A stretch of DNA of 54,855 nucleotides from assembly GCA_002699025.1 (NCBI GenBank), contig PABA01000133.1:1-54855 (forward strand), read 5' to 3'. The DNA comes from Sandaracinus sp. Its GTDB lineage: Bacteria; Myxococcota_A; Polyangia; Polyangiales; Houyiibacteriaceae. How positions within the stretch are numbered: position 1 is the stretch's first letter; every line of letters begins with the position of its first letter. Positions 1-54,855 of the stretch are shown here, one piece after another. The translations under genes were made by a program, and so were the position numbers. The notes beneath the pieces were generated by a model. The model made no database searches. It saw nothing but the letters and a program-made list of their open reading frames with translations, and was not told where the DNA came from.

Positions 1-145
1 CAAGGAGAACATCCTCATGGGCCGCCTCATCCCCGCCGGCACCGGCCTCGGCGCCTACGAGGAGCCCCGCCTCTCCTCCGTCGTCGACGAGGCGATGGAG
101 GCCGGGGGCGGTGAGGCCGCCGCGCTGGCGGCCGCGAGCGAGTAG
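1..145 (+). CDS. rpoC: DNA-directed RNA polymerase beta' subunit, C-terminal end (partial)
   Basis: Only the last 47 codons lie in the window; reading starts at base 2 and ends at TAG 143-145. The residues KENILMGRLIPAGTG are the strongly conserved C-terminal motif of bacterial beta' subunits, where the chain packs against the omega subunit. An acidic Ala/Glu-rich tail follows. The gene is cut by the window edge, so nothing can be said about upstream domains. A strong hairpin starts 26 bp after the stop, consistent with the end of the rpoBC transcription unit. Confidence 0.9.
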   Translation, partial: KENILMGRLIPAGTGLGAYEEPRLSSVVDEAMEAGGGEAAALAAASE

Positions 146-170
146 CCCGCGACCACCGCTCGGTTCGAGG

Positions 171-210
171 GAGAGCCCCGCCCGTGTGCTTCACGGGTGG
201 GGCTTTCTCC
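171..210 (+). terminator. Intrinsic terminator after rpoC
   Basis: The arms GAGAGCCCCGCCCGTG and CACGGGTGGGGCTTTCTC pair through about 15 bp, with one G-U wobble and a small bulge, around the loop TGCTT. The 3' arm ends in a pyrimidine run (TTTCTCC). It sits between the rpoC stop and the PP2C gene and should end the rpo transcript. Confidence 0.6.
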
Positions 211-377
211 GTCGGGGCCCATCGGCGCCGGCGGCGCGTCGGGTTCGCTCGCCTCCAGCGAGGGCATGAGGTGAACGGCGCTCGTCGGGATCGAGCCGGA
301 AGCGTTGCCCCGAGGCGCGGGATCGTTGGTAGGCTCGGGCGGTCGCGCTGAAGCGCACGAGACGAGGAGTCGCCGTC

Positions 378-1277
378 GTGTCCGTGAAGAAGACCTTGGA
401 GTTCCTCCGGCGTCCGGGGGAGGAGCGCGAACAGACGGAGGACGTGGGCGCCGCCGCGACGATCGTGGGGGCGAGCGATCCCGGGTGCGTGCGCGAGCGC
501 AACGAGGACCAGTTCGTCGTCGCGTCGCTCGAGCGGAGCATCCACGTGCAGCAGTGCGGCTACGTGGGCAACGACGGGACCAAGCACACGGACGTGCCGA
601 CCGGGCGGCTGATGATCGTCGCCGACGGGATGGGCGGGCAGGTCAGCGGTGACGTGGCGAGCGCCGTCGTGATCGACGCGATGCTCCAGTACGCCTTCTC
701 GATGATGCCCTGGCTCCGCGCCAACAACGCCGGCGACGAGCGGGCGCTCGCGGAGGGGCTCACGCAGGCGGTGCAGCGCTCGCAGCAGCGCATGCAGGAG
801 GTCGCCGTGCGCAAGGGCATGCACGGGGACATGGGGAGCACGCTCACCATGGGCTACCTGAGCTGGCCCATGCTCTACCTGGTGCACGTCGGCGACAGCC
901 GCGCGTACCTGCTCCGGAGCGGGGAGCTCTTCCGGCTCACGCGGGACCACAACCTCGCCGAGGAGATGGTCCGCATGAACGTGATGACCGAGGACGAGGC
1001 GCGCTCGTCCCGCTTCGCGAGCGTGCTGACGAACTCGATCGGGACGTCGGAGAAGGAGATCCGGGTGGAGCTCCATCAGGTGGAGCTGCGCCGCGGGGAC
1101 AAGGTGCTCCTCTGCACGGATGGGCTCTACGGCGAGGTGCCGGACAAGGACATCAAGGGCCGGTTGATGCACGTGGTGGCGCCGGACCTGGTGGCGCCGT
1201 GCGTGCAGTCGCTCATCCAGGCGGCGCGGGACGGCGGCGGGCGCGACAACATCACGGCCGTGCTCGCGCTCTTCTGA
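378..1277 (+). CDS. PP2C-family serine/threonine protein phosphatase
   Basis: A 299-residue protein of usual bacterial PP2C length. It removes phosphate from Ser/Thr residues using two metal ions and is expected in the cytoplasm opposite Hanks-type kinases. Visible motifs are RNED at 41-44, VADGMGG at 81-87 (metal-binding Asp83), GSTLTMGY, VGDSRAYL, RDHN, LCTDGL and the C-terminal GGGRDN. The first ~25 residues are a charged extension before the catalytic fold. The GTG start at 378 is preceded by GAGGAG at a workable distance. A TTGGTAGGCT box at 326-335 may be its promoter. No kinase partner is adjacent. Confidence 0.93.
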   Translation: MSVKKTLEFLRRPGEEREQTEDVGAAATIVGASDPGCVRERNEDQFVVASLERSIHVQQCGYVGNDGTKHTDVPTGRLMIVADGMGGQVSGDVASAVVIDAMLQYAFSMMPWLRANNAGDERALAEGLTQAVQRSQQRMQEVAVRKGMHGDMGSTLTMGYLSWPMLYLVHVGDSRAYLLRSGELFRLTRDHNLAEEMVRMNVMTEDEARSSRFASVLTNSIGTSEKEIRVELHQVELRRGDKVLLCTDGLYGEVPDKDIKGRLMHVVAPDLVAPCVQSLIQAARDGGGRDNITAVLALF

Positions 1278-1299
1278 GGGGCGCTCTCTCGGAAGCCCC

Positions 1300-1386
1300 G
1301 CTGTCCCCGCGCGCGGGGAGGCCCCTCGTAGCTGGTCGCCGTGGTCGTCCGAAAGACGCTGCTGTCCCCGCGCGCGGGGAGGCCCC
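1300..1386. repeat. 26-bp direct repeat pair with a palindromic core
   Basis: An identical 26-bp element occurs at 1300-1325 and 1361-1386, separated by 35 bp. Each copy contains the 14-bp palindrome CCCCGCGCGCGGGG. The pair lies directly downstream of the PP2C stop, so each copy can fold into a GC hairpin; there is no T tract. Confidence 0.7.
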
Positions 1387-1464
1387 GCCAGGGGCGCGCC
1401 GTCCTGCAGCGCCTGCGGAGCGCCCCGGCTCGCGTCAGGCGGTCCGCTGGGGGACGGGCCGCTA

Positions 1465-1524
1465 GGATGCCGTCCGTTCGGATGCCGTCCGTTTGGATGG
1501 CGCCCGTTTGGATGCCGTCCGGGT
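1465..1524. repeat. 15-bp tandem repeat, four copies
   Basis: Four consecutive units of consensus GGATGCCGTCCGTTT lie at 1465-1479, 1480-1494, 1495-1509 and 1510-1524, with a few substitutions in copies 1, 3 and 4. They end 40 bp before the acyl-CoA dehydrogenase start, inside its upstream region. Confidence 0.85.
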
Positions 1525-1552
1525 CGCCGCTGAATGGTGATTCATTCGGGTG

Positions 1553-1558
1553 TATGCT
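1553..1558 (+). promoter_or_regulatory. Putative -10 box for a leaderless transcript
   Basis: TATGCT ends 6 nt before the ATG at 1565. No Shine-Dalgarno sequence lies between them, so transcription would start at or next to the start codon. No clear -35 box is visible. Confidence 0.4.
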
Positions 1559-1564
1559 GTCGCG

Positions 1565-2716
1565 ATGAAGCAGCGGCGGTACCTCTTCGAGCAGGACGAG
1601 CATGCGCAGCTCCGGGCGGAGATGCGGAAGTTCGCGCGGAACGCGATCGCGCCCCACGCGCACGAGTGGGAGGAGGCCGGGATCTTCCCGCGGGCGCTCT
1701 ACGCGGAGGCCGCCGAGGCGGGGATGCTGGGGCTCGGCTACCCCGAGGCGCTCGGCGGGAGCGGCGGGGACTTCTCGCACGTGCTGGTGGCGGCCGAGGA
1801 GATCGTGCTCGAGGGGAAGAGCGTCGGTACCTGTGTGGGGCTCGGGAGCCACGGCATCGCGCTCCCGCCGATCGTGAACTTCGGCAGCGACGCGCAGAAG
1901 GAGCGCTTCGTGCGGCCGGTGCTCGAGGGAAAGAAGATCGCCGCGCTCGGCATCACGGAGCCGGGCGGCGGGAGCGACGTGGCGGGCCTCCGCACCAAGG
2001 CGGTGCGGGACGGGGACCACTACGTGGTGAACGGGAGCAAGACCTTCATCACGTCGGGGACGCGGGCGGACTTCGTGACGACGGCGGTGCGCACGGGCGG
2101 CGAAGGACACGGGGGCATCTCGCTGCTCGTGATCGAGGCGGACACGCCCGGCTTCTCGGTGGGGAAGAAGCTCGCGAAGACGGGCTGGTGGGCGAGCGAT
2201 ACGGCCGAGCTGGTCTTCGAGGACTGCCGCGTGCCGGTGGCGAACCTCATCGGCCAGGAGAACGCCGGCTTCGTCGCGATCATGATGAACTTCGTGAGCG
2301 AGCGACTGATGCTCGCGGCGCAGTGCGTGGCCATCGCGGAGCTCGCGTACCGGGAGACGGTGGCCTACGCGCGGGAGCGGCGGGCGTTCGGGAAGACGCT
2401 CACGGGCTTCCAGGTGACGCGGCACAAGCTCGCGGAGATGAGCACGCGGATCGCGGCGGCGCGGGCGCTGACCGGCGAGTGCGTCGCGCGCTCCCTGGCC
2501 GGCGAGAACGACGCGGGGCTCGCGGCGATGGCGAAGAACACGGCGACGGATGCGTGCAGCTGGGTCTGCGACCAGGCGGTGCAGATCCACGGCGGCTACG
2601 GCTACATGCGCGAGTACGTCGTCGAGCGGCTCTACCGCGACGCGCGCCTCTACCCGATCGGCGGGGGCACGCGGGAGATCATGAACGAGATCATCGCGAA
2701 GACGGAGAGCTACTGA
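1565..2716 (+). CDS. Acyl-CoA dehydrogenase
   Basis: A 383-residue FAD enzyme of normal family length that introduces the alpha-beta double bond into acyl-CoA in fatty-acid or branched-chain acid breakdown and passes electrons to ETF. The N-terminal helical domain, the middle beta domain (GITEPGGGSD and NGSKTFITSGT, which contact FAD and substrate) and the C-terminal helical domain (RRAFGKTLTGFQ, QIHGGYGYMREY, GGGTREIMNEII) are all present. The Glu of MREY-type context is near the usual catalytic region. I prefer the ATG at 1565 to the GTG five codons upstream because the TATGCT box would overlap that earlier start. Chain-length specificity cannot be read from the sequence. Confidence 0.93.
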   Translation: MKQRRYLFEQDEHAQLRAEMRKFARNAIAPHAHEWEEAGIFPRALYAEAAEAGMLGLGYPEALGGSGGDFSHVLVAAEEIVLEGKSVGTCVGLGSHGIALPPIVNFGSDAQKERFVRPVLEGKKIAALGITEPGGGSDVAGLRTKAVRDGDHYVVNGSKTFITSGTRADFVTTAVRTGGEGHGGISLLVIEADTPGFSVGKKLAKTGWWASDTAELVFEDCRVPVANLIGQENAGFVAIMMNFVSERLMLAAQCVAIAELAYRETVAYARERRAFGKTLTGFQVTRHKLAEMSTRIAAARALTGECVARSLAGENDAGLAAMAKNTATDACSWVCDQAVQIHGGYGYMREYVVERLYRDARLYPIGGGTREIMNEIIAKTESY

Positions 2717-2767
2717 CGCCGCCGGGCGGGGCTCGCTCAGAGCGCCGTCTGGCGGTCGCCGCGCCCG

Positions 2768-2959
2768 TCACATCGGGTCTTCGAACTCGTCGGGGGGCGG
2801 CGGCTCCTCCATCTCGTCTTCCCCGCCCGTCGTGTAGGTCTCGTCGGTGGGGGTCGTGCCGTCGTCGGTGCCCTCGGAGCCGCCGTCCCCGCCGCCGCAG
2901 GCGACGAAGAGGGGGAGGGCGAGGAGGGTGGCCAGGAGCGTGCGTCGAAGTCCGGTCAT
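2768..2959 (-). CDS. Small acidic lipoprotein
   Basis: A 63-residue protein. It has a short basic N-terminus (MTGLRRT), a hydrophobic stretch and the lipobox FVAC with Cys21, followed by a low-complexity Gly/Asp/Glu/Thr/Pro tail. After lipidation, only a disordered acidic ~42-residue chain would remain on the membrane. It lies downstream of, and on the same strand as, the DUF2063 gene, but 89 bp separate them, so co-transcription is possible but unproven. It contains no EASCG motif, so it is not a second precursor of the neighbouring RiPP locus. Function unknown. Confidence 0.6.
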   Translation of the reverse strand: MTGLRRTLLATLLALPLFVACGGGDGGSEGTDDGTTPTDETYTTGGEDEMEEPPPPDEFEDPM

Positions 2960-3048
2960 GTCGTGGGTCTCGATGCGCCAGCGTGGGCGTGGCGGGTAGG
3001 TAGGGCGAGACAGCGGCAGCGGCGAGGGGTTCCGCGCCGCGGCCGCGT

Positions 3049-3807
3049 TCAGGCGCGGCTCCCCAGGAGGATACCGCGGCCGAGGAAGTCCTCCAGCAAG
3101 CTGGAGAGGCCGTCGATGAAGCGGGCGTCGATGGCGGTGCCGCGGGCCTGGGCCACGGCCTGGACGGCCTCGGTCATGGTGCGGTCGCCGGGGATCCACG
3201 CGCGGAGGAGATCGCGCGCGAGCTCGTTCAGCTCCATGGTCACGGCCTGGAAGCTCTCCGGGTCGCGGTAGATGCAGAGGTGGAGCGGCGTGGGCTCGTA
3301 GCGCTTCGCCTTCTTGCGCGGCACGGTCCAGCCGACCTCCAGGAGGGTCAGGGCGGGGCTCACGACGGGCGGGCGCTCGAAGCCGAACTCGGGGGCGAGC
3401 GGCGGGAGGTCGGCGTCGTCCGCGGACTTCACGGTCCACTCGGCGAGCTCGTAGCGGGCCAGGTCCGGGAGCCAGCCCTCCTCGCGCGCCTCGAGGCGCG
3501 GGGCGAGGTGCGCCGCGAACTGGGCGGGGACCTCGCGGAAGAAGCGCGTCGAGGGGGGGGCCTCGGCCAGCCAGGAGACGAAGGCCGCCTCGAAGGCCTC
3601 GGGGCCGAGGGCCTTCTTCGTGCGGGGGAGGGCGGCGCCGCAGACGCGGCGGAGCCGGGTGCGGACCATGTTGCGGTAGATGCGCCAGATGCGCGCGTCG
3701 CCGAGGCGGGCGAGCTCTTCGTCGCCGGCCTGGGGCGCGAAGCAGAGGCGGGTCACCTCGGCCTCGTGCTCGACGAGGCTCAGGCCGCTGAGGGCCGGGG
3801 CGGTCAC
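3049..3807 (-). CDS. DUF2063 (HvfC/BufC-type) RiPP maturation partner
   Basis: A 252-residue protein with the N-terminal DUF2063 pattern: residues 25-110 hold the alpha-helical region with RIYRNMVRTRL, followed by YELAEW near 140-150. In characterised Hvf and bufferin systems this protein binds the precursor peptide and presents it to the DUF692 enzyme. The C-terminal half (about 165-252) resembles an effector-like winged-helix region. The GTG start at 3807 overlaps the TGA of the maturase gene (GTGA, 3804-3807), so the two are translationally coupled. The pairing with a DUF692 gene and a Cys-repeat precursor is what makes the assignment firm. The protein alone would be called only a DUF2063 protein. 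Confidence 0.85.
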   Translation of the reverse strand: MTAPALSGLSLVEHEAEVTRLCFAPQAGDEELARLGDARIWRIYRNMVRTRLRRVCGAALPRTKKALGPEAFEAAFVSWLAEAPPSTRFFREVPAQFAAHLAPRLEAREEGWLPDLARYELAEWTVKSADDADLPPLAPEFGFERPPVVSPALTLLEVGWTVPRKKAKRYEPTPLHLCIYRDPESFQAVTMELNELARDLLRAWIPGDRTMTEAVQAVAQARGTAIDARFIDGLSSLLEDFLGRGILLGSRA

Positions 3808-4643
3808 GCGGCCTCCTCGCCGACCGCGTCGCGGTAGATGGCGTTCAGACGGCGAACCTCGGCGAGGAGCTCGCCGAGGGAGGGGATGTTGTTGTCGCGC
3901 TCGAGGAGCACGGGGCGCGGGCCGGTGCGGCGGAGCGTGTAGTCGAGGAGCTCGTAGACGCCCTCGGGGATGGGCTCGCCGTGCGTGTCGATGCGCAGGC
4001 CGTCGTCGCGCACGAGGTGCCCGGCGACGTGCATCTGGACGACGCGCTCGGGGGGGACCAGGTCGATCCAGGCCTTTGGATCGAAGCCGAAGTTGCGGCT
4101 GTTCACGAAGACGTTGTTCACGTCGAGCATGAGCTTGGCGTCGGCGCGCTCGAGGACCTCGACGCAGAAGCGCGCCTCGTCGAGCGGGTCGGCGGACATG
4201 GGCGCGTAGTAGCTGACGTTCTCGAAGGCGAGCTCGCGATCGATGGCGTCGCGGACCTCCGTGAAGCGCTGCGTGACGGTGTCGAGCGCCTCGTCCGTGA
4301 AGGGGATGGGGAGGAGATCGTGGGCGAAGGCGCCGCCCGCGCCGCCGAAGCAGAGGTGGTCGCTGTGCCAGGGGGTGTCCACGTCGGCGAGGAAGCGCTT
4401 CAGCTGGGCGAGGTAGGTGGCGTCGAAGGGCTCGAGCTGGCCGAAGCAGGTGGTCAGGCCGTGCGTGAGGACCGGGTAGAGGTCCTGGGCGCGCGCGAGG
4501 TTCTGCCGGTAGCGGCCGCCGCGGGCGACGTAGTTCTCCGGGTGGACCTCGACGAAGGCGACGTCGTCGGGTTTCGCTTCGAGGAAGGCCTGGGCCATGT
4601 CGACGCGGAGGCCGAGGCCGATGCCCTGGGGGATGGTGCTCAT
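3804..4643 (-). CDS. DUF692 / MNIO-family RiPP maturase (HvfB/BufB/MbnB-like)
   Basis: A 279-residue TIM-barrel multinuclear non-heme iron oxidase. Family members use two or three iron ions and O2 to turn precursor cysteines into oxazolone/thioamide or thiooxazole groups that bind copper. The expected ligand-rich motifs are all visible: EVHPENY (His34), LTHGL (His61), PWHSDH (93-96), FENVSYY (Glu141, Asn142), LDVNN (Asp174, Asn176), HVAGH (205-209), DTHGE (219-222) and LLERD (Glu248). I chose ATG 4643 because family proteins start with an IPxGIGLGLR segment close to the N-terminus; a GTG at 4685 would add 14 residues. It is overlapped by the DUF2063 start and lies 216 bp downstream of the precursor gene. 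Confidence 0.9.
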   Translation of the reverse strand: MSTIPQGIGLGLRVDMAQAFLEAKPDDVAFVEVHPENYVARGGRYRQNLARAQDLYPVLTHGLTTCFGQLEPFDATYLAQLKRFLADVDTPWHSDHLCFGGAGGAFAHDLLPIPFTDEALDTVTQRFTEVRDAIDRELAFENVSYYAPMSADPLDEARFCVEVLERADAKLMLDVNNVFVNSRNFGFDPKAWIDLVPPERVVQMHVAGHLVRDDGLRIDTHGEPIPEGVYELLDYTLRRTGPRPVLLERDNNIPSLGELLAEVRRLNAIYRDAVGEEAA

Positions 4644-4802
4644 GGTGATCCGGTCGGCGGGGGCGACCCGCTCGGTGGCCGCCACCCTAGCAGCCGCGTC
4701 GCCTGGTCGTCGCGGGTCCCGGAGCCCTACGCGGCGGGCCAGGGTGCGTTTCGTCTCGCGGGCGTCGGTCAGGGGGCTGCCTCGTCGGGAGCCCCGAAAC
4801 GC

Positions 4803-4838
4803 GAAACGCCGCGGCGCTCGAGAGCGCCACGGCGTTTC
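4803..4838 (-). terminator. Long hairpin between the RiPP precursor and maturase genes
   Basis: Arms of 17 nt (4803-4819 and 4822-4838) face each other around a 2-nt loop. The single non-Watson-Crick position is C-A in plus-strand RNA but a G-U wobble in minus-strand RNA, so only the precursor transcript pairs fully. It follows the precursor stop by about 21 bp. The downstream sequence is GCGTTTCG rather than a pure T run. It may act as a partial terminator or as 3'-end protection, giving more precursor than enzyme mRNA. Confidence 0.5.
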
Positions 4839-4859
4839 ACGTACGGACGAGTCCGCGGC

Positions 4860-5126
4860 TCAGCCGCAGGAGCCCTCGCCGCAGGACGCCTCGCCGGCGC
4901 CCTCGGCCTCGCCGCCGCAGCTGGCCTCGCCGCCGCAGGACGCCTCGGTGCCCTCCTCGGTGGCCTCGCCGCCGCAGGACGCCTCACCGCCGCAGGACGC
5001 CTCGGTGGCCTCCTCGCCGCCGGTCGACGACTCCGCCGCCTCGGGCTCCTCGCTGCCGCCGCCGCAGCCGAAGCCGAGCGCCGCCGTCGCCATCGCCACG
5101 AGCGTGGTCTTGAAAGCCGAGTTCAT
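4860..5126 (-). CDS. Cys-repeat RiPP precursor, HvfA/bufferin-like, with lipobox
   Basis: An 88-residue peptide. Residues 1-20 form a signal sequence (MNSAFKTTLVAMATAALGFG) ending at Cys21 in a lipobox-like LGFGC. An acidic spacer follows. The C-terminal half holds six E-[AG]-S-C-G motifs with Cys at 45, 51, 64, 70, 82 and 87, arranged in three close pairs. This resembles the EGKCG-type motifs modified by DUF692 enzymes in HvfA and bufferins, which bind copper. The ATG at 5126 is set by CTGGAGG on the minus strand, five bases upstream. Without the maturase neighbours it would look like a low-complexity lipoprotein. Copper binding and the exact modification are inferred from family knowledge. 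Confidence 0.82.
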   Translation of the reverse strand: MNSAFKTTLVAMATAALGFGCGGGSEEPEAAESSTGGEEATEASCGGEASCGGEATEEGTEASCGGEASCGGEAEGAGEASCGEGSCG

Positions 5127-5446
5127 TGCAACCTCCAGGTATTCGGCGGCGCCGGTGGCCCGCCATCGCATCGTTTCCACTCACCGCGCCCCCGGCATCG
5201 GACCCTCGATGGCCCGCGTCCAGTGACGCGCCGCCCCTCAGCGAGGGCACGGAGAATGAATTGTTGCGGGACGCTACCCCAAGGCCCTTCGCTTCAGCAA
5301 GCGCCAGCACGAAAGGCTTTTCCCGGAGCGCCGCCCCGTCCATCGCTCCCCCCGTATGCCGGCGGGAGGCGATAGTTTCGCCCGGAGCCTCCATGGAGAT
5401 CGAGAAATCGACGGACGGCCGCGCCGAGGGACCCCATACACGCTCC
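5127..5446. other. Divergent intergenic region between the RiPP precursor and the peptidase lipoprotein
   Basis: This 320-bp gap holds the ribosome-binding site and a probable promoter for the precursor on the minus strand. A relatively AT-rich island lies near 5252-5265 (GAATGAATTGTTG). I see no gene: short frames here lack family-like sequence. Confidence 0.5.
5271..5299 (-). promoter_or_regulatory. Candidate sigma-70-type promoter of the RiPP precursor
   Basis: On the minus strand TTGCTG (5299-5294) and TAGCGT (5276-5271) are separated by 17 bp. The predicted leader to the precursor ATG is about 140 nt, long enough to carry regulation. Bufferin genes elsewhere are under ECF sigma factors; no convincing ECF-type GGAAC/GTC pair is visible here. 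Confidence 0.35.
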
Positions 5447-6952
5447 ATGGGGTCGCCCGTCGCGCCGCTGATCGTCTCCGCCCTGCTCGGCGTGCTCGCG
5501 CTCGGGGGAGCCGGCTGCGGGGCCGCGGCCCGGGGCTCGGCCGAGCGATCGCCCGGCGAGCGGAACAGCGCGGGAGGCGGCGCAGACGGCGGCGGAAGCG
5601 GCGCCCCGAGCGGCCGGACGAGCGGCGTGCGCTACCTCGTGCGTGCGGACGCGGCGCTGACGCGCCTGCGGGTCGAGGCCTGCTTCGATGGAGCGCCGCC
5701 CGCTCGCATCGCGCCCGCGAGCCGCGACGCGCTCGGGGCGGCCCTCGAGGTGCGGGGGAGCGACGGCAGGGCCTTCCCGCTCGGCGCCGATGGGGCGCGG
5801 CTGGAGGGGCTCGCGCCCGGCGCCTGCGTGCACTACGCGCTCGACCTCGAGCGGGCGACCTGGGGCCGGGGCGCGGTGCGGAGCGGCGGCGATCTGCTGC
5901 TCGCCCAGACCCACTTCCTCTGGCGCCCGGAGCCGATGCCGCGCGGGCTGGACGTGCGGCTCCGCCTCGAGCTGCCGGAGGGCCTGCACGCCTCGGCGCC
6001 CTTCCTGCGCCCCGGCGTCGACGAGCACGTGCTCCGCCCCTCCATCCTGCGGGTCATCGGGAACGTCGCCTTCGTCCGGGAGCCGCCGCTCCGCTTCGAG
6101 GAGGGCGGCGCCGAGGTCGAGGTGGCGCAGCTGCGCGGGGCGCTCCGGGCCGACCGCGAAGACGTGAAGCGCTGGATCGCCGAGGCCGTGCGCTGCGTCT
6201 CGCTCGTGGACGGGCGCTTCCCGCGGGAGCGGCTCCACGTGGTGGTCGTGCCGGTCGGGCCGGGCGCGCGGCCGGTGGCCTTCGGCCTGGTCCGCCGAGG
6301 GGGCGGGCCCTCGGTGATGCTCCTCGCGCACGCGAACGCCGCGCCGGAGGCGCTGCTCCGGGACTGGACGGCGGTGCACGAGCTCAGCCACCTGGCGATG
6401 CCGCGCATGTACGAGGAGGACCGCTGGCTCTCGGAGGGCTTCGCCACCTACTACCAGGAGATCCTGCGCGGGCGCGGGGGCCTGCTCTCGGAGGAGGAGG
6501 TCTGGGCGCGCTTCCTCGACGGCTTCGACCGGGGCCGGGCCGTGGGCACCTCGCGCTCGCTCTGGCGCGAGTCGGCGACGGTCCACCAGACGGGGGCCTA
6601 TCGGCGCATCTACTGGGCCGGGGCGGCCTACTTCCTCGCGGCGGACGTGCGGCTCCGGCAGCGCGGCCGGAGCCTGGACGAGCTGGTGGGCGCGGGCCGG
6701 GCGCTCTGGGGGCGCCGCGGGGGGGCCTGGGAGGGGCGCGAGGTGCTCCGGGCCATGGACGCGCGCCTCGAGGCGCCGACGCTGCTGCCGCTGGCCGAGC
6801 GCTGGGGCGACGCCCGCGGCTTCCCGGACGTCGAGGCGCTCCTCGAGGAGCTCGGTGTGCGACGGCGCGGCGACGGCGTCGTGCTGGACGACGCGGCGCC
6901 GCTCGCCGCCGTGCGCCGGGCCCTGCTCCGCGCCCCGCTCAGCGCCGAATGA
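5447..6952 (+). CDS. Zinc metallopeptidase lipoprotein, M61/M1-like
   Basis: A 501-residue protein. The signal sequence and lipobox GAGC (Cys24) suggest membrane anchoring. A Gly/Ser-rich linker (about 27-60) and a beta-rich region precede the catalytic domain. The zinc motif HELSH is at 311-315, and the third ligand is probably Glu330 in WLSEGFATYY, a pattern seen in M61 glycyl aminopeptidases and the wider gluzincins. The HExxH-to-Glu spacing is shorter than the 18 residues of classical M1. ATG 5447 is chosen because it begins the signal peptide; an in-frame ATG at 5393 would place an acidic stretch before it. The gene overlaps the convergent deoA stop by 14 bp (6939-6952). Confidence 0.8.
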   Translation: MGSPVAPLIVSALLGVLALGGAGCGAAARGSAERSPGERNSAGGGADGGGSGAPSGRTSGVRYLVRADAALTRLRVEACFDGAPPARIAPASRDALGAALEVRGSDGRAFPLGADGARLEGLAPGACVHYALDLERATWGRGAVRSGGDLLLAQTHFLWRPEPMPRGLDVRLRLELPEGLHASAPFLRPGVDEHVLRPSILRVIGNVAFVREPPLRFEEGGAEVEVAQLRGALRADREDVKRWIAEAVRCVSLVDGRFPRERLHVVVVPVGPGARPVAFGLVRRGGGPSVMLLAHANAAPEALLRDWTAVHELSHLAMPRMYEEDRWLSEGFATYYQEILRGRGGLLSEEEVWARFLDGFDRGRAVGTSRSLWRESATVHQTGAYRRIYWAGAAYFLAADVRLRQRGRSLDELVGAGRALWGRRGGAWEGREVLRAMDARLEAPTLLPLAERWGDARGFPDVEALLEELGVRRRGDGVVLDDAAPLAAVRRALLRAPLSAE

Positions 6953-8408
6953 CGTCGAGGACGAGCGGCTCGAGGCTCGGGGCGCGCCGGCCGATGGTGA
7001 AGGCGCCGGCGACGCGCTCGACCACGGAGGCGACCTTCCGCCGCTGCTTCGGGTGCACGTGGAGGCGCGCGAGGGGCTGGCCCTTCTTCACCTTCTCGCC
7101 GGGCTTGGCGTCGATGGTGATGCCCACGGCCGGGTCCACGTCCTGATCGCTCCGCGTGCGGCCGGCGCCGAGGGAGACGCTCGACCAGCCGATCTCGAAG
7201 GCGTCGATGCCCGTGACGAAGCCTGCCTTCGGCGCCGGGACCTCGAGGGTGGACTTCGCGATCGCGAGCCGGTCCGGCTCGGCGACGACGCGCGGGTCGC
7301 CGCCCTGGGCCTTCACGATCTTCTCCATCACGCGGATCGCCTCGCCGCTCGCGATGGCGGCCTCGAGCTTCTTCCGCGCGTCCTTCTCCGAGCGCGCCGC
7401 GCCGCCGAGGCGGAGCATCTCCACGGCCAGCGCCATGGTGCAGTCGATCAGATCCTCCGGGCCCTCGCCGTGGAGCACGCGGAGCGCCTCGGCCGTCTCG
7501 ATGGCGTTGCCGACCGTGCGCCCGAGCGGCGCGTCCATGCGGGTGAGGATCGCCGTGACCTTCTTCCCGGCGAGGCGGCCGACGCGGACGATGCTCTTGG
7601 CGAGCTCCGTGGCCTGCTCGGGCGTCTTCATGAAGGCGCCCTTGCCGACCTTCACGTCGAGCACGAGCGCGTCGATGCCCTCGGCGAGCTTCTTGGAGAG
7701 GATGCTCGCCGTGATCAGCGGGACCGACTCGATGGTCGCCGTCACGTCGCGGAGCGCGTAGAGCTGCCGGTCCGCCGGGGCGAGCTCGGCGGTCTGCTTG
7801 AAGAGGGAGCAGCCGACCTTCTTCAGCTGGGAGGCGAAGCGCTTCGTGCTCATGTCCATGCGGAAGCCCGGGATCGCCTCGAGCTTGTCCACCGTGCCGC
7901 CGGTGTGGCCGAGGCCGCGGCCGCTGATCATGGGGACGGGGACGCCGCAGGCCGCCACGAGCGGGGCGAGGCAGATGCTGACCTTGTCGCCGACGCCGCC
8001 CGTGCTGTGCTTGTCGACCTTCACGCCGGGCACGGACGAGAGGTCCATGACCGTCCCGCTGTCGCGCATGGCGAGCGTGAGCGCCGCCGTCTCCTTCGGC
8101 GTCATGCCGCGGAAGAACGTGGCCATGGCGAAGGCGGCCATCTGGTAGTCGGTGACGCCGCCGTCGACGTAGCCCTCGACCAGCTGCTGGATCTCCGCCT
8201 CGGCGAGGGCGCCTCCGTCGCGCTTCTTGGCGATGAGCTCCGGCGTCGTCGGGGACGCGGCGGGCTTCTTCGCGGGCGCCTTCGTCGACGCGCGCCGCGT
8301 CTTCGCGGGCTTCTTCGCGGGCTTTTTCGCGGGCTTTTTCGCGGGCTTTTTCGCGGTGCGCTTCGCGGGCTTCTTCGAGGACTTCTTCGCGCTCTTCTTC
8401 GCGGCCAT
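6939..8408 (-). CDS. deoA: Thymidine/pyrimidine-nucleoside phosphorylase with histone-like N-terminal tail
   Basis: A 489-residue enzyme that cleaves thymidine or related pyrimidine nucleosides with phosphate to base and deoxyribose-1-phosphate. Family motifs are KHSTGGVGDKVS (phosphate site), SGRGLGHTGGTVDKLE (the family signature), TAELAPADRQLYALRD and DVKVGKGAFM. The C-terminal PYNP domain includes GDPRV and a terminal GxKVKKGQPL-like segment. Residues 1-60 are a Lys/Ala/Pro tail with repeated AKKP units, not part of the ~435-residue family core and similar to histone H1-like tails. Start ATG 8408 has no Shine-Dalgarno, but a TAGGGT box lies 7 nt upstream. The gene ends inside the convergent peptidase gene. 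Confidence 0.93.
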   Translation of the reverse strand: MAAKKSAKKSSKKPAKRTAKKPAKKPAKKPAKKPAKTRRASTKAPAKKPAASPTTPELIAKKRDGGALAEAEIQQLVEGYVDGGVTDYQMAAFAMATFFRGMTPKETAALTLAMRDSGTVMDLSSVPGVKVDKHSTGGVGDKVSICLAPLVAACGVPVPMISGRGLGHTGGTVDKLEAIPGFRMDMSTKRFASQLKKVGCSLFKQTAELAPADRQLYALRDVTATIESVPLITASILSKKLAEGIDALVLDVKVGKGAFMKTPEQATELAKSIVRVGRLAGKKVTAILTRMDAPLGRTVGNAIETAEALRVLHGEGPEDLIDCTMALAVEMLRLGGAARSEKDARKKLEAAIASGEAIRVMEKIVKAQGGDPRVVAEPDRLAIAKSTLEVPAPKAGFVTGIDAFEIGWSSVSLGAGRTRSDQDVDPAVGITIDAKPGEKVKKGQPLARLHVHPKQRRKVASVVERVAGAFTIGRRAPSLEPLVLDVIRR

Positions 8409-8415
8409 GCGCGCG

Positions 8416-8421
8416 ACCCTA
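8416..8421 (-). promoter_or_regulatory. Putative -10 box for a leaderless deoA transcript
   Basis: On the minus strand TAGGGT is followed by 7 nt and then the deoA ATG at 8408. No ribosome-binding site fits in the gap and no -35 box is clear. Confidence 0.35.
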
Positions 8422-8497
8422 CCCGACCGGGCGGCCCGGCGGTACTCCGCGGCGCCGCGGCCCTCCGAGGCCCGCGGCGTCGCGCTCTCCCGCGCGC

Positions 8498-10903
8498 TCA
8501 GCGCTTCTTGCGGCGCGTGCGGCGGCGCTTCTTCTGGCCGCCGCCGTCCTGCTGCGCCTGCTTCTGCTTCGACGGCCGCGTGCGGCGCCGCTTGGGCGCG
8601 TCCCCGCCGTCCTGCTCGCGTCGCGCCTGCCGCTTGCGCTGGCCGCCGCGCCCGCCGCCGCCGCGCTTGCGGCGCTGGCCCTCGCCCTGCTTCTGCTTGG
8701 ACGAGCGCGAGCGCCGCCGCCCGCGATCCTCGCCCTCCTCGTCGCGCAGGCCGGCGTCGAGGGGGATGGCGGTGATCTCCCGCTCGGGGACGTTCACGTT
8801 CTCGATCCGCACGGTGACCCGGTCGCCCATGCTGAACATGCGCCCGCTGCGGAGGCCGATGAGCCGGATCCCCAGCTCGTCGAGCTCGTAGTAGTCCTGC
8901 AGCCGGTTCACCGGGACCATCGCCTCGACGTAGGGATCGTCGAGGGCGACCCGGAAGCCGTAGTGGTCCACGGTGGAGACGCGCCCCTCGAACTCCTCGC
9001 CGACGCGGTCGCGCATCAGGATGGTCCGGTAGAGCTGCACCACGTCGCGCTCGACCTGCATGGCGCGGCGCTCGAGCCGGCTCGCCTCGGCGGCCGCCTT
9101 GCGCATCTTCGGCAGCATGGTCGCGCCGTCGATGGCCTCGCCGCGGAGCAGCTTCTTCACCACGCGGTGCACGACCATGTCCGGGTAGCGACGGATCGGC
9201 GAGGTGAAGTGCAGGTAGTCCTTCGCCGCCAGGCCGAAGTGGCCGACGTCGCCGTTCGTGTCGTAGGAGGCCTGCTGCATCGCGCGGAGCAGCAGGTAGC
9301 GGAGCACGGGCGCCTCGTCCCGCCCCTCGATCTTCCGGAGGAACTTCGAGAGCTGCTTCGGGTCCCGCGCCTGCTCGGCGTCGATGTCGTGACCGAGCGC
9401 CGAGGCGAGCTGGGCGAAGGTGCCGATCTTCTTCTCGTCGGGCTTGCCGTGGACTCGGTAGATGGCCGGCACGCCCTGGCGCTTGAGCTCGCCGGCGACG
9501 AGCTCGTTCGCGAGGAGCATCATCTCCTCGACCATGCGGTAGGCCTCCCGGACGCCCGGGTCGCTGCGGCTCTCGCGGCAGTCGATGGGCTCGACGTTCT
9601 CGTCGTCGAGGAGGACCTTCGGCTCCGGGAGATCGAAGTCGAGGGCGCCGCGGCGGAGGCGGCGCTTGCGGAGCTTGCGGGTGAGCTCGAGGAGCGCGCT
9701 CAGGTTGTCGACGCGCTTCTCGGCGGCGGGCTGGCGCGGGCCCTCGTCCGTGAGATCGAGCGCGCGGGCGACGCCCTCGTAGGTGAGCTTGCCGCGGCTC
9801 CGCATCACGCCCTCGAAGAGGCGGTAGTGCTTGACGATGCCGGTCTTGGAGAGCTCGGCCTCGACGCCCATGCAGAGCCGGTCCTTGTTCGGGACGAGCG
9901 AGGCGAGGTGCGAGCTGAGCTCCGGCGGGAGCATGGGGATCGCGCGGTCGGGCAGGTAGATGCTGCAGCTCCGCGCGAGGGCCTCCTCGTCGAGGCGCGT
10001 GCCCGGGCGCACGTAGTGGGAGACGTCGGCGATGCAGATGACGACCCGGTAGCCGTCCTTCGTGCGCTCGCAGAAGAGGGCGTCGTCGTGGTCGCGGGCG
10101 TCGAAGGGGTCGATGGTGCAGAGGTCGACGTCGCGCAGGTCCTCGCGGCCCTTCTTGTCGCGCTGGGGCACCCGGTCGGGGAAGGCGGCGGCCTCCTCCT
10201 TCACGTCCTCGGGGAACTCCTCGACGACGTTCTCGCGGATCTTGATCTTCGTGACCTCGACGGTCGTCATGCCGCGCACGCCGAGGTTCTCGACGATCTC
10301 GGCGGCGGCCAGGTCGTCGGGCCCCTGCGGGAAGCGCGCGAGGCGCGCGACGATGGCCTGGTCGGAGCCCTTCTTCTTCGGCGGCTTGCCGAGGAGGAGC
10401 ACCGGCGCGCGGAGGCGCGGGTCGTCGGGCTGGATGACGTACTGCTTGCCCTGGCGCTCGAGCGTGCCCGTGAAGCGCTCGGGGCGGCGCTGGAGCACGG
10501 AGATGACCGTGCCCTCGCGACCCTTGGGCGAGGGGCGGGCGATGATCTCGACCCGGTCCCCGTGGAGGGCGGCGCCCATGGCGCCGGGCGGGATGAAGAC
10601 GTCGTCGCCGCCGTCGTCGGTGGAGACGAAGCCGAAGCCCCGCGGGTTCATGGTGAGCACGCCCTCGATCGTGCCTTCGGCGGCGACGGGGGGCGGCGGG
10701 GGCATCTGCTTCTTGATGCGGAAGCGGTGGCCGGGCATCTCGGTGACGAGGCCCAGGGCGTGGAGCTCGTCGAGGACGTCGAGCATCTCGTCCTTGCGGG
10801 ACTTGGCGACGCCGAGGCGTCCGCAGATTTCGGCGACGTGGAGGGCTCGCGGCGCGCGATCGCGCAGCGCGTCCATCACGCTCTCTCGTTCGATGGGGTT
10901 CAT
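8498..10903 (-). CDS. rnr: Ribonuclease R
   Basis: An 801-residue 3'-to-5' exoribonuclease that degrades structured RNA. Domains in order: winged-helix N-terminus (1-65), cold-shock domains with EGTIEGVL and GFGFVSTDD (about 75-160), the RNB catalytic domain with TIDPFDARDHDDA (metal-binding Asp265, 271, 273 and 274), and an S1 domain around 645-725 (FEGRVSTVDHYGFRVAL). Residues ~726-801 form a very basic Lys/Arg/Gln/Gly tail, as in other RNase R proteins but unusually arginine-rich. It starts with ATG at 10903. It lies 89 bp upstream of deoA on the same strand, so RNA decay and nucleoside salvage may be co-expressed. Confidence 0.95.
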   Translation of the reverse strand: MNPIERESVMDALRDRAPRALHVAEICGRLGVAKSRKDEMLDVLDELHALGLVTEMPGHRFRIKKQMPPPPPVAAEGTIEGVLTMNPRGFGFVSTDDGGDDVFIPPGAMGAALHGDRVEIIARPSPKGREGTVISVLQRRPERFTGTLERQGKQYVIQPDDPRLRAPVLLLGKPPKKKGSDQAIVARLARFPQGPDDLAAAEIVENLGVRGMTTVEVTKIKIRENVVEEFPEDVKEEAAAFPDRVPQRDKKGREDLRDVDLCTIDPFDARDHDDALFCERTKDGYRVVICIADVSHYVRPGTRLDEEALARSCSIYLPDRAIPMLPPELSSHLASLVPNKDRLCMGVEAELSKTGIVKHYRLFEGVMRSRGKLTYEGVARALDLTDEGPRQPAAEKRVDNLSALLELTRKLRKRRLRRGALDFDLPEPKVLLDDENVEPIDCRESRSDPGVREAYRMVEEMMLLANELVAGELKRQGVPAIYRVHGKPDEKKIGTFAQLASALGHDIDAEQARDPKQLSKFLRKIEGRDEAPVLRYLLLRAMQQASYDTNGDVGHFGLAAKDYLHFTSPIRRYPDMVVHRVVKKLLRGEAIDGATMLPKMRKAAAEASRLERRAMQVERDVVQLYRTILMRDRVGEEFEGRVSTVDHYGFRVALDDPYVEAMVPVNRLQDYYELDELGIRLIGLRSGRMFSMGDRVTVRIENVNVPEREITAIPLDAGLRDEEGEDRGRRRSRSSKQKQGEGQRRKRGGGGRGGQRKRQARREQDGGDAPKRRRTRPSKQKQAQQDGGGQKKRRRTRRKKR

Positions 10904-11047
10904 GTGGTTTCGTGGGGTGGGCCCGCGGGACCGGTCGCGGTCGCGGCGGCGCAGAAGGGCGCGGCCGACCGGAGGGTCGCCGAGCGGGCGTGATTGGAAA
11001 AGGGGAGGGGGGTCGGGGCGTCGCTCCGGGAGCGCGGTGCGCGGATG

Positions 11048-12424
11048 TCAGCGCAGCGCGTGGAGCCCGCCGTCGTCGGCGCCCACGTAGAGGGTGCCGT
11101 CGGGCGCGAGGGCGGCCGTCGAGTCGACGTCCTGCCCCAGGTTGTGGCGCCAGAGGACCTCGCCCTCGGCAGAGATGGCATAGAAGAAGTCGTCTTGCGA
11201 GCCGACGTAGATCCGGCCGGCGGCGTCGATGCGCGCCGAAGCCCGGATGCGGCCCGAGGTGGCCACCTTCCAGCGGAGCTCCCCGGTGGGGCTCAGCGCG
11301 TAGAGGTGGCGGTCGTAGGAGCCGACGACGATGGTGCCGTCGGCGGCGATGGCGGGGGTGGCGCGGACGTCCTCGCCGGTCTCGTAGCGCCAGCGCTCGC
11401 GTCCGTCTGGACCCAGGGCCAGAACGTGGCCACGATCGGTCCCGATGTAAATGGTGCCGTCCTCGGCGATGGAGGCGCCGCCGTCGATGCTGGCGCCCGC
11501 GGGGGTGCGCCAGGCGACCTGGCCCGAGGGCTCGACGGCGAGGACCTCGCCCTCCGGGGTGCCGACCACGACCTGCCCGTTCGGGTGGAGCGCCGGGGAG
11601 CTCCGGATGTGGCTCGCCGTGGGGACGTGCCAGCGGACGGCGCCGGCCGGGTCGATGGCGTAGACGCCCTCGGCGGCGGCGTAGACGGTGCCGTCCGGGC
11701 CGATCACGGGGCTCGCGTCGACCTCGTCGTGGAGGTCGAGGCGCCAGCGCACCTGGCCCGTGGGGTCGAGGGCGGTGAGCGTGCCGTCGTCGCTGCCGAC
11801 GTAGACGGTGCCGTCCTCGGCCACGGCGGCGGTCGCGTAGATCTTGTCGCCGGCCGTGTAGCGCCAGCGGAGGCGTCCGTCGGCGGCGACGGCGGCGAAG
11901 CTGCGATCGAGCGAGCCGATGTAGACGGTTCCGTCGGGGCCGACGACGGGCGAGGCGAAGACGCGGGCGCGGGTGCGGTGGACCCAGCGCTGCTCGGGGG
12001 CCTCGGCCGGGCCCGTGTGGACGCTCCGCCCGTGGTGGCGCGGGCTGCCCATGAACATGGCCCGGTCCGGCGTCGGCTCGGTCTCGGCGGGCGGGCCCGC
12101 GTCGGCGGCCGCTCCGGCGTCCTCGGCCGGGGCCACCGGGCCGGCGTCCGGCGGGGTCGCCGTGCTCGACTCCGCATGCGTCCCGGTCAGCTCGGCCTCG
12201 ACCTCGGCCAGGAAGCGGCACCGGCCCTCGTGGCAGATCCGGTCGGCGCGGCACTCGCGGTCCGACATGCAGGGCACGGGCTGGGTCGGTCCCTGGCGCG
12301 CTCCGCACGAGGCGAGGGCGGACGCGAGCGGGAGCGCGAGGACGAGGGTCCGCGCCAGGCGGGCGACCGGCGCCCGCGGCGCGGTGGCGGGGCGGCCGGA
12401 GCCGTTCACGTCCTGAGGCGTCAC
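11048..12424 (-). CDS. PQQ-like beta-propeller repeat lipoprotein
   Basis: A 458-residue protein. After an Arg-rich N-terminus there is a signal segment with lipobox LASC (Cys40), a small Cys cluster (CMSDREC...CHEGRC, about 52-68) and an Ala/Glu/Pro linker. Residues ~145-458 carry about eight repeats of the type PDGTVYIGS..G.L.A.DP.G..RWR, the pattern of PQQ-like/BamB-type propellers. A scaffold or binding role at the membrane is likely; no dehydrogenase catalytic signature is seen. The GTG start at 12424 is uncertain; an internal GTG five codons later is possible. A TACTCC box lies 9 nt upstream of 12424. Confidence 0.8.
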   Translation of the reverse strand: MTPQDVNGSGRPATAPRAPVARLARTLVLALPLASALASCGARQGPTQPVPCMSDRECRADRICHEGRCRFLAEVEAELTGTHAESSTATPPDAGPVAPAEDAGAAADAGPPAETEPTPDRAMFMGSPRHHGRSVHTGPAEAPEQRWVHRTRARVFASPVVGPDGTVYIGSLDRSFAAVAADGRLRWRYTAGDKIYATAAVAEDGTVYVGSDDGTLTALDPTGQVRWRLDLHDEVDASPVIGPDGTVYAAAEGVYAIDPAGAVRWHVPTASHIRSSPALHPNGQVVVGTPEGEVLAVEPSGQVAWRTPAGASIDGGASIAEDGTIYIGTDRGHVLALGPDGRERWRYETGEDVRATPAIAADGTIVVGSYDRHLYALSPTGELRWKVATSGRIRASARIDAAGRIYVGSQDDFFYAISAEGEVLWRHNLGQDVDSTAALAPDGTLYVGADDGGLHALR

Positions 12425-12458
12425 GTCGCCTCGGGAGTAGCAGCCGCGCCCCGCCGCA

Positions 12459-14132
12459 TCAACGATTCGGCGGCTCGTCGGGAGCCGCGGCGGCGTCGTC
12501 GTCGCCGGCCGGCGCCAGCAGGAAGACCTCGTCCCCGCGGAGCAGGGCCACGCGCTCCCCGTCCTGGGAGAGCGCCGCGGCCCGGGGCGGCGGTGCGTCG
12601 GTCCAGCCGGCCGGGCGCCAGAGCTCGCTCCGCCCGCGGCGCGTGACGAGCACGCCCCAGGGCGTCTCGACGATCCAGCTCTCCCCGTCGGGGGTCACGC
12701 GGCCGCCCTGGAGCGGCGCGGGCGGCGGGTCCCCGGTCTCGAGGCGCACCGGATCGCCGGCGGGGAGCCCATCGGCCGTGAGCGGGGCCACCCAGCGCGC
12801 CCCGGGGCGGCCGACCACGAGCCCCTGCGGCGCCCAGCCGAGCGCGCGCCAGAGCGTCGACTCGGGCGGCCGGGTGCAGCCCTCGAGCGGGGCCTCGGCG
12901 ACCGGCCGGCGCTGGGCCGGGGCGAAGCCGGCGCCGGGGCCGACCTGGCTCGCGGGCAGCAGCTCCGCCTCCACGCCCGCGCAGGTCCGCCGGAGACCGC
13001 GGACGAAGAAGCGGCCGCCCGGGTCGCGCACGGGCGCCGGGAGCGCGTCGGCCGGGGTCACGCCGCCGGCCGGCCCGTGGCGCTCGGCGGTCACGCCCCG
13101 GACGATCAGCCCGCCGTCCGCGTCGAAGGCGAGGGCCGTGTGCGTCGTCGCGGCGTCCGGCGTGCCGCGCCAGCGGGTCAGTCGCGTGGCCTCGATCCCG
13201 CTGGCGGCGGCGGCGTCGAGCGCGTCGTCGGGGATGGGCGCGCCCCCCTCCAGCGCCGCGAGGGCGTCCACGAGCTCGCCGGCTTGGAGCAAGGCCGCGA
13301 CCTCGGCGCGGCGCGCGCGCTCGCGCAGGGCGTCGGGGCAGGCGAGCCCCCAGGCGCCCGCGCCGAAGCGGATCCGCGCGTCCTCTCCTCGGCAGAAGGC
13401 GGCGGCCAGGCGAGCGCCGCGCGCCGGGTCCGCGTCCAGGGCGGCGCGGACGCTCGCCTCGGGCTCGCCTGCTTCCCGCGCGAGCCCGCCCGGCCGGTCG
13501 AGCCAGGCGAAAGCGACCTCGGCGCCGTGGACGCGAGCGACCAGGCCGAGGTCCTCGTGGCCGTCCTCGTCGCGATCCTCGAAGACGAGCTCGGCCTCGA
13601 GGGGCGCGCGGGTGGAGAGGGTCTCCCGGACGCGCGGGGCCTCGCCGAGCCCCACCACCCAGCGCACGCGCCAGGGGTCGGCCGCCTCGTCGCCCTCGCA
13701 GCGCAGCTCCGCCTCCGCGAGCGCGCTGACCTCCGTGACCGTCCGCACGCCCGCCCGGGCCACCGCGCAGCCCTCGAGCTCGAGCGTGCTCAGGGTCGCC
13801 GGGGCGAAGCGGTCTCCCTCGCGGCGCGCGGCGGCGAGGCGGAGCTCGCTCTCGGTCTCGGCCACGACCAGGGCGTCCCGGTCGCCGTCCTCGTCGAGGT
13901 CGAGGGCGAGCAGGGCGCGGGGGCTGCCTTCGACGCCGAGGGGAGAGCCCTCCACGGAGAGCGTCCCGGCGCCGGGCTCGAAGCTGCGCCCCTCCCGGGG
14001 GGTGAAGCCCTCGGGCTCCCCGGGATCGTCGGGCGTGGTCTCGCCGTCCTCCTCCTCGCCGAAGGGGACGCGCCGGTCGTCTCCGCCGCAGGCCGCGAGG
14101 AGCGCCAGAAGCGCGAGCGTCGGGAGCCGCAT
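12459..14132 (-). CDS. Large lipoprotein with an FG-GAP/VCBS-like N-terminal motif
   Basis: A 557-residue protein with a signal sequence and lipobox LAAC (Cys15). An acidic linker follows. LDLDEDGDRDALVV near residue 75 is a calcium-binding DxDxDG motif typical of FG-GAP/VCBS repeats, and FEDRDEDGHEDLGLV near 190 is a second copy. The C-terminal part has WD/propeller-like strands ending in SQDGERVALLRGDEVFLLAP. Ala-rich helical stretches lie between. It resembles no enzyme I recognise; a secreted beta-propeller anchored to the membrane is the best reading. It lies just upstream of the PQQ-propeller gene on the same strand (34 bp). Confidence 0.7.
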   Translation of the reverse strand: MRLPTLALLALLAACGGDDRRVPFGEEEDGETTPDDPGEPEGFTPREGRSFEPGAGTLSVEGSPLGVEGSPRALLALDLDEDGDRDALVVAETESELRLAAARREGDRFAPATLSTLELEGCAVARAGVRTVTEVSALAEAELRCEGDEAADPWRVRWVVGLGEAPRVRETLSTRAPLEAELVFEDRDEDGHEDLGLVARVHGAEVAFAWLDRPGGLAREAGEPEASVRAALDADPARGARLAAAFCRGEDARIRFGAGAWGLACPDALRERARRAEVAALLQAGELVDALAALEGGAPIPDDALDAAAASGIEATRLTRWRGTPDAATTHTALAFDADGGLIVRGVTAERHGPAGGVTPADALPAPVRDPGGRFFVRGLRRTCAGVEAELLPASQVGPGAGFAPAQRRPVAEAPLEGCTRPPESTLWRALGWAPQGLVVGRPGARWVAPLTADGLPAGDPVRLETGDPPPAPLQGGRVTPDGESWIVETPWGVLVTRRGRSELWRPAGWTDAPPPRAAALSQDGERVALLRGDEVFLLAPAGDDDAAAAPDEPPNR

Positions 14133-14215
14133 GGATCGGGGGTAGCATCGGGCGGGGAGCCGGGCACGCGCCCTCCTGGCGCGGCGGGAGGGGAAGGAGC
14201 TGTAAGTGCTTGTCG

Positions 14216-14245
14216 TTGAAAGCCCGCGAGCGGCGGGGGTACGGT
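14216..14245 (+). promoter_or_regulatory. Candidate promoter of the outer-membrane protein cluster
   Basis: TTGAAA (14216-14221) and TACGGT (14240-14245) are 18 bp apart, with about 34 bp from the -10 box to the ATG at 14280. Confidence 0.4.
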
Positions 14246-14279
14246 CCGGCCGACGACGGGTCGCCGTCGGGTGGGTGTG

Positions 14280-16223
14280 ATGCAGCTTCTCTGCCGATTG
14301 GGACTGGTCTGTGTGCTCCTCGCGCTCCCGCTGCGCGTGGCGGCGCAGAGTGACGCGGAGGGCGCGGCGGATGCTGCCGAGCGCGGTGAGGGCGACGCGG
14401 ACGCGACCGACGCGGATGCTGCCGAGCGCGGGGAGGGCGACGCGGACGCGACCGACGCGGATGCTGCCGACGCGGGCTCGACCGACGCGGACGGCTCCGA
14501 TGCAGGTGCCGACGTGGAAGGCCCCGACGCCGGGGCGGTCTCGCCCGGGGCCGAAGCGAGCCCGGCGCCCGCCGAGCCCAGGGCGGCCGCGGACGACGTG
14601 GAGGAGCCCCATGCCGAAGCTCCCGCCGAGGCAGAGGCCGAGAGCGCGGACGAGGGCGCAGCGCCCGACGCCCCTGCTGCTCCCGATGCGACCGCCCCCG
14701 GTGCGGCCGACCCGGACGCCATCACCATCGAAGACGTCCGCGGCACCGGTGAGGTGGAGGACGACGAGGACGCAGACGAGAGCGCCGCGCCCGTGCCCTC
14801 GCTCCACGGCGAGTACCGCTTCCGCCTGCACCTCATGAACGACCTGCCGCTCCAGACCCAGGAGCGCACGGGCTTTCCGGACGAGCTCGGACAGAACCTC
14901 TGGGCCACGAACTGGCTCCGCCTCACCGGCCGCCTCGACTTCGCCGGCGGCCGCCTCGCCCTCGTCGGCCAGATCGACCTCCTCGACGGCATGCTCTTCG
15001 GCGACGAGACCGTCGGCGTCGACGCCGCCGCGCGCCCCCGCGACGGCCGCACCGCCTTCGACGCGAGCGGCGTCGACCCCCGGTGGCTCTACCTCGAGTG
15101 GACCTCCCCCATCGGTCTCTTCCGCGCCGGCCTCCAGCCCTCCCACTGGGGCCTCGGCCTCCTCGCCAACGACGGCGCCCACGAGCCCGTCTTCGGCGAC
15201 TACCGCTACGGCAACCGCAACCTCCGCATGCTCTTCGCCACCCGCCCCCTCGGCGCGAGCGTGCCCTTCAACGTCGTCCTCGCCGGCGACCTGGTCTATC
15301 GCGACCCCATCGCGGATCTGACGGATGGCGAGCGCGCCCTCCAGGCCGTCCTCGCCCTCCTCTACGGCGAGCCCGAGCGCGGCGTCGGCGCCTACGTCGT
15401 CTACCGAAGCCAGCGCTCGGAGGTCGACGGGAGCGGCGCCATCCCGAGCCAGTTCGACGACGAGCTCGACGTCTGGATCGTCGACCTCTTCTTCCGCTGG
15501 GACGTCGAGGACCCCTCGGGCGGGCGCCTCTTCGCGGCCTTCGAGGGCCTCTACATCCACGGCGATACGACCCTCACGCGCACGGCCGAGCGCTCCACCT
15601 TCGACGTGCGCCAGTGGACCTGGGCCGCCCAGCTCGGGCGCGAGAGCGACGCCTTCGATCTCGTCCTCGAGGTCGGCTACACGAGCGGCGACTCGAATCC
15701 GGAGGACGGCACGCAGCGGCGGGCCACCATGCACCCGGACCCCCGCATCGGGCTCCTGCTCTTCCCGGAGGTCCTCGCCTGGAACACGGCCCGCAGCTCC
15801 ACGCTGGCCCAGTCGGAGCTGCTCACCGGGCGTCCCTCGCCGGGCTCCGATCTCCTGCCGACGGACGGCGGCGTGAGCGGCGCGACCTACCTCTTCCAGT
15901 ACGCGCTCATCCACCCGAAGGACTGGCTCGACCTGCGCGTCGGCTGGATCTGGGCCCGCGCCACCTCGGACGTGGTCGACCCCTACCGGGCCCGCGCCGA
16001 GTCGAGCCTCGTGAACTACCGCGGCGGCGACCCCTCGAGCCGGGACCTCGGCCTCGAGCTCGACGCGGCGCTCCTCTTCCACGTGCTCCTGCCGAAGGAC
16101 ATCGAGGTCACGGCCGGCGTGGAGGGCGCGGTCTTCGTGCCCGGCCACGCCTTCGACGACGCCGCCGGCAACCGCATGGACACCATGGGCCTCGTCCGCC
16201 TGCGCGCGGGTCTGGAGTTCTGA
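14280..16223 (+). CDS. Outer-membrane beta-barrel protein with acidic Ala/Asp repeat segment
   Basis: A 647-residue protein. Signal peptide with cleavage after RVAAQ (about residue 21). Residues 30-160 are a low-complexity Ala/Asp/Glu segment whose DNA has a 45-bp repeat (starts at 14371, 14416 and 14461) encoding DAAERGEGDADATDA. From ~175 onward the sequence alternates amphipathic strands (GEYRFRLHL, LRLTGRLDF, WLYLEWTSPIGLFRAGL, HWGLGLLAN, LRMLFATRPL), typical of a large barrel, ending in VRLRAGLEF with the C-terminal Phe of outer-membrane proteins. It is a paralog of the protein at 19094. Substrate unknown. The first gene of a same-strand cluster, 7 bp before the ceramidase-like gene. A GTG three codons upstream is an alternative start. 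Confidence 0.8.
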   Translation: MQLLCRLGLVCVLLALPLRVAAQSDAEGAADAAERGEGDADATDADAAERGEGDADATDADAADAGSTDADGSDAGADVEGPDAGAVSPGAEASPAPAEPRAAADDVEEPHAEAPAEAEAESADEGAAPDAPAAPDATAPGAADPDAITIEDVRGTGEVEDDEDADESAAPVPSLHGEYRFRLHLMNDLPLQTQERTGFPDELGQNLWATNWLRLTGRLDFAGGRLALVGQIDLLDGMLFGDETVGVDAAARPRDGRTAFDASGVDPRWLYLEWTSPIGLFRAGLQPSHWGLGLLANDGAHEPVFGDYRYGNRNLRMLFATRPLGASVPFNVVLAGDLVYRDPIADLTDGERALQAVLALLYGEPERGVGAYVVYRSQRSEVDGSGAIPSQFDDELDVWIVDLFFRWDVEDPSGGRLFAAFEGLYIHGDTTLTRTAERSTFDVRQWTWAAQLGRESDAFDLVLEVGYTSGDSNPEDGTQRRATMHPDPRIGLLLFPEVLAWNTARSSTLAQSELLTGRPSPGSDLLPTDGGVSGATYLFQYALIHPKDWLDLRVGWIWARATSDVVDPYRARAESSLVNYRGGDPSSRDLGLELDAALLFHVLLPKDIEVTAGVEGAVFVPGHAFDDAAGNRMDTMGLVRLRAGLEF

Positions 16224-16230
16224 GGCCCCC

Positions 16231-17958
16231 ATGACGACCGAACGCGCCGCCTGCACCGCGCTCCTCCTCACCCTCGCGCTCTTCGGGGGCGCCTGCGGAG
16301 ACGACGACGGAGCGACCGGGGACGCGGGGCCGGCGGTCGACGCGGGCCCGGCGGACGCCGGCGAGCCGCCCTTCACGGTCGACAGCTACTGCCCGGGCGC
16401 CGAGGGCTGCCCCGCCGGCGGCGACCCGACGCTCCTCGTCGGCGCGGCCATGCGCGAGATCACGCCCTCCCTCGAGGGGCGCGACCGGATGACCCTCGAC
16501 ACCAACGGCGACGGCATCTGGGACCCCTTCGACGGCGACGAGTTCGAGGACGTCGACGAGGACGGGCTCTTCGACCCGGTCTTCATCGCGGGCTTCGGCA
16601 GCCCCCGGCCGGCGAGCGACATCCACGACCCGCAGTGGGCGCGCGCCATCGTGCTCCAGCAGGGCGAGACGACCATGGCCCTGGTCGCCCTCGACACGTT
16701 CAGCATCTTCATCGACGACACGGACGCGATCCGCGCCATGGTCGGCGACGAGGTCGACTTCCTCACGACCTGCGCGACGCACACGCACCAGGGGGCGGAC
16801 ACGCTCGGCATCTACGGGCTCGGCGAGAGCTCGAGCGGGGCCGAGCTCTCCTATCTGCAGCACGTGCGGGAGCAGGCGGCGGCGGCCGTGCGCGAAGCCC
16901 TCGAAGAGCTCCGCCCGGCGCACGTCCAGTACGCGAGCTTTCGCTTTCGGGATCAGCCGGGCGGGACGACGCGCTACGTGAGCGACGCGCGGCACCCGCG
17001 GATCATCGACGACGAGGCTCGCATCGCGCGCTTCCTCGACGCCGAGGACGAGAGCACGATCGCCACCTTCGTGAACTTCGGCGCGCATGCCGAGTACTGG
17101 GGCGACGAGAACACGAACCTCTCGAGCGACTTCCCCCACTTCCTGCGCGACGCGACGGAGAACGGCGTCGCGGGGCCGGATGGGGAGGAGGTGCCCGGGG
17201 TCGGCGGCATGACCGCCTTCTGCCAGGGCGCCATCGGCTCGCAGATCGGGCCCGGCGAGATCACGCCCGAGACCTGGGAGGGCGAGGCGCTGCCGGACGA
17301 GTCGCGGGAGACCATGGAGGTCGTCGGCCGGCAGATGGGCTACTTCGTGCTGCAGGCCCTCGGTGAGGATGGCGGCAGCGTGACCGACGAGACCGCCGAG
17401 CTCGGGTTCCGCCAGCGGCGCTTCTTCGTGGACGTGCAGAATCGCGGCTTCCACGTCGCGATCCTCAACGACCTCTTCCTCCGCGAGAGCTACGGCTGGG
17501 ACGAGGATCAGCTGCTGCGGCCGGGCGTGAACGAGCCGGACATCCTCACGGAGGTGGCCGTGGTCGACATCGGGCGGCTCCAGATGATCTGGGTCCCGGG
17601 GGAGATCGATCCGGCGCTCTTCGTCGGCGGCTACGACGGGACGAGCTACACGCCGGAGGACGTCGACTTCATCGACGACGACCTCGAGAACCCGCCGGAC
17701 ATCGCGCTGGCGCCCGAGGGGCCCTACCTGCGCGACCTGGCGCGGGAGGACGCCGAGTACGTCGGCATCGTGAGCCTGGGCAGCGATCAGATCGGCTACT
17801 TCTTGCCGGACTTCGACTACGTGCTGGACGCGCGGAACCCGTACATCGACGAGGCGCCGGGCGACCACTACGAGGAGACGGTCTCGGTGGGGATCGACGG
17901 CTGGGGGCGGGTGCAGCGGCAGCTCGAGCAGCTGCTCGCCTGGACGCCGGACGAGTGA
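16231..17958 (+). CDS. Neutral/alkaline ceramidase-like lipoprotein
   Basis: A 575-residue secreted protein. Signal sequence with lipobox GGAC (Cys22) and an Ala/Asp linker. The body matches the neutral/alkaline ceramidase N-terminal domain: VGAAMREITPS, ALDTFSIF, the zinc-ligand motif THTHQGAD near residue 185 and NFGAHAEYWG near 285. Such enzymes hydrolyse the ceramide amide bond, but many bacterial members are only ceramidase-like and untested. Residues 90-116 contain an Asp/Gly-rich stretch (DTNGDGIWDPFDGDEF, DVDEDGLFDP) that looks like calcium-binding type-3 repeats inserted near the start. It is probably co-transcribed with the preceding barrel gene. Confidence 0.82.
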   Translation: MTTERAACTALLLTLALFGGACGDDDGATGDAGPAVDAGPADAGEPPFTVDSYCPGAEGCPAGGDPTLLVGAAMREITPSLEGRDRMTLDTNGDGIWDPFDGDEFEDVDEDGLFDPVFIAGFGSPRPASDIHDPQWARAIVLQQGETTMALVALDTFSIFIDDTDAIRAMVGDEVDFLTTCATHTHQGADTLGIYGLGESSSGAELSYLQHVREQAAAAVREALEELRPAHVQYASFRFRDQPGGTTRYVSDARHPRIIDDEARIARFLDAEDESTIATFVNFGAHAEYWGDENTNLSSDFPHFLRDATENGVAGPDGEEVPGVGGMTAFCQGAIGSQIGPGEITPETWEGEALPDESRETMEVVGRQMGYFVLQALGEDGGSVTDETAELGFRQRRFFVDVQNRGFHVAILNDLFLRESYGWDEDQLLRPGVNEPDILTEVAVVDIGRLQMIWVPGEIDPALFVGGYDGTSYTPEDVDFIDDDLENPPDIALAPEGPYLRDLAREDAEYVGIVSLGSDQIGYFLPDFDYVLDARNPYIDEAPGDHYEETVSVGIDGWGRVQRQLEQLLAWTPDE

Positions 17959-18044
17959 GGGATGCGCGCGGGCGACCGCGCTTTCAGCGGGGCGTTCGGG
18001 AGCGCTCCGAGGATGTGACCCGCGGACGTGGGTTTGGAGGAGAG

Positions 18045-19007
18045 ATGAAGCTTCGGATGGTTTTGGCGGCGCTCCTGGCGCTGGGTGCGGTCGCGTGCGG
18101 CGACGACGATGGAATGATGATGGCGGACGCCGGGCCCTCCGGGCCGGTGCTCCAGACGGGCGACGGGCCCGATCCCACCGACGCGACGGGCATCGCGATC
18201 GACCCGGCCACGGCCGCGCCGGCCGACTACGCCTGCCTCGGCATGGGCATGCGCCCGACCGGTGGGGAGGACGTCACCTTCGATCTCGAGATCAAGGAGT
18301 TCCGCACGGACGATACGCTCGGCGACCTCTGCGTGCGCTTCTACGCGGACAACATGCCGATGCCCGGCGACACCTGCGATCCCGAGTCGGACCTGGTGAC
18401 GGACGGCGACGGCGTGGTCGAGGTCACGGCGCCGGCGAACGGCTGGTACGCCTACCGCGTCTTCCCCAAGGAGGGCCCCTCGCCCTCGCTGCAGATCGCG
18501 GGCTCGGTGCAGATCAACGAGCCGGCGCCGGAGGCGGACGGCGGCAGCGCCGAGGGCAACAGCGTCTCCCAGGCGACGCTCGACCTGATCCCGACCGTGC
18601 TCGGCTTCAGCCAGGTGCCGGGCACGGCCGTGGTCGCGGGCACGGTCTTCGACTGCGCCGGGGACCCGGTCTACGGCGCCGAGGTGCGCCTCTATCGCGA
18701 GGACGGCTCGCCCATCCTCGAGGGCACGGCGAACGCCGACCCGCACTACCGCTACTTCGACGGGGACGACTTCCCCTCGGCGGATCAGCCCTACACGCAC
18801 GTCGACGGGCTCTTCGCGACGGCGAACATCCCGGTGGCGTCGGATGGCGAGTTCGTCTTCATGGAGCTCTGGGGCCGCCTCGGCGAGAGCGACACGGAGG
18901 CGCAGCTGATCAGCTGCGAGCGGCTGCCGGTCTTCGGCGACACGATCTCGATCGTGAACCTCGAGCCGCTCCGCGCCGACGCGCCGGCCTGCCCGGGCGC
19001 GAGCTGA
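18045..19007 (+). CDS. Lipoprotein with carboxypeptidase-regulatory-like domain
   Basis: A 320-residue protein. ATG 18045 follows a good GGAGG site at 18037-18041. Lipobox AVAC gives Cys18; an acidic DDDGMMM linker follows. Residues ~200-240 (VVAGTVFDCAGDPVYGAEV) match the start of carboxypeptidase-regulatory-like/transthyretin-type folds, often used in extracellular carbohydrate or peptide binding. The rest is beta-rich with paired Cys. It sits between the ceramidase-like gene and the second barrel gene and likely belongs to the same surface module. Molecular function unknown. Confidence 0.75.
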   Translation: MKLRMVLAALLALGAVACGDDDGMMMADAGPSGPVLQTGDGPDPTDATGIAIDPATAAPADYACLGMGMRPTGGEDVTFDLEIKEFRTDDTLGDLCVRFYADNMPMPGDTCDPESDLVTDGDGVVEVTAPANGWYAYRVFPKEGPSPSLQIAGSVQINEPAPEADGGSAEGNSVSQATLDLIPTVLGFSQVPGTAVVAGTVFDCAGDPVYGAEVRLYREDGSPILEGTANADPHYRYFDGDDFPSADQPYTHVDGLFATANIPVASDGEFVFMELWGRLGESDTEAQLISCERLPVFGDTISIVNLEPLRADAPACPGAS

Positions 19008-19019
19008 ACCGACGCGGGG

Positions 19020-19045
19020 GGCGGGCGCGCGAGGGCGTGCCCGCC
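19020..19045 (+). terminator. GC hairpin after the lipoprotein gene
   Basis: GGCGGGC (19020-19026) pairs with GCCCGCC (19039-19045) across a 12-nt loop, 13 bp after the stop. There is no T tract, so termination is uncertain. Confidence 0.3.
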
Positions 19046-19093
19046 CACCCGTGACCGCCGCGCCGCGGCGCGGATCGAAGGAAGGGTGGAGAC

Positions 19094-21157
19094 GTGAGCA
19101 TCACGTGGGGTCGAGGTCTCGCGGCGTGGGCGTGCGCGCTCGCGCTGCTCGTGGGAGGCGCCGCCGAGGCGCAAACGGCGGACGCGGAGCCCGCCGGAGC
19201 GGAAGCGGAAGCCGGAGCGGATGCCGGAGCGGATGCCGGAGCGGATGCCGAAGTGGATGCCGAGGCGGAAGCCGGAGCGGAAGCCGGAGCGGATGCCGAG
19301 GCGGATGCCGGAGCGGGGACCGAGGCGGAAGCCGACGCGGACGCGGAAGCCGACGCGGACGCGGAAGCCGAAGCGGACGCGGAAGCCGATGCGGACGCGG
19401 AGCCCGCCGAAGCGGACGCGGAAGCCGAAGCGGACGCGGACGCGGCCCCCACCCCCGCCGAGACCGCCCGCGCCGCGGAGCCCACCCGCGTCCTCGGCGG
19501 CGGCGAGCGCGAGGGCGGCTCCGACGCCTCCGCCGACATCCCCCTCGAGGTGGCCCTCCACGGCTACTACCGCGCCCGCTACGGCTGGTGGGGGAACGTC
19601 CCCGTCTTCCAGCGCCGCATGGACGGCACGCGCGACGCCGAGGACGCCCACTTCGCCTTCCAGCGCCTCCGCCTCAACCCCCAGGTCACCTACGGCGATC
19701 CGGACCGCCCCATCGCCGCCCTCTACATGCAGATCGACGCGCTCGACAACGTCGTCTTCGGCGACAACGCGCGCATCACCCGCACCCCCCTCTTCGCCCA
19801 GGACCCCTCCTACACGGACTACGAGGGCTTCGACATCGCCGACTCCTTCCGCCTCGAGCGCGCCTGGCTCGAGGTGCTCATCCCCGTCGGTCAGATCCGC
19901 GTCGGCCGCATGCCCTCCCAGTGGGGCCTCGGCCTCCTGGCCCACGACGGCAACGGCCTCGGCGAGTGGGGCGACCCGCTCTTCGGCACGACCTTCGACC
20001 GCGTCCTCTTCGCGACCCGCCCGCTCACTGTCGTCAACGCGCTCACGCGCGGGGACACGCGCCCGACGCCGCTCATCTTCGCCCTCGGCTACGACAAGCT
20101 CGTCGAGAGCCCGGTCACGAGCGCCGTCGACCCGCCCGCCATCAACGCCTCCCTCGGGCCCTTCGGCCCGATCGTGAGCAGCCCGGCCGAGTTCAACGAG
20201 TCCGCCGGCGGCTTCCGCAGCCTCCGCAACGGCATCCCCTTCAGCACCTGGACCGGCGAGAACGACGACGTGAACGAGCTCGTCACGGCGCTCCTCTGGA
20301 AGGACGACGACTTCGGCCCGCGGAGCACCGACAGCCTCACCGTCGGCGGCTACTACGTCTATCGCTGGCAGCGGCGCGGCGGCGCGCTCCGGGACCTCCC
20401 GGACGACGCGCAGGCCTCGCGCGTGCACATCATCGACGGCTACTGGAAGCTCGACTACGGCCTCGGCCCGCGCCTGCCGAGCTTCTACACGGAGGGCGAG
20501 ATCATCCACATCCGCGGCCGCACCAACACGGTCAGTCTGGCCGGCGGCTGTGACGACGAGGCGGGCGTCTGCAACGAGACCGAGGCCGACCTCCTGGGCG
20601 GCGCCATGCGCGCCGGCGTGCGCCAGGACGGGGAGTACGGCGCCGTGCTCGAGTGGGGCTTCGCCTCCGGCGACGGGCGCCTCTTCAACGACCCGACCCT
20701 GAGCGTGCGCCCGCTCCACCCCGACTACCACGTGGGCCTGCTCATGTATCAGGTCGGGCTCTCGACGCTCACGGCCATCGGCCTCGGCGAGGAGATCCGC
20801 CCGCTCTGGTCCCGCGGCGGCGTGTGGAACTCCCACTACGTCTTCCCGCAGGTCCGCTACACGATCCTCCCCGGCATCGAGGTCCACGCCGCCTTCCTCA
20901 CGGCCTGGGCCCGGGCGCTCCTGCCGACCGTCTACACGAACGAGCGCGCCGACTTCACCGACACGGCCTGCGGCCCCTTCGAGAAGGACTGCCACGTCGG
21001 CTGGGAGGTCGACCTCGCCTTCCGCTTCCGCTGGGGCCAGAACGACCTCATGCGCTGGGACACGGAGATGGGCCTGATGCGCGCCGGCCAGGCCCTGAGC
21101 GGCCTCGGCGAGGAGTTCCTCTGGACGGTCCAGACGCGGATGGCCCTCGTGTTCTGA
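19094..21157 (+). CDS. Second outer-membrane beta-barrel protein with Ala/Asp/Glu repeat tract
   Basis: A 687-residue paralog of the 14280 protein. Signal peptide to about residue 26 (GGAAEAQ). Residues 27-120 are almost wholly Ala, Asp, Glu and Gly in a six-base codon-pair repeat (GCGGAxGCCGxx) at 19198-19450. The barrel shares landmarks with its paralog: GQIRVGRMPSQWGLGLLAHDG aligns with GLFRAGLQPSHWGLGLLAN, and both then have LFATRPL. It ends in VQTRMALVF, an outer-membrane insertion signal. The GTG start at 19094 is 9 bp after GAAGGGTGGA. It may form a transport or anchoring surface pore; substrate unknown. Alternative: a structural surface protein. Confidence 0.78.
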   Translation: MSITWGRGLAAWACALALLVGGAAEAQTADAEPAGAEAEAGADAGADAGADAEVDAEAEAGAEAGADAEADAGAGTEAEADADAEADADAEAEADAEADADAEPAEADAEAEADADAAPTPAETARAAEPTRVLGGGEREGGSDASADIPLEVALHGYYRARYGWWGNVPVFQRRMDGTRDAEDAHFAFQRLRLNPQVTYGDPDRPIAALYMQIDALDNVVFGDNARITRTPLFAQDPSYTDYEGFDIADSFRLERAWLEVLIPVGQIRVGRMPSQWGLGLLAHDGNGLGEWGDPLFGTTFDRVLFATRPLTVVNALTRGDTRPTPLIFALGYDKLVESPVTSAVDPPAINASLGPFGPIVSSPAEFNESAGGFRSLRNGIPFSTWTGENDDVNELVTALLWKDDDFGPRSTDSLTVGGYYVYRWQRRGGALRDLPDDAQASRVHIIDGYWKLDYGLGPRLPSFYTEGEIIHIRGRTNTVSLAGGCDDEAGVCNETEADLLGGAMRAGVRQDGEYGAVLEWGFASGDGRLFNDPTLSVRPLHPDYHVGLLMYQVGLSTLTAIGLGEEIRPLWSRGGVWNSHYVFPQVRYTILPGIEVHAAFLTAWARALLPTVYTNERADFTDTACGPFEKDCHVGWEVDLAFRFRWGQNDLMRWDTEMGLMRAGQALSGLGEEFLWTVQTRMALVF

Positions 21158-21240
21158 GCGGATGCCTCCGATGCTCTGAGCGGATGCTCCGAGCGGTTGT
21201 ACCGAGCGGGCTCCGAGCGGATGCTCCGAGCGGAGGCCCG
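21158..21240. repeat. Imperfect 13-bp tandem repeats between convergent genes
   Basis: Variants of GAGCGGATGCTCC recur about five times between the barrel gene stop and the hsp20 stop. Each unit has GAGC...GCTC symmetry and can form a short hairpin. Confidence 0.6.
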
Positions 21241-21316
21241 TGGAGCCGAGGCCCGCACGGCGCGAGGCCGCTCCGTCTCCGGGGCGGCCTCGTCGCTTCT
21301 TCGCGCCGGGTGCGCG

Positions 21317-21724
21317 TCAGCTCTGGATGGCGATCTTCTTGGCGGCCGGGGCCTCGCGCTTGGGGACGCGGAGCTCGAGCACGCCGTCGGCGAGCTTCGC
21401 TTCGATGGCGTCGGCGTCGACGGTCTCGGGGAGGCTGAAGCTCCGCGAGAAGGAGCCGTAGAAGCGCTCGACCCGGCGGTAGCCCTCCTCGTCGCCCTCC
21501 TTCGCCAGCTTCCGCTCACCGCGGATGGTGAGGACGTTCTTCTCGACGTCGACGTCGAAGTCCTCGGCCTTCATGCCCGGCACCTCGACGTGCAGGGTGA
21601 AGCCGGCGTCGTCCTCGTGGATGTCGACGGCGGGGCGGAACTCGGGGGGCTCGACGGCGCGACGGCCGAAGAGCTGGTCCTGGAGGCGGTTCATCTCGGA
21701 GAAGGGGTCCCAACGGGTGATCAT
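21317..21724 (-). CDS. Hsp20/alpha-crystallin small heat-shock protein
   Basis: A 135-residue chaperone of usual size that holds unfolded proteins for later refolding. The N-terminus MITRWDPFSEMNRLQDQLF is typical of the class. The alpha-crystallin domain (about 30-120) contains VEVPGMKAEDFDVDVE, LTIRGERK, FSRSFSLPETVD and the LADGVLELRVPK signature. The C-terminal IXI-type anchor is replaced by AKKIAIQS (IAI). A GAGGGA site lies about 11 nt upstream of the ATG. A near-consensus promoter sits 150-180 bp upstream. Confidence 0.95.
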   Translation of the reverse strand: MITRWDPFSEMNRLQDQLFGRRAVEPPEFRPAVDIHEDDAGFTLHVEVPGMKAEDFDVDVEKNVLTIRGERKLAKEGDEEGYRRVERFYGSFSRSFSLPETVDADAIEAKLADGVLELRVPKREAPAAKKIAIQS

Positions 21725-21880
21725 GGCGTGCGTGCTCCCTCGGCCCGGGCGGCCGGTCGGTGGACGGAAGTGGACGGTCCTCGGGGCCGGGCCCCGGAGG
21801 CGTGGCGCGGGCCGTCTCGGGCCCCGCCGGAGGTGTCGTCCTGGTGGTGGGGGTGGCGGCCCCCGACCCGGACGAAACGC

Positions 21881-21908
21881 AAGCTAAGCAGGGGCGTTCG
21901 GCTGTCAA
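21881..21908 (-). promoter_or_regulatory. Near-consensus sigma-70 promoter for hsp20
   Basis: A perfect TTGACA (minus strand, 21908-21903) and TAGCTT (21886-21881) are separated by 16 bp, in one of the few AT-richer patches of the window. The leader is about 150 nt. No CIRCE inverted repeat is visible. Confidence 0.6.
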
Positions 21909-22010
21909 CGGGGTGGGGCCGTCCGGCGCGGGCGGTCGGGTGAGAGCACGCACGCCGACCCTTCGGCGCCCTCTGCCGCGTGGCGAGGAGACTGCATGAT
22001 TCCGTCGTCG

Positions 22011-22039
22011 TTGACCCTCCCGGAGCCGCTTGCCATGCT
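22011..22039 (+). promoter_or_regulatory. Candidate promoter of the three-repeat lipoprotein gene
   Basis: TTGACC (22011-22016) and CATGCT (22034-22039) are 17 bp apart. The -10 box resembles the TATGCT boxes found before other genes here. Confidence 0.45.
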
Positions 22040-22181
22040 GCGCCCCGGAGGGAGCGGTGGCGCCGGGCGATGAATGTCCGGCGCGCTGGGCCGTCCAGCA
22101 CACGGGAGAGGTGCGGGCCGCGGGGCCCGCCCGAGACGCTTGCACTTGGCGGCCCGCGGGCCGCGCACATCGGGAGGACGC

Positions 22182-23270
22182 ATGAACGCGCTGAGGAAGA
22201 TCACCACCCTGCTCGCGGCCGGGATCCTGGCCACGGGTTGCGTGGTCGAGGTCGACTTCGAGCCCATCGGCGGCTCGGTCGCCGTGGACGGAGCCTGGAC
22301 CATCAACGGCTTCACGCCGGACGCGGCGCTCTGCAGCGACGCGGGCATCGCCGAGGTCGAGCTCCGCATCTACGAGTCGATCGGCAGCGACTTCTACACG
22401 GACGCCACGCTGGTCGGCGACTGCGCCGACGGCGGCTTCCTGACCGGGCCCTTCCTACTGGCGGACACCTACCGGCTCCAGTGGGTCGCCTACGACGCCT
22501 CCGGCAGCATCGTGGCCACCTCGACCTTCGCGAGCGTCACGGCGAACGCCGGCGACACCATCGTCGCCGACGTGAACTTCGACGTGGACGTGATCCCGCC
22601 CGCGAACACCTTCGCCGCGAGCTGGAGCATCAACGGCACGGCCGCCGACAGCACGCTCTGCACGGAGGCCGGCATCGCGACGGTCCGCCTCAACTTCTTC
22701 GACGACGCGGGCGGCACGAGCCTCGCCCAGAGCTTCGACTTCGACTGCGGCGTCGGCGGCTTCGACAGCCGCGACGGCGGCCAGCCGACCATGCCCGAGG
22801 GCATGTTCTTCAACCAGTGGCAGGCCCTCGACGGCTCCGGCGCGGTGGTCGGCGAGACGCTCGCGCCCTTCCCGGAGGCGGACACGACGGCCGTCGATCA
22901 CATCAACCTCGCCGGACCCGACTTCGAGGTCTCGCTCACGCCGACGCTCCGCGTGAACTTCCAGTACGAGCTCGCCGACGCGCTCGGCAGCTACGGCACC
23001 TGCACGGAGGCCGGGGTGGTCGACTCGAACTACCTCTTCTTCCTCTTCGATGGCGGCGGCACGATGGTCTCGCTCGATCCGGCGATCACCACCTGCCAGA
23101 ACTTCGTCGAGTTCCCGGACATCACCCCGGACACCTACGCGGTGGAGGTCTCGGGCGAGAGCTTCGACGGTGCCATCAAGTGGGGCACGGGCGTGCCGAC
23201 GAGCTGCGGCGGCCTCATCGCCGAGTCGGGGCTCGAGGAGTACGACTGCTTCGTGGACATCGTCCCCTAG
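22182..23270 (+). CDS. Lipoprotein with three internal beta-domain repeats
   Basis: A 362-residue protein. ATG 22182 follows GGGAGG. Lipobox LATGC gives Cys20. Three homologous units follow: WTINGF...LCSDAGIAEVELRIY near 40, WSINGT...LCTEAGIATVRLNFF near 150 and YELADALGSYGTCTEAGVV near 270. Each has a Cys after the [SCT]-x-x-[EA]AG core and a second Cys in DCxxGGF-like text, so each unit probably carries a disulfide. The fold looks like repeated Ig-like beta sandwiches exposed outside the cytoplasm. No enzymatic motif. Function unknown. Confidence 0.75.
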   Translation: MNALRKITTLLAAGILATGCVVEVDFEPIGGSVAVDGAWTINGFTPDAALCSDAGIAEVELRIYESIGSDFYTDATLVGDCADGGFLTGPFLLADTYRLQWVAYDASGSIVATSTFASVTANAGDTIVADVNFDVDVIPPANTFAASWSINGTAADSTLCTEAGIATVRLNFFDDAGGTSLAQSFDFDCGVGGFDSRDGGQPTMPEGMFFNQWQALDGSGAVVGETLAPFPEADTTAVDHINLAGPDFEVSLTPTLRVNFQYELADALGSYGTCTEAGVVDSNYLFFLFDGGGTMVSLDPAITTCQNFVEFPDITPDTYAVEVSGESFDGAIKWGTGVPTSCGGLIAESGLEEYDCFVDIVP

Positions 23271-23294
23271 CGTCGGCCTGCGGCCGGCGCTGAA

Positions 23295-23359
23295 GCGGGA
23301 TTCGCCGAATCCCGCGGAGGCTCGAAGACGAGGGCGCTTCCCTGGGGGGCGCCCTCGTC
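23295..23359 (+). terminator. Two successive hairpins after the three-repeat lipoprotein gene
   Basis: GCGGGATT/AATCCCGC (23295-23302 and 23308-23315) is a perfect 8-bp stem, and GACGAGGGCGC/GCGCCCTCGTC (23327-23337 and 23349-23359) an 11-bp stem. The tail GCGTTCCGTCTC is only weakly T-rich. Termination is likely but may need Rho. Confidence 0.45.
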
Positions 23360-23445
23360 GCGTTCCGTCTCCCGCGCCGAGCGGCGCCCCCGTCGACCAC
23401 GGGCTGTGGGTCGCGTTCTCGGGCGTGGGGCGCTAAGCCTCGGGC

Positions 23446-25239
23446 GTGAGCGCGCGGAAGAAGAAGCGTCGGAAGAAGGGCGGCCCGGCGAAGAAGCCGG
23501 CGTCGACCGGAGCGGCGCCGGAGGCCTCGGCGTCGACGAGCGCGCCGGAGAAGCCGCGGTCGACGGAGAGGGCGTCGAAGGGCACCTCCGGCGACGATGC
23601 GGGAAGGTCCGCGGGCGGCATCGGCGCGAAGCGCTGGGTCGACGACGCCTTCCTGGTGCTCGCGGCCGTGCTGACGTTCGCGCGGGGCGTCCCCCGGGCG
23701 CTCATGGAGAGCTGGGACGACCAGCGCTTCCTCGTCGAGTTCGAGCCGGTCCAGGCGATCTCCCTCGACAACCTGGTGGCCATCTGGAGCGAGCCGCACT
23801 TCGAGGCCTACCACCCGCTCCACCTGATGGCCTACTGGCTGGACGTGCCCTTCGCCGGGCCGAACGGGCCGGTGATCCACGCCGTCAACCTCGCCCTCTT
23901 CGCGGGCGCGCTCCTCCTCGTCCGCCGCGTGCTCCTCGGCTGGGGCCTCGGTCGCCTCCCGGCGCTCCTCGCGACCCTCGCCTACGGCCTCCATCCGGTG
24001 CAGGTCGAGGCGGTCACCTGGGCGACGGGCCGCAAGGAGATCGTCGCCCTCGCCCTCGCCTGCGCCGCCCTCCTCGCCCACCGGCGGAGCGCCGGCGCCT
24101 GGGACCGCTGGGCCTGGGCGAGCCGCGCCGCCTACCTCCTCGCGGCCCTCGCCAAGACCACCGTGCTCCCGCTCCCGCTCGTCCTCCTCGCGGAGGACGT
24201 CTGGCTCCGCGAGCGCTCCCTCGGCGAGGCGGTCAAGCACCACGCCCTCGCGCTCGTCGCCGGGCTCGGCCTCGCGCAGGTCGTCGTGTCCATCTGGGAG
24301 GCGAACGAGATGGTGCGCCCGCCGCCCCCGGGCCTCGGTCGGGTCGCCCTGGTCGGCGCCACCATCACCCACCACCTCGGCACCGCGCTCCTCCCCCTCG
24401 ACACGAGCCCGGTCTACGCGCTCCACCGCGAGCTCGGCGACTTCTCCTGGCTCGACGCGGCCGGGCCGCTCGCGCTGGCGCTCCTCTTCTGGCGTGGAGG
24501 CCCCCGAGCGCGCTTCTCGGCCTTCGCCTTCGCGGCGCTCCTGGCGCCGGTCATGAACTTCGTGCCGGTCTACTTCGAGGTGCAGGACCGCTACCTCTCG
24601 CTCCCGCTCCTGCCCCTCGCCTTCGGCTTCGGCGCGCTGCTCGAGAAGATCGGCGAGGCGGAGCCCCGCCGCGTGCTCTTCGGCGCGCCCTGGGTGGGCC
24701 TGCTCGCGGCGCTGACGGTGCTCTACCAGGGCGCCTGGGAGAGCGACGAGGCGCTCTGGACGCACGCCGCCGAGACGCACCCGGGCTCCTTCTACGCCTG
24801 GATGAAGGTCGGCGAGGTGCACCGGAACGAGGGCGAGTACGACTCCGCGCTCGCGGCCTACGAGCACGCCATCGAGGCCGAGCCCACGCTCCGGCTCGGG
24901 CATGCGGGGCGCTTCCAGGCCCTCGCGCTCCGCGACGAGGCGCGCCTCAACCTGAGCCCTTCGCAGGCCATCCCGCTCAGCCAGCGCTACGTGCAGCACG
25001 CCGACGACGCGGTCGCCCTCCGCACGCTCGCCGGGGACATGGTGGTCGCCGGCTACCGGGAGGCGGCGCTCATGCCCCTCTCCCGCGCCCTCGACCTCGA
25101 GCCGCTCCCGCCCGAGCGCCTCGAGCGGGCGGCGGTCCTCCAGCTCGAGCACGACGCCGAGTGGCTGGTGCGCTTCTACGTGAGCCGCCTCGGCCGGCCG
25201 CCTTTCGACGAGCGGCTGCGCCCCTTCATGCCCGAGTGA
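23446..25239 (+). CDS. Polytopic membrane protein with TPR, TMTC/GT-C-like
   Basis: A 597-residue protein. Residues 1-60 are a basic then Ala/Ser/Glu-rich cytoplasmic tail (MSARKKKRRKKG, AKKPAST). From ~65 there are about ten hydrophobic helices, and an early periplasmic loop holds WDDQRF and YHPLHLMAYWLD, as in GT-C fold sugar transferases and TMTC-type proteins. The C-terminal ~150 residues are soluble with TPR text (WMKVGEVHRNEGEYDSALA, YEHAIEAEP). It may transfer lipid-linked sugars or act as a membrane scaffold; the acceptor is unknown. The GTG start at 23446 is 6 nt after a TAAGCC box. Confidence 0.72.
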   Translation: MSARKKKRRKKGGPAKKPASTGAAPEASASTSAPEKPRSTERASKGTSGDDAGRSAGGIGAKRWVDDAFLVLAAVLTFARGVPRALMESWDDQRFLVEFEPVQAISLDNLVAIWSEPHFEAYHPLHLMAYWLDVPFAGPNGPVIHAVNLALFAGALLLVRRVLLGWGLGRLPALLATLAYGLHPVQVEAVTWATGRKEIVALALACAALLAHRRSAGAWDRWAWASRAAYLLAALAKTTVLPLPLVLLAEDVWLRERSLGEAVKHHALALVAGLGLAQVVVSIWEANEMVRPPPPGLGRVALVGATITHHLGTALLPLDTSPVYALHRELGDFSWLDAAGPLALALLFWRGGPRARFSAFAFAALLAPVMNFVPVYFEVQDRYLSLPLLPLAFGFGALLEKIGEAEPRRVLFGAPWVGLLAALTVLYQGAWESDEALWTHAAETHPGSFYAWMKVGEVHRNEGEYDSALAAYEHAIEAEPTLRLGHAGRFQALALRDEARLNLSPSQAIPLSQRYVQHADDAVALRTLAGDMVVAGYREAALMPLSRALDLEPLPPERLERAAVLQLEHDAEWLVRFYVSRLGRPPFDERLRPFMPE

Positions 25240-25360
25240 GCCCCTGCTCCGCGGCTCGGCGGAGCCATTGCTCGCGGCTCAGTCGAGCCCCTGCTCCGCG
25301 GCTCAGCCGAGCCCCCGCTCCGCGGCTCAGCCGAGCCCCCGCTCCGCGGCTCAGTTGAGC
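25238..25360. repeat. 24-bp tandem repeat filling the gap between convergent stop codons
   Basis: Five units of consensus GAGCCCCTGCTCCGCGGCTC + AGCC start at 25238, 25262, 25285, 25309 and 25333 (one unit is 23 bp), with a partial sixth. The array starts in the TGA of the TPR gene and its last full copy runs over the stop of the rhomboid-like gene (25351-25353). Each unit contains the inverted repeat GAGCC...GGCTC. Confidence 0.85.
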
Positions 25361-26037
25361 CACTTCGGCGGGTCGTCGTCCTTGCCGCCCTGGATGACCT
25401 TCAGGCCGAGGTCGTTCTTGCGTCGCCGGCCGCCGCTCTTCTTCCGCTCGCGCTTCGCCGCCGGGGGCTTGCTGATCCATTCGGTGAAGAGGATGCCGCC
25501 GCCGGTCGCGCCGAGGTCCGCCGCGAGGAGCACGAAGTTCTGCGAGGCGAGGAAGTTCAACAGCACCAGGCCCAGCACGACGAGCATCATCTGCGTCGGC
25601 GACATGGGCATGACGCCGAAGAAGTTCGCCTCCTGGCGGGTCAGGCGCATGGCCCAGGCCCAGGCCATGAAGGCCGCGAGCGTGAGCGAGCCGAAGCCGT
25701 AGAGGACGCCGCCGAAGAAGAGCCCGACGGCCAGCGCCGGGAGGAGCGCCCCGACCGCCCCGAAGAGGAGCACCTGGATCGTGCGCGCCCGCCCGAAGGT
25801 CTGCTCGAAGGGCGAGACGATGAGCCAGAAGAAGAGGCTCGAGATGAGGAAGGGCATCACGCCGGCCGGGCCGGGGGGCGTCGCGAAGGGGAAGGTCGCG
25901 ACCTGCCACACGAGCCGCACGGTCGCCCCGGCGCGCATGTCGAGGGCGAGGAGGGCGAAGAGCTCGCCGCCGAGCCAGACGTCGCTGATGAGCTGCGCCA
26001 CGTAGGTGCCGAGGAAGACGACGAGCAGCGTCTTCAC
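25351..26037 (-). CDS. Rhomboid-like membrane protein, probably inactive
   Basis: A 228-residue protein with about six hydrophobic helices in residues 1-190 and a basic tail. LISSLFFWLIVSPFEQTFG (64-82) and GAVGALLPALAVG have the layout of rhomboid helices 2-3. GFGSLTLAA (Ser117) sits where the rhomboid GxSG serine is expected, but LAADLGATGGG has Asp174 where the catalytic His of AHLGG should be. It may be a pseudo-protease of the iRhom/derlin-like kind or use another mechanism. The basic tail (AKRERKKSGGRRRK) is cytoplasmic. The family assignment rests on topology and short motifs only. Confidence 0.6.
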   Translation of the reverse strand: MKTLLVVFLGTYVAQLISDVWLGGELFALLALDMRAGATVRLVWQVATFPFATPPGPAGVMPFLISSLFFWLIVSPFEQTFGRARTIQVLLFGAVGALLPALAVGLFFGGVLYGFGSLTLAAFMAWAWAMRLTRQEANFFGVMPMSPTQMMLVVLGLVLLNFLASQNFVLLAADLGATGGGILFTEWISKPPAAKRERKKSGGRRRKNDLGLKVIQGGKDDDPPKWLN

Positions 26038-26347
26038 GGTCGGCGTCAGCGGCGGGAAGCGAAACCCCCCTCCGATGTAGTCGTGGGCCCCGCCCTTGGC
26101 AACGGCTGTCCCCGCGCGATCGGCCCGCCCGGGTCGGGGCCAGGGCGCCCTCCTCGGCGGGTGAGAGGAGCCCCCGCGCCGCTCCGCCGGCTCGCCTTTG
26201 AAGCGAACGCCGGCTCCGCCGTCTCACCCCGGGAGAGCCATGCCCTCGGCGCTCCGCCCGTCCACGGGCATGGCCATTGCTTGGTATGCTCCTGCCCAGG
26301 CCTCCGGGCCGCAGGGTTGGGATGAACGAGGAGAGGAGAGACCCCCG
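26038..26347. other. Divergent intergenic region upstream of the Cys-rich lipoprotein genes
   Basis: A TTGGTATGCTC element at 26281-26291 is a plausible -10 region for the plus-strand lipoprotein, with a ~50-nt leader that contains GAGGAGAGGAGAG before the ATG at 26348. GGTGAGAGG (26160) and its inverse GTCTCACC (26221) flank a GC-rich hairpin-prone stretch. No gene seen. Confidence 0.4.
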
Positions 26348-26713
26348 ATGAAGAACTTCGCGCTCGCTTTCGCTCTGGCCGTGGCCGGGAGCGGCTGCAT
26401 CATCGTCGACGACGACGGCGCCGATCTCTACGAGTCCTGCTTCGACGTGCTCGACTGCGATGGAGAGGCCGACCGCTGCCACAGCTTCACGGCCGACTGG
26501 CCCGATGGCCTCCGCAGCACGAACTCGATCTGCACCCGCTCCTGCTTCGACAGCTCGGACTGTCCCTTCAGCAACGGCGATCCCGGCATCTGCGTCTCCT
26601 TCGATGGCGGGGCCTTCCTCTGCTACGAGAGCTGCTTCGACGACTTCGACTGCGACCCGGGCTTCGCCTGCGGCGACGTCGGCACCGGCGACACCATCTG
26701 CCTGCCCCGCTGA
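26348..26713 (+). CDS. Small Cys-rich lipoprotein (paralog 1)
   Basis: A 121-residue protein. The signal sequence ends at Cys17 in SGC-IIVDDDG. The mature part has about eleven further cysteines in motifs such as YESCFDVLDCDGEADRC, CTRSCFDSSDC and YESCFDDFDC, and ends GDVGTGDTICLPR. The spacing resembles disulfide-rich EGF-like or dickkopf-type repeats. Its purine-rich ribosome-binding site (GAGGAGAGGAGAG) is 7-20 nt upstream. It is clearly related to the next gene. Function unknown; extracellular and disulfide-stabilised is a safe reading. Confidence 0.72.
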   Translation: MKNFALAFALAVAGSGCIIVDDDGADLYESCFDVLDCDGEADRCHSFTADWPDGLRSTNSICTRSCFDSSDCPFSNGDPGICVSFDGGAFLCYESCFDDFDCDPGFACGDVGTGDTICLPR

Positions 26714-26746
26714 GGCGAGGGCGTATCCGAAGCGCGCGCCTGGCCC

Positions 26747-26752
26747 TATACT
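26747..26752 (+). promoter_or_regulatory. Putative -10 box for a leaderless transcript
   Basis: TATACT ends 6 nt before the ATG at 26759, with no ribosome-binding site between. This is the clearest leaderless-type arrangement in the window. Confidence 0.45.
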
Positions 26753-26758
26753 CGGGTC

Positions 26759-27226
26759 ATGCGCGCGCTTCTCCGTTCGGGCCTCACGGCCGCCGTCCTC
26801 TCCCTCTCCTTCGCCAGCGGCTGCATCATCGTCGACGACGACGATGACGAGTGCTTCGACGACTTCGACTGTCCGAGCGGCTTCTTCTGTAGCGCCGGGG
26901 GCAGCTGCTTCGCCGAAGACCTCGGCGTGCCGCTCTACGACGCCTGCTTCGTCGTCGACGACTGCGACCTGAACGCCGACCGCTGCCAGGCGATCACCGC
27001 CGACTGGCCCGACGGGCTGAGCAGCACGAACAACATCTGCACCATCGAGTGCTTCGACAGCTCGGATTGCCCGATCAGCGCCAACGGCCTCCAGGGCACC
27101 TGCGCCTCCCTCGGCATGGGCGGCACCTTCGTCTGCTACGAGAGCTGCGTGACCCGCGGCGACTGCGCCGCCGGCTTCGACTGCGGCGACATCGGCACCG
27201 GCGACACCGTCTGCCTCCCGCGCTGA
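26759..27226 (+). CDS. Small Cys-rich lipoprotein (paralog 2)
   Basis: A 155-residue protein. Lipobox ASGC gives Cys22, followed by IIVDDDDDE as in its neighbour. Compared with paralog 1 it has an extra Cys module after the lipobox (CFDDFDCPSGFFCSAGGSC). The shared part is collinear: ADRCQAITADWPDGLSSTN, CFDSSDCPIS and the identical ending GDIGTGDTVCLPR. This supports tandem duplication. It has its own promoter box, unlike paralog 1, which has a leader and ribosome-binding site, so the two may be differently expressed. Confidence 0.75.
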   Translation: MRALLRSGLTAAVLSLSFASGCIIVDDDDDECFDDFDCPSGFFCSAGGSCFAEDLGVPLYDACFVVDDCDLNADRCQAITADWPDGLSSTNNICTIECFDSSDCPISANGLQGTCASLGMGGTFVCYESCVTRGDCAAGFDCGDIGTGDTVCLPR

Positions 27227-27275
27227 GCGGGTGGCCTCCGGTCAGCGTCCGGGCCAGCGCCCGGGCCGAGCGACC

Positions 27276-27310
27276 GTGAACGCGCCTTCGCGCCGAGAAG
27301 GCGCGTTCAC
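27276..27310 (+). terminator. Hairpin terminator after the Cys-rich lipoprotein gene
   Basis: A perfect 13-bp stem, GTGAACGCGCCTT with AAGGCGCGTTCAC, around a 9-nt loop. It is symmetrical and lacks a T tract, so it may work in either direction or with Rho. Confidence 0.45.
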
Positions 27311-27345
27311 GTCGTCCGGCCGCATCCGGTGGCAGGTCGACGAGC

Positions 27346-27439
27346 GGCAGGTCGACGAGCCCGAGCCGTGGTCGGAGCGAGCGACCTCGGGCGGCAGGTC
27401 GACGAGCCCGAGCCGTGGTCGGAGCGAGCGACCTCGGGC
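27346..27439. repeat. 47-bp direct repeat, two copies
   Basis: Identical 47-bp units lie at 27346-27392 and 27393-27439. Within each, GCCCGAG and CTCGGGC form an inverted repeat around the centre. Confidence 0.8.
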
Positions 27440-27621
27440 TGAAGCTCACCCCAACCAGGCGAACGAGCCCGCCTCACCGACGGCCGTACTCGTCGCGCGC
27501 TCCGCACCGTCGCGCGGACTGCAGCGTCGCGCGGGGCGCTTCCGCCGACGGCGCTCGTTCGCCGCCGACGGTGCTCCGCGGGGTTCCTCTCGCTTCCGCG
27601 CTCGGCCCGGAGGCCGGGCGC

Positions 27622-30555
27622 TCAGCTGAAGGCTTCGTCCATCAGGCGCGACTGCTCGAGCTTGTGGGCCGCGCCGGAGCCGGTGGCCGGGCTCGCGCTC
27701 TCGGGGCGGCTCACGCACTGGATGTCGCGCTTGCCGAAGATGTCCGGGAAGCGGGCGCGCAGGAAGAACCAGGCGCCCATGTTCCACGGCTCCTCCTGCA
27801 CCCAGACGAGCTCCGCCTTCTTCGGGAAGCGCCCCACGGCCGCTTGCAGCTCCTCGGGCCGGTAGGGGTAGAGCTGCTCGACGCGCAGCAGGGCGACGTC
27901 GTCGATCTCGCGCTTCTCCCGCGCGTCCAGCAGGTCGTAGTAGACCTTGCCACTGCAGAGGATGACCTTGCGGACCTTCTTCGGGTCGATGCGCTCGTCG
28001 ACCTCGCCGATGACCCGCTGGAACTCGCCCTCGGCGAGCTCGTCCATGGTCGAGACGGCGCGGCGGTGCCGGAGCAGACTCTTCGGCGTCATCACCACCA
28101 GTGGCTTGCGCCAGGGGCGGATCACCTGGCGGCGCAGCACGTGGAAGATCTGCGCCGGCGTCGTGCAGTTGACGATCTGCATGTTGTCCTCGGCGCAGAG
28201 GCCGAGGAAGCGCTCGAGGCGCGCGCTCGAGTGCTCGGGGCCCATGCCCTCGAAGCCGTGGGGCAGCAGCAGCGTCAGGCCGCTGAGCCGGTGCCACTTG
28301 TCCTCCGAGCTCGAGAGGAACTGGTCGATGATCACCTGCGCGCCGTTGGCGAAGTCACCGAACTGCGCCTCCCAGGCGACGAGCGCGTCCGGCGAGTCGA
28401 GCGAGTAGCCCCACTCGAAGCCGAGCACGCCCGACTCGGAGAGCGGGCTGTCGTAGATCTCGAGGCCCGCCTGGTTCTCCGTGACGTGGCCGAGGCGCGT
28501 GTAGCGGCGGCCCGTGTTCACGTCGTAGATGACCGCGTGCCGATGGCTGAAGGTGCCGCGGCGCACGTCCTGGCCCGTGAGCCGCACGCGCACGCCGTCG
28601 GCGAGGAGCGAGGCCATGGCGAGGTTCTCCGCCGTGCCCCAGTCGACGTTCTCGCCCGACTCGAGGACCTTGCGCTGCTTGTCGAGGAGGAAGCGCTTGA
28701 GCCGGCTGTGGGGCGTGAACCAGTCGGGGGCGGTCGTCAGCGCGTCGAGGAGCTGGTCGAGGCGCTCGCGCTTCACGCGCGTCGCCACGTCGGGCACGTC
28801 GCGGTCGCGCCCGCCCTTGTAGCCGGTCCAGAGGCCGGTCATCGAGACCGGGAGCAGCGCGTAGTCACCGGTGCGCGACTCTTCGAGGGCGTCGTCGAGA
28901 TCCTTGCGGCGCCGCTCCGCGATGTCGGCTGCGTCCTGGCGCGTGATCGAGCCGCGCTCGACGAGCCGGTCGATGTAGATCTCGCGGACGGTCTTCTTCG
29001 AGTCGACGGCCGCGTACATGGTCGGCTGCGTGAAGCGCGGCTCGTCGCCCTCGTTGTGGCCGTACTTCCGGTAGCAGTAGAGGTCGATGACCACGTCCTT
29101 GTGGAAGCGCTGGCGGTACTCGGTCGCCAGCCGCACGACCTGGGCCACGGCCTCCGGATCCTCGCCGTTCACGTGGAACACGGGGCAGCGCAACATGCGC
29201 GTGATGTCCGTGCAGTAGCGGGTGGAGCGGGAGTCCTCGGGGAGCGTCGTGAAGCCGATCTGGTTGTTGATCACGACGTGGAGCGTGCCGCCGCTCTTGT
29301 AGGCCGGGAGCTCGCTCAGGTTCAGCGTCTCCGCGACGATGCCCTGGCCGATGAAGGCCGCGTCGCCGTGGATGAGCAGCGGCAGCACGTGGCGCCGCTC
29401 GGCGTCCCCGCGCCGGTCCTGCTTGGCGCGCACCCGGCCCTCGACGACCGGGTTCACGAACTCGAGGTGGCTCGGGTTGAAGGTGAGCGTGATGTGGACG
29501 TTCTTCCCGGCGGCCGTCGGGCGGTCGATGGAGTAGCCGAGGTGGTACTTCACGTCGCCGCGGCCGAGGTGGAGCTCCGGGTTGTCGTCGTCGAAGCCCG
29601 CGAAGATGTCGCGGACGTTCATCTCCATGATGTTGACCATCACGTTGAGGCGGCCGCGGTGGGCCATGCCGAGGACGATCTCCTCGACGCCCGACTCGGC
29701 GGCGCGCTCGACGAGCAGGTCGAGCATGGGGATGACGCTCTCGCCGCCCTCGAGGGAGAAGCGCTTGGCGCCGATGAACTTCGTGTGGAGGAACTGCTCG
29801 AAGATCTCGGCGTCGGAGAGCTTCGAGAGGATGCGCATCTGCTCGTCGCGGGTGAGGTCGACGCGGTTGCCCGTCTCCTCCATCTGCTGCTGGAGCCAGG
29901 TGCGCGCCTCGCGATCCTCGAGGAAGGTGAACTCGACGCCGATGGTGCGCGTGTAGGTGTCGCTCAGGCGATCGATGATGTCGCGGAGCGGCGCGGTCGG
30001 CGGGCCGGCGAGGTCACCGGCCGAGAAGACCGTGTCCATGTCCACGTTGGCGAGGCCGTAGCGCTCGAGGAAGAGCTCCTCGGGCTCGGGCTTGTCGCCG
30101 AGGCCGAGCGGGTCGAGGTCGGCGTAGAGGTGGCCACGGACGCGGTAGGCGTTGGTGAGGGCGGCGACGCGGGCCTGGAGCTCGGTCGCGGCCATCACCT
30201 CCTCGGAGGGCGGGAAGGAGGCGCGGGGCTTGGTGCGGCGCTCGACGAAGGGGAGGTTCTCGGCCGTCGGGGGGAGCTTGAAGAGCCCGGAGGGCTCGGC
30301 GGGGCCGCCGACGCCCGAGGGGATCGGGGCGTAGGCGCCGGCGCCGTTGCCGCCCTGACCGTTGCTGCCGTTGCCGCCCGGGACGTGCTCGGGGGGAGCG
30401 GGGATGCCGCCGGCGGAGGTCAGCTGCGGCCACTCCGTCGGGTCCATGCCCTCGAAGTAGCGGCGCCAGGCCACGTCGACGGATTGCGGGTTGCCGGCCC
30501 AGCGGAGGAACATCTCCTCCACGAGCCCCTGGTTGACACCGAAGTCGCGAGCCAT
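27622..30555 (-). CDS. sucA: 2-oxoglutarate dehydrogenase E1 component
   Basis: A 977-residue thiamine-diphosphate enzyme that decarboxylates 2-oxoglutarate in the TCA cycle and hands the succinyl group to E2. ATG 30555 begins MARDFGVNQGLVEEMFLRWAGN, the usual E1o N-terminus that contacts E2. A Gly/Asn-rich linker (NGSNGQGGNG) follows. Core motifs include GMAHRGRLNV, HGDAAFIGQG, NNQIGFTT, YRKYGHNEGDEP and, in the C-terminal transketolase part, GFEWGYSL and LPHGFEGMGPEHSSARLERFL. Length is slightly above the E. coli enzyme (~930). No sucB or lpd is adjacent, so the complex is encoded at scattered loci. Confidence 0.96.
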   Translation of the reverse strand: MARDFGVNQGLVEEMFLRWAGNPQSVDVAWRRYFEGMDPTEWPQLTSAGGIPAPPEHVPGGNGSNGQGGNGAGAYAPIPSGVGGPAEPSGLFKLPPTAENLPFVERRTKPRASFPPSEEVMAATELQARVAALTNAYRVRGHLYADLDPLGLGDKPEPEELFLERYGLANVDMDTVFSAGDLAGPPTAPLRDIIDRLSDTYTRTIGVEFTFLEDREARTWLQQQMEETGNRVDLTRDEQMRILSKLSDAEIFEQFLHTKFIGAKRFSLEGGESVIPMLDLLVERAAESGVEEIVLGMAHRGRLNVMVNIMEMNVRDIFAGFDDDNPELHLGRGDVKYHLGYSIDRPTAAGKNVHITLTFNPSHLEFVNPVVEGRVRAKQDRRGDAERRHVLPLLIHGDAAFIGQGIVAETLNLSELPAYKSGGTLHVVINNQIGFTTLPEDSRSTRYCTDITRMLRCPVFHVNGEDPEAVAQVVRLATEYRQRFHKDVVIDLYCYRKYGHNEGDEPRFTQPTMYAAVDSKKTVREIYIDRLVERGSITRQDAADIAERRRKDLDDALEESRTGDYALLPVSMTGLWTGYKGGRDRDVPDVATRVKRERLDQLLDALTTAPDWFTPHSRLKRFLLDKQRKVLESGENVDWGTAENLAMASLLADGVRVRLTGQDVRRGTFSHRHAVIYDVNTGRRYTRLGHVTENQAGLEIYDSPLSESGVLGFEWGYSLDSPDALVAWEAQFGDFANGAQVIIDQFLSSSEDKWHRLSGLTLLLPHGFEGMGPEHSSARLERFLGLCAEDNMQIVNCTTPAQIFHVLRRQVIRPWRKPLVVMTPKSLLRHRRAVSTMDELAEGEFQRVIGEVDERIDPKKVRKVILCSGKVYYDLLDAREKREIDDVALLRVEQLYPYRPEELQAAVGRFPKKAELVWVQEEPWNMGAWFFLRARFPDIFGKRDIQCVSRPESASPATGSGAAHKLEQSRLMDEAFS

Positions 30556-30694
30556 GTCTGTGTGTTTCGTCGGGCCGCGGCGTGGGAGGCGGCCCAGTTC
30601 GGGTGCGGGTGATCGAGTCGAGTCGTCGTTCGCGCGGCCGGGGCTCGGCCGGTGGCCCGGCCGTTCGCTGCTTGGTTCGCTTCTCACGAACGAT

Positions 30695-30721
30695 GCAAAG
30701 ATGGCGCTTTGCTGGATCTTA
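30695..30721 (-). promoter_or_regulatory. Possible sucA promoter with inverted-repeat operator
   Basis: On the minus strand TAAGAT (30721-30716) could be a -10 box. The perfect 6-6-6 inverted repeat GCAAAG-ATGGCG-CTTTGC (30695-30712) lies where transcription would begin, so a bound regulator could block initiation. The leader to sucA would be about 150 nt. The -35 match (TACAAA) is poor. Confidence 0.35.
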
Positions 30722-30799
30722 TCGTCGAGCGGGACGCATTTGTAGGGGGGCGGCGTGTCCTCGGGACTCCTAGCGCTCTCGTCCCCGTCGGTCCACCGT

Positions 30800-32479
<1,680 letters not shown>

Positions 32480-32487
32480 CGCCGCGG

Positions 32488-32493
32488 AGTATA
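32488..32493 (-). promoter_or_regulatory. Putative -10 box for the AidB-like gene
   Basis: TATACT on the minus strand, 8 nt upstream of the ATG at 32479; no ribosome-binding site lies between. Confidence 0.45.
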
Positions 32494-32640
32494 GGCGGCG
32501 CGCGGCGGCAGCGCCTATGGCGCCGCCGGCCGCGCGGGGAGGGTCGCGGGCGGCCGCGCCTGCGGCGCTGCCGTCGCTCTTTCTTGGGGAGGGCGATGGG
32601 GGGCTTGGGGGGGCGGTGGGCGGTGGGGCGCTGCGGCGGC

Positions 32641-32990
32641 GAAGGGGGGAGCGGGGGAGATGGGGGCCGGGGAACTGGGGGTCGTCGGTTCGCGTGGCGG
32701 GCGCTTCGGACGCATGTGGCTCGCCCCGGGGAGGCGGGGGCGCGCCGGGTAGCGGGCGGCGGCGAAGGGGGGAGCGGGGGAGAGGGGGGCCGGGGAACTG
32801 GGGGTCGTCGGTTCGCGTGGCGGGTGCTTCGGACGCGTGTGGCTCGCCCCGGGGAGGCGGGGGCGCGCCGGGGAGCGCGCGGCGGCGAAGGGGGGAGCGG
32901 GGGAGAGGGGGGCTGGGGAACTGGGGAGCTGGGGGGAGTGGGTTGGCGTGGCGGATGGTTCGGACGCGTGTCGCTCGAGGGGGAGGCGTG
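32641..32990. repeat. 123-bp tandem repeat, about three copies, G-rich
   Basis: The segment beginning GAAGGGGGGAGCGGGGGAGA recurs at 32641, 32764 and 32887, an exact 123-bp period. Copies 1 and 2 are nearly identical; copy 3 diverges after ~50 bp. Each contains several G4-G6 runs, so plus-strand G-quadruplexes are possible. Confidence 0.85.
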
Positions 32991-33070
32991 GGCCGCCTCC
33001 CGAGCCGGGGCAGGGCTCTTCAACGCACCGTTCCCTCGACGGTCGGCCCGGCCGGCCCGACACTCTCCCC

Positions 33071-33886
33071 ATGTTGCGCCGCCGCGACTTCCTCCCGCTC
33101 GCCGCCGCCGGCCTCGCCGCCTGCGGCACGCCCGCCAGCCCCACGAGCCGCCGCCGGCGTCCCGCCGCCCCCGCTCCCGCTCCCGAGCTCGCCCCCGTCG
33201 CCATCCGCCCGAGCGACGAGCGCGGCTACGCCGACCACGGCTGGCTCCAGGCGCGCCACAGCTTCTCCTTCGCGCGCTACCGCGACCCCCGCTTCATGGG
33301 CTACCGCGGCCTCCGCGTCCTCAACGAGGACCGCATCGCCCCCGAGCAGGGCTTCCCGCTCCACCCGCACCGGGACATGGAGATCGTCACCTACCTGCTC
33401 GAGGGCGCCCTCGAGCACCGCGACACGCTCGGCAGCGGCGGCGTGATCCGCCCCGGCCGGGCCCAGCGCATGAGCGCCGGCTCCGGCATCCGCCACAGCG
33501 AGTTCGCCAAGAGCGAGCTCACGCACCTCCTCCAGATCTGGATCCGCCCGAGCGAGCGCGGCATCCGCCCCTCCTACGAGGACCAGCCCCTCCCCCGCGC
33601 CGACATGCGCGGCCAGCTCCTGCCCATCGCCGGGCCGCCCGGCTCGCCCGGCGCCGTCACCATCCACACGGACGCCCGCATCCACGTCGCGCGGCTCGGC
33701 CCCGGCCACCGCGTCGAGCACGTCGTCGCCCCGGGCCGTGGCGCCTGGGTGCAGCTCGCCCGCGGCCGCGTGCGCCTCAACGGCCAGCGCCTCCTCGCCG
33801 GCGACGGCGCCTTCACCACCGCCCCCGGCCGCCTCGCCTTCGACGAGGCCGACGAGGCTGAGCTCCTCCTCTTCGACCTCGCCTGA
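33071..33886 (+). CDS. Pirin-family cupin protein with Tat-type lipoprotein signal
   Basis: A 271-residue protein. The first 19 residues, MLRRRDFLPLAAAGLAACG, combine a twin-arginine motif (RRRDF) with a lipobox (LAAC, Cys18), suggesting export folded, then lipidation. Residues ~42-271 are the pirin bicupin: FSFARYRDPRFMGYRGLRV, PLHPHRDMEIVTYLLEG (metal ligands His98 and His100) and GSGIRHSEF (His142 and Glu144). Pirins are usually cytoplasmic or nuclear; some oxidise quercetin. An exported version would acquire its metal in the cytoplasm before Tat export, consistent with the signal type. Substrate unknown. Confidence 0.88.
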   Translation: MLRRRDFLPLAAAGLAACGTPASPTSRRRRPAAPAPAPELAPVAIRPSDERGYADHGWLQARHSFSFARYRDPRFMGYRGLRVLNEDRIAPEQGFPLHPHRDMEIVTYLLEGALEHRDTLGSGGVIRPGRAQRMSAGSGIRHSEFAKSELTHLLQIWIRPSERGIRPSYEDQPLPRADMRGQLLPIAGPPGSPGAVTIHTDARIHVARLGPGHRVEHVVAPGRGAWVQLARGRVRLNGQRLLAGDGAFTTAPGRLAFDEADEAELLLFDLA

Positions 33887-34070
33887 ACGAACCGAGCGCG
33901 TCCGCCTCCGCGCGGAGAGCGCCCCGCTCCCCCCCTCGGCGCGGAGAGGGTGGCCCTTCCCCCGGTCGGCGCGAGACTGCGGCGTCCCGTCCATCCCGTG
34001 CCGTCCAGTCCCGTACCGTGCCCCTCGAGCGGCGGGCCCGGGGTCCGGACAGGGGCGGGGTACGGGGTCG

Positions 34071-36248
34071 TCAGTCGAGCTCGGCGTCGAAGAACGAGTA
34101 CATGCGCGCGTAGCGATCCACGAGGTCGCTCGTGCGCGTGCCCGCGCCGTGGCCCTGCGCCTCGGCGCGGAGGAAGTAGATGGGCGCCTCGCCGCTCGTC
34201 GCCTCCTGGAGCGCGGCCGCGAACTTGGTCGAGTGGGCCCAGTGCACGCGGCTGTCGTGGTCGGCGGTCTCGACGAGCACGGCGGGGTAGCGCACGCCGG
34301 CGCGCACCCGGTGGTAGGGCGAGTAGGCGTGGAGGTAGGCGAGCTCGGTCGGCTCCTCGGCGCTCCCGTACTCGCTCACCCAGAGCTCGGCCGGCGGGAA
34401 GAGGTGGTAGCGGACCATGTCGTAGAGGCCGACGTAGGTCGCCGCGGCCGCGAAGCGCTCGGGCACGCGCGTGATCATCGCGCCCATGAGGAGGCCGCCG
34501 TTGCTGCCGCCGGTGATGCCGATGCGATCGGGGCGGCTCAGGCCGCTCTCCGCGAGCCAGCCGATCACCGCCTCGAAGTCCTCGAAGACCCGCTCCTTGT
34601 TCTCGCGCATGCCCGCCCGGTGCCAGGCCTCGCCGAGCTCGCCGCCGCCGCGCAGGTTCGCCACCGCGTAGACGCCGCCCCGCTCGAGCCAGGCGAGGGC
34701 GCTCCGCCGGAAGCCGGGCAGGAGCGAGACGTTGAAGCCGCCGTAGCCGTAGAGGATCGCGCGCGCGCTCCCGTCCCGGGGCAGGTCGCGCGGCCGGAGC
34801 ACGGTGACGGGCACGCGGGTGCCGTCGGCGGAGCGCACGTGCTCGAGCTCGGCGACGTAGCGGTCGAAGTCGAGCTCGGCGGAGACGCTCGTCAGCTCGC
34901 GGAGCGCGGGCTCGCCCTCGTCCTCCAGCGCGAGCTCGAGCACGCTCGGCGGCTGCAGGTAGCCCTCGAAGCCGAAGCGGACGCGCGGGTCGTCGGGCTC
35001 GCCGGCGAGGCCCGCGATGGCGCCCCGGGCCGGCAGCGCGACCTCGCGTTCGGCGCCGCCGTCGCGATCGAAGAGCCGGAGCGTGGAGCGGATGTCCTCG
35101 ACGTAGTGCGCCGCGAGGCCGCCGCGGACGAGGGTCCAGCCCTCGAGGGGCGCGTCTCGCTCCGGCAGCACCTCCACCCAGGCGTCGCGCTCGCCGGCGC
35201 GCGCGAGGGGCACGCGCACGAGCCGGTAGCGCGGGGCGTCGAGGTTGGTGTGGAGCCAGAGCGCGTCGCCGTGGGCCCAGCCGGAGGTGAGCGCCTCCTC
35301 GCCGGTGACGACGGGCACGAAGGGGTGCGCCTCGCTCGGCACGTCGCCGTGGCGCCGGTCGTAGACGTGCACGTCGCTGGCCGACCACCCGCGGAAGTCG
35401 TTCAGCACGAGCGTGCGGCCGTCGGGCGAGACGGAGGGGATGGGGAAGTCGGTGCGCGCCTCGGAGGCCCAGACCCGCGGGTCCTCTTCGGGTGGGGTGC
35501 CGAGCCGGTGGAAGAAGACGCGCGGGAAGTAGGCGTCCTCGTGCTCGGGGTCGTAGTCGGGCTCGCCGGGCTTCGGGTAGCGCGTGTAGTAGAAGCCCGC
35601 GCCGTCCGGGAGCCAGGCGAGGTTGCACCACTTGGTGCGGGGGATGCGGAGCGGGCGGAGGCCGGCGGTCGGGTCGGCGATGCGGGCGCCGACGTCGAGG
35701 AGGTGGAGCGTGCTCCGCTCGTCGCCGTTGTCGCTGATGCCGAAGGCGAGCAGGCGGCCGTCCGGCGAGGGGTAGGCCCAGTCGAGGGCGGCGCGCTCGC
35801 CGAAGGTGGTCGGGTCGATGAGCACGTGCTCCTCGCCGGCCTCGCGGACGACGTAGAGGGGCTGCTCGCGCTCGCCCTCCCGGCGGCTGTAGAAGACGCG
35901 CTCGCCGGCGGCGTCGACGTCGCCGAGGTCGCCGATGCGCAGGAGCTCGCCGAGGCGCTCGCGGAGGGCGGCGTCCGGGCGGAGGGCGGCGGCCGTGCGG
36001 GCGCTCTGGGCGGCGATCCAGCGGCGGGGGAGCTCGCTCTCCTCCTCGAGGGCGCGGTAGGGGTCGCGGATCTCGACGCCGTGGAGGGTCTCGGTGACGG
36101 CGCCCGCGCGGGCGGCCTCGTTCAGGGCGTGGAGCTCGGCCATGGGCGTGGAGGCGGGCGGGGGCGTGGTGGACGTCGGCTCGGCGGCCGGGGCGCTGCC
36201 GGCGCAGGCGACGAGGAGGGCGAGGGCGAGCGGGGCGGCGGCGCGCAT
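34071..36248 (-). CDS. Prolyl oligopeptidase (S9A) lipoprotein
   Basis: A 725-residue serine peptidase cleaving short peptides after proline. Lipobox LVAC gives Cys15. The N-terminal seven-bladed propeller spans about 60-440 (DPYRALEE, GVFYS-type strands, WLPDGAGFYYTRYP). The alpha/beta hydrolase domain holds the nucleophile in ITGGSNGGLLMG, the Asp in VETADHDSRV and the His in AEAQGHGAG, plus YGYGGFNVSL and NLRGGGELGEAWH typical of the family. The start at 36248 is chosen because the lipoprotein signal begins there; the reading frame is open further upstream. Probably scavenges peptides in the periplasm. Confidence 0.92.
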   Translation of the reverse strand: MRAAAPLALALLVACAGSAPAAEPTSTTPPPASTPMAELHALNEAARAGAVTETLHGVEIRDPYRALEEESELPRRWIAAQSARTAAALRPDAALRERLGELLRIGDLGDVDAAGERVFYSRREGEREQPLYVVREAGEEHVLIDPTTFGERAALDWAYPSPDGRLLAFGISDNGDERSTLHLLDVGARIADPTAGLRPLRIPRTKWCNLAWLPDGAGFYYTRYPKPGEPDYDPEHEDAYFPRVFFHRLGTPPEEDPRVWASEARTDFPIPSVSPDGRTLVLNDFRGWSASDVHVYDRRHGDVPSEAHPFVPVVTGEEALTSGWAHGDALWLHTNLDAPRYRLVRVPLARAGERDAWVEVLPERDAPLEGWTLVRGGLAAHYVEDIRSTLRLFDRDGGAEREVALPARGAIAGLAGEPDDPRVRFGFEGYLQPPSVLELALEDEGEPALRELTSVSAELDFDRYVAELEHVRSADGTRVPVTVLRPRDLPRDGSARAILYGYGGFNVSLLPGFRRSALAWLERGGVYAVANLRGGGELGEAWHRAGMRENKERVFEDFEAVIGWLAESGLSRPDRIGITGGSNGGLLMGAMITRVPERFAAAATYVGLYDMVRYHLFPPAELWVSEYGSAEEPTELAYLHAYSPYHRVRAGVRYPAVLVETADHDSRVHWAHSTKFAAALQEATSGEAPIYFLRAEAQGHGAGTRTSDLVDRYARMYSFFDAELD

Positions 36249-36368
36249 GGCTCGGTCATGGGCGGGGGGCCGCCCGGTCGCAAGCGGGGAGCGGGCCGGA
36301 GGCGAGGGGGCGGCCCGGGAGCGCGTCTCGGCTTGCGGGCCCGGGCGCGGGCCGCATGGTGGTCGCCC

Positions 36369-36758
36369 ATGGCGCGGCTCTTCCTGCTCTTCGCCGCCGG
36401 CCACGGGTTTCTCGCCGTGGCCCTCGGCGCCTTCGGCGCGCACGGGCTCCAGGGGCGCCTCGCGTCGCTCGAGGACGGCGCGAAGCGGCTCGGGTGGTGG
36501 GAGACCGCCGCGCACTACCAGCTCGCCCATGCGCTGGCCCTCGGGCTCGTGGCGTGGCTCGCGAGCGCGCGGCCGAGCGGGGCGATCACGGCGGCCGGCT
36601 GGTGCTTCTTCGGGGGGCTGCTCCTCTTCTCCGGGAGCCTCTACACCATGACGCTGACCGGCCTCCGCGGGCTCGGCGCGGTGACGCCCTTCGGCGGGCT
36701 CCTGCTGCTCGGCGGCTGGGGCTGCGTCTTCGCCGCGGCCTGGCGGGGGGCGCCGTGA
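36369..36758 (+). CDS. DUF423 (TMEM256/YgdD-like) small membrane protein
   Basis: A 129-residue protein with four predicted membrane helices. The family pattern is clear: GFLAVALGAFGAHGL near the N-terminus, then WWETAAHYQLAHALAL, FFGGLLLFSGSLYTM and LGAVTPFGGLLLLGGW. Function is not established for the family. The TGA at 36756-36758 overlaps the GTG start of the following hydrolase, so the two are translationally coupled. Confidence 0.93.
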   Translation: MARLFLLFAAGHGFLAVALGAFGAHGLQGRLASLEDGAKRLGWWETAAHYQLAHALALGLVAWLASARPSGAITAAGWCFFGGLLLFSGSLYTMTLTGLRGLGAVTPFGGLLLLGGWGCVFAAAWRGAP

Positions 36759-37690
36759 GCCTCGGGCCCTTCGAGCAGCCGGCCTGGGAGGACGTGCCCG
36801 AGCGGCCGCCCCGGTCGCACGGCTTCTTCCAGCTGCCGGTGCGGCACGTGACGGCGCGGGTCGAGGGGCGGCCGCTCCGGCTATGCTACCGCGAGCATGG
36901 CGAGGGGCCGCCGCTCCTCCTGGTGCACGGCCTGATGACGAGCGGCTACTCGTTCCGCTACGTGATCGAGCCCCTCGCCGCGCTCGGCTTCCGCGTGCTC
37001 GTGCCGGACCTGCCGGGCGCCGGGCAGAGCGAAGCGCCGCCCGTGTGCTCGCCGGCGGCCCTGACCGCGAGCCTCGGCGCCTTCCTGGACGCGCTCGCGC
37101 TCCCGCGCGCGGACGTCGTCGGCAACAGCATGGGCGGCTGGCTCGCCATGCGCTGGGCGCTCGAGGCGCCGGACCGGCTCGGGCGGCTGGTGAACGTGCA
37201 CTCGCCGGCCGTCGCGCTCCGGCGACTGCGGCTCCTGCATCGCGCGCTCGCCGTCCCCGGGAGCCGCGCGGCGCTCGGGCGGCTCGTCGCGCGCGACCCG
37301 GAGCGTTGGGCCTTCGCGAACGTGCACTACTTCGACGAGGGGCTGAAGTCGCGCGAGGAGGCGCGGGTCTACGCGGCGCCGCTCAAGACCGAGGCCGGGC
37401 GGCGGGCCTTCGCGAGCTGGCTCGGGGACGGGCTCGCGCCCGAGGCCTTCGAGGCCTTCGTGGCGACGCTGCGCGCGCGGCGGGACGCGGGCGAGCCCTT
37501 CCCGGTGCCGCTCCAGCTCGTCTACGCGCGGCGCGATCCGATGGTGCCGCCGGAGGTCGGGGAGGCGCTCCACGCGCTCGTGCCGGGCGCGGAGATGGTC
37601 TGGCTCGCGGAGAGCTCGCACTTCGCGCACGTCGACACGCCGGAAGCCTTCGTCGCCGCCGTCGCGCCCTTCCTGCGCGGCGGCGCCTGA
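36755..37690 (+). CDS. Alpha/beta hydrolase
   Basis: A 311-residue protein of the alpha/beta-hydrolase fold. Motifs: LLLVHGLMTSGYSF (oxyanion region), VLVPDLPGAGQSE, the nucleophile elbow VVGNSMGGW (Ser125), then YARRDPMVPP with the acid and SSHFAHVDTP with the His near the C-terminus. It should be an esterase, haloperoxidase-like or C-C hydrolase; the substrate cannot be read. The GTG start at 36755 (GTGA) overlaps the DUF423 stop. Cytoplasmic, no signal peptide. Confidence 0.9.
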   Translation: MSLGPFEQPAWEDVPERPPRSHGFFQLPVRHVTARVEGRPLRLCYREHGEGPPLLLVHGLMTSGYSFRYVIEPLAALGFRVLVPDLPGAGQSEAPPVCSPAALTASLGAFLDALALPRADVVGNSMGGWLAMRWALEAPDRLGRLVNVHSPAVALRRLRLLHRALAVPGSRAALGRLVARDPERWAFANVHYFDEGLKSREEARVYAAPLKTEAGRRAFASWLGDGLAPEAFEAFVATLRARRDAGEPFPVPLQLVYARRDPMVPPEVGEALHALVPGAEMVWLAESSHFAHVDTPEAFVAAVAPFLRGGA

Positions 37691-37713
37691 CACCGGGTCG
37701 AGCCGGCCGGCAG

Positions 37714-37765
37714 GCTCGTCGGAGCCGCTCGTCGGAGCCGCTCGTCGGAGCCGCTCGTCGGAGCC
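37714..37765. repeat. 13-bp tandem repeat between convergent genes, four copies
   Basis: Four perfect units of GCTCGTCGGAGCC at 37714, 37727, 37740 and 37753. Each unit is itself an inverted repeat (GCTC/GAGC). The array ends 6 bp before the stop of the REC-kinase gene. Confidence 0.9.
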
Positions 37766-37771
37766 GCCCGC

Positions 37772-38902
37772 TCAGCGCGCGTCGGCCAGCGGGAGGCGCA
37801 CCGTGATCCGCGCGCCCTCGCCCGGGGGCGAGCTCAGGCTCACCTCGCCCCCGGCGCGCCGCGCCACCCGCCGCGCGAGGGCCAGGCCCGTGCCCGTGCC
37901 GTCCTCGCGGGTCGTGAAGTAGGGCGCGAAGATTCGCTCCTGGAGCTCGAGCGGCACGCCCGGCCCGTCGTCCTTCACGTGCAGGAGCGCGTCCTCGCCG
38001 GCCACCTCGAGCCGCACCTCGATGCGCCCCCTCGGCCGGGCCCCCTCGCGGATCGCGTGGCCGGCGTTGACGAGCAGGTTCGCCATGATCTGCCCCAGCG
38101 ACGCCGCCGCCAGCCGCACCGCCGGGCGCGCGTCGAGCGTCAGCTCCACCTCGATGGCCTCGCCGAGCTGGGGCGCGAGCAGCTGCACCGTCGACTCGAC
38201 GACCTGCGCGGCGTCGCACTGCTCGACCCGACTCTCCTCCGGCGCGGAGAGGCGCGCCGCGAAGCCCACGAGCTGCTCCACGCCGGCGAGCACGGCGCGC
38301 CCCTGGTCGACGCAGCGCTCGAGGGGCGTCCGCCCCGGGTGATCGCCGAGCTCGAAGAGCGCGTCGCGGAGCTGCTCCTGGAGGACCTGCGCGTTGAGGT
38401 TGAGCGCGTTCAGCACGTTGTTCAGCTCGTGCGCGATCTCCGACTGGACCGCGCGCGCCGTGCGGGTCGGCACCTCGCGGAGCAGTTGCCCCTCGAGCTC
38501 GCTCACGAGGCGCCGCTCGCGGGCGAGCTTCACGCCCGAGTGCAGCACCTCGAGCAGCTCCTCGTTCTCGAAGGGCTTGGTGAGGTAGCGGTGCACGGCG
38601 CCGCGGTTGATGGCGTCGATGGCCGCCTGCACGTCCGCGTAGGCCGTGAGGATCATCCGGAGCGTCCCCGGGTGGCTCCGGCGCACGCGCTCGCAGAGGG
38701 CGACGCCGGTCATGCCGGGCATGCGCTGGTCCGCCAGGAGGATCGCGGGCTCGAGCCCCTCCGCGAGCTGCTGGAGCGCCTCCTCGCCGGAGGCGGCGGT
38801 GACGAAGTCGAAGTCGTCCTCGAAGACGTAGGCGAGGGCCATGCGGTTGGCGGCCTCGTCGTCGACGTAGAGGATCGTCGCGCGCGTCTCCGCGCCGCTC
38901 AT
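37772..38902 (-). CDS. Response-regulator/histidine-kinase hybrid protein (REC-HK)
   Basis: A 376-residue cytoplasmic protein. N-terminal receiver domain 1-125: acidic pair DDE, phospho-acceptor Asp58 in LLADQRMPGMTG, Thr in ILTAYAD and Lys109 in LTKPFENEE. The kinase part has His158 in EIAHELNNVLNAL (H-box), N-box LGQIMANLLVNAGHAI, and G-boxes DDGPGVP and GTGTGLALARRVA. Receiver first and kinase second suggests a relay that is itself activated by phosphotransfer. It is the last gene of a five-gene operon, and its ATG overlaps the stop of the preceding REC-kinase (38899-38902). No DNA-binding domain is present. Confidence 0.92.
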   Translation of the reverse strand: MSGAETRATILYVDDEAANRMALAYVFEDDFDFVTAASGEEALQQLAEGLEPAILLADQRMPGMTGVALCERVRRSHPGTLRMILTAYADVQAAIDAINRGAVHRYLTKPFENEELLEVLHSGVKLARERRLVSELEGQLLREVPTRTARAVQSEIAHELNNVLNALNLNAQVLQEQLRDALFELGDHPGRTPLERCVDQGRAVLAGVEQLVGFAARLSAPEESRVEQCDAAQVVESTVQLLAPQLGEAIEVELTLDARPAVRLAAASLGQIMANLLVNAGHAIREGARPRGRIEVRLEVAGEDALLHVKDDGPGVPLELQERIFAPYFTTREDGTGTGLALARRVARRAGGEVSLSSPPGEGARITVRLPLADAR

Positions 38903-40059
38903 GGGAGACCTCCTCCGCGGACGTACTCGCCGCTCTCCTCGACGGCGTCGCTCCGCGGCAGCTCGAGCCGGAAGGCCGCGCCCACGGCCGGTCGCTCGGC
39001 CTCGAGCTGGCCGCCGCTCGCCTCCGCGAGGTGACGGGAGATCGCGAGGCCGAGGCCCGCGGCGCCCGGACGCGTCGTGAACTGCGGATCGAAGATGCGG
39101 GGTAGCACCTCGGGGGAGATGCCGTGGCCCGTGTCCTCGACGCGCACGCGCGCCCAGCCGTCGTCCTCGTCGACGACGACCCGGATCTCGCCGCGGTCGA
39201 GCTCCTGCACGGCCTGCGCGGCGTTCGTGAGGAGGTGGCTGAGCACCTGGGCGAGGTCGCCGGGATCGATGCGCACCTGGGGCGTCGCGTCGACCTGCAC
39301 GGTGAGGCGCGTCGTCGGGGCGAGCTGGGTGCGGATCAGGCGCACGGTCGAGTCGACGGCCCGGGAGAGGTCGAGCGTCGGCGGGCGGCGCGCGGGCGAG
39401 AGGGCCGAGAGGTCGCGCTGGAGCGCTTCGAGCTCGCCGACGCTGAGGAGCACGTCCCCCTGCGTGCGTTCGAGCTCCGCGAGGAGCGCCTTCCGGTGGG
39501 CCTCGTCGCTCGAGCGGTGGGCCGCGTGGGTCAGGTCCCGGGCATGCTCCACGAGGCGGCGGAGGCGGACGACGCGCTCGCCGAGGCCGCTCGCCACCTC
39601 CCGCGACGCGGCCCGGGCGCCGGCCCCGGCCCCGCCCCGGAGGAGGCTCTCCTGGAGCTCCCGCACGCTCCGGGCGGCGTGCACCAGCTCGATGGAGGCC
39701 CGGAGCACGTCCTCGAGCTCCTCGTTGCGGATGGGCTTCTCGAGCCAGCGCAGGACCTGCCCGCGGTTCACCGCGTCCACGACCGCGTGCAGATCCGCGT
39801 AGGCCGTCAGGATGATGCGCAGCGTGTCCGGGCAGAGCGTGCGCGCTCGCTCGCAGAGGTCCACCCCCGTCATGCCGGGCATGCGCTGGTCGGCGAGGAG
39901 CACGGCGTAGCGTTCGCGTTCGAGCATGCGCAGCGCTTCCTCGCCCGAGGTCGCGATGTCGATCCGGAACGTGTCCTCGAGGGCGTACTGCACCGCGAGC
40001 AGGTTGGCGCGGTCATCGTCCACGTAGAGCACCGGGTACGACCGGAGGTCCAGCGACAC
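38899..40059 (-). CDS. REC-HK protein lacking the phospho-acceptor histidine
   Basis: A 386-residue relative of the next gene. The receiver is intact: DDD, Asp57 in LLADQRMPGMTG, ILTAYAD, Lys108 in LEKPIRNEE. In the region aligning with the H-box (EIAHELNN in the neighbour) it has EVASGLGER, so Ser157 occupies the His position. The ATP-binding domain looks complete: LAQVLSHLLTNAAQAV, EDTGHGISP, AGLGLAISRHLAEASGG. It may phosphorylate nothing itself and act as a scaffold, or trans-phosphorylate another kinase. It starts 12 bp after the hybrid kinase stop and is translationally coupled to the downstream gene. Confidence 0.9.
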   Translation of the reverse strand: MSLDLRSYPVLYVDDDRANLLAVQYALEDTFRIDIATSGEEALRMLERERYAVLLADQRMPGMTGVDLCERARTLCPDTLRIILTAYADLHAVVDAVNRGQVLRWLEKPIRNEELEDVLRASIELVHAARSVRELQESLLRGGAGAGARAASREVASGLGERVVRLRRLVEHARDLTHAAHRSSDEAHRKALLAELERTQGDVLLSVGELEALQRDLSALSPARRPPTLDLSRAVDSTVRLIRTQLAPTTRLTVQVDATPQVRIDPGDLAQVLSHLLTNAAQAVQELDRGEIRVVVDEDDGWARVRVEDTGHGISPEVLPRIFDPQFTTRPGAAGLGLAISRHLAEASGGQLEAERPAVGAAFRLELPRSDAVEESGEYVRGGGLP

Positions 40060-40071
40060 CCGCGGAGCCTA

Positions 40072-42879
40072 TCAGAGCCGGGGGGCAGAGGCGCTGGGGG
40101 TGTTCCCGGGGGAGGGGCGGGGGGAACCCTCGGGGAGGGGGAGCACGACGGTGAAGCGGGCGCCGCCGAGCGTGGGGGAGGCGTCCGCGTCGATGGTGCC
40201 GCCGTGGGCGCTCACGATCTCGCGGGCGATCGAGAGCCCGAGGCCCGTGCCCTCGCCGGCGGGGCGGGAGGTGACGAAGGGGTCGAAGAGGCGCGGGAGG
40301 ACGGAGGGCTCGATGCCCGGGCCCGAGTCCTCGACGGTGATGCGGTAGCGGCCGCCCTCGACCCGGCCGCGGATGCGCACGCGCCCCCGATCGCCGACGG
40401 CCCGCGCCGCGTTGTCGACGAGGTTCAGGAAGACGTGGTTCAGGTCGCCGGCGCGCCCCTCGAGCGCGGTCTCTTCGTCCACGTCGGTCTCCACCTCGAC
40501 GTCGTCCGGGACGCGGGCCGAGAGCAGGCGGACGGCCGCGAGGAGCCCCTGGCCCGGCTGGAGCGTCCCCTCCTCCTCCCGGTCGACGCGCGAGAGGTCG
40601 AGCAGGTCGACGGAGATGCGCTCGATGCGGTTGGCGCAGTCGATGAACACCTCGAGCATCTCGTCCGTGCGCGCGTCGGCCTTCCCCGTGAGCTTGCGGC
40701 GGACGGCCGGGAGGCCGCTGACCAAGGCCGTGAGCGGGTTGCGCACCTGGTGGGCGACGGACGCGGCGAGGACGCCGAGGGTGGCGAGGCGCTCCTGGTG
40801 CGCGAGCCGGTGGAGCATGCCCCGGATGCGGAGCTGCACGTCGAGGCGCGCGAGGAGCTCCCGGCCGTGGAAGGGCTTGACCACGTAGTCGTCGGCGCCC
40901 GCGTCGAAGCCCTCGAGCACCTGGGAGGGCTCGCCGCGGGCCGTGACGAGGAGGATGGGGACGTCGCGGAGCTTCGGGTCGGCGCGGAGCGCGCGCGTCA
41001 GGCCGAGGCCATCGAGCTCGGGCATGGCGACGTCCGCGACGACGACGTCCGGCTGGAGCTCGCGGGCGCGCTCGAGGCCGCGGCGGCCGTGGGCGGCGGT
41101 GGCGACGCGGTAGCGCGCGGCGAGGACGTCCGTGAGGAAGGCGCGGAGCTCGGGGTGGTCCTCGACGACGAGGGCGAGCGGGGCGTTCGCGTCCGGGCCG
41201 CTGCGCAGCTCCTCGGGCGCGCCGCTCTGGCGGGGCGTGGGCAGGGGCTCGGCGCCGCGGGCCTCGACCGGCTCCGCGGGGGCGCTCGCGACGATGCGCG
41301 GGAGCACCAGCCGGAAGAGGGCGCCGCCGCCCGCGCCCTCGTCGAGCTCGGCGCGCCCACCGTGGAGGCGCGCGGCCTCTTGCACCAGCGCCAGGCCGAG
41401 GCCCGTGCCGCCCCGGCGGCGCGCCGCGTCGCTCGCCTGGGAGAAGCGCTCGAAGATGCGCTCCCGATCCTCGGCCGGGACGCCCGGGCCGTCGTCCTCC
41501 ACCTCGAAGACGAGCTCGCCGCCGGCGTCGCGGAAGCGGACCGTGACCGCGCTCTCGGCGAAGCGGAGCGCGTTGGCGAGCAGGTTGCCGAGGGCGGTCT
41601 CCATCCAGGTCGGATCGAGGGCGACCGGCGCGGAGCGCTCGGGCGTCTCGACGGAGAGCGCGACGCCCTGCGTGACGGCGAGGGCCTGGGCCGGCGAGAC
41701 GAGCGCGTGGACGAGCTGCCCCGCGTCGACCGGGGCCCGCTGCACCGTGGCCCGGCCGGCGTCGACCTTCGCCAGGTCGAGGAGCTGGTTGATGAGGCGG
41801 AGGAGGCGCTTGGCGTTCGCCTCCATCGTCTCGAGGGCCTGCTCCGGGCCGCCCGGGGGCGCTTCGCCGCGGCGCAGGGCTTCGAGGGGCGAGAGGAGGA
41901 GCGTGAGCGGCGTGCGGAGCTCGTGCGAGACGTTCGCGAAGAAGTCCGTCTTGGCCTGCGCGAGGTCGCGGACCTCGTCGAGGGTCTGCTGGAGCCGGGC
42001 GCTGGTCTCGAGGAGCTCGGAGGTGCGCTCCTTCACCTTCCGCTCGACGCCGCTCTTCGCCTCGAGGAGCTCGCCGAAGCGCTGCTCGTTGGCGAGCGTG
42101 CTCCGCTCGAGCGCGTCCTGCTGCTCGATGACGAGGCGCTGGCTCTCCCCGAGCTCCTGCCGCAGCTCCCACTGGCGCACGAGGGCCCAGGAGGCGAAGG
42201 CGCCGAGGACCGTGCCGACGCCGAGCGCGAGCGGGCCGAGCTCGAGGGTCAGGGCGGCCGCGACTCCCGCGCCGGCGCCGAGGAGGAGCGCGAGGCGGCT
42301 GCGGAACTTCGGGAGGCGCTCGACGTAGCGGATCTCGTAGACGCAGGCGTCATCACCCCGGTGCATGCACTCGGGGTGCTCGAGCTTCGCCGGGGGCAGG
42401 TCGAAGATGGTCGGGACGGCGGCCATGTTCTGCTGCCGTCCGAGGCACATGAGCGGGTCCGTCTCCGCCGCGGCGCCGGGCTTCTGGCGGTAGGTCAGGC
42501 GCACGTGGCGCGGGCCGACCTGTTCGAAGCCGAGCTCGCCCACCTTGTTGAAGCGCGGGAGCGAGCGGACCATCTGCTCGTAGGCCTTCCCCGTGTTGCC
42601 GAAGGCGCGGATGATGGCGCGGAGCGGGCCCATGTAACGCGCGGTGAACGCGGCGCGCGCCGCGCGGGCGACGTAGAGCGGGTCGCCGACGGCCTCGTGG
42701 AGCGTGCGCACGATGCGCTCCGAGTCCTTCATCGAGAGCCAGGCCGAGGGGTCCCGGAGGAGCTCGAGCTCGATGCCCTGCTCCTCGAGGAGCTCGCGGA
42801 CCCGCGCCTCGCCGAGCTGCTCGGCGGCGAGGTCGAGGAAGGGAGCCAGGAAGAAGGCGTGGAGGTCGGCGCTCTTCAC
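40072..42879 (-). CDS. Membrane hybrid histidine kinase with two kinase cores and an internal receiver
   Basis: A 935-residue protein. Residues 1-190 form a sensor with Cys145, Cys171 and Cys179; HPECMHRGDDACVYEI is like the C-terminal Cys motif of V4R/heme-NO-type sensors. Two membrane helices at ~196-233, then a coiled coil. First kinase core: His319 in FFANVSHELRTPL and an ATPase domain to ~540. Receiver 567-690: Asp616 in VVVADVAMPELDG. Second kinase core: His710 in LAASVAHQVRNPLTAL, N-box HVFLNLVDNAARAV and GTGLGLSIAREI. GTG 42879 overlaps the methyltransferase TGA (GTGA). Third gene of the operon. Confidence 0.92.
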   Translation of the reverse strand: MKSADLHAFFLAPFLDLAAEQLGEARVRELLEEQGIELELLRDPSAWLSMKDSERIVRTLHEAVGDPLYVARAARAAFTARYMGPLRAIIRAFGNTGKAYEQMVRSLPRFNKVGELGFEQVGPRHVRLTYRQKPGAAAETDPLMCLGRQQNMAAVPTIFDLPPAKLEHPECMHRGDDACVYEIRYVERLPKFRSRLALLLGAGAGVAAALTLELGPLALGVGTVLGAFASWALVRQWELRQELGESQRLVIEQQDALERSTLANEQRFGELLEAKSGVERKVKERTSELLETSARLQQTLDEVRDLAQAKTDFFANVSHELRTPLTLLLSPLEALRRGEAPPGGPEQALETMEANAKRLLRLINQLLDLAKVDAGRATVQRAPVDAGQLVHALVSPAQALAVTQGVALSVETPERSAPVALDPTWMETALGNLLANALRFAESAVTVRFRDAGGELVFEVEDDGPGVPAEDRERIFERFSQASDAARRRGGTGLGLALVQEAARLHGGRAELDEGAGGGALFRLVLPRIVASAPAEPVEARGAEPLPTPRQSGAPEELRSGPDANAPLALVVEDHPELRAFLTDVLAARYRVATAAHGRRGLERARELQPDVVVADVAMPELDGLGLTRALRADPKLRDVPILLVTARGEPSQVLEGFDAGADDYVVKPFHGRELLARLDVQLRIRGMLHRLAHQERLATLGVLAASVAHQVRNPLTALVSGLPAVRRKLTGKADARTDEMLEVFIDCANRIERISVDLLDLSRVDREEEGTLQPGQGLLAAVRLLSARVPDDVEVETDVDEETALEGRAGDLNHVFLNLVDNAARAVGDRGRVRIRGRVEGGRYRITVEDSGPGIEPSVLPRLFDPFVTSRPAGEGTGLGLSIAREIVSAHGGTIDADASPTLGGARFTVVLPLPEGSPRPSPGNTPSASAPRL

Positions 42880-43724
42880 GACGCGCTCCCCTCCGGGCGG
42901 CGCCGGGCGCTCAGGAGGAGCAGGGTGGCCATGGCGAAGCTCCCCGGGGCCGCCGCCCACTCGCCCGCCTCGGCCCGACCCGCGGCGAGGGCCTCCGGAT
43001 CGGTCGTCGTCGCGTGGAGGTAGGGGAGAAGGAGCAGCTCGGCGAAGGCCTCCGGGCCGATGTCGTCGCTCGTGAGCGTCGCCGCCTCCACCTTCACCTC
43101 GCTCCAGCCGGCGCCGAGCGCCAGCGCGCGCAGCCGGCGTCCCACGAAGGGGTCCGCGCCGCGCTCGAGCGTGCGCGCGATCCACGTCTGCCGGGCGGCC
43201 TCGCAGCGCCGGGGCGCGGGCTCGCTGACGAAGCTCGCGTGGTCCGTGTCGACGGCGAGCAGCGCGCCGCCCGGCGCCGTGACGCGGTGGAGCTCGGCGA
43301 GCACGGCCGCCGGGTCCGGGACGTGCTGGAGCATCAGCCGCGTGTGCACGGCGGGGACGCTCCGCGCGGGGAGCGGGAGCCGGTCGGCGCGCGCGACGAG
43401 CGCGGGGCGAGGCGCGTGGCGCAGGATCGACCGGTCGACGTCCACGCAGAGCGTCTCGACGCCGGCGTCCCGGAGGAAGCGCGCCGGGGCGCCGGAGCCC
43501 GCGCCGACGTCGAGGACGAAGGGCGCGTCGAGGAGGCCCGCCCGCCGGTAGGCGCCCTCGTGCATGCCCACCAGCCGCCGCGCCTGCAGCTCGAGGCGGC
43601 TCAGCTCGCGCTCCCGATCGGCGAAGCCTCCCAAGGCGTAGCCGCCGCCGGGCGCGCTCCGGCCGACGTCACCGCCCGCGGCGTCGCCGCCCGCGACGTC
43701 TCCGTTCCCGGCGTCTCCGCTCAT
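42876..43724 (-). CDS. Class I SAM-dependent methyltransferase
   Basis: A 282-residue protein. Residues 1-22 are a Gly/Asp/Ala repeat (GDV/GDA). Motif I is FVLDVGAGSGAPARF (69-83), with CVDVDRS as the acidic post-motif and LMLQHVPDPAAVLAELHRVTAPGG as motifs II-III. The layout resembles Methyltransf_11/25 small-molecule enzymes rather than CheR. The ATG overlaps the PilZ-like gene stop (43721-43724) and its TGA overlaps the kinase start, so it is embedded in a signalling operon. It may modify a signal or cofactor sensed by that kinase, but this is inference. Confidence 0.88.
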   Translation of the reverse strand: MSGDAGNGDVAGGDAAGGDVGRSAPGGGYALGGFADRERELSRLELQARRLVGMHEGAYRRAGLLDAPFVLDVGAGSGAPARFLRDAGVETLCVDVDRSILRHAPRPALVARADRLPLPARSVPAVHTRLMLQHVPDPAAVLAELHRVTAPGGALLAVDTDHASFVSEPAPRRCEAARQTWIARTLERGADPFVGRRLRALALGAGWSEVKVEAATLTSDDIGPEAFAELLLLPYLHATTTDPEALAAGRAEAGEWAAAPGSFAMATLLLLSARRRPEGSAS

Positions 43725-45982
43725 GACGCCACCGCGCGCGACTCGGCGCTCCAATGGGCCTGGGCGGCTCCGTAGCTCTCCATGAGGAAGGAGACGTAGC
43801 GGCGAAGGCCGGCCCGGTTCAACACGTAGACGTTGGCGTCGAAGGCATGCTCGAGGCCCGCGCGCTCGAACTCGGTCGTCGGCAGCGTGCCGGGGGCGAG
43901 GAGCAGGCGCACCGGCTCGGCTCGCTGCAGCCGGAGCGTGCGGAGCGCGTGGCGCACGGCGTCGTCGTGTTGGCTCGCCGTGGGGCGCTCGGGCGAGCCG
44001 TGGAGGGGCAGCAGCCACGTGCCGTCGAGGATGCCGGGGATGCAGAGCGACGGGGAGCATCGCTCCGTCACCATCGCCATCCGCGCGCGACCTCTGCGCG
44101 AGAGGACCGCGAGCTCGCGCCGCCGGACCAGCCCCGCCGCGGCGAAGCGTCGTCGGAGCCGCGCGAGGGTCAGGGTCTCGGCGTCGAGCCCCAGCCCACG
44201 GGCGACGAGGGCGCCCATCTCCCGCGTCGCCGCGTGCTCGATGAGCGCCCGGTGCCGTCTGCGCAGCCCCACGGTCCGGAAGCCGTCGAGGGTGGGCTCG
44301 GCGGGGCGCGTGCGCGGCAGCAGCCAGGCCTGGATGCGCGCCTTGCCGACCGCCTCGCTGGTCCCCGTGAGCTCCTGGAAGCGCGTGTGGATGCGGTTCA
44401 TCTTCGCGTTCTCGGCTGCGGCGAAGAAGACCATGTAGCGGCAATCGGGCTTCAGGATGACGTGGTCCAGGAACGCGAGCAGGAGCGTGCCCGGGGTGCA
44501 CCCGCGGCGGCGCGGCTGGGCGGCGAGGTGCTGGCCCAGCCAGACCCGGTCCCAGGCCTGCAGGGCCGTCACGCTCGCGACGGCCTCGCCATCCTCGTAG
44601 CGCGCGAGCGTCCGGCAGAGCGACGCCCCCTCGGTGTGGGCGCGCCGCCAGGCGAGCGCCGCGTCCTCGCCGGCGGCCTCGAGGAGCTGATTCATGTGCG
44701 GCATGAGCAGCCCGCGGTCGCGATAGAGGGCGAGCTGGGCCTCGAAGGAGGCGCCATCGTGCGCCTCGAGGGAAGGGTGTCGGAGCTCCGCGAGCAGGTC
44801 GGCGAAGCGCGGGTCCTCCCGACGATGGTTGAACGCGAGGTGCACGCGGCGCTCCCCCACGTGCCGCACCTGCACGTCACCGAGCGCCGTGCGGAAGTCG
44901 CCGACCTCGAGGCGGGCGTCGCGGAGCGGGAGATCCTCCCAGAGGAGGGCGTCCTCGCGGGCGGGCGCGTCGAAGCAGAGGCCGCCCAGGGAGAGGTCCT
45001 GCACGGCCCCGCGCGCCGTGCGGCCCGAGACGGGGTTGCGGTAGTGGAAGACGGCGTCGCGCTCCTTCGGGATGCGCGCCCGGGTCTCGGCGCGACGACG
45101 GCGGCGGCGCAGGACGAGGGGGAGAGCGAGGACGGTGGCGCCGCGGCCGACGCGCGTGACGCGGGTGACCCGCGTGATCGTCTCGTAGCTCGCCGCGAAG
45201 AGGTCGAAGCGGAGCTCGACATGCGGTTCGTCGGGGACCTCGCCCTCGAGGTGGAGCTCGGCCTGCTCGAGATCGAGGCGCGCGAACATCGAGGGCGCGC
45301 CGGCCAGCTGCGCCTCCAGCTGGAGGAGCGAGGCCAGCTCGAGCACCTGCCGGATGCGGTCCGGATCGGAGACCAGCTCGTACTCGCCGGGGCTCTCCTC
45401 GGAGCGCGGGACGAAGTCGATGCGGACCCAGAAGCGCTGTCGGTTGTGGGGCGAGTACCAGGGCACCACCTCGCGCACGACCCCGCCGCAGCGTCGGAGC
45501 GGGCCTTCGTCCCCCAGGAGCTCGACGGTGCCGAGCTCTTCCCCGGTGTGGAAGTCGGGGGGCGCGTCGATCACGCAGTGGCCGCGGCCGATCGAGCAGA
45601 CCGGGAAGGTGTGGAGGTCCCCGCGCTGCGGGCAGGTCAGGTAGAGGGAGCGGGCCTGGTAGCTGCTGCTCTTCGGCTCGCGCTCGGTGAAGAGGCGCGC
45701 GTCGGCGAGGGGGACGCAGACCACGTCCGGGGCGTGGACCTCGGCCGCCGTGCTCACGAGCGTCCAGCCCCGCTCGGGGGCGTGGATGGAGAGGGGGCCG
45801 TCGCTCTCGCCGAGCCCGCGCACCCCCACCGGGTGGAGCACCAGCTGGGCCGCGCGGCGAGGGCCCTGGATGCGCTCGAGGAAGCCGGAGCAGGCGACGC
45901 CGCCGGGGCGCCGGGCGACCACGGGCTCGAGCTCGGCCACCGAGGCGCGAAGCTGCCGCATGAGCTCGGTAGACCCGATCAT
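43721..45982 (-). CDS. PilZ-like domain protein with GNAT-like C-terminal region
   Basis: A 753-residue cytoplasmic protein, first gene of the operon. Residues 1-220 resemble a YcgR-N/PilZN-type domain (PPDFHTGEELG, FWVRIDFVPRSEE). RARIPKERDAVFHYR (301-315) and VQDLSLGGLCF (Asp329, Ser331, Gly334) are the PilZ c-di-GMP motifs, but the arginines are spaced RxxxxR rather than RxxxR, so binding should be tested. Residues ~430-560 (LAFLDHVILKPDCRYMVFFAAAENAKM) look like an acyltransferase (GNAT-like) fold. ATG 45982 is chosen because a TATCTT box lies 8 nt upstream; an in-frame earlier start would overlap it. Confidence 0.75.
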   Translation of the reverse strand: MIGSTELMRQLRASVAELEPVVARRPGGVACSGFLERIQGPRRAAQLVLHPVGVRGLGESDGPLSIHAPERGWTLVSTAAEVHAPDVVCVPLADARLFTEREPKSSSYQARSLYLTCPQRGDLHTFPVCSIGRGHCVIDAPPDFHTGEELGTVELLGDEGPLRRCGGVVREVVPWYSPHNRQRFWVRIDFVPRSEESPGEYELVSDPDRIRQVLELASLLQLEAQLAGAPSMFARLDLEQAELHLEGEVPDEPHVELRFDLFAASYETITRVTRVTRVGRGATVLALPLVLRRRRRRAETRARIPKERDAVFHYRNPVSGRTARGAVQDLSLGGLCFDAPAREDALLWEDLPLRDARLEVGDFRTALGDVQVRHVGERRVHLAFNHRREDPRFADLLAELRHPSLEAHDGASFEAQLALYRDRGLLMPHMNQLLEAAGEDAALAWRRAHTEGASLCRTLARYEDGEAVASVTALQAWDRVWLGQHLAAQPRRRGCTPGTLLLAFLDHVILKPDCRYMVFFAAAENAKMNRIHTRFQELTGTSEAVGKARIQAWLLPRTRPAEPTLDGFRTVGLRRRHRALIEHAATREMGALVARGLGLDAETLTLARLRRRFAAAGLVRRRELAVLSRRGRARMAMVTERCSPSLCIPGILDGTWLLPLHGSPERPTASQHDDAVRHALRTLRLQRAEPVRLLLAPGTLPTTEFERAGLEHAFDANVYVLNRAGLRRYVSFLMESYGAAQAHWSAESRAVAS

Positions 45983-45990
45983 CGCCGCCC

Positions 45991-46011
45991 AAGATAGCAG
46001 CAAACCTGCTA
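45991..46011 (-). promoter_or_regulatory. Promoter and inverted repeat of the signalling operon
   Basis: TATCTT (minus strand, 45996-45991) is 8 nt from the ATG of the PilZ-like gene. It overlaps the inverted repeat TAGCAG-N5-CTGCTA (45995-46011), which could be an operator covering the -10 region. Confidence 0.35.
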
Positions 46012-46087
46012 CCTCATCGGGGGGTACGGGCTGACCGTTTTGCCCGTACCTCGAAGGGGGTGGCATCAAACTGCCAGCTCGCGCCCG

Positions 46088-46115
46088 GGGGCACCGACCC
46101 GCGGATCGGTGCCCC
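46088..46115 (-). terminator. Hairpin downstream of the small lipoprotein gene
   Basis: GGGGCACCGA pairs with TCGGTGCCCC over 10 bp around an 8-nt loop, 21 bp beyond the lipoprotein stop. No T tract follows. It also separates this gene from the signalling operon promoter. Confidence 0.4.
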
Positions 46116-46136
46116 GAGGAGCGAGACGGGGCGCGC

Positions 46137-46559
46137 TCAGATCTGTCGGACGATCTGCTCGACGACGTCCTGGGCGACGCGACGGGCCTTCTTGGTCGTG
46201 CCGCCGCGCATGGTCGTCGAGTCGGCCTCCACGCTGCGGAGCACGGCGCCGTCGGGGGCGACGAGGTCGGCGCGGGCCCGCATGCGGGTCGGGCCGAAGG
46301 AGCCGTTGCGGAACTCCGTGATGGTCACGCGGAGGGCCGGTCCCTCACCCGCCGCGAGGCTGCCGCGGAGCGCCTCGCGCATGTGGCGGACGGCGTCGTA
46401 GTCGACGAGGGCCTCGCGTCGGTCCTCGCCGAGGGCGGGGTCGAGCTGGACCTGGACCTCGGCGACGGAGCCCTCGGCGCTCGGCTGGACGGGGTGGACC
46501 TCGAAGCCGGCGCAGGCGACGGAGAGGAGGAGGGGGGCGAAGAGCATCAGACGATTCAT
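46137..46559 (-). CDS. Small lipoprotein, DUF4410-like
   Basis: A 140-residue protein with a signal sequence and lipobox SVAC (Cys16). The mature chain has VEVQVQLDPALGEDRREALVDYDAVRHMREALRGSL followed by LRVTITEFRNGSFGPTRMRARADLVAPDGAVLRSVEADSTT; this 'calculate a sum of small helices then beta strands' layout resembles DUF4410/DUF3313-type lipoproteins, but I do not place it firmly. ATG 46559 is chosen over an upstream GTG because it starts the signal. It is transcribed away from dus, with a 65-bp divergent gap. Confidence 0.6.
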   Translation of the reverse strand: MNRLMLFAPLLLSVACAGFEVHPVQPSAEGSVAEVQVQLDPALGEDRREALVDYDAVRHMREALRGSLAAGEGPALRVTITEFRNGSFGPTRMRARADLVAPDGAVLRSVEADSTTMRGGTTKKARRVAQDVVEQIVRQI

Positions 46560-46624
46560 GGCCGCGCTCGTCGGCACGTCCGCCTGCTGGTTGCTCCCGG
46601 GGCTGCTATCTCTGCGGCCTCGCC

Positions 46625-47689
46625 GTGTTCCCCTTCGCGCCGCCGACGATGCTCGCCCCCATGGAGGGCGTCAGCCACCCGACCTTCCGCCGCCTGATCG
46701 CCGAGCGGGGCGGCGTGGGTGTCGTCTGCACGGAGTTCGTGCGCGTCTCGCGGGCGCCGCTGAGCCCGGTGGCGCTCCGGCGCGAGGTGGTGAAGGTGCC
46801 GGGCGTGCCCCTCTCCGTGCAGGTCATGGGGAACGACGCGGAGAAGATGGCGGACGCGGCGCACCACGTGGCGGACGCGGGCGCGGACGTGGTCGACATC
46901 AACCTCGGCTGCCCCATGCCGCGGGTCGTGAAGAAGGGCGTCGGCGCGGCGATGCTGAAGGACCCGGCGCTGCTGGCGCGGGTGCTCGGGGCGATGCGGG
47001 AGCGGACGCCGGGGCTCCTGAGCGCGAAGATCCGCGCGGGCTTCGACGACGCGGAGAACGTCGTGCGCATCGCGAAGACCGTGGAGGCGGCGGGGGTCGA
47101 CTTCCTGGTCGTGCACCCGCGGACCCGGCGGGACCTCTACGAGGGCGTGGCGGACTGGCGCATCGTGCGCGTGCTGAAGGAGGCCCTCGCGATCCCGGTC
47201 GTGGGGAACGGCGACGTCTGGTACGCGGCGGACGCGCTCCGCATGGAGCGGGAGACGGGCTGCGACGCGGTGATGATCGGGCGGCCGGCCATGCGGAACC
47301 CGTGGATCTTCGAGCAGGTCGCGGCGCTGCGCGCCGGGGAAGCGCCCTTCGATCCGAGCGGGGCGGACCTCGCGGAGTGGCTGCATCGGGTGCGGGCGGT
47401 CTACGAGGAGGAGATCGGCGGCAACGTGCCGGGGAAGCTCAAGGAGCTCCTGCGCTGGATGGGCCGCGCGGTCGACGACGGGGGCGCGTTCCGGCAGGCG
47501 GCGCTGCGGGCGCCGGACGCGGACGCCATCCTCGGGGAGGTGGACGCGCGGCTCCGGCCGCTGGGGCCCGAGGCGCTCGACCTCGACGCGCACGGGCGGC
47601 ACCGCTTCGAGCGGAGCGGCGCGGCGGAGGGGTCGGGCTCGCGCTCGGGCTCGGTGGGGGGCTCGGCCCCGGCGCCTCGCGTCGCCTGA
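46625..47689 (+). CDS. dus: tRNA-dihydrouridine synthase
   Basis: A 354-residue FMN enzyme that reduces uridine to dihydrouridine in tRNA. The family core is complete: LAPMEGVSHPTFRRL, VQVMGNDAEKMADAA, the catalytic Cys96 in DINLGCPMPRVVKKG, SAKIRAGFDD, VVHPRTRRDLYEG, NGDVWYAADAL and MIGRPAMRNPWIF. It looks DusB/DusA-like; the exact tRNA position is not deducible. The C-terminal ~35 residues are a Gly/Ser-rich tail. The GTG start follows CTGCTATCTC by about 12 nt; a leader of only a few bases is implied. Confidence 0.93.
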   Translation: MFPFAPPTMLAPMEGVSHPTFRRLIAERGGVGVVCTEFVRVSRAPLSPVALRREVVKVPGVPLSVQVMGNDAEKMADAAHHVADAGADVVDINLGCPMPRVVKKGVGAAMLKDPALLARVLGAMRERTPGLLSAKIRAGFDDAENVVRIAKTVEAAGVDFLVVHPRTRRDLYEGVADWRIVRVLKEALAIPVVGNGDVWYAADALRMERETGCDAVMIGRPAMRNPWIFEQVAALRAGEAPFDPSGADLAEWLHRVRAVYEEEIGGNVPGKLKELLRWMGRAVDDGGAFRQAALRAPDADAILGEVDARLRPLGPEALDLDAHGRHRFERSGAAEGSGSRSGSVGGSAPAPRVA

Positions 47690-47809
47690 GGTGGGCGGGG
47701 GCGCGGAGGCGGGCCGGGAGCGCGGGAGGCCCGGGCGCCTTCACACTTCTTCACGGCTTTCGGTGGAAAGCCCGTGGCGCGGGGGCGGTGAGGGGGGCAC
47801 ACCTTCGGG

Positions 47810-49372
47810 GTGCGCCATCTCCCGCTCCTCCCGCTCCTCGTGCTCGCCGGGGCGGCCACCGTGCAGCCAGCGCTCGCGCAGCCCGCGAGCTCCCGGCCGG
47901 GGCCGTCCCCGCCCGCCGAGCCGTCCGGCGAGATCGAGGTCCACCAGGCGCTCGCGCGCGCCCTCGAGGCGAACCCCAGCGTGCGCGTCGCCCTCCTCGA
48001 GGTGGTCGCGGCCCGGGCGGGGACCCGCGCCGCCGAGCTCGCGCGCGCGCCGACCCTCCGCGCCGACATGAGCGGGGCCTACCAGGAGAGCCTCGCGGGC
48101 ACCGGCGTCGGCGTCACGCGGAACGACAGCCAGACCGTGTCGCTCGGGCTCGGCCTCGACTGGACGAGCGACGCGGGCACGGTGATCGCCGTGGACGCCT
48201 CGAGCGGGGTGCGCTGGCGCTCCACCAACCGGGACCCGAGCACGGACCTGACCGTCACCATCGGGCCGAACTACGACGTGCAGCTCGGCACCTCGCTCCG
48301 CCAGCCGCTCCTGCGCGGCGCGGGTCGGCGGTCCGTCCGCGCCGCCGAGCGGGAGGCGGCCGCCGCCGAACGGCGCGTGGGCCACGAGCGGGACGTGGAG
48401 GTGAGCGCGGTCGTGCGGGACGTGCTCGCCGCCTACTGGGAGCTCTGGTACGCGGAGCGGGCTCTGGAGGTGCAGCGGGAGGCCGAGGCGCTGGCCGCGC
48501 GGCAGCTCGAGGAGGCCCGGGCCCGGGTGGAGCTCGGCTCGCTCGCGCCCGTCGACGCGCTCCGCTTCGCCAGCGAGCTGGCCTCTCTCCGGGAGACGCG
48601 GCGGAGCGCCGAGGCCAGCCGGGTCCAGGCGCGCGTCGCCCTCGCCGAGCTCCTCGCCGTCGCCCCCGGGAGCCTCCGCACCGCCGCGCCGCCGCCGGAG
48701 GCGCCCGCGCTCCCGAGCCTCGAGGCGCTCCTCGCGCGGGTGGAGGCGACCTCGCCGACGCTGCTCGCCCTGGACGCCGGCGTGGAGGAGGCCGAGGAGC
48801 GGCTCACGGCCGCCCGAGACGCCGCCCGCGCGCGCCTCGACGCGGTGGCCGACGTCGGCGTCTACGCGCTCTGGGCCACCGACGACGCCCTCGCCGGCGC
48901 CCAGCTCCCCGACGGGCGCCCGGCCTTCGTCGCGAGCGGGGGGCTCGAGCTCGAGCTCCCGCTGGGCTCGGCCGCCGCCGACGCGCGCCGGGACGCGGCC
49001 GTCGCCCAGCTCGCGGCGGCCCGCGCCCAGCGGGAGCAGCAGGCCCGGGCGCTCCGCGCGCGGGTGCGCGAGCGCTTCGAGGCCGTGGCCTCGGCCCGGG
49101 ACCGGGTGCCCCTCGCCGACGAGACGGCGAGCGTGGCCGCCGAGCTCGGGGAGGCGGAGCGGGCGCGCCTCGAGCTGGGGACGACCACCAGCGCCGATCT
49201 TCTCCAGGCCCAGCAGACCGCCCGGGAGGCCGCGCTGCGGCGCTTGCGGGTGCTCGTGGACGCGACCGTCGCCGCGCAGGGCCTGGCCCACGAAGCCGGC
49301 GCGCTCCTCGATCGCTTCTCTCTGCGCGTCCCCGACGCGGGCGAGCTCGCCGAGGTCGACGATGTCCACTGA
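47810..49372 (+). CDS. TolC-family outer-membrane efflux protein
   Basis: A 520-residue protein with a signal peptide (MRHLPLLPLLVLAGAATVQPALAQ). The mature part has two OEP repeats rich in long helices: LARALEANPSVRVALLEV near 45-65 and LLARVEATSPTLLALDAGVEEAEERL near 310. LSLGLGLDWTSDAG-type strands lie between. It is the outer-membrane channel of a tripartite exporter. GTG 47810 is the start. It overlaps the adaptor gene by 11 bp (49362-49372), the first of three overlaps in the operon. Confidence 0.88.
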   Translation: MRHLPLLPLLVLAGAATVQPALAQPASSRPGPSPPAEPSGEIEVHQALARALEANPSVRVALLEVVAARAGTRAAELARAPTLRADMSGAYQESLAGTGVGVTRNDSQTVSLGLGLDWTSDAGTVIAVDASSGVRWRSTNRDPSTDLTVTIGPNYDVQLGTSLRQPLLRGAGRRSVRAAEREAAAAERRVGHERDVEVSAVVRDVLAAYWELWYAERALEVQREAEALAARQLEEARARVELGSLAPVDALRFASELASLRETRRSAEASRVQARVALAELLAVAPGSLRTAAPPPEAPALPSLEALLARVEATSPTLLALDAGVEEAEERLTAARDAARARLDAVADVGVYALWATDDALAGAQLPDGRPAFVASGGLELELPLGSAAADARRDAAVAQLAAARAQREQQARALRARVRERFEAVASARDRVPLADETASVAAELGEAERARLELGTTTSADLLQAQQTAREAALRRLRVLVDATVAAQGLAHEAGALLDRFSLRVPDAGELAEVDDVH

Positions 49373-50603
49373 TGTTGCCCGCCCCGGCGCGCTCGCGCGC
49401 CTCCGCCGCCTCGCCCTCCCGCTCGTCGTCGTCCTCGGCCTCGGCGGGGGCCTGACCTGGTGGCTCCTCTCGCGCGACGCCGAGCGGTCCGCGCCCATCG
49501 AGACGGTCCGCGTGGAGCGGGGGAGCATCCGCGAGACCGCCGAGGCGACGGGGCACGTCGAGCCGCACGTGCAGGTGGAGGTGAAGTCCGAGATCGCCGG
49601 GGAGATCGTCGAGGTGCTCGCACGCGAGGGCGTCACCGTGGAGCAGGGCGAGGTCCTCTTCCGCGTCGACCGGCGCGACGCCGAGCGGAGCCTCGAAGAC
49701 GCCCGCGTGGCCCTGCAGCGGAGCCGCGCGGAGCTGGCCCAGGCGCGCGCGAACCTCGCCGTCGCCCGGGCGCAGGCCGAGGAGGCCGACGCGGCCCGGG
49801 ACCTCGCCGCGCGCAGCACGGAGCGGGGCCTCCTCAGCGCGGAGGCGAACCGGACGGCCGCCTCCAACGCGGCCGTGGCGCGGGCGACCCAGCTCCAGCG
49901 TCGGGCCGCCGTGCAGGCCGGCGTGGCGAGCGTCGCGGCGGCTCGGCTCGCCGTGCAGGATGCCGAGCAGCGCCTGAGCGAGACGGAGATCGTCGCGCCC
50001 ATCGCCGGTACGGTGCTCGACGTGGCCGTGGAGGTCGGCTCCATCGTCGCCTCCGCCACGGCCAACCTGAGCGGCGGCGAGCCGCTGGCGACGCTCGCGG
50101 ACCTCTCGGACCTGCGCGTGATCGGCGAGATCGACGAGGCGCAGATCGCGCGGGTCGAGCCGGGCCAGCGTGTGGAGATCCGCGTCGACGCCTATCCGGA
50201 CCGCGTCTTCGCCGGGCGCGTGGAGCGGGTGGCGCCCCTCGGCGTGGAGGAGGCGAGCGTGGTGAGCTTCGAGGTGGAGATCGTGGTCGTCGACGAGGAG
50301 GCGGCGCGCCTCCGCTCGGGGATGAGCGCGGACCTCTCGATCCTCACGGGCGAGGTCGAGGGGGTCCTCGTGCCGCTGGTCGCGGTGCGGAGCGAGGGGG
50401 GCGAGCGCGTCGTGCAGCTCGCCTCCGGGGAGGTGCGGGCCATCCGCGCCGGCGCCACCGACGGCCGCTCGCTCGTCGTGCTCGACGGGCTCGAGGCGGG
50501 CGACGAGGTGCGGATCACGCCGCTCGCGAGCGGGGCCGCCGCGTCCGGGCAGCGCGGCGGGAACCCCTTCATGCCGGGCCCCGGCCGGCGAGGGCGGCGA
50601 TGA
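49362..50603 (+). CDS. MacA/HlyD-family periplasmic adaptor
   Basis: A 413-residue protein with one N-terminal membrane helix (LALPLVVVLGLGGGLTWWLL). After it come VERGSIRETAEATGHVEPHVQVEVKSEIAGEIVEV (lipoyl half), a helical hairpin (coiled coil about 120-210) and the second lipoyl/beta-barrel part (IVAPIAGTVLDVAVEVGSIV, LRVIGEIDEAQIARVEPGQ). It links the inner-membrane MacB-like transporter to the TolC-like channel. Its stop overlaps the ATPase ATG. Confidence 0.9.
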   Translation: MSTDVARPGALARLRRLALPLVVVLGLGGGLTWWLLSRDAERSAPIETVRVERGSIRETAEATGHVEPHVQVEVKSEIAGEIVEVLAREGVTVEQGEVLFRVDRRDAERSLEDARVALQRSRAELAQARANLAVARAQAEEADAARDLAARSTERGLLSAEANRTAASNAAVARATQLQRRAAVQAGVASVAAARLAVQDAEQRLSETEIVAPIAGTVLDVAVEVGSIVASATANLSGGEPLATLADLSDLRVIGEIDEAQIARVEPGQRVEIRVDAYPDRVFAGRVERVAPLGVEEASVVSFEVEIVVVDEEAARLRSGMSADLSILTGEVEGVLVPLVAVRSEGGERVVQLASGEVRAIRAGATDGRSLVVLDGLEAGDEVRITPLASGAAASGQRGGNPFMPGPGRRGRR

Positions 50604-51385
50604 GCGAGGCCGTCGCGGCGGTCGGGGAGGGCGCGTCCGACGCGGCCGTCCCCACGGTCGAGGTCGAGGGGCTCACGAAGGTCTACCAGGCGGGCGATCC
50701 GGACCTCGCCGTGCGGGCCCTCGACGGGCTCGACTTCCGCATCGAGCGCGGCGACTCCGTGGCCATCGTCGGCCCGTCCGGCTGCGGCAAGTCCACGTTG
50801 CTGCACGTGCTCGGCTGCCTGGATCGGCCGACCTCGGGCCGCTACCGGCTCGAGGGCCAGGACGTCGCGAACCTGGACGAGGACGCGCTCGCCCGCATCC
50901 GCAACCATCACATCGGCTTCGTCTTCCAGTCCTTCAACCTGCTCCCGCGCATGAGCGCCGTGGAGAACGTCGAGCTCCCCCTGCTCTACGCCGGCGTATC
51001 CGGCGGGCGCGAGCGCGCCCTCTCCGCCCTCGCGCGGGTCGGCCTCGCGGACCAGGCCCACCGCTGGCCGAACGAGCTCTCGGGGGGGCAGAACCAGCGC
51101 GTCGCCATCGCCCGCGCGCTCGTCACGCGCCCCTCGCTCCTCCTCGGCGACGAGCCCACGGGCGCCCTCGACAGCGGCACGAGCGCCGACGTGCTCGACC
51201 TGCTCACGACCCTCCACGACGAGGGCACGACCCTGGTCCTCGTCACCCACGACATCGCCGTGGCCCGCCGGCTGCGGCGCGCGATCTGGATGCGGGACGG
51301 GCGCATCGTCGACGACGGCCCCTCGGGTCCCGTGCTCGACGCCTTCATCGAGGCCACCGCGGGGGGCGCCGATGCTCCTGCGTGA
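50600..51385 (+). CDS. MacB-type ABC transporter ATP-binding protein
   Basis: A 261-residue ATPase. Walker A GPSGCGKST (58-66), Q-loop VFQSFNLLPR, signature LSGGQNQR, Walker B LLLGDEPTGALD and H-loop VTHD. The LolD/MacB-like class energises lipoprotein release or macrolide/peptide efflux. ATG 50600 overlaps the adaptor TGA (ATGA), and its own end overlaps the permease start by 14 bp. The substrate is unknown. Confidence 0.93.
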   Translation: MSEAVAAVGEGASDAAVPTVEVEGLTKVYQAGDPDLAVRALDGLDFRIERGDSVAIVGPSGCGKSTLLHVLGCLDRPTSGRYRLEGQDVANLDEDALARIRNHHIGFVFQSFNLLPRMSAVENVELPLLYAGVSGGRERALSALARVGLADQAHRWPNELSGGQNQRVAIARALVTRPSLLLGDEPTGALDSGTSADVLDLLTTLHDEGTTLVLVTHDIAVARRLRRAIWMRDGRIVDDGPSGPVLDAFIEATAGGADAPA

Positions 51386-52577
51386 GACCATCCGTACGGC
51401 GCTCCGCTCGCTGCTCAGTCACCGCATGCGCACGGCCCTGACCGCCCTCGGCATGGTCATCGGCGTCGCGGCCGTCATCGCCGTGCTCGCCATCGGCGAG
51501 GGCGCGAAGTCGAGCGTGGAGGGGCACATCCGCTCGCTCGGCACGAACCTGCTCAGCGTGCGCCCGGGTCGGCGGGTGGCGGGGCCCGTGCGCGTCGGCC
51601 GGGTGGACACGCTCGTGCGCGGCGACGTCGACGCGATCGCCGAGCTGCCGGGGGTCGCGGCCGTGAGCGGCGAGACGGCCGGCTCGGGGCAGGTGAAGCA
51701 CCGGGAGAACAACCTCTCGGCGACGGTGTACGGCGTGACCGAGGACTACCTCGCGATCCGCAACCTCGCCGTGGCGCGAGGCATCGGTTTCGGGGAGGCG
51801 GACGATCGGCAGCGCCGACGCGTCGCGGTGATCGGGGCCGAGGTGGCGATGGAGCTCTTCGGGGGGCGTCCGGCGCTCGGGGAGCGCATCCAGATCGCGG
51901 GGCAGGGGTTCACGGTGGTCGGCGTGCTCGAGGCGAAGGGCGACATGGGCTTCTCCTCGCCGGACGAGTACGTGCTCGTGCCCCTCTCCGTGCATCAGGG
52001 ATCGCTCTTCGGGAGCGACGCGCTCTCGAGCATCTCCGTGCAGGTCGAGCGGGAGGAGCTGAGCGACGAGGTGCAGGAGCGCATCGAGCAGCTCCTCCGG
52101 CTGCGGCATCGGCTGGCGGTCGGGGAGGACGACGACTTCGAGGTGCGCTCGCAGACCGAGATGCTCGAGACGATGGGCGCCGTGACCGGGACCTTCTCGG
52201 CCCTCCTCGGCAGCGTCGCTGCCGTGAGCCTGCTGGTCGGCGGCATCGGCATCATGAACATCATGCTCGTCTCCGTGCGCGAGCGGACGCGCGAGATCGG
52301 CGTGCGCATGGCCGTGGGGGCGCGGCGGCGCGACATCCTGATGCAGTTCCTCGTCGAGTCGATCGTCGTGTCGGTCTTCGGGGGCCTCCTGGGCATCGCG
52401 CTCGGGACGGGGGCGGCGCTGCTGATCGCGCGGCTCGGCCAGTGGGAGGCGGTGGTGCCGACCTACGCCTACACGCTCGCGCTCGGCGTGTCGGTGTTCA
52501 TCGGGATCGTCTTCGGCGTGGGGCCGGCGCGGAGGGCGGCGCGGCTCGATCCGGTGGAGGCGCTGAGGAACGCCTGA
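51372..52577 (+). CDS. MacB-type (FtsX-fold) ABC transporter permease
   Basis: A 401-residue membrane protein with four helices: one at the N-terminus (MRTALTALGMVIGVAAVIAVLAIGEG), then a large periplasmic domain (about 45-275), then three near the C-terminus. RTREIGVRMAVGARRRDIL is the conserved cytoplasmic loop that contacts the ATPase. In MacB the ATPase is fused to the permease; here they are separate, as in LolCDE/FtsEX-type transporters. Last gene of the tripartite export operon. Confidence 0.92.
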   Translation: MLLRETIRTALRSLLSHRMRTALTALGMVIGVAAVIAVLAIGEGAKSSVEGHIRSLGTNLLSVRPGRRVAGPVRVGRVDTLVRGDVDAIAELPGVAAVSGETAGSGQVKHRENNLSATVYGVTEDYLAIRNLAVARGIGFGEADDRQRRRVAVIGAEVAMELFGGRPALGERIQIAGQGFTVVGVLEAKGDMGFSSPDEYVLVPLSVHQGSLFGSDALSSISVQVEREELSDEVQERIEQLLRLRHRLAVGEDDDFEVRSQTEMLETMGAVTGTFSALLGSVAAVSLLVGGIGIMNIMLVSVRERTREIGVRMAVGARRRDILMQFLVESIVVSVFGGLLGIALGTGAALLIARLGQWEAVVPTYAYTLALGVSVFIGIVFGVGPARRAARLDPVEALRNA

Positions 52578-52712
52578 CGAGTGGGCGCGAGGGTGAAGGG
52601 GTCGTCTCCTCGGGCCGGGGGAGTGCCGCGCCGCGTCGCGGGGGCTCCCGGGGGGAGCTGGCAGTTTTCTTCCACACCCATTCGGGGCGTTTCGCGGGAG
52701 GGCACCGTCGTC

Positions 52713-52718
52713 TAGGCT
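52713..52718 (+). promoter_or_regulatory. Possible -10 box of the STAS-like gene
   Basis: TAGGCT lies 31 bp upstream of the ATG at 52750, with TTTCGC 17 bp before it as a weak -35. A GGAGGGGG ribosome-binding site follows. Confidence 0.3.
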
Positions 52719-52749
52719 GACCGAGGGTCGGAGACGGTTGGAGGGGGCC

Positions 52750-53340
52750 ATGCTCGAAGACGAAGAGGGAGAGCGGGACGCGCGGAGGCGGAAGCCCACG
52801 GTGCGCGAGCTCGCCGTCCCCTCGGACGCGCCCATTCCCTCGGAGCCGATGGGCACCCCGGAGCGCGGCATCGAGCGTCGAGGCCCGCGCTCGTCGCCGT
52901 CTTCGCCCTCGGGGGCTTCCTCGTCGCGCTCGTCGTCCCCGCCTCCGTCGGAGCGCATCCTCCGGGTGGACCGCTCGGCCTTTCCGCTGGTCGTGCTCAC
53001 GCCCGGCCGGGCGGACGACACGGAGGTCGATGGCTACCTCGCGCTCCTCGACGAGCTCGCGGCCGGGGCGCGCGACGCCGTGGTGCTGGTGGACCTGCGG
53101 CTCTGCCTCGCGATCTCGCCGCTCGTGCGGAGGCGCGTCGCCGAGGCCTTCGGCGAGCGCGGCGAGGCCTGGACGAAGCGGGTCCTCGCGCAGGCCTTCG
53201 TGGCCGCGACGCCGGCGCAGCGGGGCGCCGTGACGGCCGTGCAGTGGATGATCGAGGGCGCGCCGGACTGCCCGATCTTCGAGGACCGAGCGGACGCCGA
53301 GGCGTTCCTGAAGAGCGTCCTCGAGCCGCCCTCGGAGTAG
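52750..53340 (+). CDS. Hypothetical protein, STAS/SpoIIAA-like C-terminal domain
   Basis: A 196-residue protein. ATG 52750 is set by GGAGGGGGCC immediately upstream; a TTG at 52738 is also in frame. Residues 1-75 are charged and Ser/Pro-rich, probably disordered. From ~76 the layout LRVDRSAFPLVVLTPGRADDTEVDGYLALLDELAAGARDAVVLVDLR...MIEGAPDCPIFEDRADAEAFL alternates strands and helices like SpoIIAA-like/STAS domains, in which one protein controls another by binding. I do not see the phosphorylatable Ser clearly. It converges with the radical SAM gene, 11 bp apart. Confidence 0.6.
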   Translation: MLEDEEGERDARRRKPTVRELAVPSDAPIPSEPMGTPERGIERRGPRSSPSSPSGASSSRSSSPPPSERILRVDRSAFPLVVLTPGRADDTEVDGYLALLDELAAGARDAVVLVDLRLCLAISPLVRRRVAEAFGERGEAWTKRVLAQAFVAATPAQRGAVTAVQWMIEGAPDCPIFEDRADAEAFLKSVLEPPSE

Positions 53341-53351
53341 AGGCGCGCCCC

Positions 53352-54185
53352 TCAGCGCGCGGCGCGGAGGGCGACGAGTGTGCCGCAGCCGCCGTTGGCT
53401 TCGACGCGGGCCTGCGAGCTCATGCGCACGCGGAGGCCGGCGTCGCTCAGGCGCGCGTAGAGGGCCTCGTAGCGAGCGCGGGAGATCGGCTGAGCGTCCG
53501 AGGTGGGCACCGGGTTGTAAGCGTAGAGGTGCACGGCGAGGCCGAGCGGGGCGAAGCGCGCGGCGAAGGCGTCGACCTCCGCGTCGACGTCATTCTCGCC
53601 GGCGAGGACGAGGTAGGCGAGGGCGAGCTTCTTCTTGCGGCGGCGCGAGAGCTCGGGGAGGGCGGCGCGGAGCGTGGCGACGAGCTCGGCGAGGGAGGGG
53701 CCGCGCGGAACGAGGCGCGCGCGGGTCGGCTCGCGGCCGGCGTGCACCGAGAGGGTGAGCCCGTTGTGGGGGACGTCGCGGAGCCAGCGCTCGAGGCGGC
53801 GGAGTGGGCCGCCGCTGGTGGTGAGGCTGGCGGGCGTGCCGCGCTCCTTGGCCCAGGCGACGAAGCGCGGCGCGTCGGGGGCGTGGAGGGGCTCGCCGAC
53901 GCCGGAGAGGGTGAGCCGGCGGAGCGGGCCGTGGCGGGCCTCGACGGCCTCGACCTGGCCGACGAGCTCCTCGAAGCGGAGCGGCCGCTGGAGGCCCTGC
54001 GCGCCGGAGGCGCAGAAGGGGCAGCCGACGGCGCAGCCGACCTGGGAGGAGACGCAGAGCGTGTCGCCCCGGTAGAGGACGGCTTCGACGCGTGCGCCGT
54101 CCGCGAGGCGCACGCCGAAGCGCCGGTTGAAGCGGCTGACCTCTTCGGACTCGAGGGTGAGGGGGGGCACGGGCAGGGGGGGCAC
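53352..54185 (-). CDS. Short RlmN/Cfr-type radical SAM protein
   Basis: A 277-residue protein. The radical SAM motif is SSQVGCAVGCPFCASG with Cys51, Cys55 and Cys58; Cys44 sits seven residues before Cys51, as in RlmN Cys118. LTLSGVGEPL and SLHAGREPTRARLVP are RlmN/Cfr landmarks, and Cys267 near the C-terminus aligns with the methyl-carrying Cys355. The ~90-residue N-terminal RNA-binding domain of full RlmN (~370 residues) is absent. It may methylate 23S rRNA or another RNA differently. The GTG start at 54185 has no Shine-Dalgarno; a TATCTC box lies 12 nt upstream. Confidence 0.82.
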   Translation of the reverse strand: MPPLPVPPLTLESEEVSRFNRRFGVRLADGARVEAVLYRGDTLCVSSQVGCAVGCPFCASGAQGLQRPLRFEELVGQVEAVEARHGPLRRLTLSGVGEPLHAPDAPRFVAWAKERGTPASLTTSGGPLRRLERWLRDVPHNGLTLSVHAGREPTRARLVPRGPSLAELVATLRAALPELSRRRKKKLALAYLVLAGENDVDAEVDAFAARFAPLGLAVHLYAYNPVPTSDAQPISRARYEALYARLSDAGLRVRMSSQARVEANGGCGTLVALRAAR

Positions 54186-54855
54186 GGGAGGGGAGGAGAG
54201 ATAGCAGGTGGAGGCCGAAGGGGCTCGGAGAGGAGCCCTGCCGGATCAGGAGGCCCGAGAGCAACCCGTGCCCGTGCCCTTGCCCTTGCCCGTGCCCGTC
54301 GGAGCAGGAGGCCGTCGAGAAGAGCGCGAGCCCCCAGCGTCAGCGCCAGCTGAAGCGTCAGCCCGAGCCGAAGCGTCCGCGGCAGCCGAAGCGTCAGCGC
54401 CAGCTGAAGCGTCAGCCCGAGCCCAAGCGTCGGCGCCAGCCGAAAGCGCCAGCGTCAGCCGAAAGCGTCAGCCCAAGCTGAAGCGTCAGCCCGAGCTGAA
54501 GCGTCAGCCCGAGCCGAAGCGTCAGCCCGAGCTCCAGCGAGGCGCGGAGCACCACCGAGAGCCGGAGCCGCGGCGGACCTCACGGCCGCGCGCCCCCGCG
54601 CGGCGCGGCTCCGAGTGTCCGCCTCGAAGCGCCGGCGCGAGGGGTCGAAAGAGCGACTCGGCGGCTCCTGGACGACGACCGCCGCGACGCGGCTCGCCGC
54701 CTCACGGCTGGGGGAGCGCCCCCATGTCTGCCCCGTAGCCCGGCCCCACGGAGCCGCCCTCGTGCAGCCACGAAGAACCGACCCGTGTGACGCCGCGGCC
54801 ACGCGGCGCCGAGCGGCCCACGGCCGCGCTGGTAAGCCAAAGAGAGCGAGCGAAG
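54186..54855. other. Non-coding repeat-rich end of the window
   Basis: The first 80 bp contain the promoter-like CTGCTATCTC of the radical SAM gene. The 18-bp repeat array occupies 54336-54535. The rest (54540-54855) is GC-rich with scattered short palindromes and no recognisable gene; any gene here would continue past the edge. Confidence 0.45.
54336..54535. repeat. 18-bp tandem repeat, eleven units
   Basis: Units of consensus AGCGTCAGCCCGAGCTGA start at 54336, 54354, 54372, 54390, 54408, 54426, 54445, 54464, 54482, 54500 and 54518. Two units are 19 bp long (54426 and 54445), which shifts any reading frame twice, arguing against a coding role. Confidence 0.88.

Follow-up and report, generated by a model that had tools for sequence, protein, structure and literature searches.

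What might join a PilZ protein, a methyltransferase and a kinase relay in a single operon? The question is raised by five open reading frames at positions 37772-45982 of the window, that is, the whole 54,855-nucleotide stretch of Sandaracinus sp. DNA analysed here. All five (g1 to g5) lie on the minus strand, as do all features given below. They follow one another as the operon of overlapping genes described in an earlier note: read directly, the g1/g2 (ATGA), g2/g3 (GTGA) and g4/g5 (ATGA) junctions are 4-bp overlaps, and g3 and g4 are spaced by 12 bp. A promoter scan found none, and none was expected; the one terminator-like site in the scan is at chance level and lies inside g1.

The PilZ-acyltransferase and the methyltransferase

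The first gene, g1 (43721-45982), encodes a protein of 753 residues whose PixB-like architecture is assigned from the open reading frame, Pfam, an AlphaFold model (mean pLDDT 79), Foldseek and VIA. Its earlier description as PilZ-like/GNAT-like named domains that are indeed present but was incomplete, since the protein also has a YcgR-type N-domain and its GNAT part consists of two tandem domains. The YcgR-N-like domain (residues ~198-296; 45095-45391) matches YcgR-N of 5y6h in VIA-align (Z 12.2) and is followed by the PilZ domain (residues ~294-404; 44771-45103), assigned from Pfam, VIA and motif reading. MrkH (5kgo) aligns with residues 200-407 (VIA-align, Z 14.1), and PilZ structure entries reach Z 11-14 in VIA; by Pfam, the PilZ match (E 3.5e-4) falls just short of the cut-off. 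Both parts of the YcgR/MrkH-type receptor motif (RxxxR and D/NxSxxG) are found in g1, as RRRRRRAETR from residue 292 and DLSLGG from residue 329. This bipartite c-di-GMP motif is intact in L022, L023 and L025, but of the nine close orthologues five (L016, L024, L026-L028) have it in degenerate form, so c-di-GMP control is not universal.

Tandem-GNAT structure matches, obtained with Foldseek and VIA on the AlphaFold model, cover residues 402-728. The first predicted GNAT domain (residues ~402-556; 44315-44779), placed from the model, VIA and sequence, contains an acyl-CoA-loop-like RGCTPG, and the second (residues ~568-728; 43799-44281), placed from secondary structure and tandem-GNAT matches, has no clear acyl-CoA loop. 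The textbook Q/RxxGxG/A loop is absent from both halves, and Pfam GNAT scores are weak. Histidine acetyltransferases rank highest in VIA, one of these entries containing N-myristoyl-histidine (Z 14.8-15.0), and N-myristoyltransferases match as well (Z ~11). Against solved-structure sequences, the g1 profile gave nothing significant, with weak YcgR/Alg44 matches only, and an NCBIfam search of g1 and g2 reached no equivalog. On the model, g1 has a predicted tandem acyltransferase as its catalytic core and is more than a PilZ protein.

By these structure matches, g1 carries a PilZ module and then GNAT in one chain, as in PixB (MXAN_2604) of Myxococcus xanthus, which is described as having a pair of PilZ domains with a single GNAT and for which c-di-GMP binding has been demonstrated (PMC8316039). 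Compared by architecture and description, the likeness lies in this combination and in the spacing of the two PilZ motifs (about 210 residues), shared with some g1-family members. The main text of that report names no kinase partners for PixB, whereas g1 of the window combines a YcgR-N/PilZ pair with two GNATs and has a methyltransferase gene and three signalling genes beside it. A search for M. xanthus relatives with the EspA family model gave no match, which is not evidence of absence. That methyltransferase, g2 (42876-43724; 282 residues), is a class I SAM enzyme by its open reading frame and Pfam (Methyltransf_11, E 2.7e-15) with the motif VLDVGAGSG; in the Pfam scan it is not CheR-like.

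The sensor kinase and its relay

The third gene, g3 (40072-42879; 935 residues, GTG start), is the double-core hybrid histidine kinase reported earlier, with the Pfam order HisKA-HATPase-REC-HisKA-HATPase. As in a hybrid histidine kinase, its HisKA, HATPase and REC domains retain catalytic residues (H319, D616 and H710), and six relatives share 45-55% identity with it. The relay genes are all present as listed in the note, which overlooked the fold of an N-terminal ligand domain in g3. This sensor domain (residues ~6-189; 42313-42864) scores 29.1 bits against PF12625, over the cut-off, and is modelled with a pLDDT of 89. Foldseek and VIA place it in the V4R/H-NOX/AraC-N fold, with matches to H-NOX (Z 14.7), VirS (Z 13.4), MopR (Z 8.8) and Bet3 (about 9). 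Between the sensor and a coiled coil lie putative membrane-spanning segments (42175-42306), predicted from hydropathy peaks at residues 194-234 and from AlphaFold helices (192-211, and a long helix from 216).

A putative zinc site in the sensor domain, C145-E167-C171-C179 (spacing 22-4-8), is invariant across seven orthologues and follows the sequence pattern Cys-x(20-22)-Glu-x(2-4)-Cys-x7-Cys. Fold and Cys-Glu-Cys-Cys spacing resemble those of the V4R sensors DmpR, MopR, PoxR and XylR; in DmpR the zinc residues are C151, E172, C177 and C185, spaced 21-5-8 (PMC7264223). In these proteins the V4R domain controls an AAA+ transcription activator, whereas g3 is a membrane-anchored double-core hybrid kinase. 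Although H-NOX is the best fold match, a haem H-NOX sensor was set aside as the less likely reading, because the V4R-type zinc residues are invariant and no haem ligand stands out: in the aligned sequences of the domain, H7 is the only invariant histidine, and H168 occurs in six of the seven orthologues. As modelled, the front end of g3 looks like a pocket for hydrophobic molecules.

Both REC-kinases described earlier, one without and one with the phospho-histidine, are borne out by Pfam and motifs. The REC-HATPase g4 (38899-40059; 386 residues, GTG start) has the receiver residue D57 and lacks the histidine, and g5 (37772-38902; 376 residues) has D58 in its receiver and H158 within IAHELNN. 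The His-less state of g4 is conserved in L022, L023, L027 and L028, the phospho-histidine of g5 is conserved in orthologues, and the pair is kept in five loci. Within the five genes there is no DNA-binding output domain, in agreement with the note. Its further description of the module as self-contained is not supported: a NarL-type response regulator adjoins the module in L027, L028 and L111, which makes output in trans likely.

Gene neighbourhoods across Myxococcota

The neighbourhood check suggested in the note was run across Myxococcota, and two genomes from another genus of the same family, L022 and L023, have all five genes in the same order at 41-55% identity. In rearranged orders g1 and g3 remain linked (30-50% identity), and the association is more than chance. 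A double-core hybrid kinase adjoins 22 of the 33 g1-family loci, and a ThiF-nitroreductase fusion of the Rv1355c/TrzS family adjoins 16 of the 33; the two fusions scanned reach 654 and 768 bits with the NCBIfam model NF005901 ('Rv1355c family protein'), whose cut-off is 476. The N-domain type of g3 is also present in kinases of TrzS-type clusters (hhalign 97%, E 3.6e-11). Many double-core kinases are found without g1, and the kinase core score alone was therefore rejected as proof of linkage.

TrzS (Rv1355c) cyclises and desaturates the N-acyl-tryptophan made by the acyltransferase Rv1356c/TrzA, and the trzAS locus adjoins c-di-GMP turnover genes (PMC12856293). Related clusters are tyzACB, for an N-acyl oxazolone (PMC10404671), and the stieleriacine nasY clusters, one of which contains a UbiE-like methyltransferase (PMC12479983). 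The likeness, drawn from neighbourhood, is an acyltransferase gene beside a TrzS gene; 16 g1 relatives have this TrzA/TyzA arrangement of an acyltransferase beside a ThiF-like cyclase and flavin-dependent oxidase gene. The window has no such arrangement, and a search of its genome found no TrzS fusion, returning only separate weak nitroreductase and ThiF matches. The known clusters differ further in that PilZ fusion of their acyltransferases and a sensor kinase are not reported.

Where these relatives have the Rv1355c/TrzS-family protein, the lineage of the window has a SAM methyltransferase. The proposed joining of c-di-GMP-type PilZ, methyltransferase and phosphorelay stands in so far as the order is conserved, PilZ-methyltransferase fusions occur elsewhere and the REC-kinase pair is kept, but the methyltransferase varies: in its place most g1 relatives carry a TrzS-family enzyme or other genes. 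In L113 and L116 the same kinase/REC-kinase pair has such a fusion directly upstream; a PilZ-hydrolase-methyltransferase lies upstream of the kinase pair in L115, and L114 and L117 hold weaker matches to the PilZ-methyltransferase type. In L025 the kinase occurs with a cluster of halogenase, P450 and O-methyltransferase genes. Near these kinases are also fatty-acid desaturase genes (L024, L025, L111, L112), an AMP ligase named from its sequence (L031) and a KAS III (L119). Recurrence of the same kit in rearranged forms across the phylum suggests a possible chemical-signalling system not described before. No description of a PilZ-acyltransferase combined with a methyltransferase and a kinase relay was found in the literature, as the note had held, although related pieces are described in PixB and the tyz/trz clusters.

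A candidate signalling module and its rivals

From observed gene content, junctions, conservation and linkage, and from predicted folds, we tentatively propose, at a little under an even chance, a coupled module in which an N-acylated molecule is made under c-di-GMP gating, tailored, and sensed by the V4R-type kinase. The tandem GNAT activity of g1 would be set by c-di-GMP through the YcgR-type PilZ module, and would most likely N-acylate an amino acid or similar amine using acyl-CoA. g2, standing where most relatives have a TrzS-type cyclase/desaturase, would methylate this product. The resulting lipophilic molecule, or one closely related to it, would then bind the V4R/H-NOX-fold domain of membrane-anchored g3, and phosphate would pass from H319 via D616 to the receivers of g5 and g4. 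In this relay g5 would be the active REC-kinase, and g4, a REC-ATPase that lacks the histidine, would probably serve as a partner or as a brake. The response regulator at the end of the chain would be encoded elsewhere.

The tie between sensor and synthase is drawn from gene neighbourhood alone. In CqsA/CqsS and LqsA/LqsS, likewise, a synthase gene adjoins the gene of a sensor kinase feeding a phosphorelay (PMC3376566), a likeness known here from linkage alone; those systems differ in synthase chemistry, in a six-transmembrane-helix sensor and in having no c-di-GMP gating of the synthase. More doubtful is the wider claim of an undescribed Myxococcota cassette family, in which c-di-GMP would directly gate an N-acyl (oxazolone-related or methylated) lipid signal, the V4R-fold hybrid kinase of the same operon would be its receptor, and the dialect would depend on which tailoring enzyme is present (methyltransferase, TrzS or others). 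The role of N-acyl oxazolones and N-acyl amino acids is a major unresolved question according to the discovering group (PMC12856293). The g1-family neighbourhood ties this question to that of the PixB substrate and supplies a candidate receptor, so that binding and kinase assays could address directly whether the N-acyl product is a signal. Should the proposal hold, a lipid signal, either diffusible or in the membrane, would lie downstream of c-di-GMP.

The enzymes may instead be the output, with the relay sensing an outside or membrane cue and tuning, together with c-di-GMP, a lipid or cell-surface modification by g1 and g2 whose product is structural or protective. Eight g1-family loci without a nearby kinase (L074, L079-L081, L083, L084, L088, L118) have the TrzS-family fusion alongside, which means that the sensor is not needed for the enzymes to work. 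In L022, L023 and L025, g1 has GldAFG-type ABC transporter genes upstream of it, and for oxazolones stress-linked roles are proposed (PMC12856293). This account is nevertheless judged unlikely, as the sensor fold of g3 is known for aromatic or hydrophobic ligands, the kinase-enzyme linkage survives gene shuffling, and g1 and g2 offer no direct phosphorylation target.

Modification of proteins, with c-di-GMP-controlled acetylation and methylation regulating motility or kinases as proposed for PixB, is improbable. PixB does bind c-di-GMP, depends on its acetyltransferase domain and works via the Frz pathway (PMC8316039), and the PilZ motif architecture and spacing in L029, L070, L084 and L087 are PixB-like. 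The substrate of PixB is unknown, however (PMC8316039), small molecules are the substrates of the partner enzymes found in relatives (TrzS, halogenase, P450, desaturase), and g2 belongs to a non-CheR type. That the genes are neighbours by chance, or merely share a promoter with no common pathway, is very improbable, even though the partner enzyme varies between loci and kinases abound in myxobacteria (a first look with the g3 profile gave 187-195 candidates in the window genome). The g3 profile has no second full-length match in its own genome, the next best scoring 217 against 1525 bits, and yet such a kinase stands beside g1-family genes in two-thirds of their loci, in rearranged orders.

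Organization and conservation of the operon

The candidate operon lies on the minus strand and consists of the five genes proposed in the earlier note. By Pfam, g1 (43721-45982) combines a PilZ domain with a weak GNAT match, g2 (42876-43724) is a class I SAM methyltransferase, g3 (40072-42879) is a hybrid kinase of HisKA-HATPase-REC-HisKA-HATPase architecture, and g4 (38899-40059) and g5 (37772-38902) are both REC-HATPase proteins. The open reading frames are joined by three 4-bp overlaps (ATGA, GTGA, ATGA) and one 12-bp gap. Sequence motifs locate the catalytic residues of g3 at H319, D616 and H710; g5 has REC D58 and the phospho-histidine H158, while g4 has REC D57 without a phospho-histidine. 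The operon is bounded by an alpha/beta hydrolase gene at 36356-37690, oriented convergently, and a Dus gene at 46625-47689, oriented divergently. A 13-bp unit (GCTCGTCGGAGCC) is repeated four times in exact tandem at 37714-37765, between the operon end and the hydrolase gene. A gene of the same orientation as g1, some 150 bp upstream of it, encodes a predicted lipoprotein of 146 aa without a Pfam match (46137-46577), and a tripartite efflux cluster of OEP, HlyD and MacB/FtsX genes occupies 47810-52577.

Matches to g1 (E <= 1e-8) are present in 10 of the 144 genomes of the same order. In the flanking DNA, two genomes of a different genus (L022, JAHBWH010000058.1; L023, JALOQC010000032.1) show precisely the g1-g2-g3-g4-g5 order of the window, with identities to the window of 41% for g1, 43-45% for g2, 55% for g3, 48-52% for g4 and 47-49% for g5; the proposal, which would have fallen had this order been confined to the window, thus survives this check. 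Five more genomes have g1 near g3 without the methyltransferase, with zero to two REC-kinases and altered orders and orientations. In five loci the REC-kinases are kept as a pair of which a single member has the phospho-histidine, and the His-less copy therefore looks like a functional partner instead of a decayed gene. At L028, a partial g1 duplicate (17450-18226, ~259 aa) lies between the two REC-kinases. Genes for GldA/F/G-type ABC transporters and a DUF4340 protein, none of which is found in the window, are located directly upstream of g1 in three genomes (L022 14282-19174, L023 2-2300, L025 2845-7530), and at L024 (9311-11229) g1 is adjoined by convergent CdaA (c-di-AMP cyclase) and YbbR genes.

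Domain architecture of g1 and of the g3 sensor

The AlphaFold model of g1, built from nine orthologues (mean pLDDT 79), comprises two small N-terminal barrels, a YcgR-N/PilZ pair and two tandem GNAT folds. The pair aligns with MrkH in its c-di-GMP complex (VIA Z 14.1, rmsd 3.4, 203 aligned); the window protein and those of L022, L023 and L025 keep an intact c-di-GMP motif, which is degenerate in L016, L024 and L026-L028. For residues 379-728, the top VIA matches are histidine acetyltransferase entries (Z 14.8-15.0), one of which holds N-myristoyl-histidine, followed by VipF, a clavulanic-pathway tandem GNAT and N-myristoyltransferases, a likeness between predicted and known folds that does not establish the reaction. 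By eye in the alignment, the first GNAT bears RGCTPG, near the usual acyl-CoA loop, and no clear acyl-CoA loop is seen in the second.

The first 190 residues of g3 exceed the Pfam cut-off for PF12625 (AraC-type ligand domain), with V4R matching weakly where this stretch ends. Their AlphaFold model (pLDDT 89) matches a superfamily that includes H-NOX (Z 14.7), VirS (13.4), Bet3 (about 9) and MopR, a sensor of phenol (8.8). Residues C145, E167, C171 and C179, invariant in seven orthologues, repeat the Cys-Glu-Cys-Cys arrangement of the DmpR zinc ligands C151, E172, C177 and C185 (PMC7264223), with a spacing of 22-4-8 versus 21-5-8 in DmpR. The domain is read as V4R-like in preference to haem-binding, and membrane helices are predicted C-terminal of it. 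It is homologous to the N-domain of kinases in clusters encoding TrzS-type proteins (hhalign probability 97%, E 3.6e-11), a domain that lacks these cysteines.

Enzymes encoded beside the kinases in Myxococcota

With a profile of 13 g1 homologues (E <= 1e-10), 39 of 377 Myxococcota genomes yield family members, some matches being PilZ-only. In the neighbourhoods of 32 loci and the window (n=33), a double-core hybrid kinase lies near the g1-family gene in 22, mostly with a REC-kinase; this count takes in L075, whose kinase (1052-3727) is split into three reading frames by frameshifts or assembly errors. Eight of the other 11 loci are without such a kinase and three are ended by a contig edge. 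In its own genome g3 scores 1525 bits versus 217 for the next protein, with no second full-length match. Many genomes that lack g1 carry one to three double-core kinases of a looser type (370-580 bits), and the presence of the kinase core is therefore not diagnostic by itself.

A ThiF-nitroreductase fusion is encoded in 16 of the 33 loci, mostly directly downstream of g1 or the kinase, and the two fusions scanned score 654 and 768 bits against the NCBIfam Rv1355c family (cut-off 476). Rv1355c, or TrzS, acts on the N-acyl-tryptophan that the neighbouring TrzA produces, cyclising and desaturating it to an oxazolone; the authors of that work report that the trz locus adjoins c-di-GMP genes and call the role of oxazolones a major unresolved question (PMC12856293). 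A search of the window genome finds no TrzS fusion; a SAM methyltransferase takes its place in the window, L022, L023, L029 and L070.

Among kinases without g1, a PilZ-methyltransferase fusion is encoded directly upstream at L113 (11880-13331) and L116 (827-2497). Proteins of this type with weaker domain matches precede the kinase at L114 (6848-8356; methyltransferase alone above threshold) and L117 (10868-12463), as does a protein joining PilZ, a hydrolase-like region and a methyltransferase at L115 (11480-14668); in all five, a double-core hybrid kinase and a REC-kinase follow. A fatty-acid desaturase adjoins the double-core kinase at L111 and L112. At L119 (8356-13615), a KAS III/thiolase-like protein adjoins a V4R-like hybrid kinase and a REC-kinase, possibly another synthase-sensor set. 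At L025 (10122-14281), a tryptophan halogenase, a cytochrome P450 and an O-methyltransferase lie between g1 and g3, a possible small biosynthetic cluster, and a fatty-acid desaturase follows g3. The kinase pair is therefore found repeatedly beside enzymes of small or fatty molecules, often fused to PilZ.

Candidate mechanism and alternatives

The nearest described chemistry is that of the tyz/trz and stieleriacine clusters (PMC10404671, PMC12856293, PMC12479983), and the nearest logic that of CqsA/CqsS and LqsA/LqsS (PMC3376566); no paper joining a PilZ-GNAT protein with this chemistry and this logic was found in the open-access literature. Chances are good that the five-gene set and its relatives form a genuine signalling family. 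The earlier note's view of a module uniting c-di-GMP binding, methylation and phosphorelay is supported in part and is extended here. In the favoured reading, held tentatively at somewhat under even chances, acyl transfer by g1 would be gated by c-di-GMP and its product tailored by g2; this product or a relative would bind to the V4R domain of g3, and the signal would pass by phosphorelay via g5 and g4 to a response regulator encoded in trans. A NarL-type regulator encoded beside the module in L027, L028 and L111 shows a place where the output could sit.

The main rival, which casts the enzymes as the output and has the kinase respond to another cue, is rather unlikely. Less likely still, and improbable, is the modification of proteins by g1 and g2 after the model of PixB from M. 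xanthus, the nearest described protein to g1 by domain make-up; PixB has two PilZ domains and a GNAT, binds c-di-GMP, has an unknown substrate, and is encoded in a possible operon with two downstream genes (PMC8316039). Co-location and nothing more is very improbable. By our estimate, at the frequency of the looser double-core kinases, any one gene should have such a kinase less than 10 kb away in well <1% of cases, versus the 22 of 33 observed.
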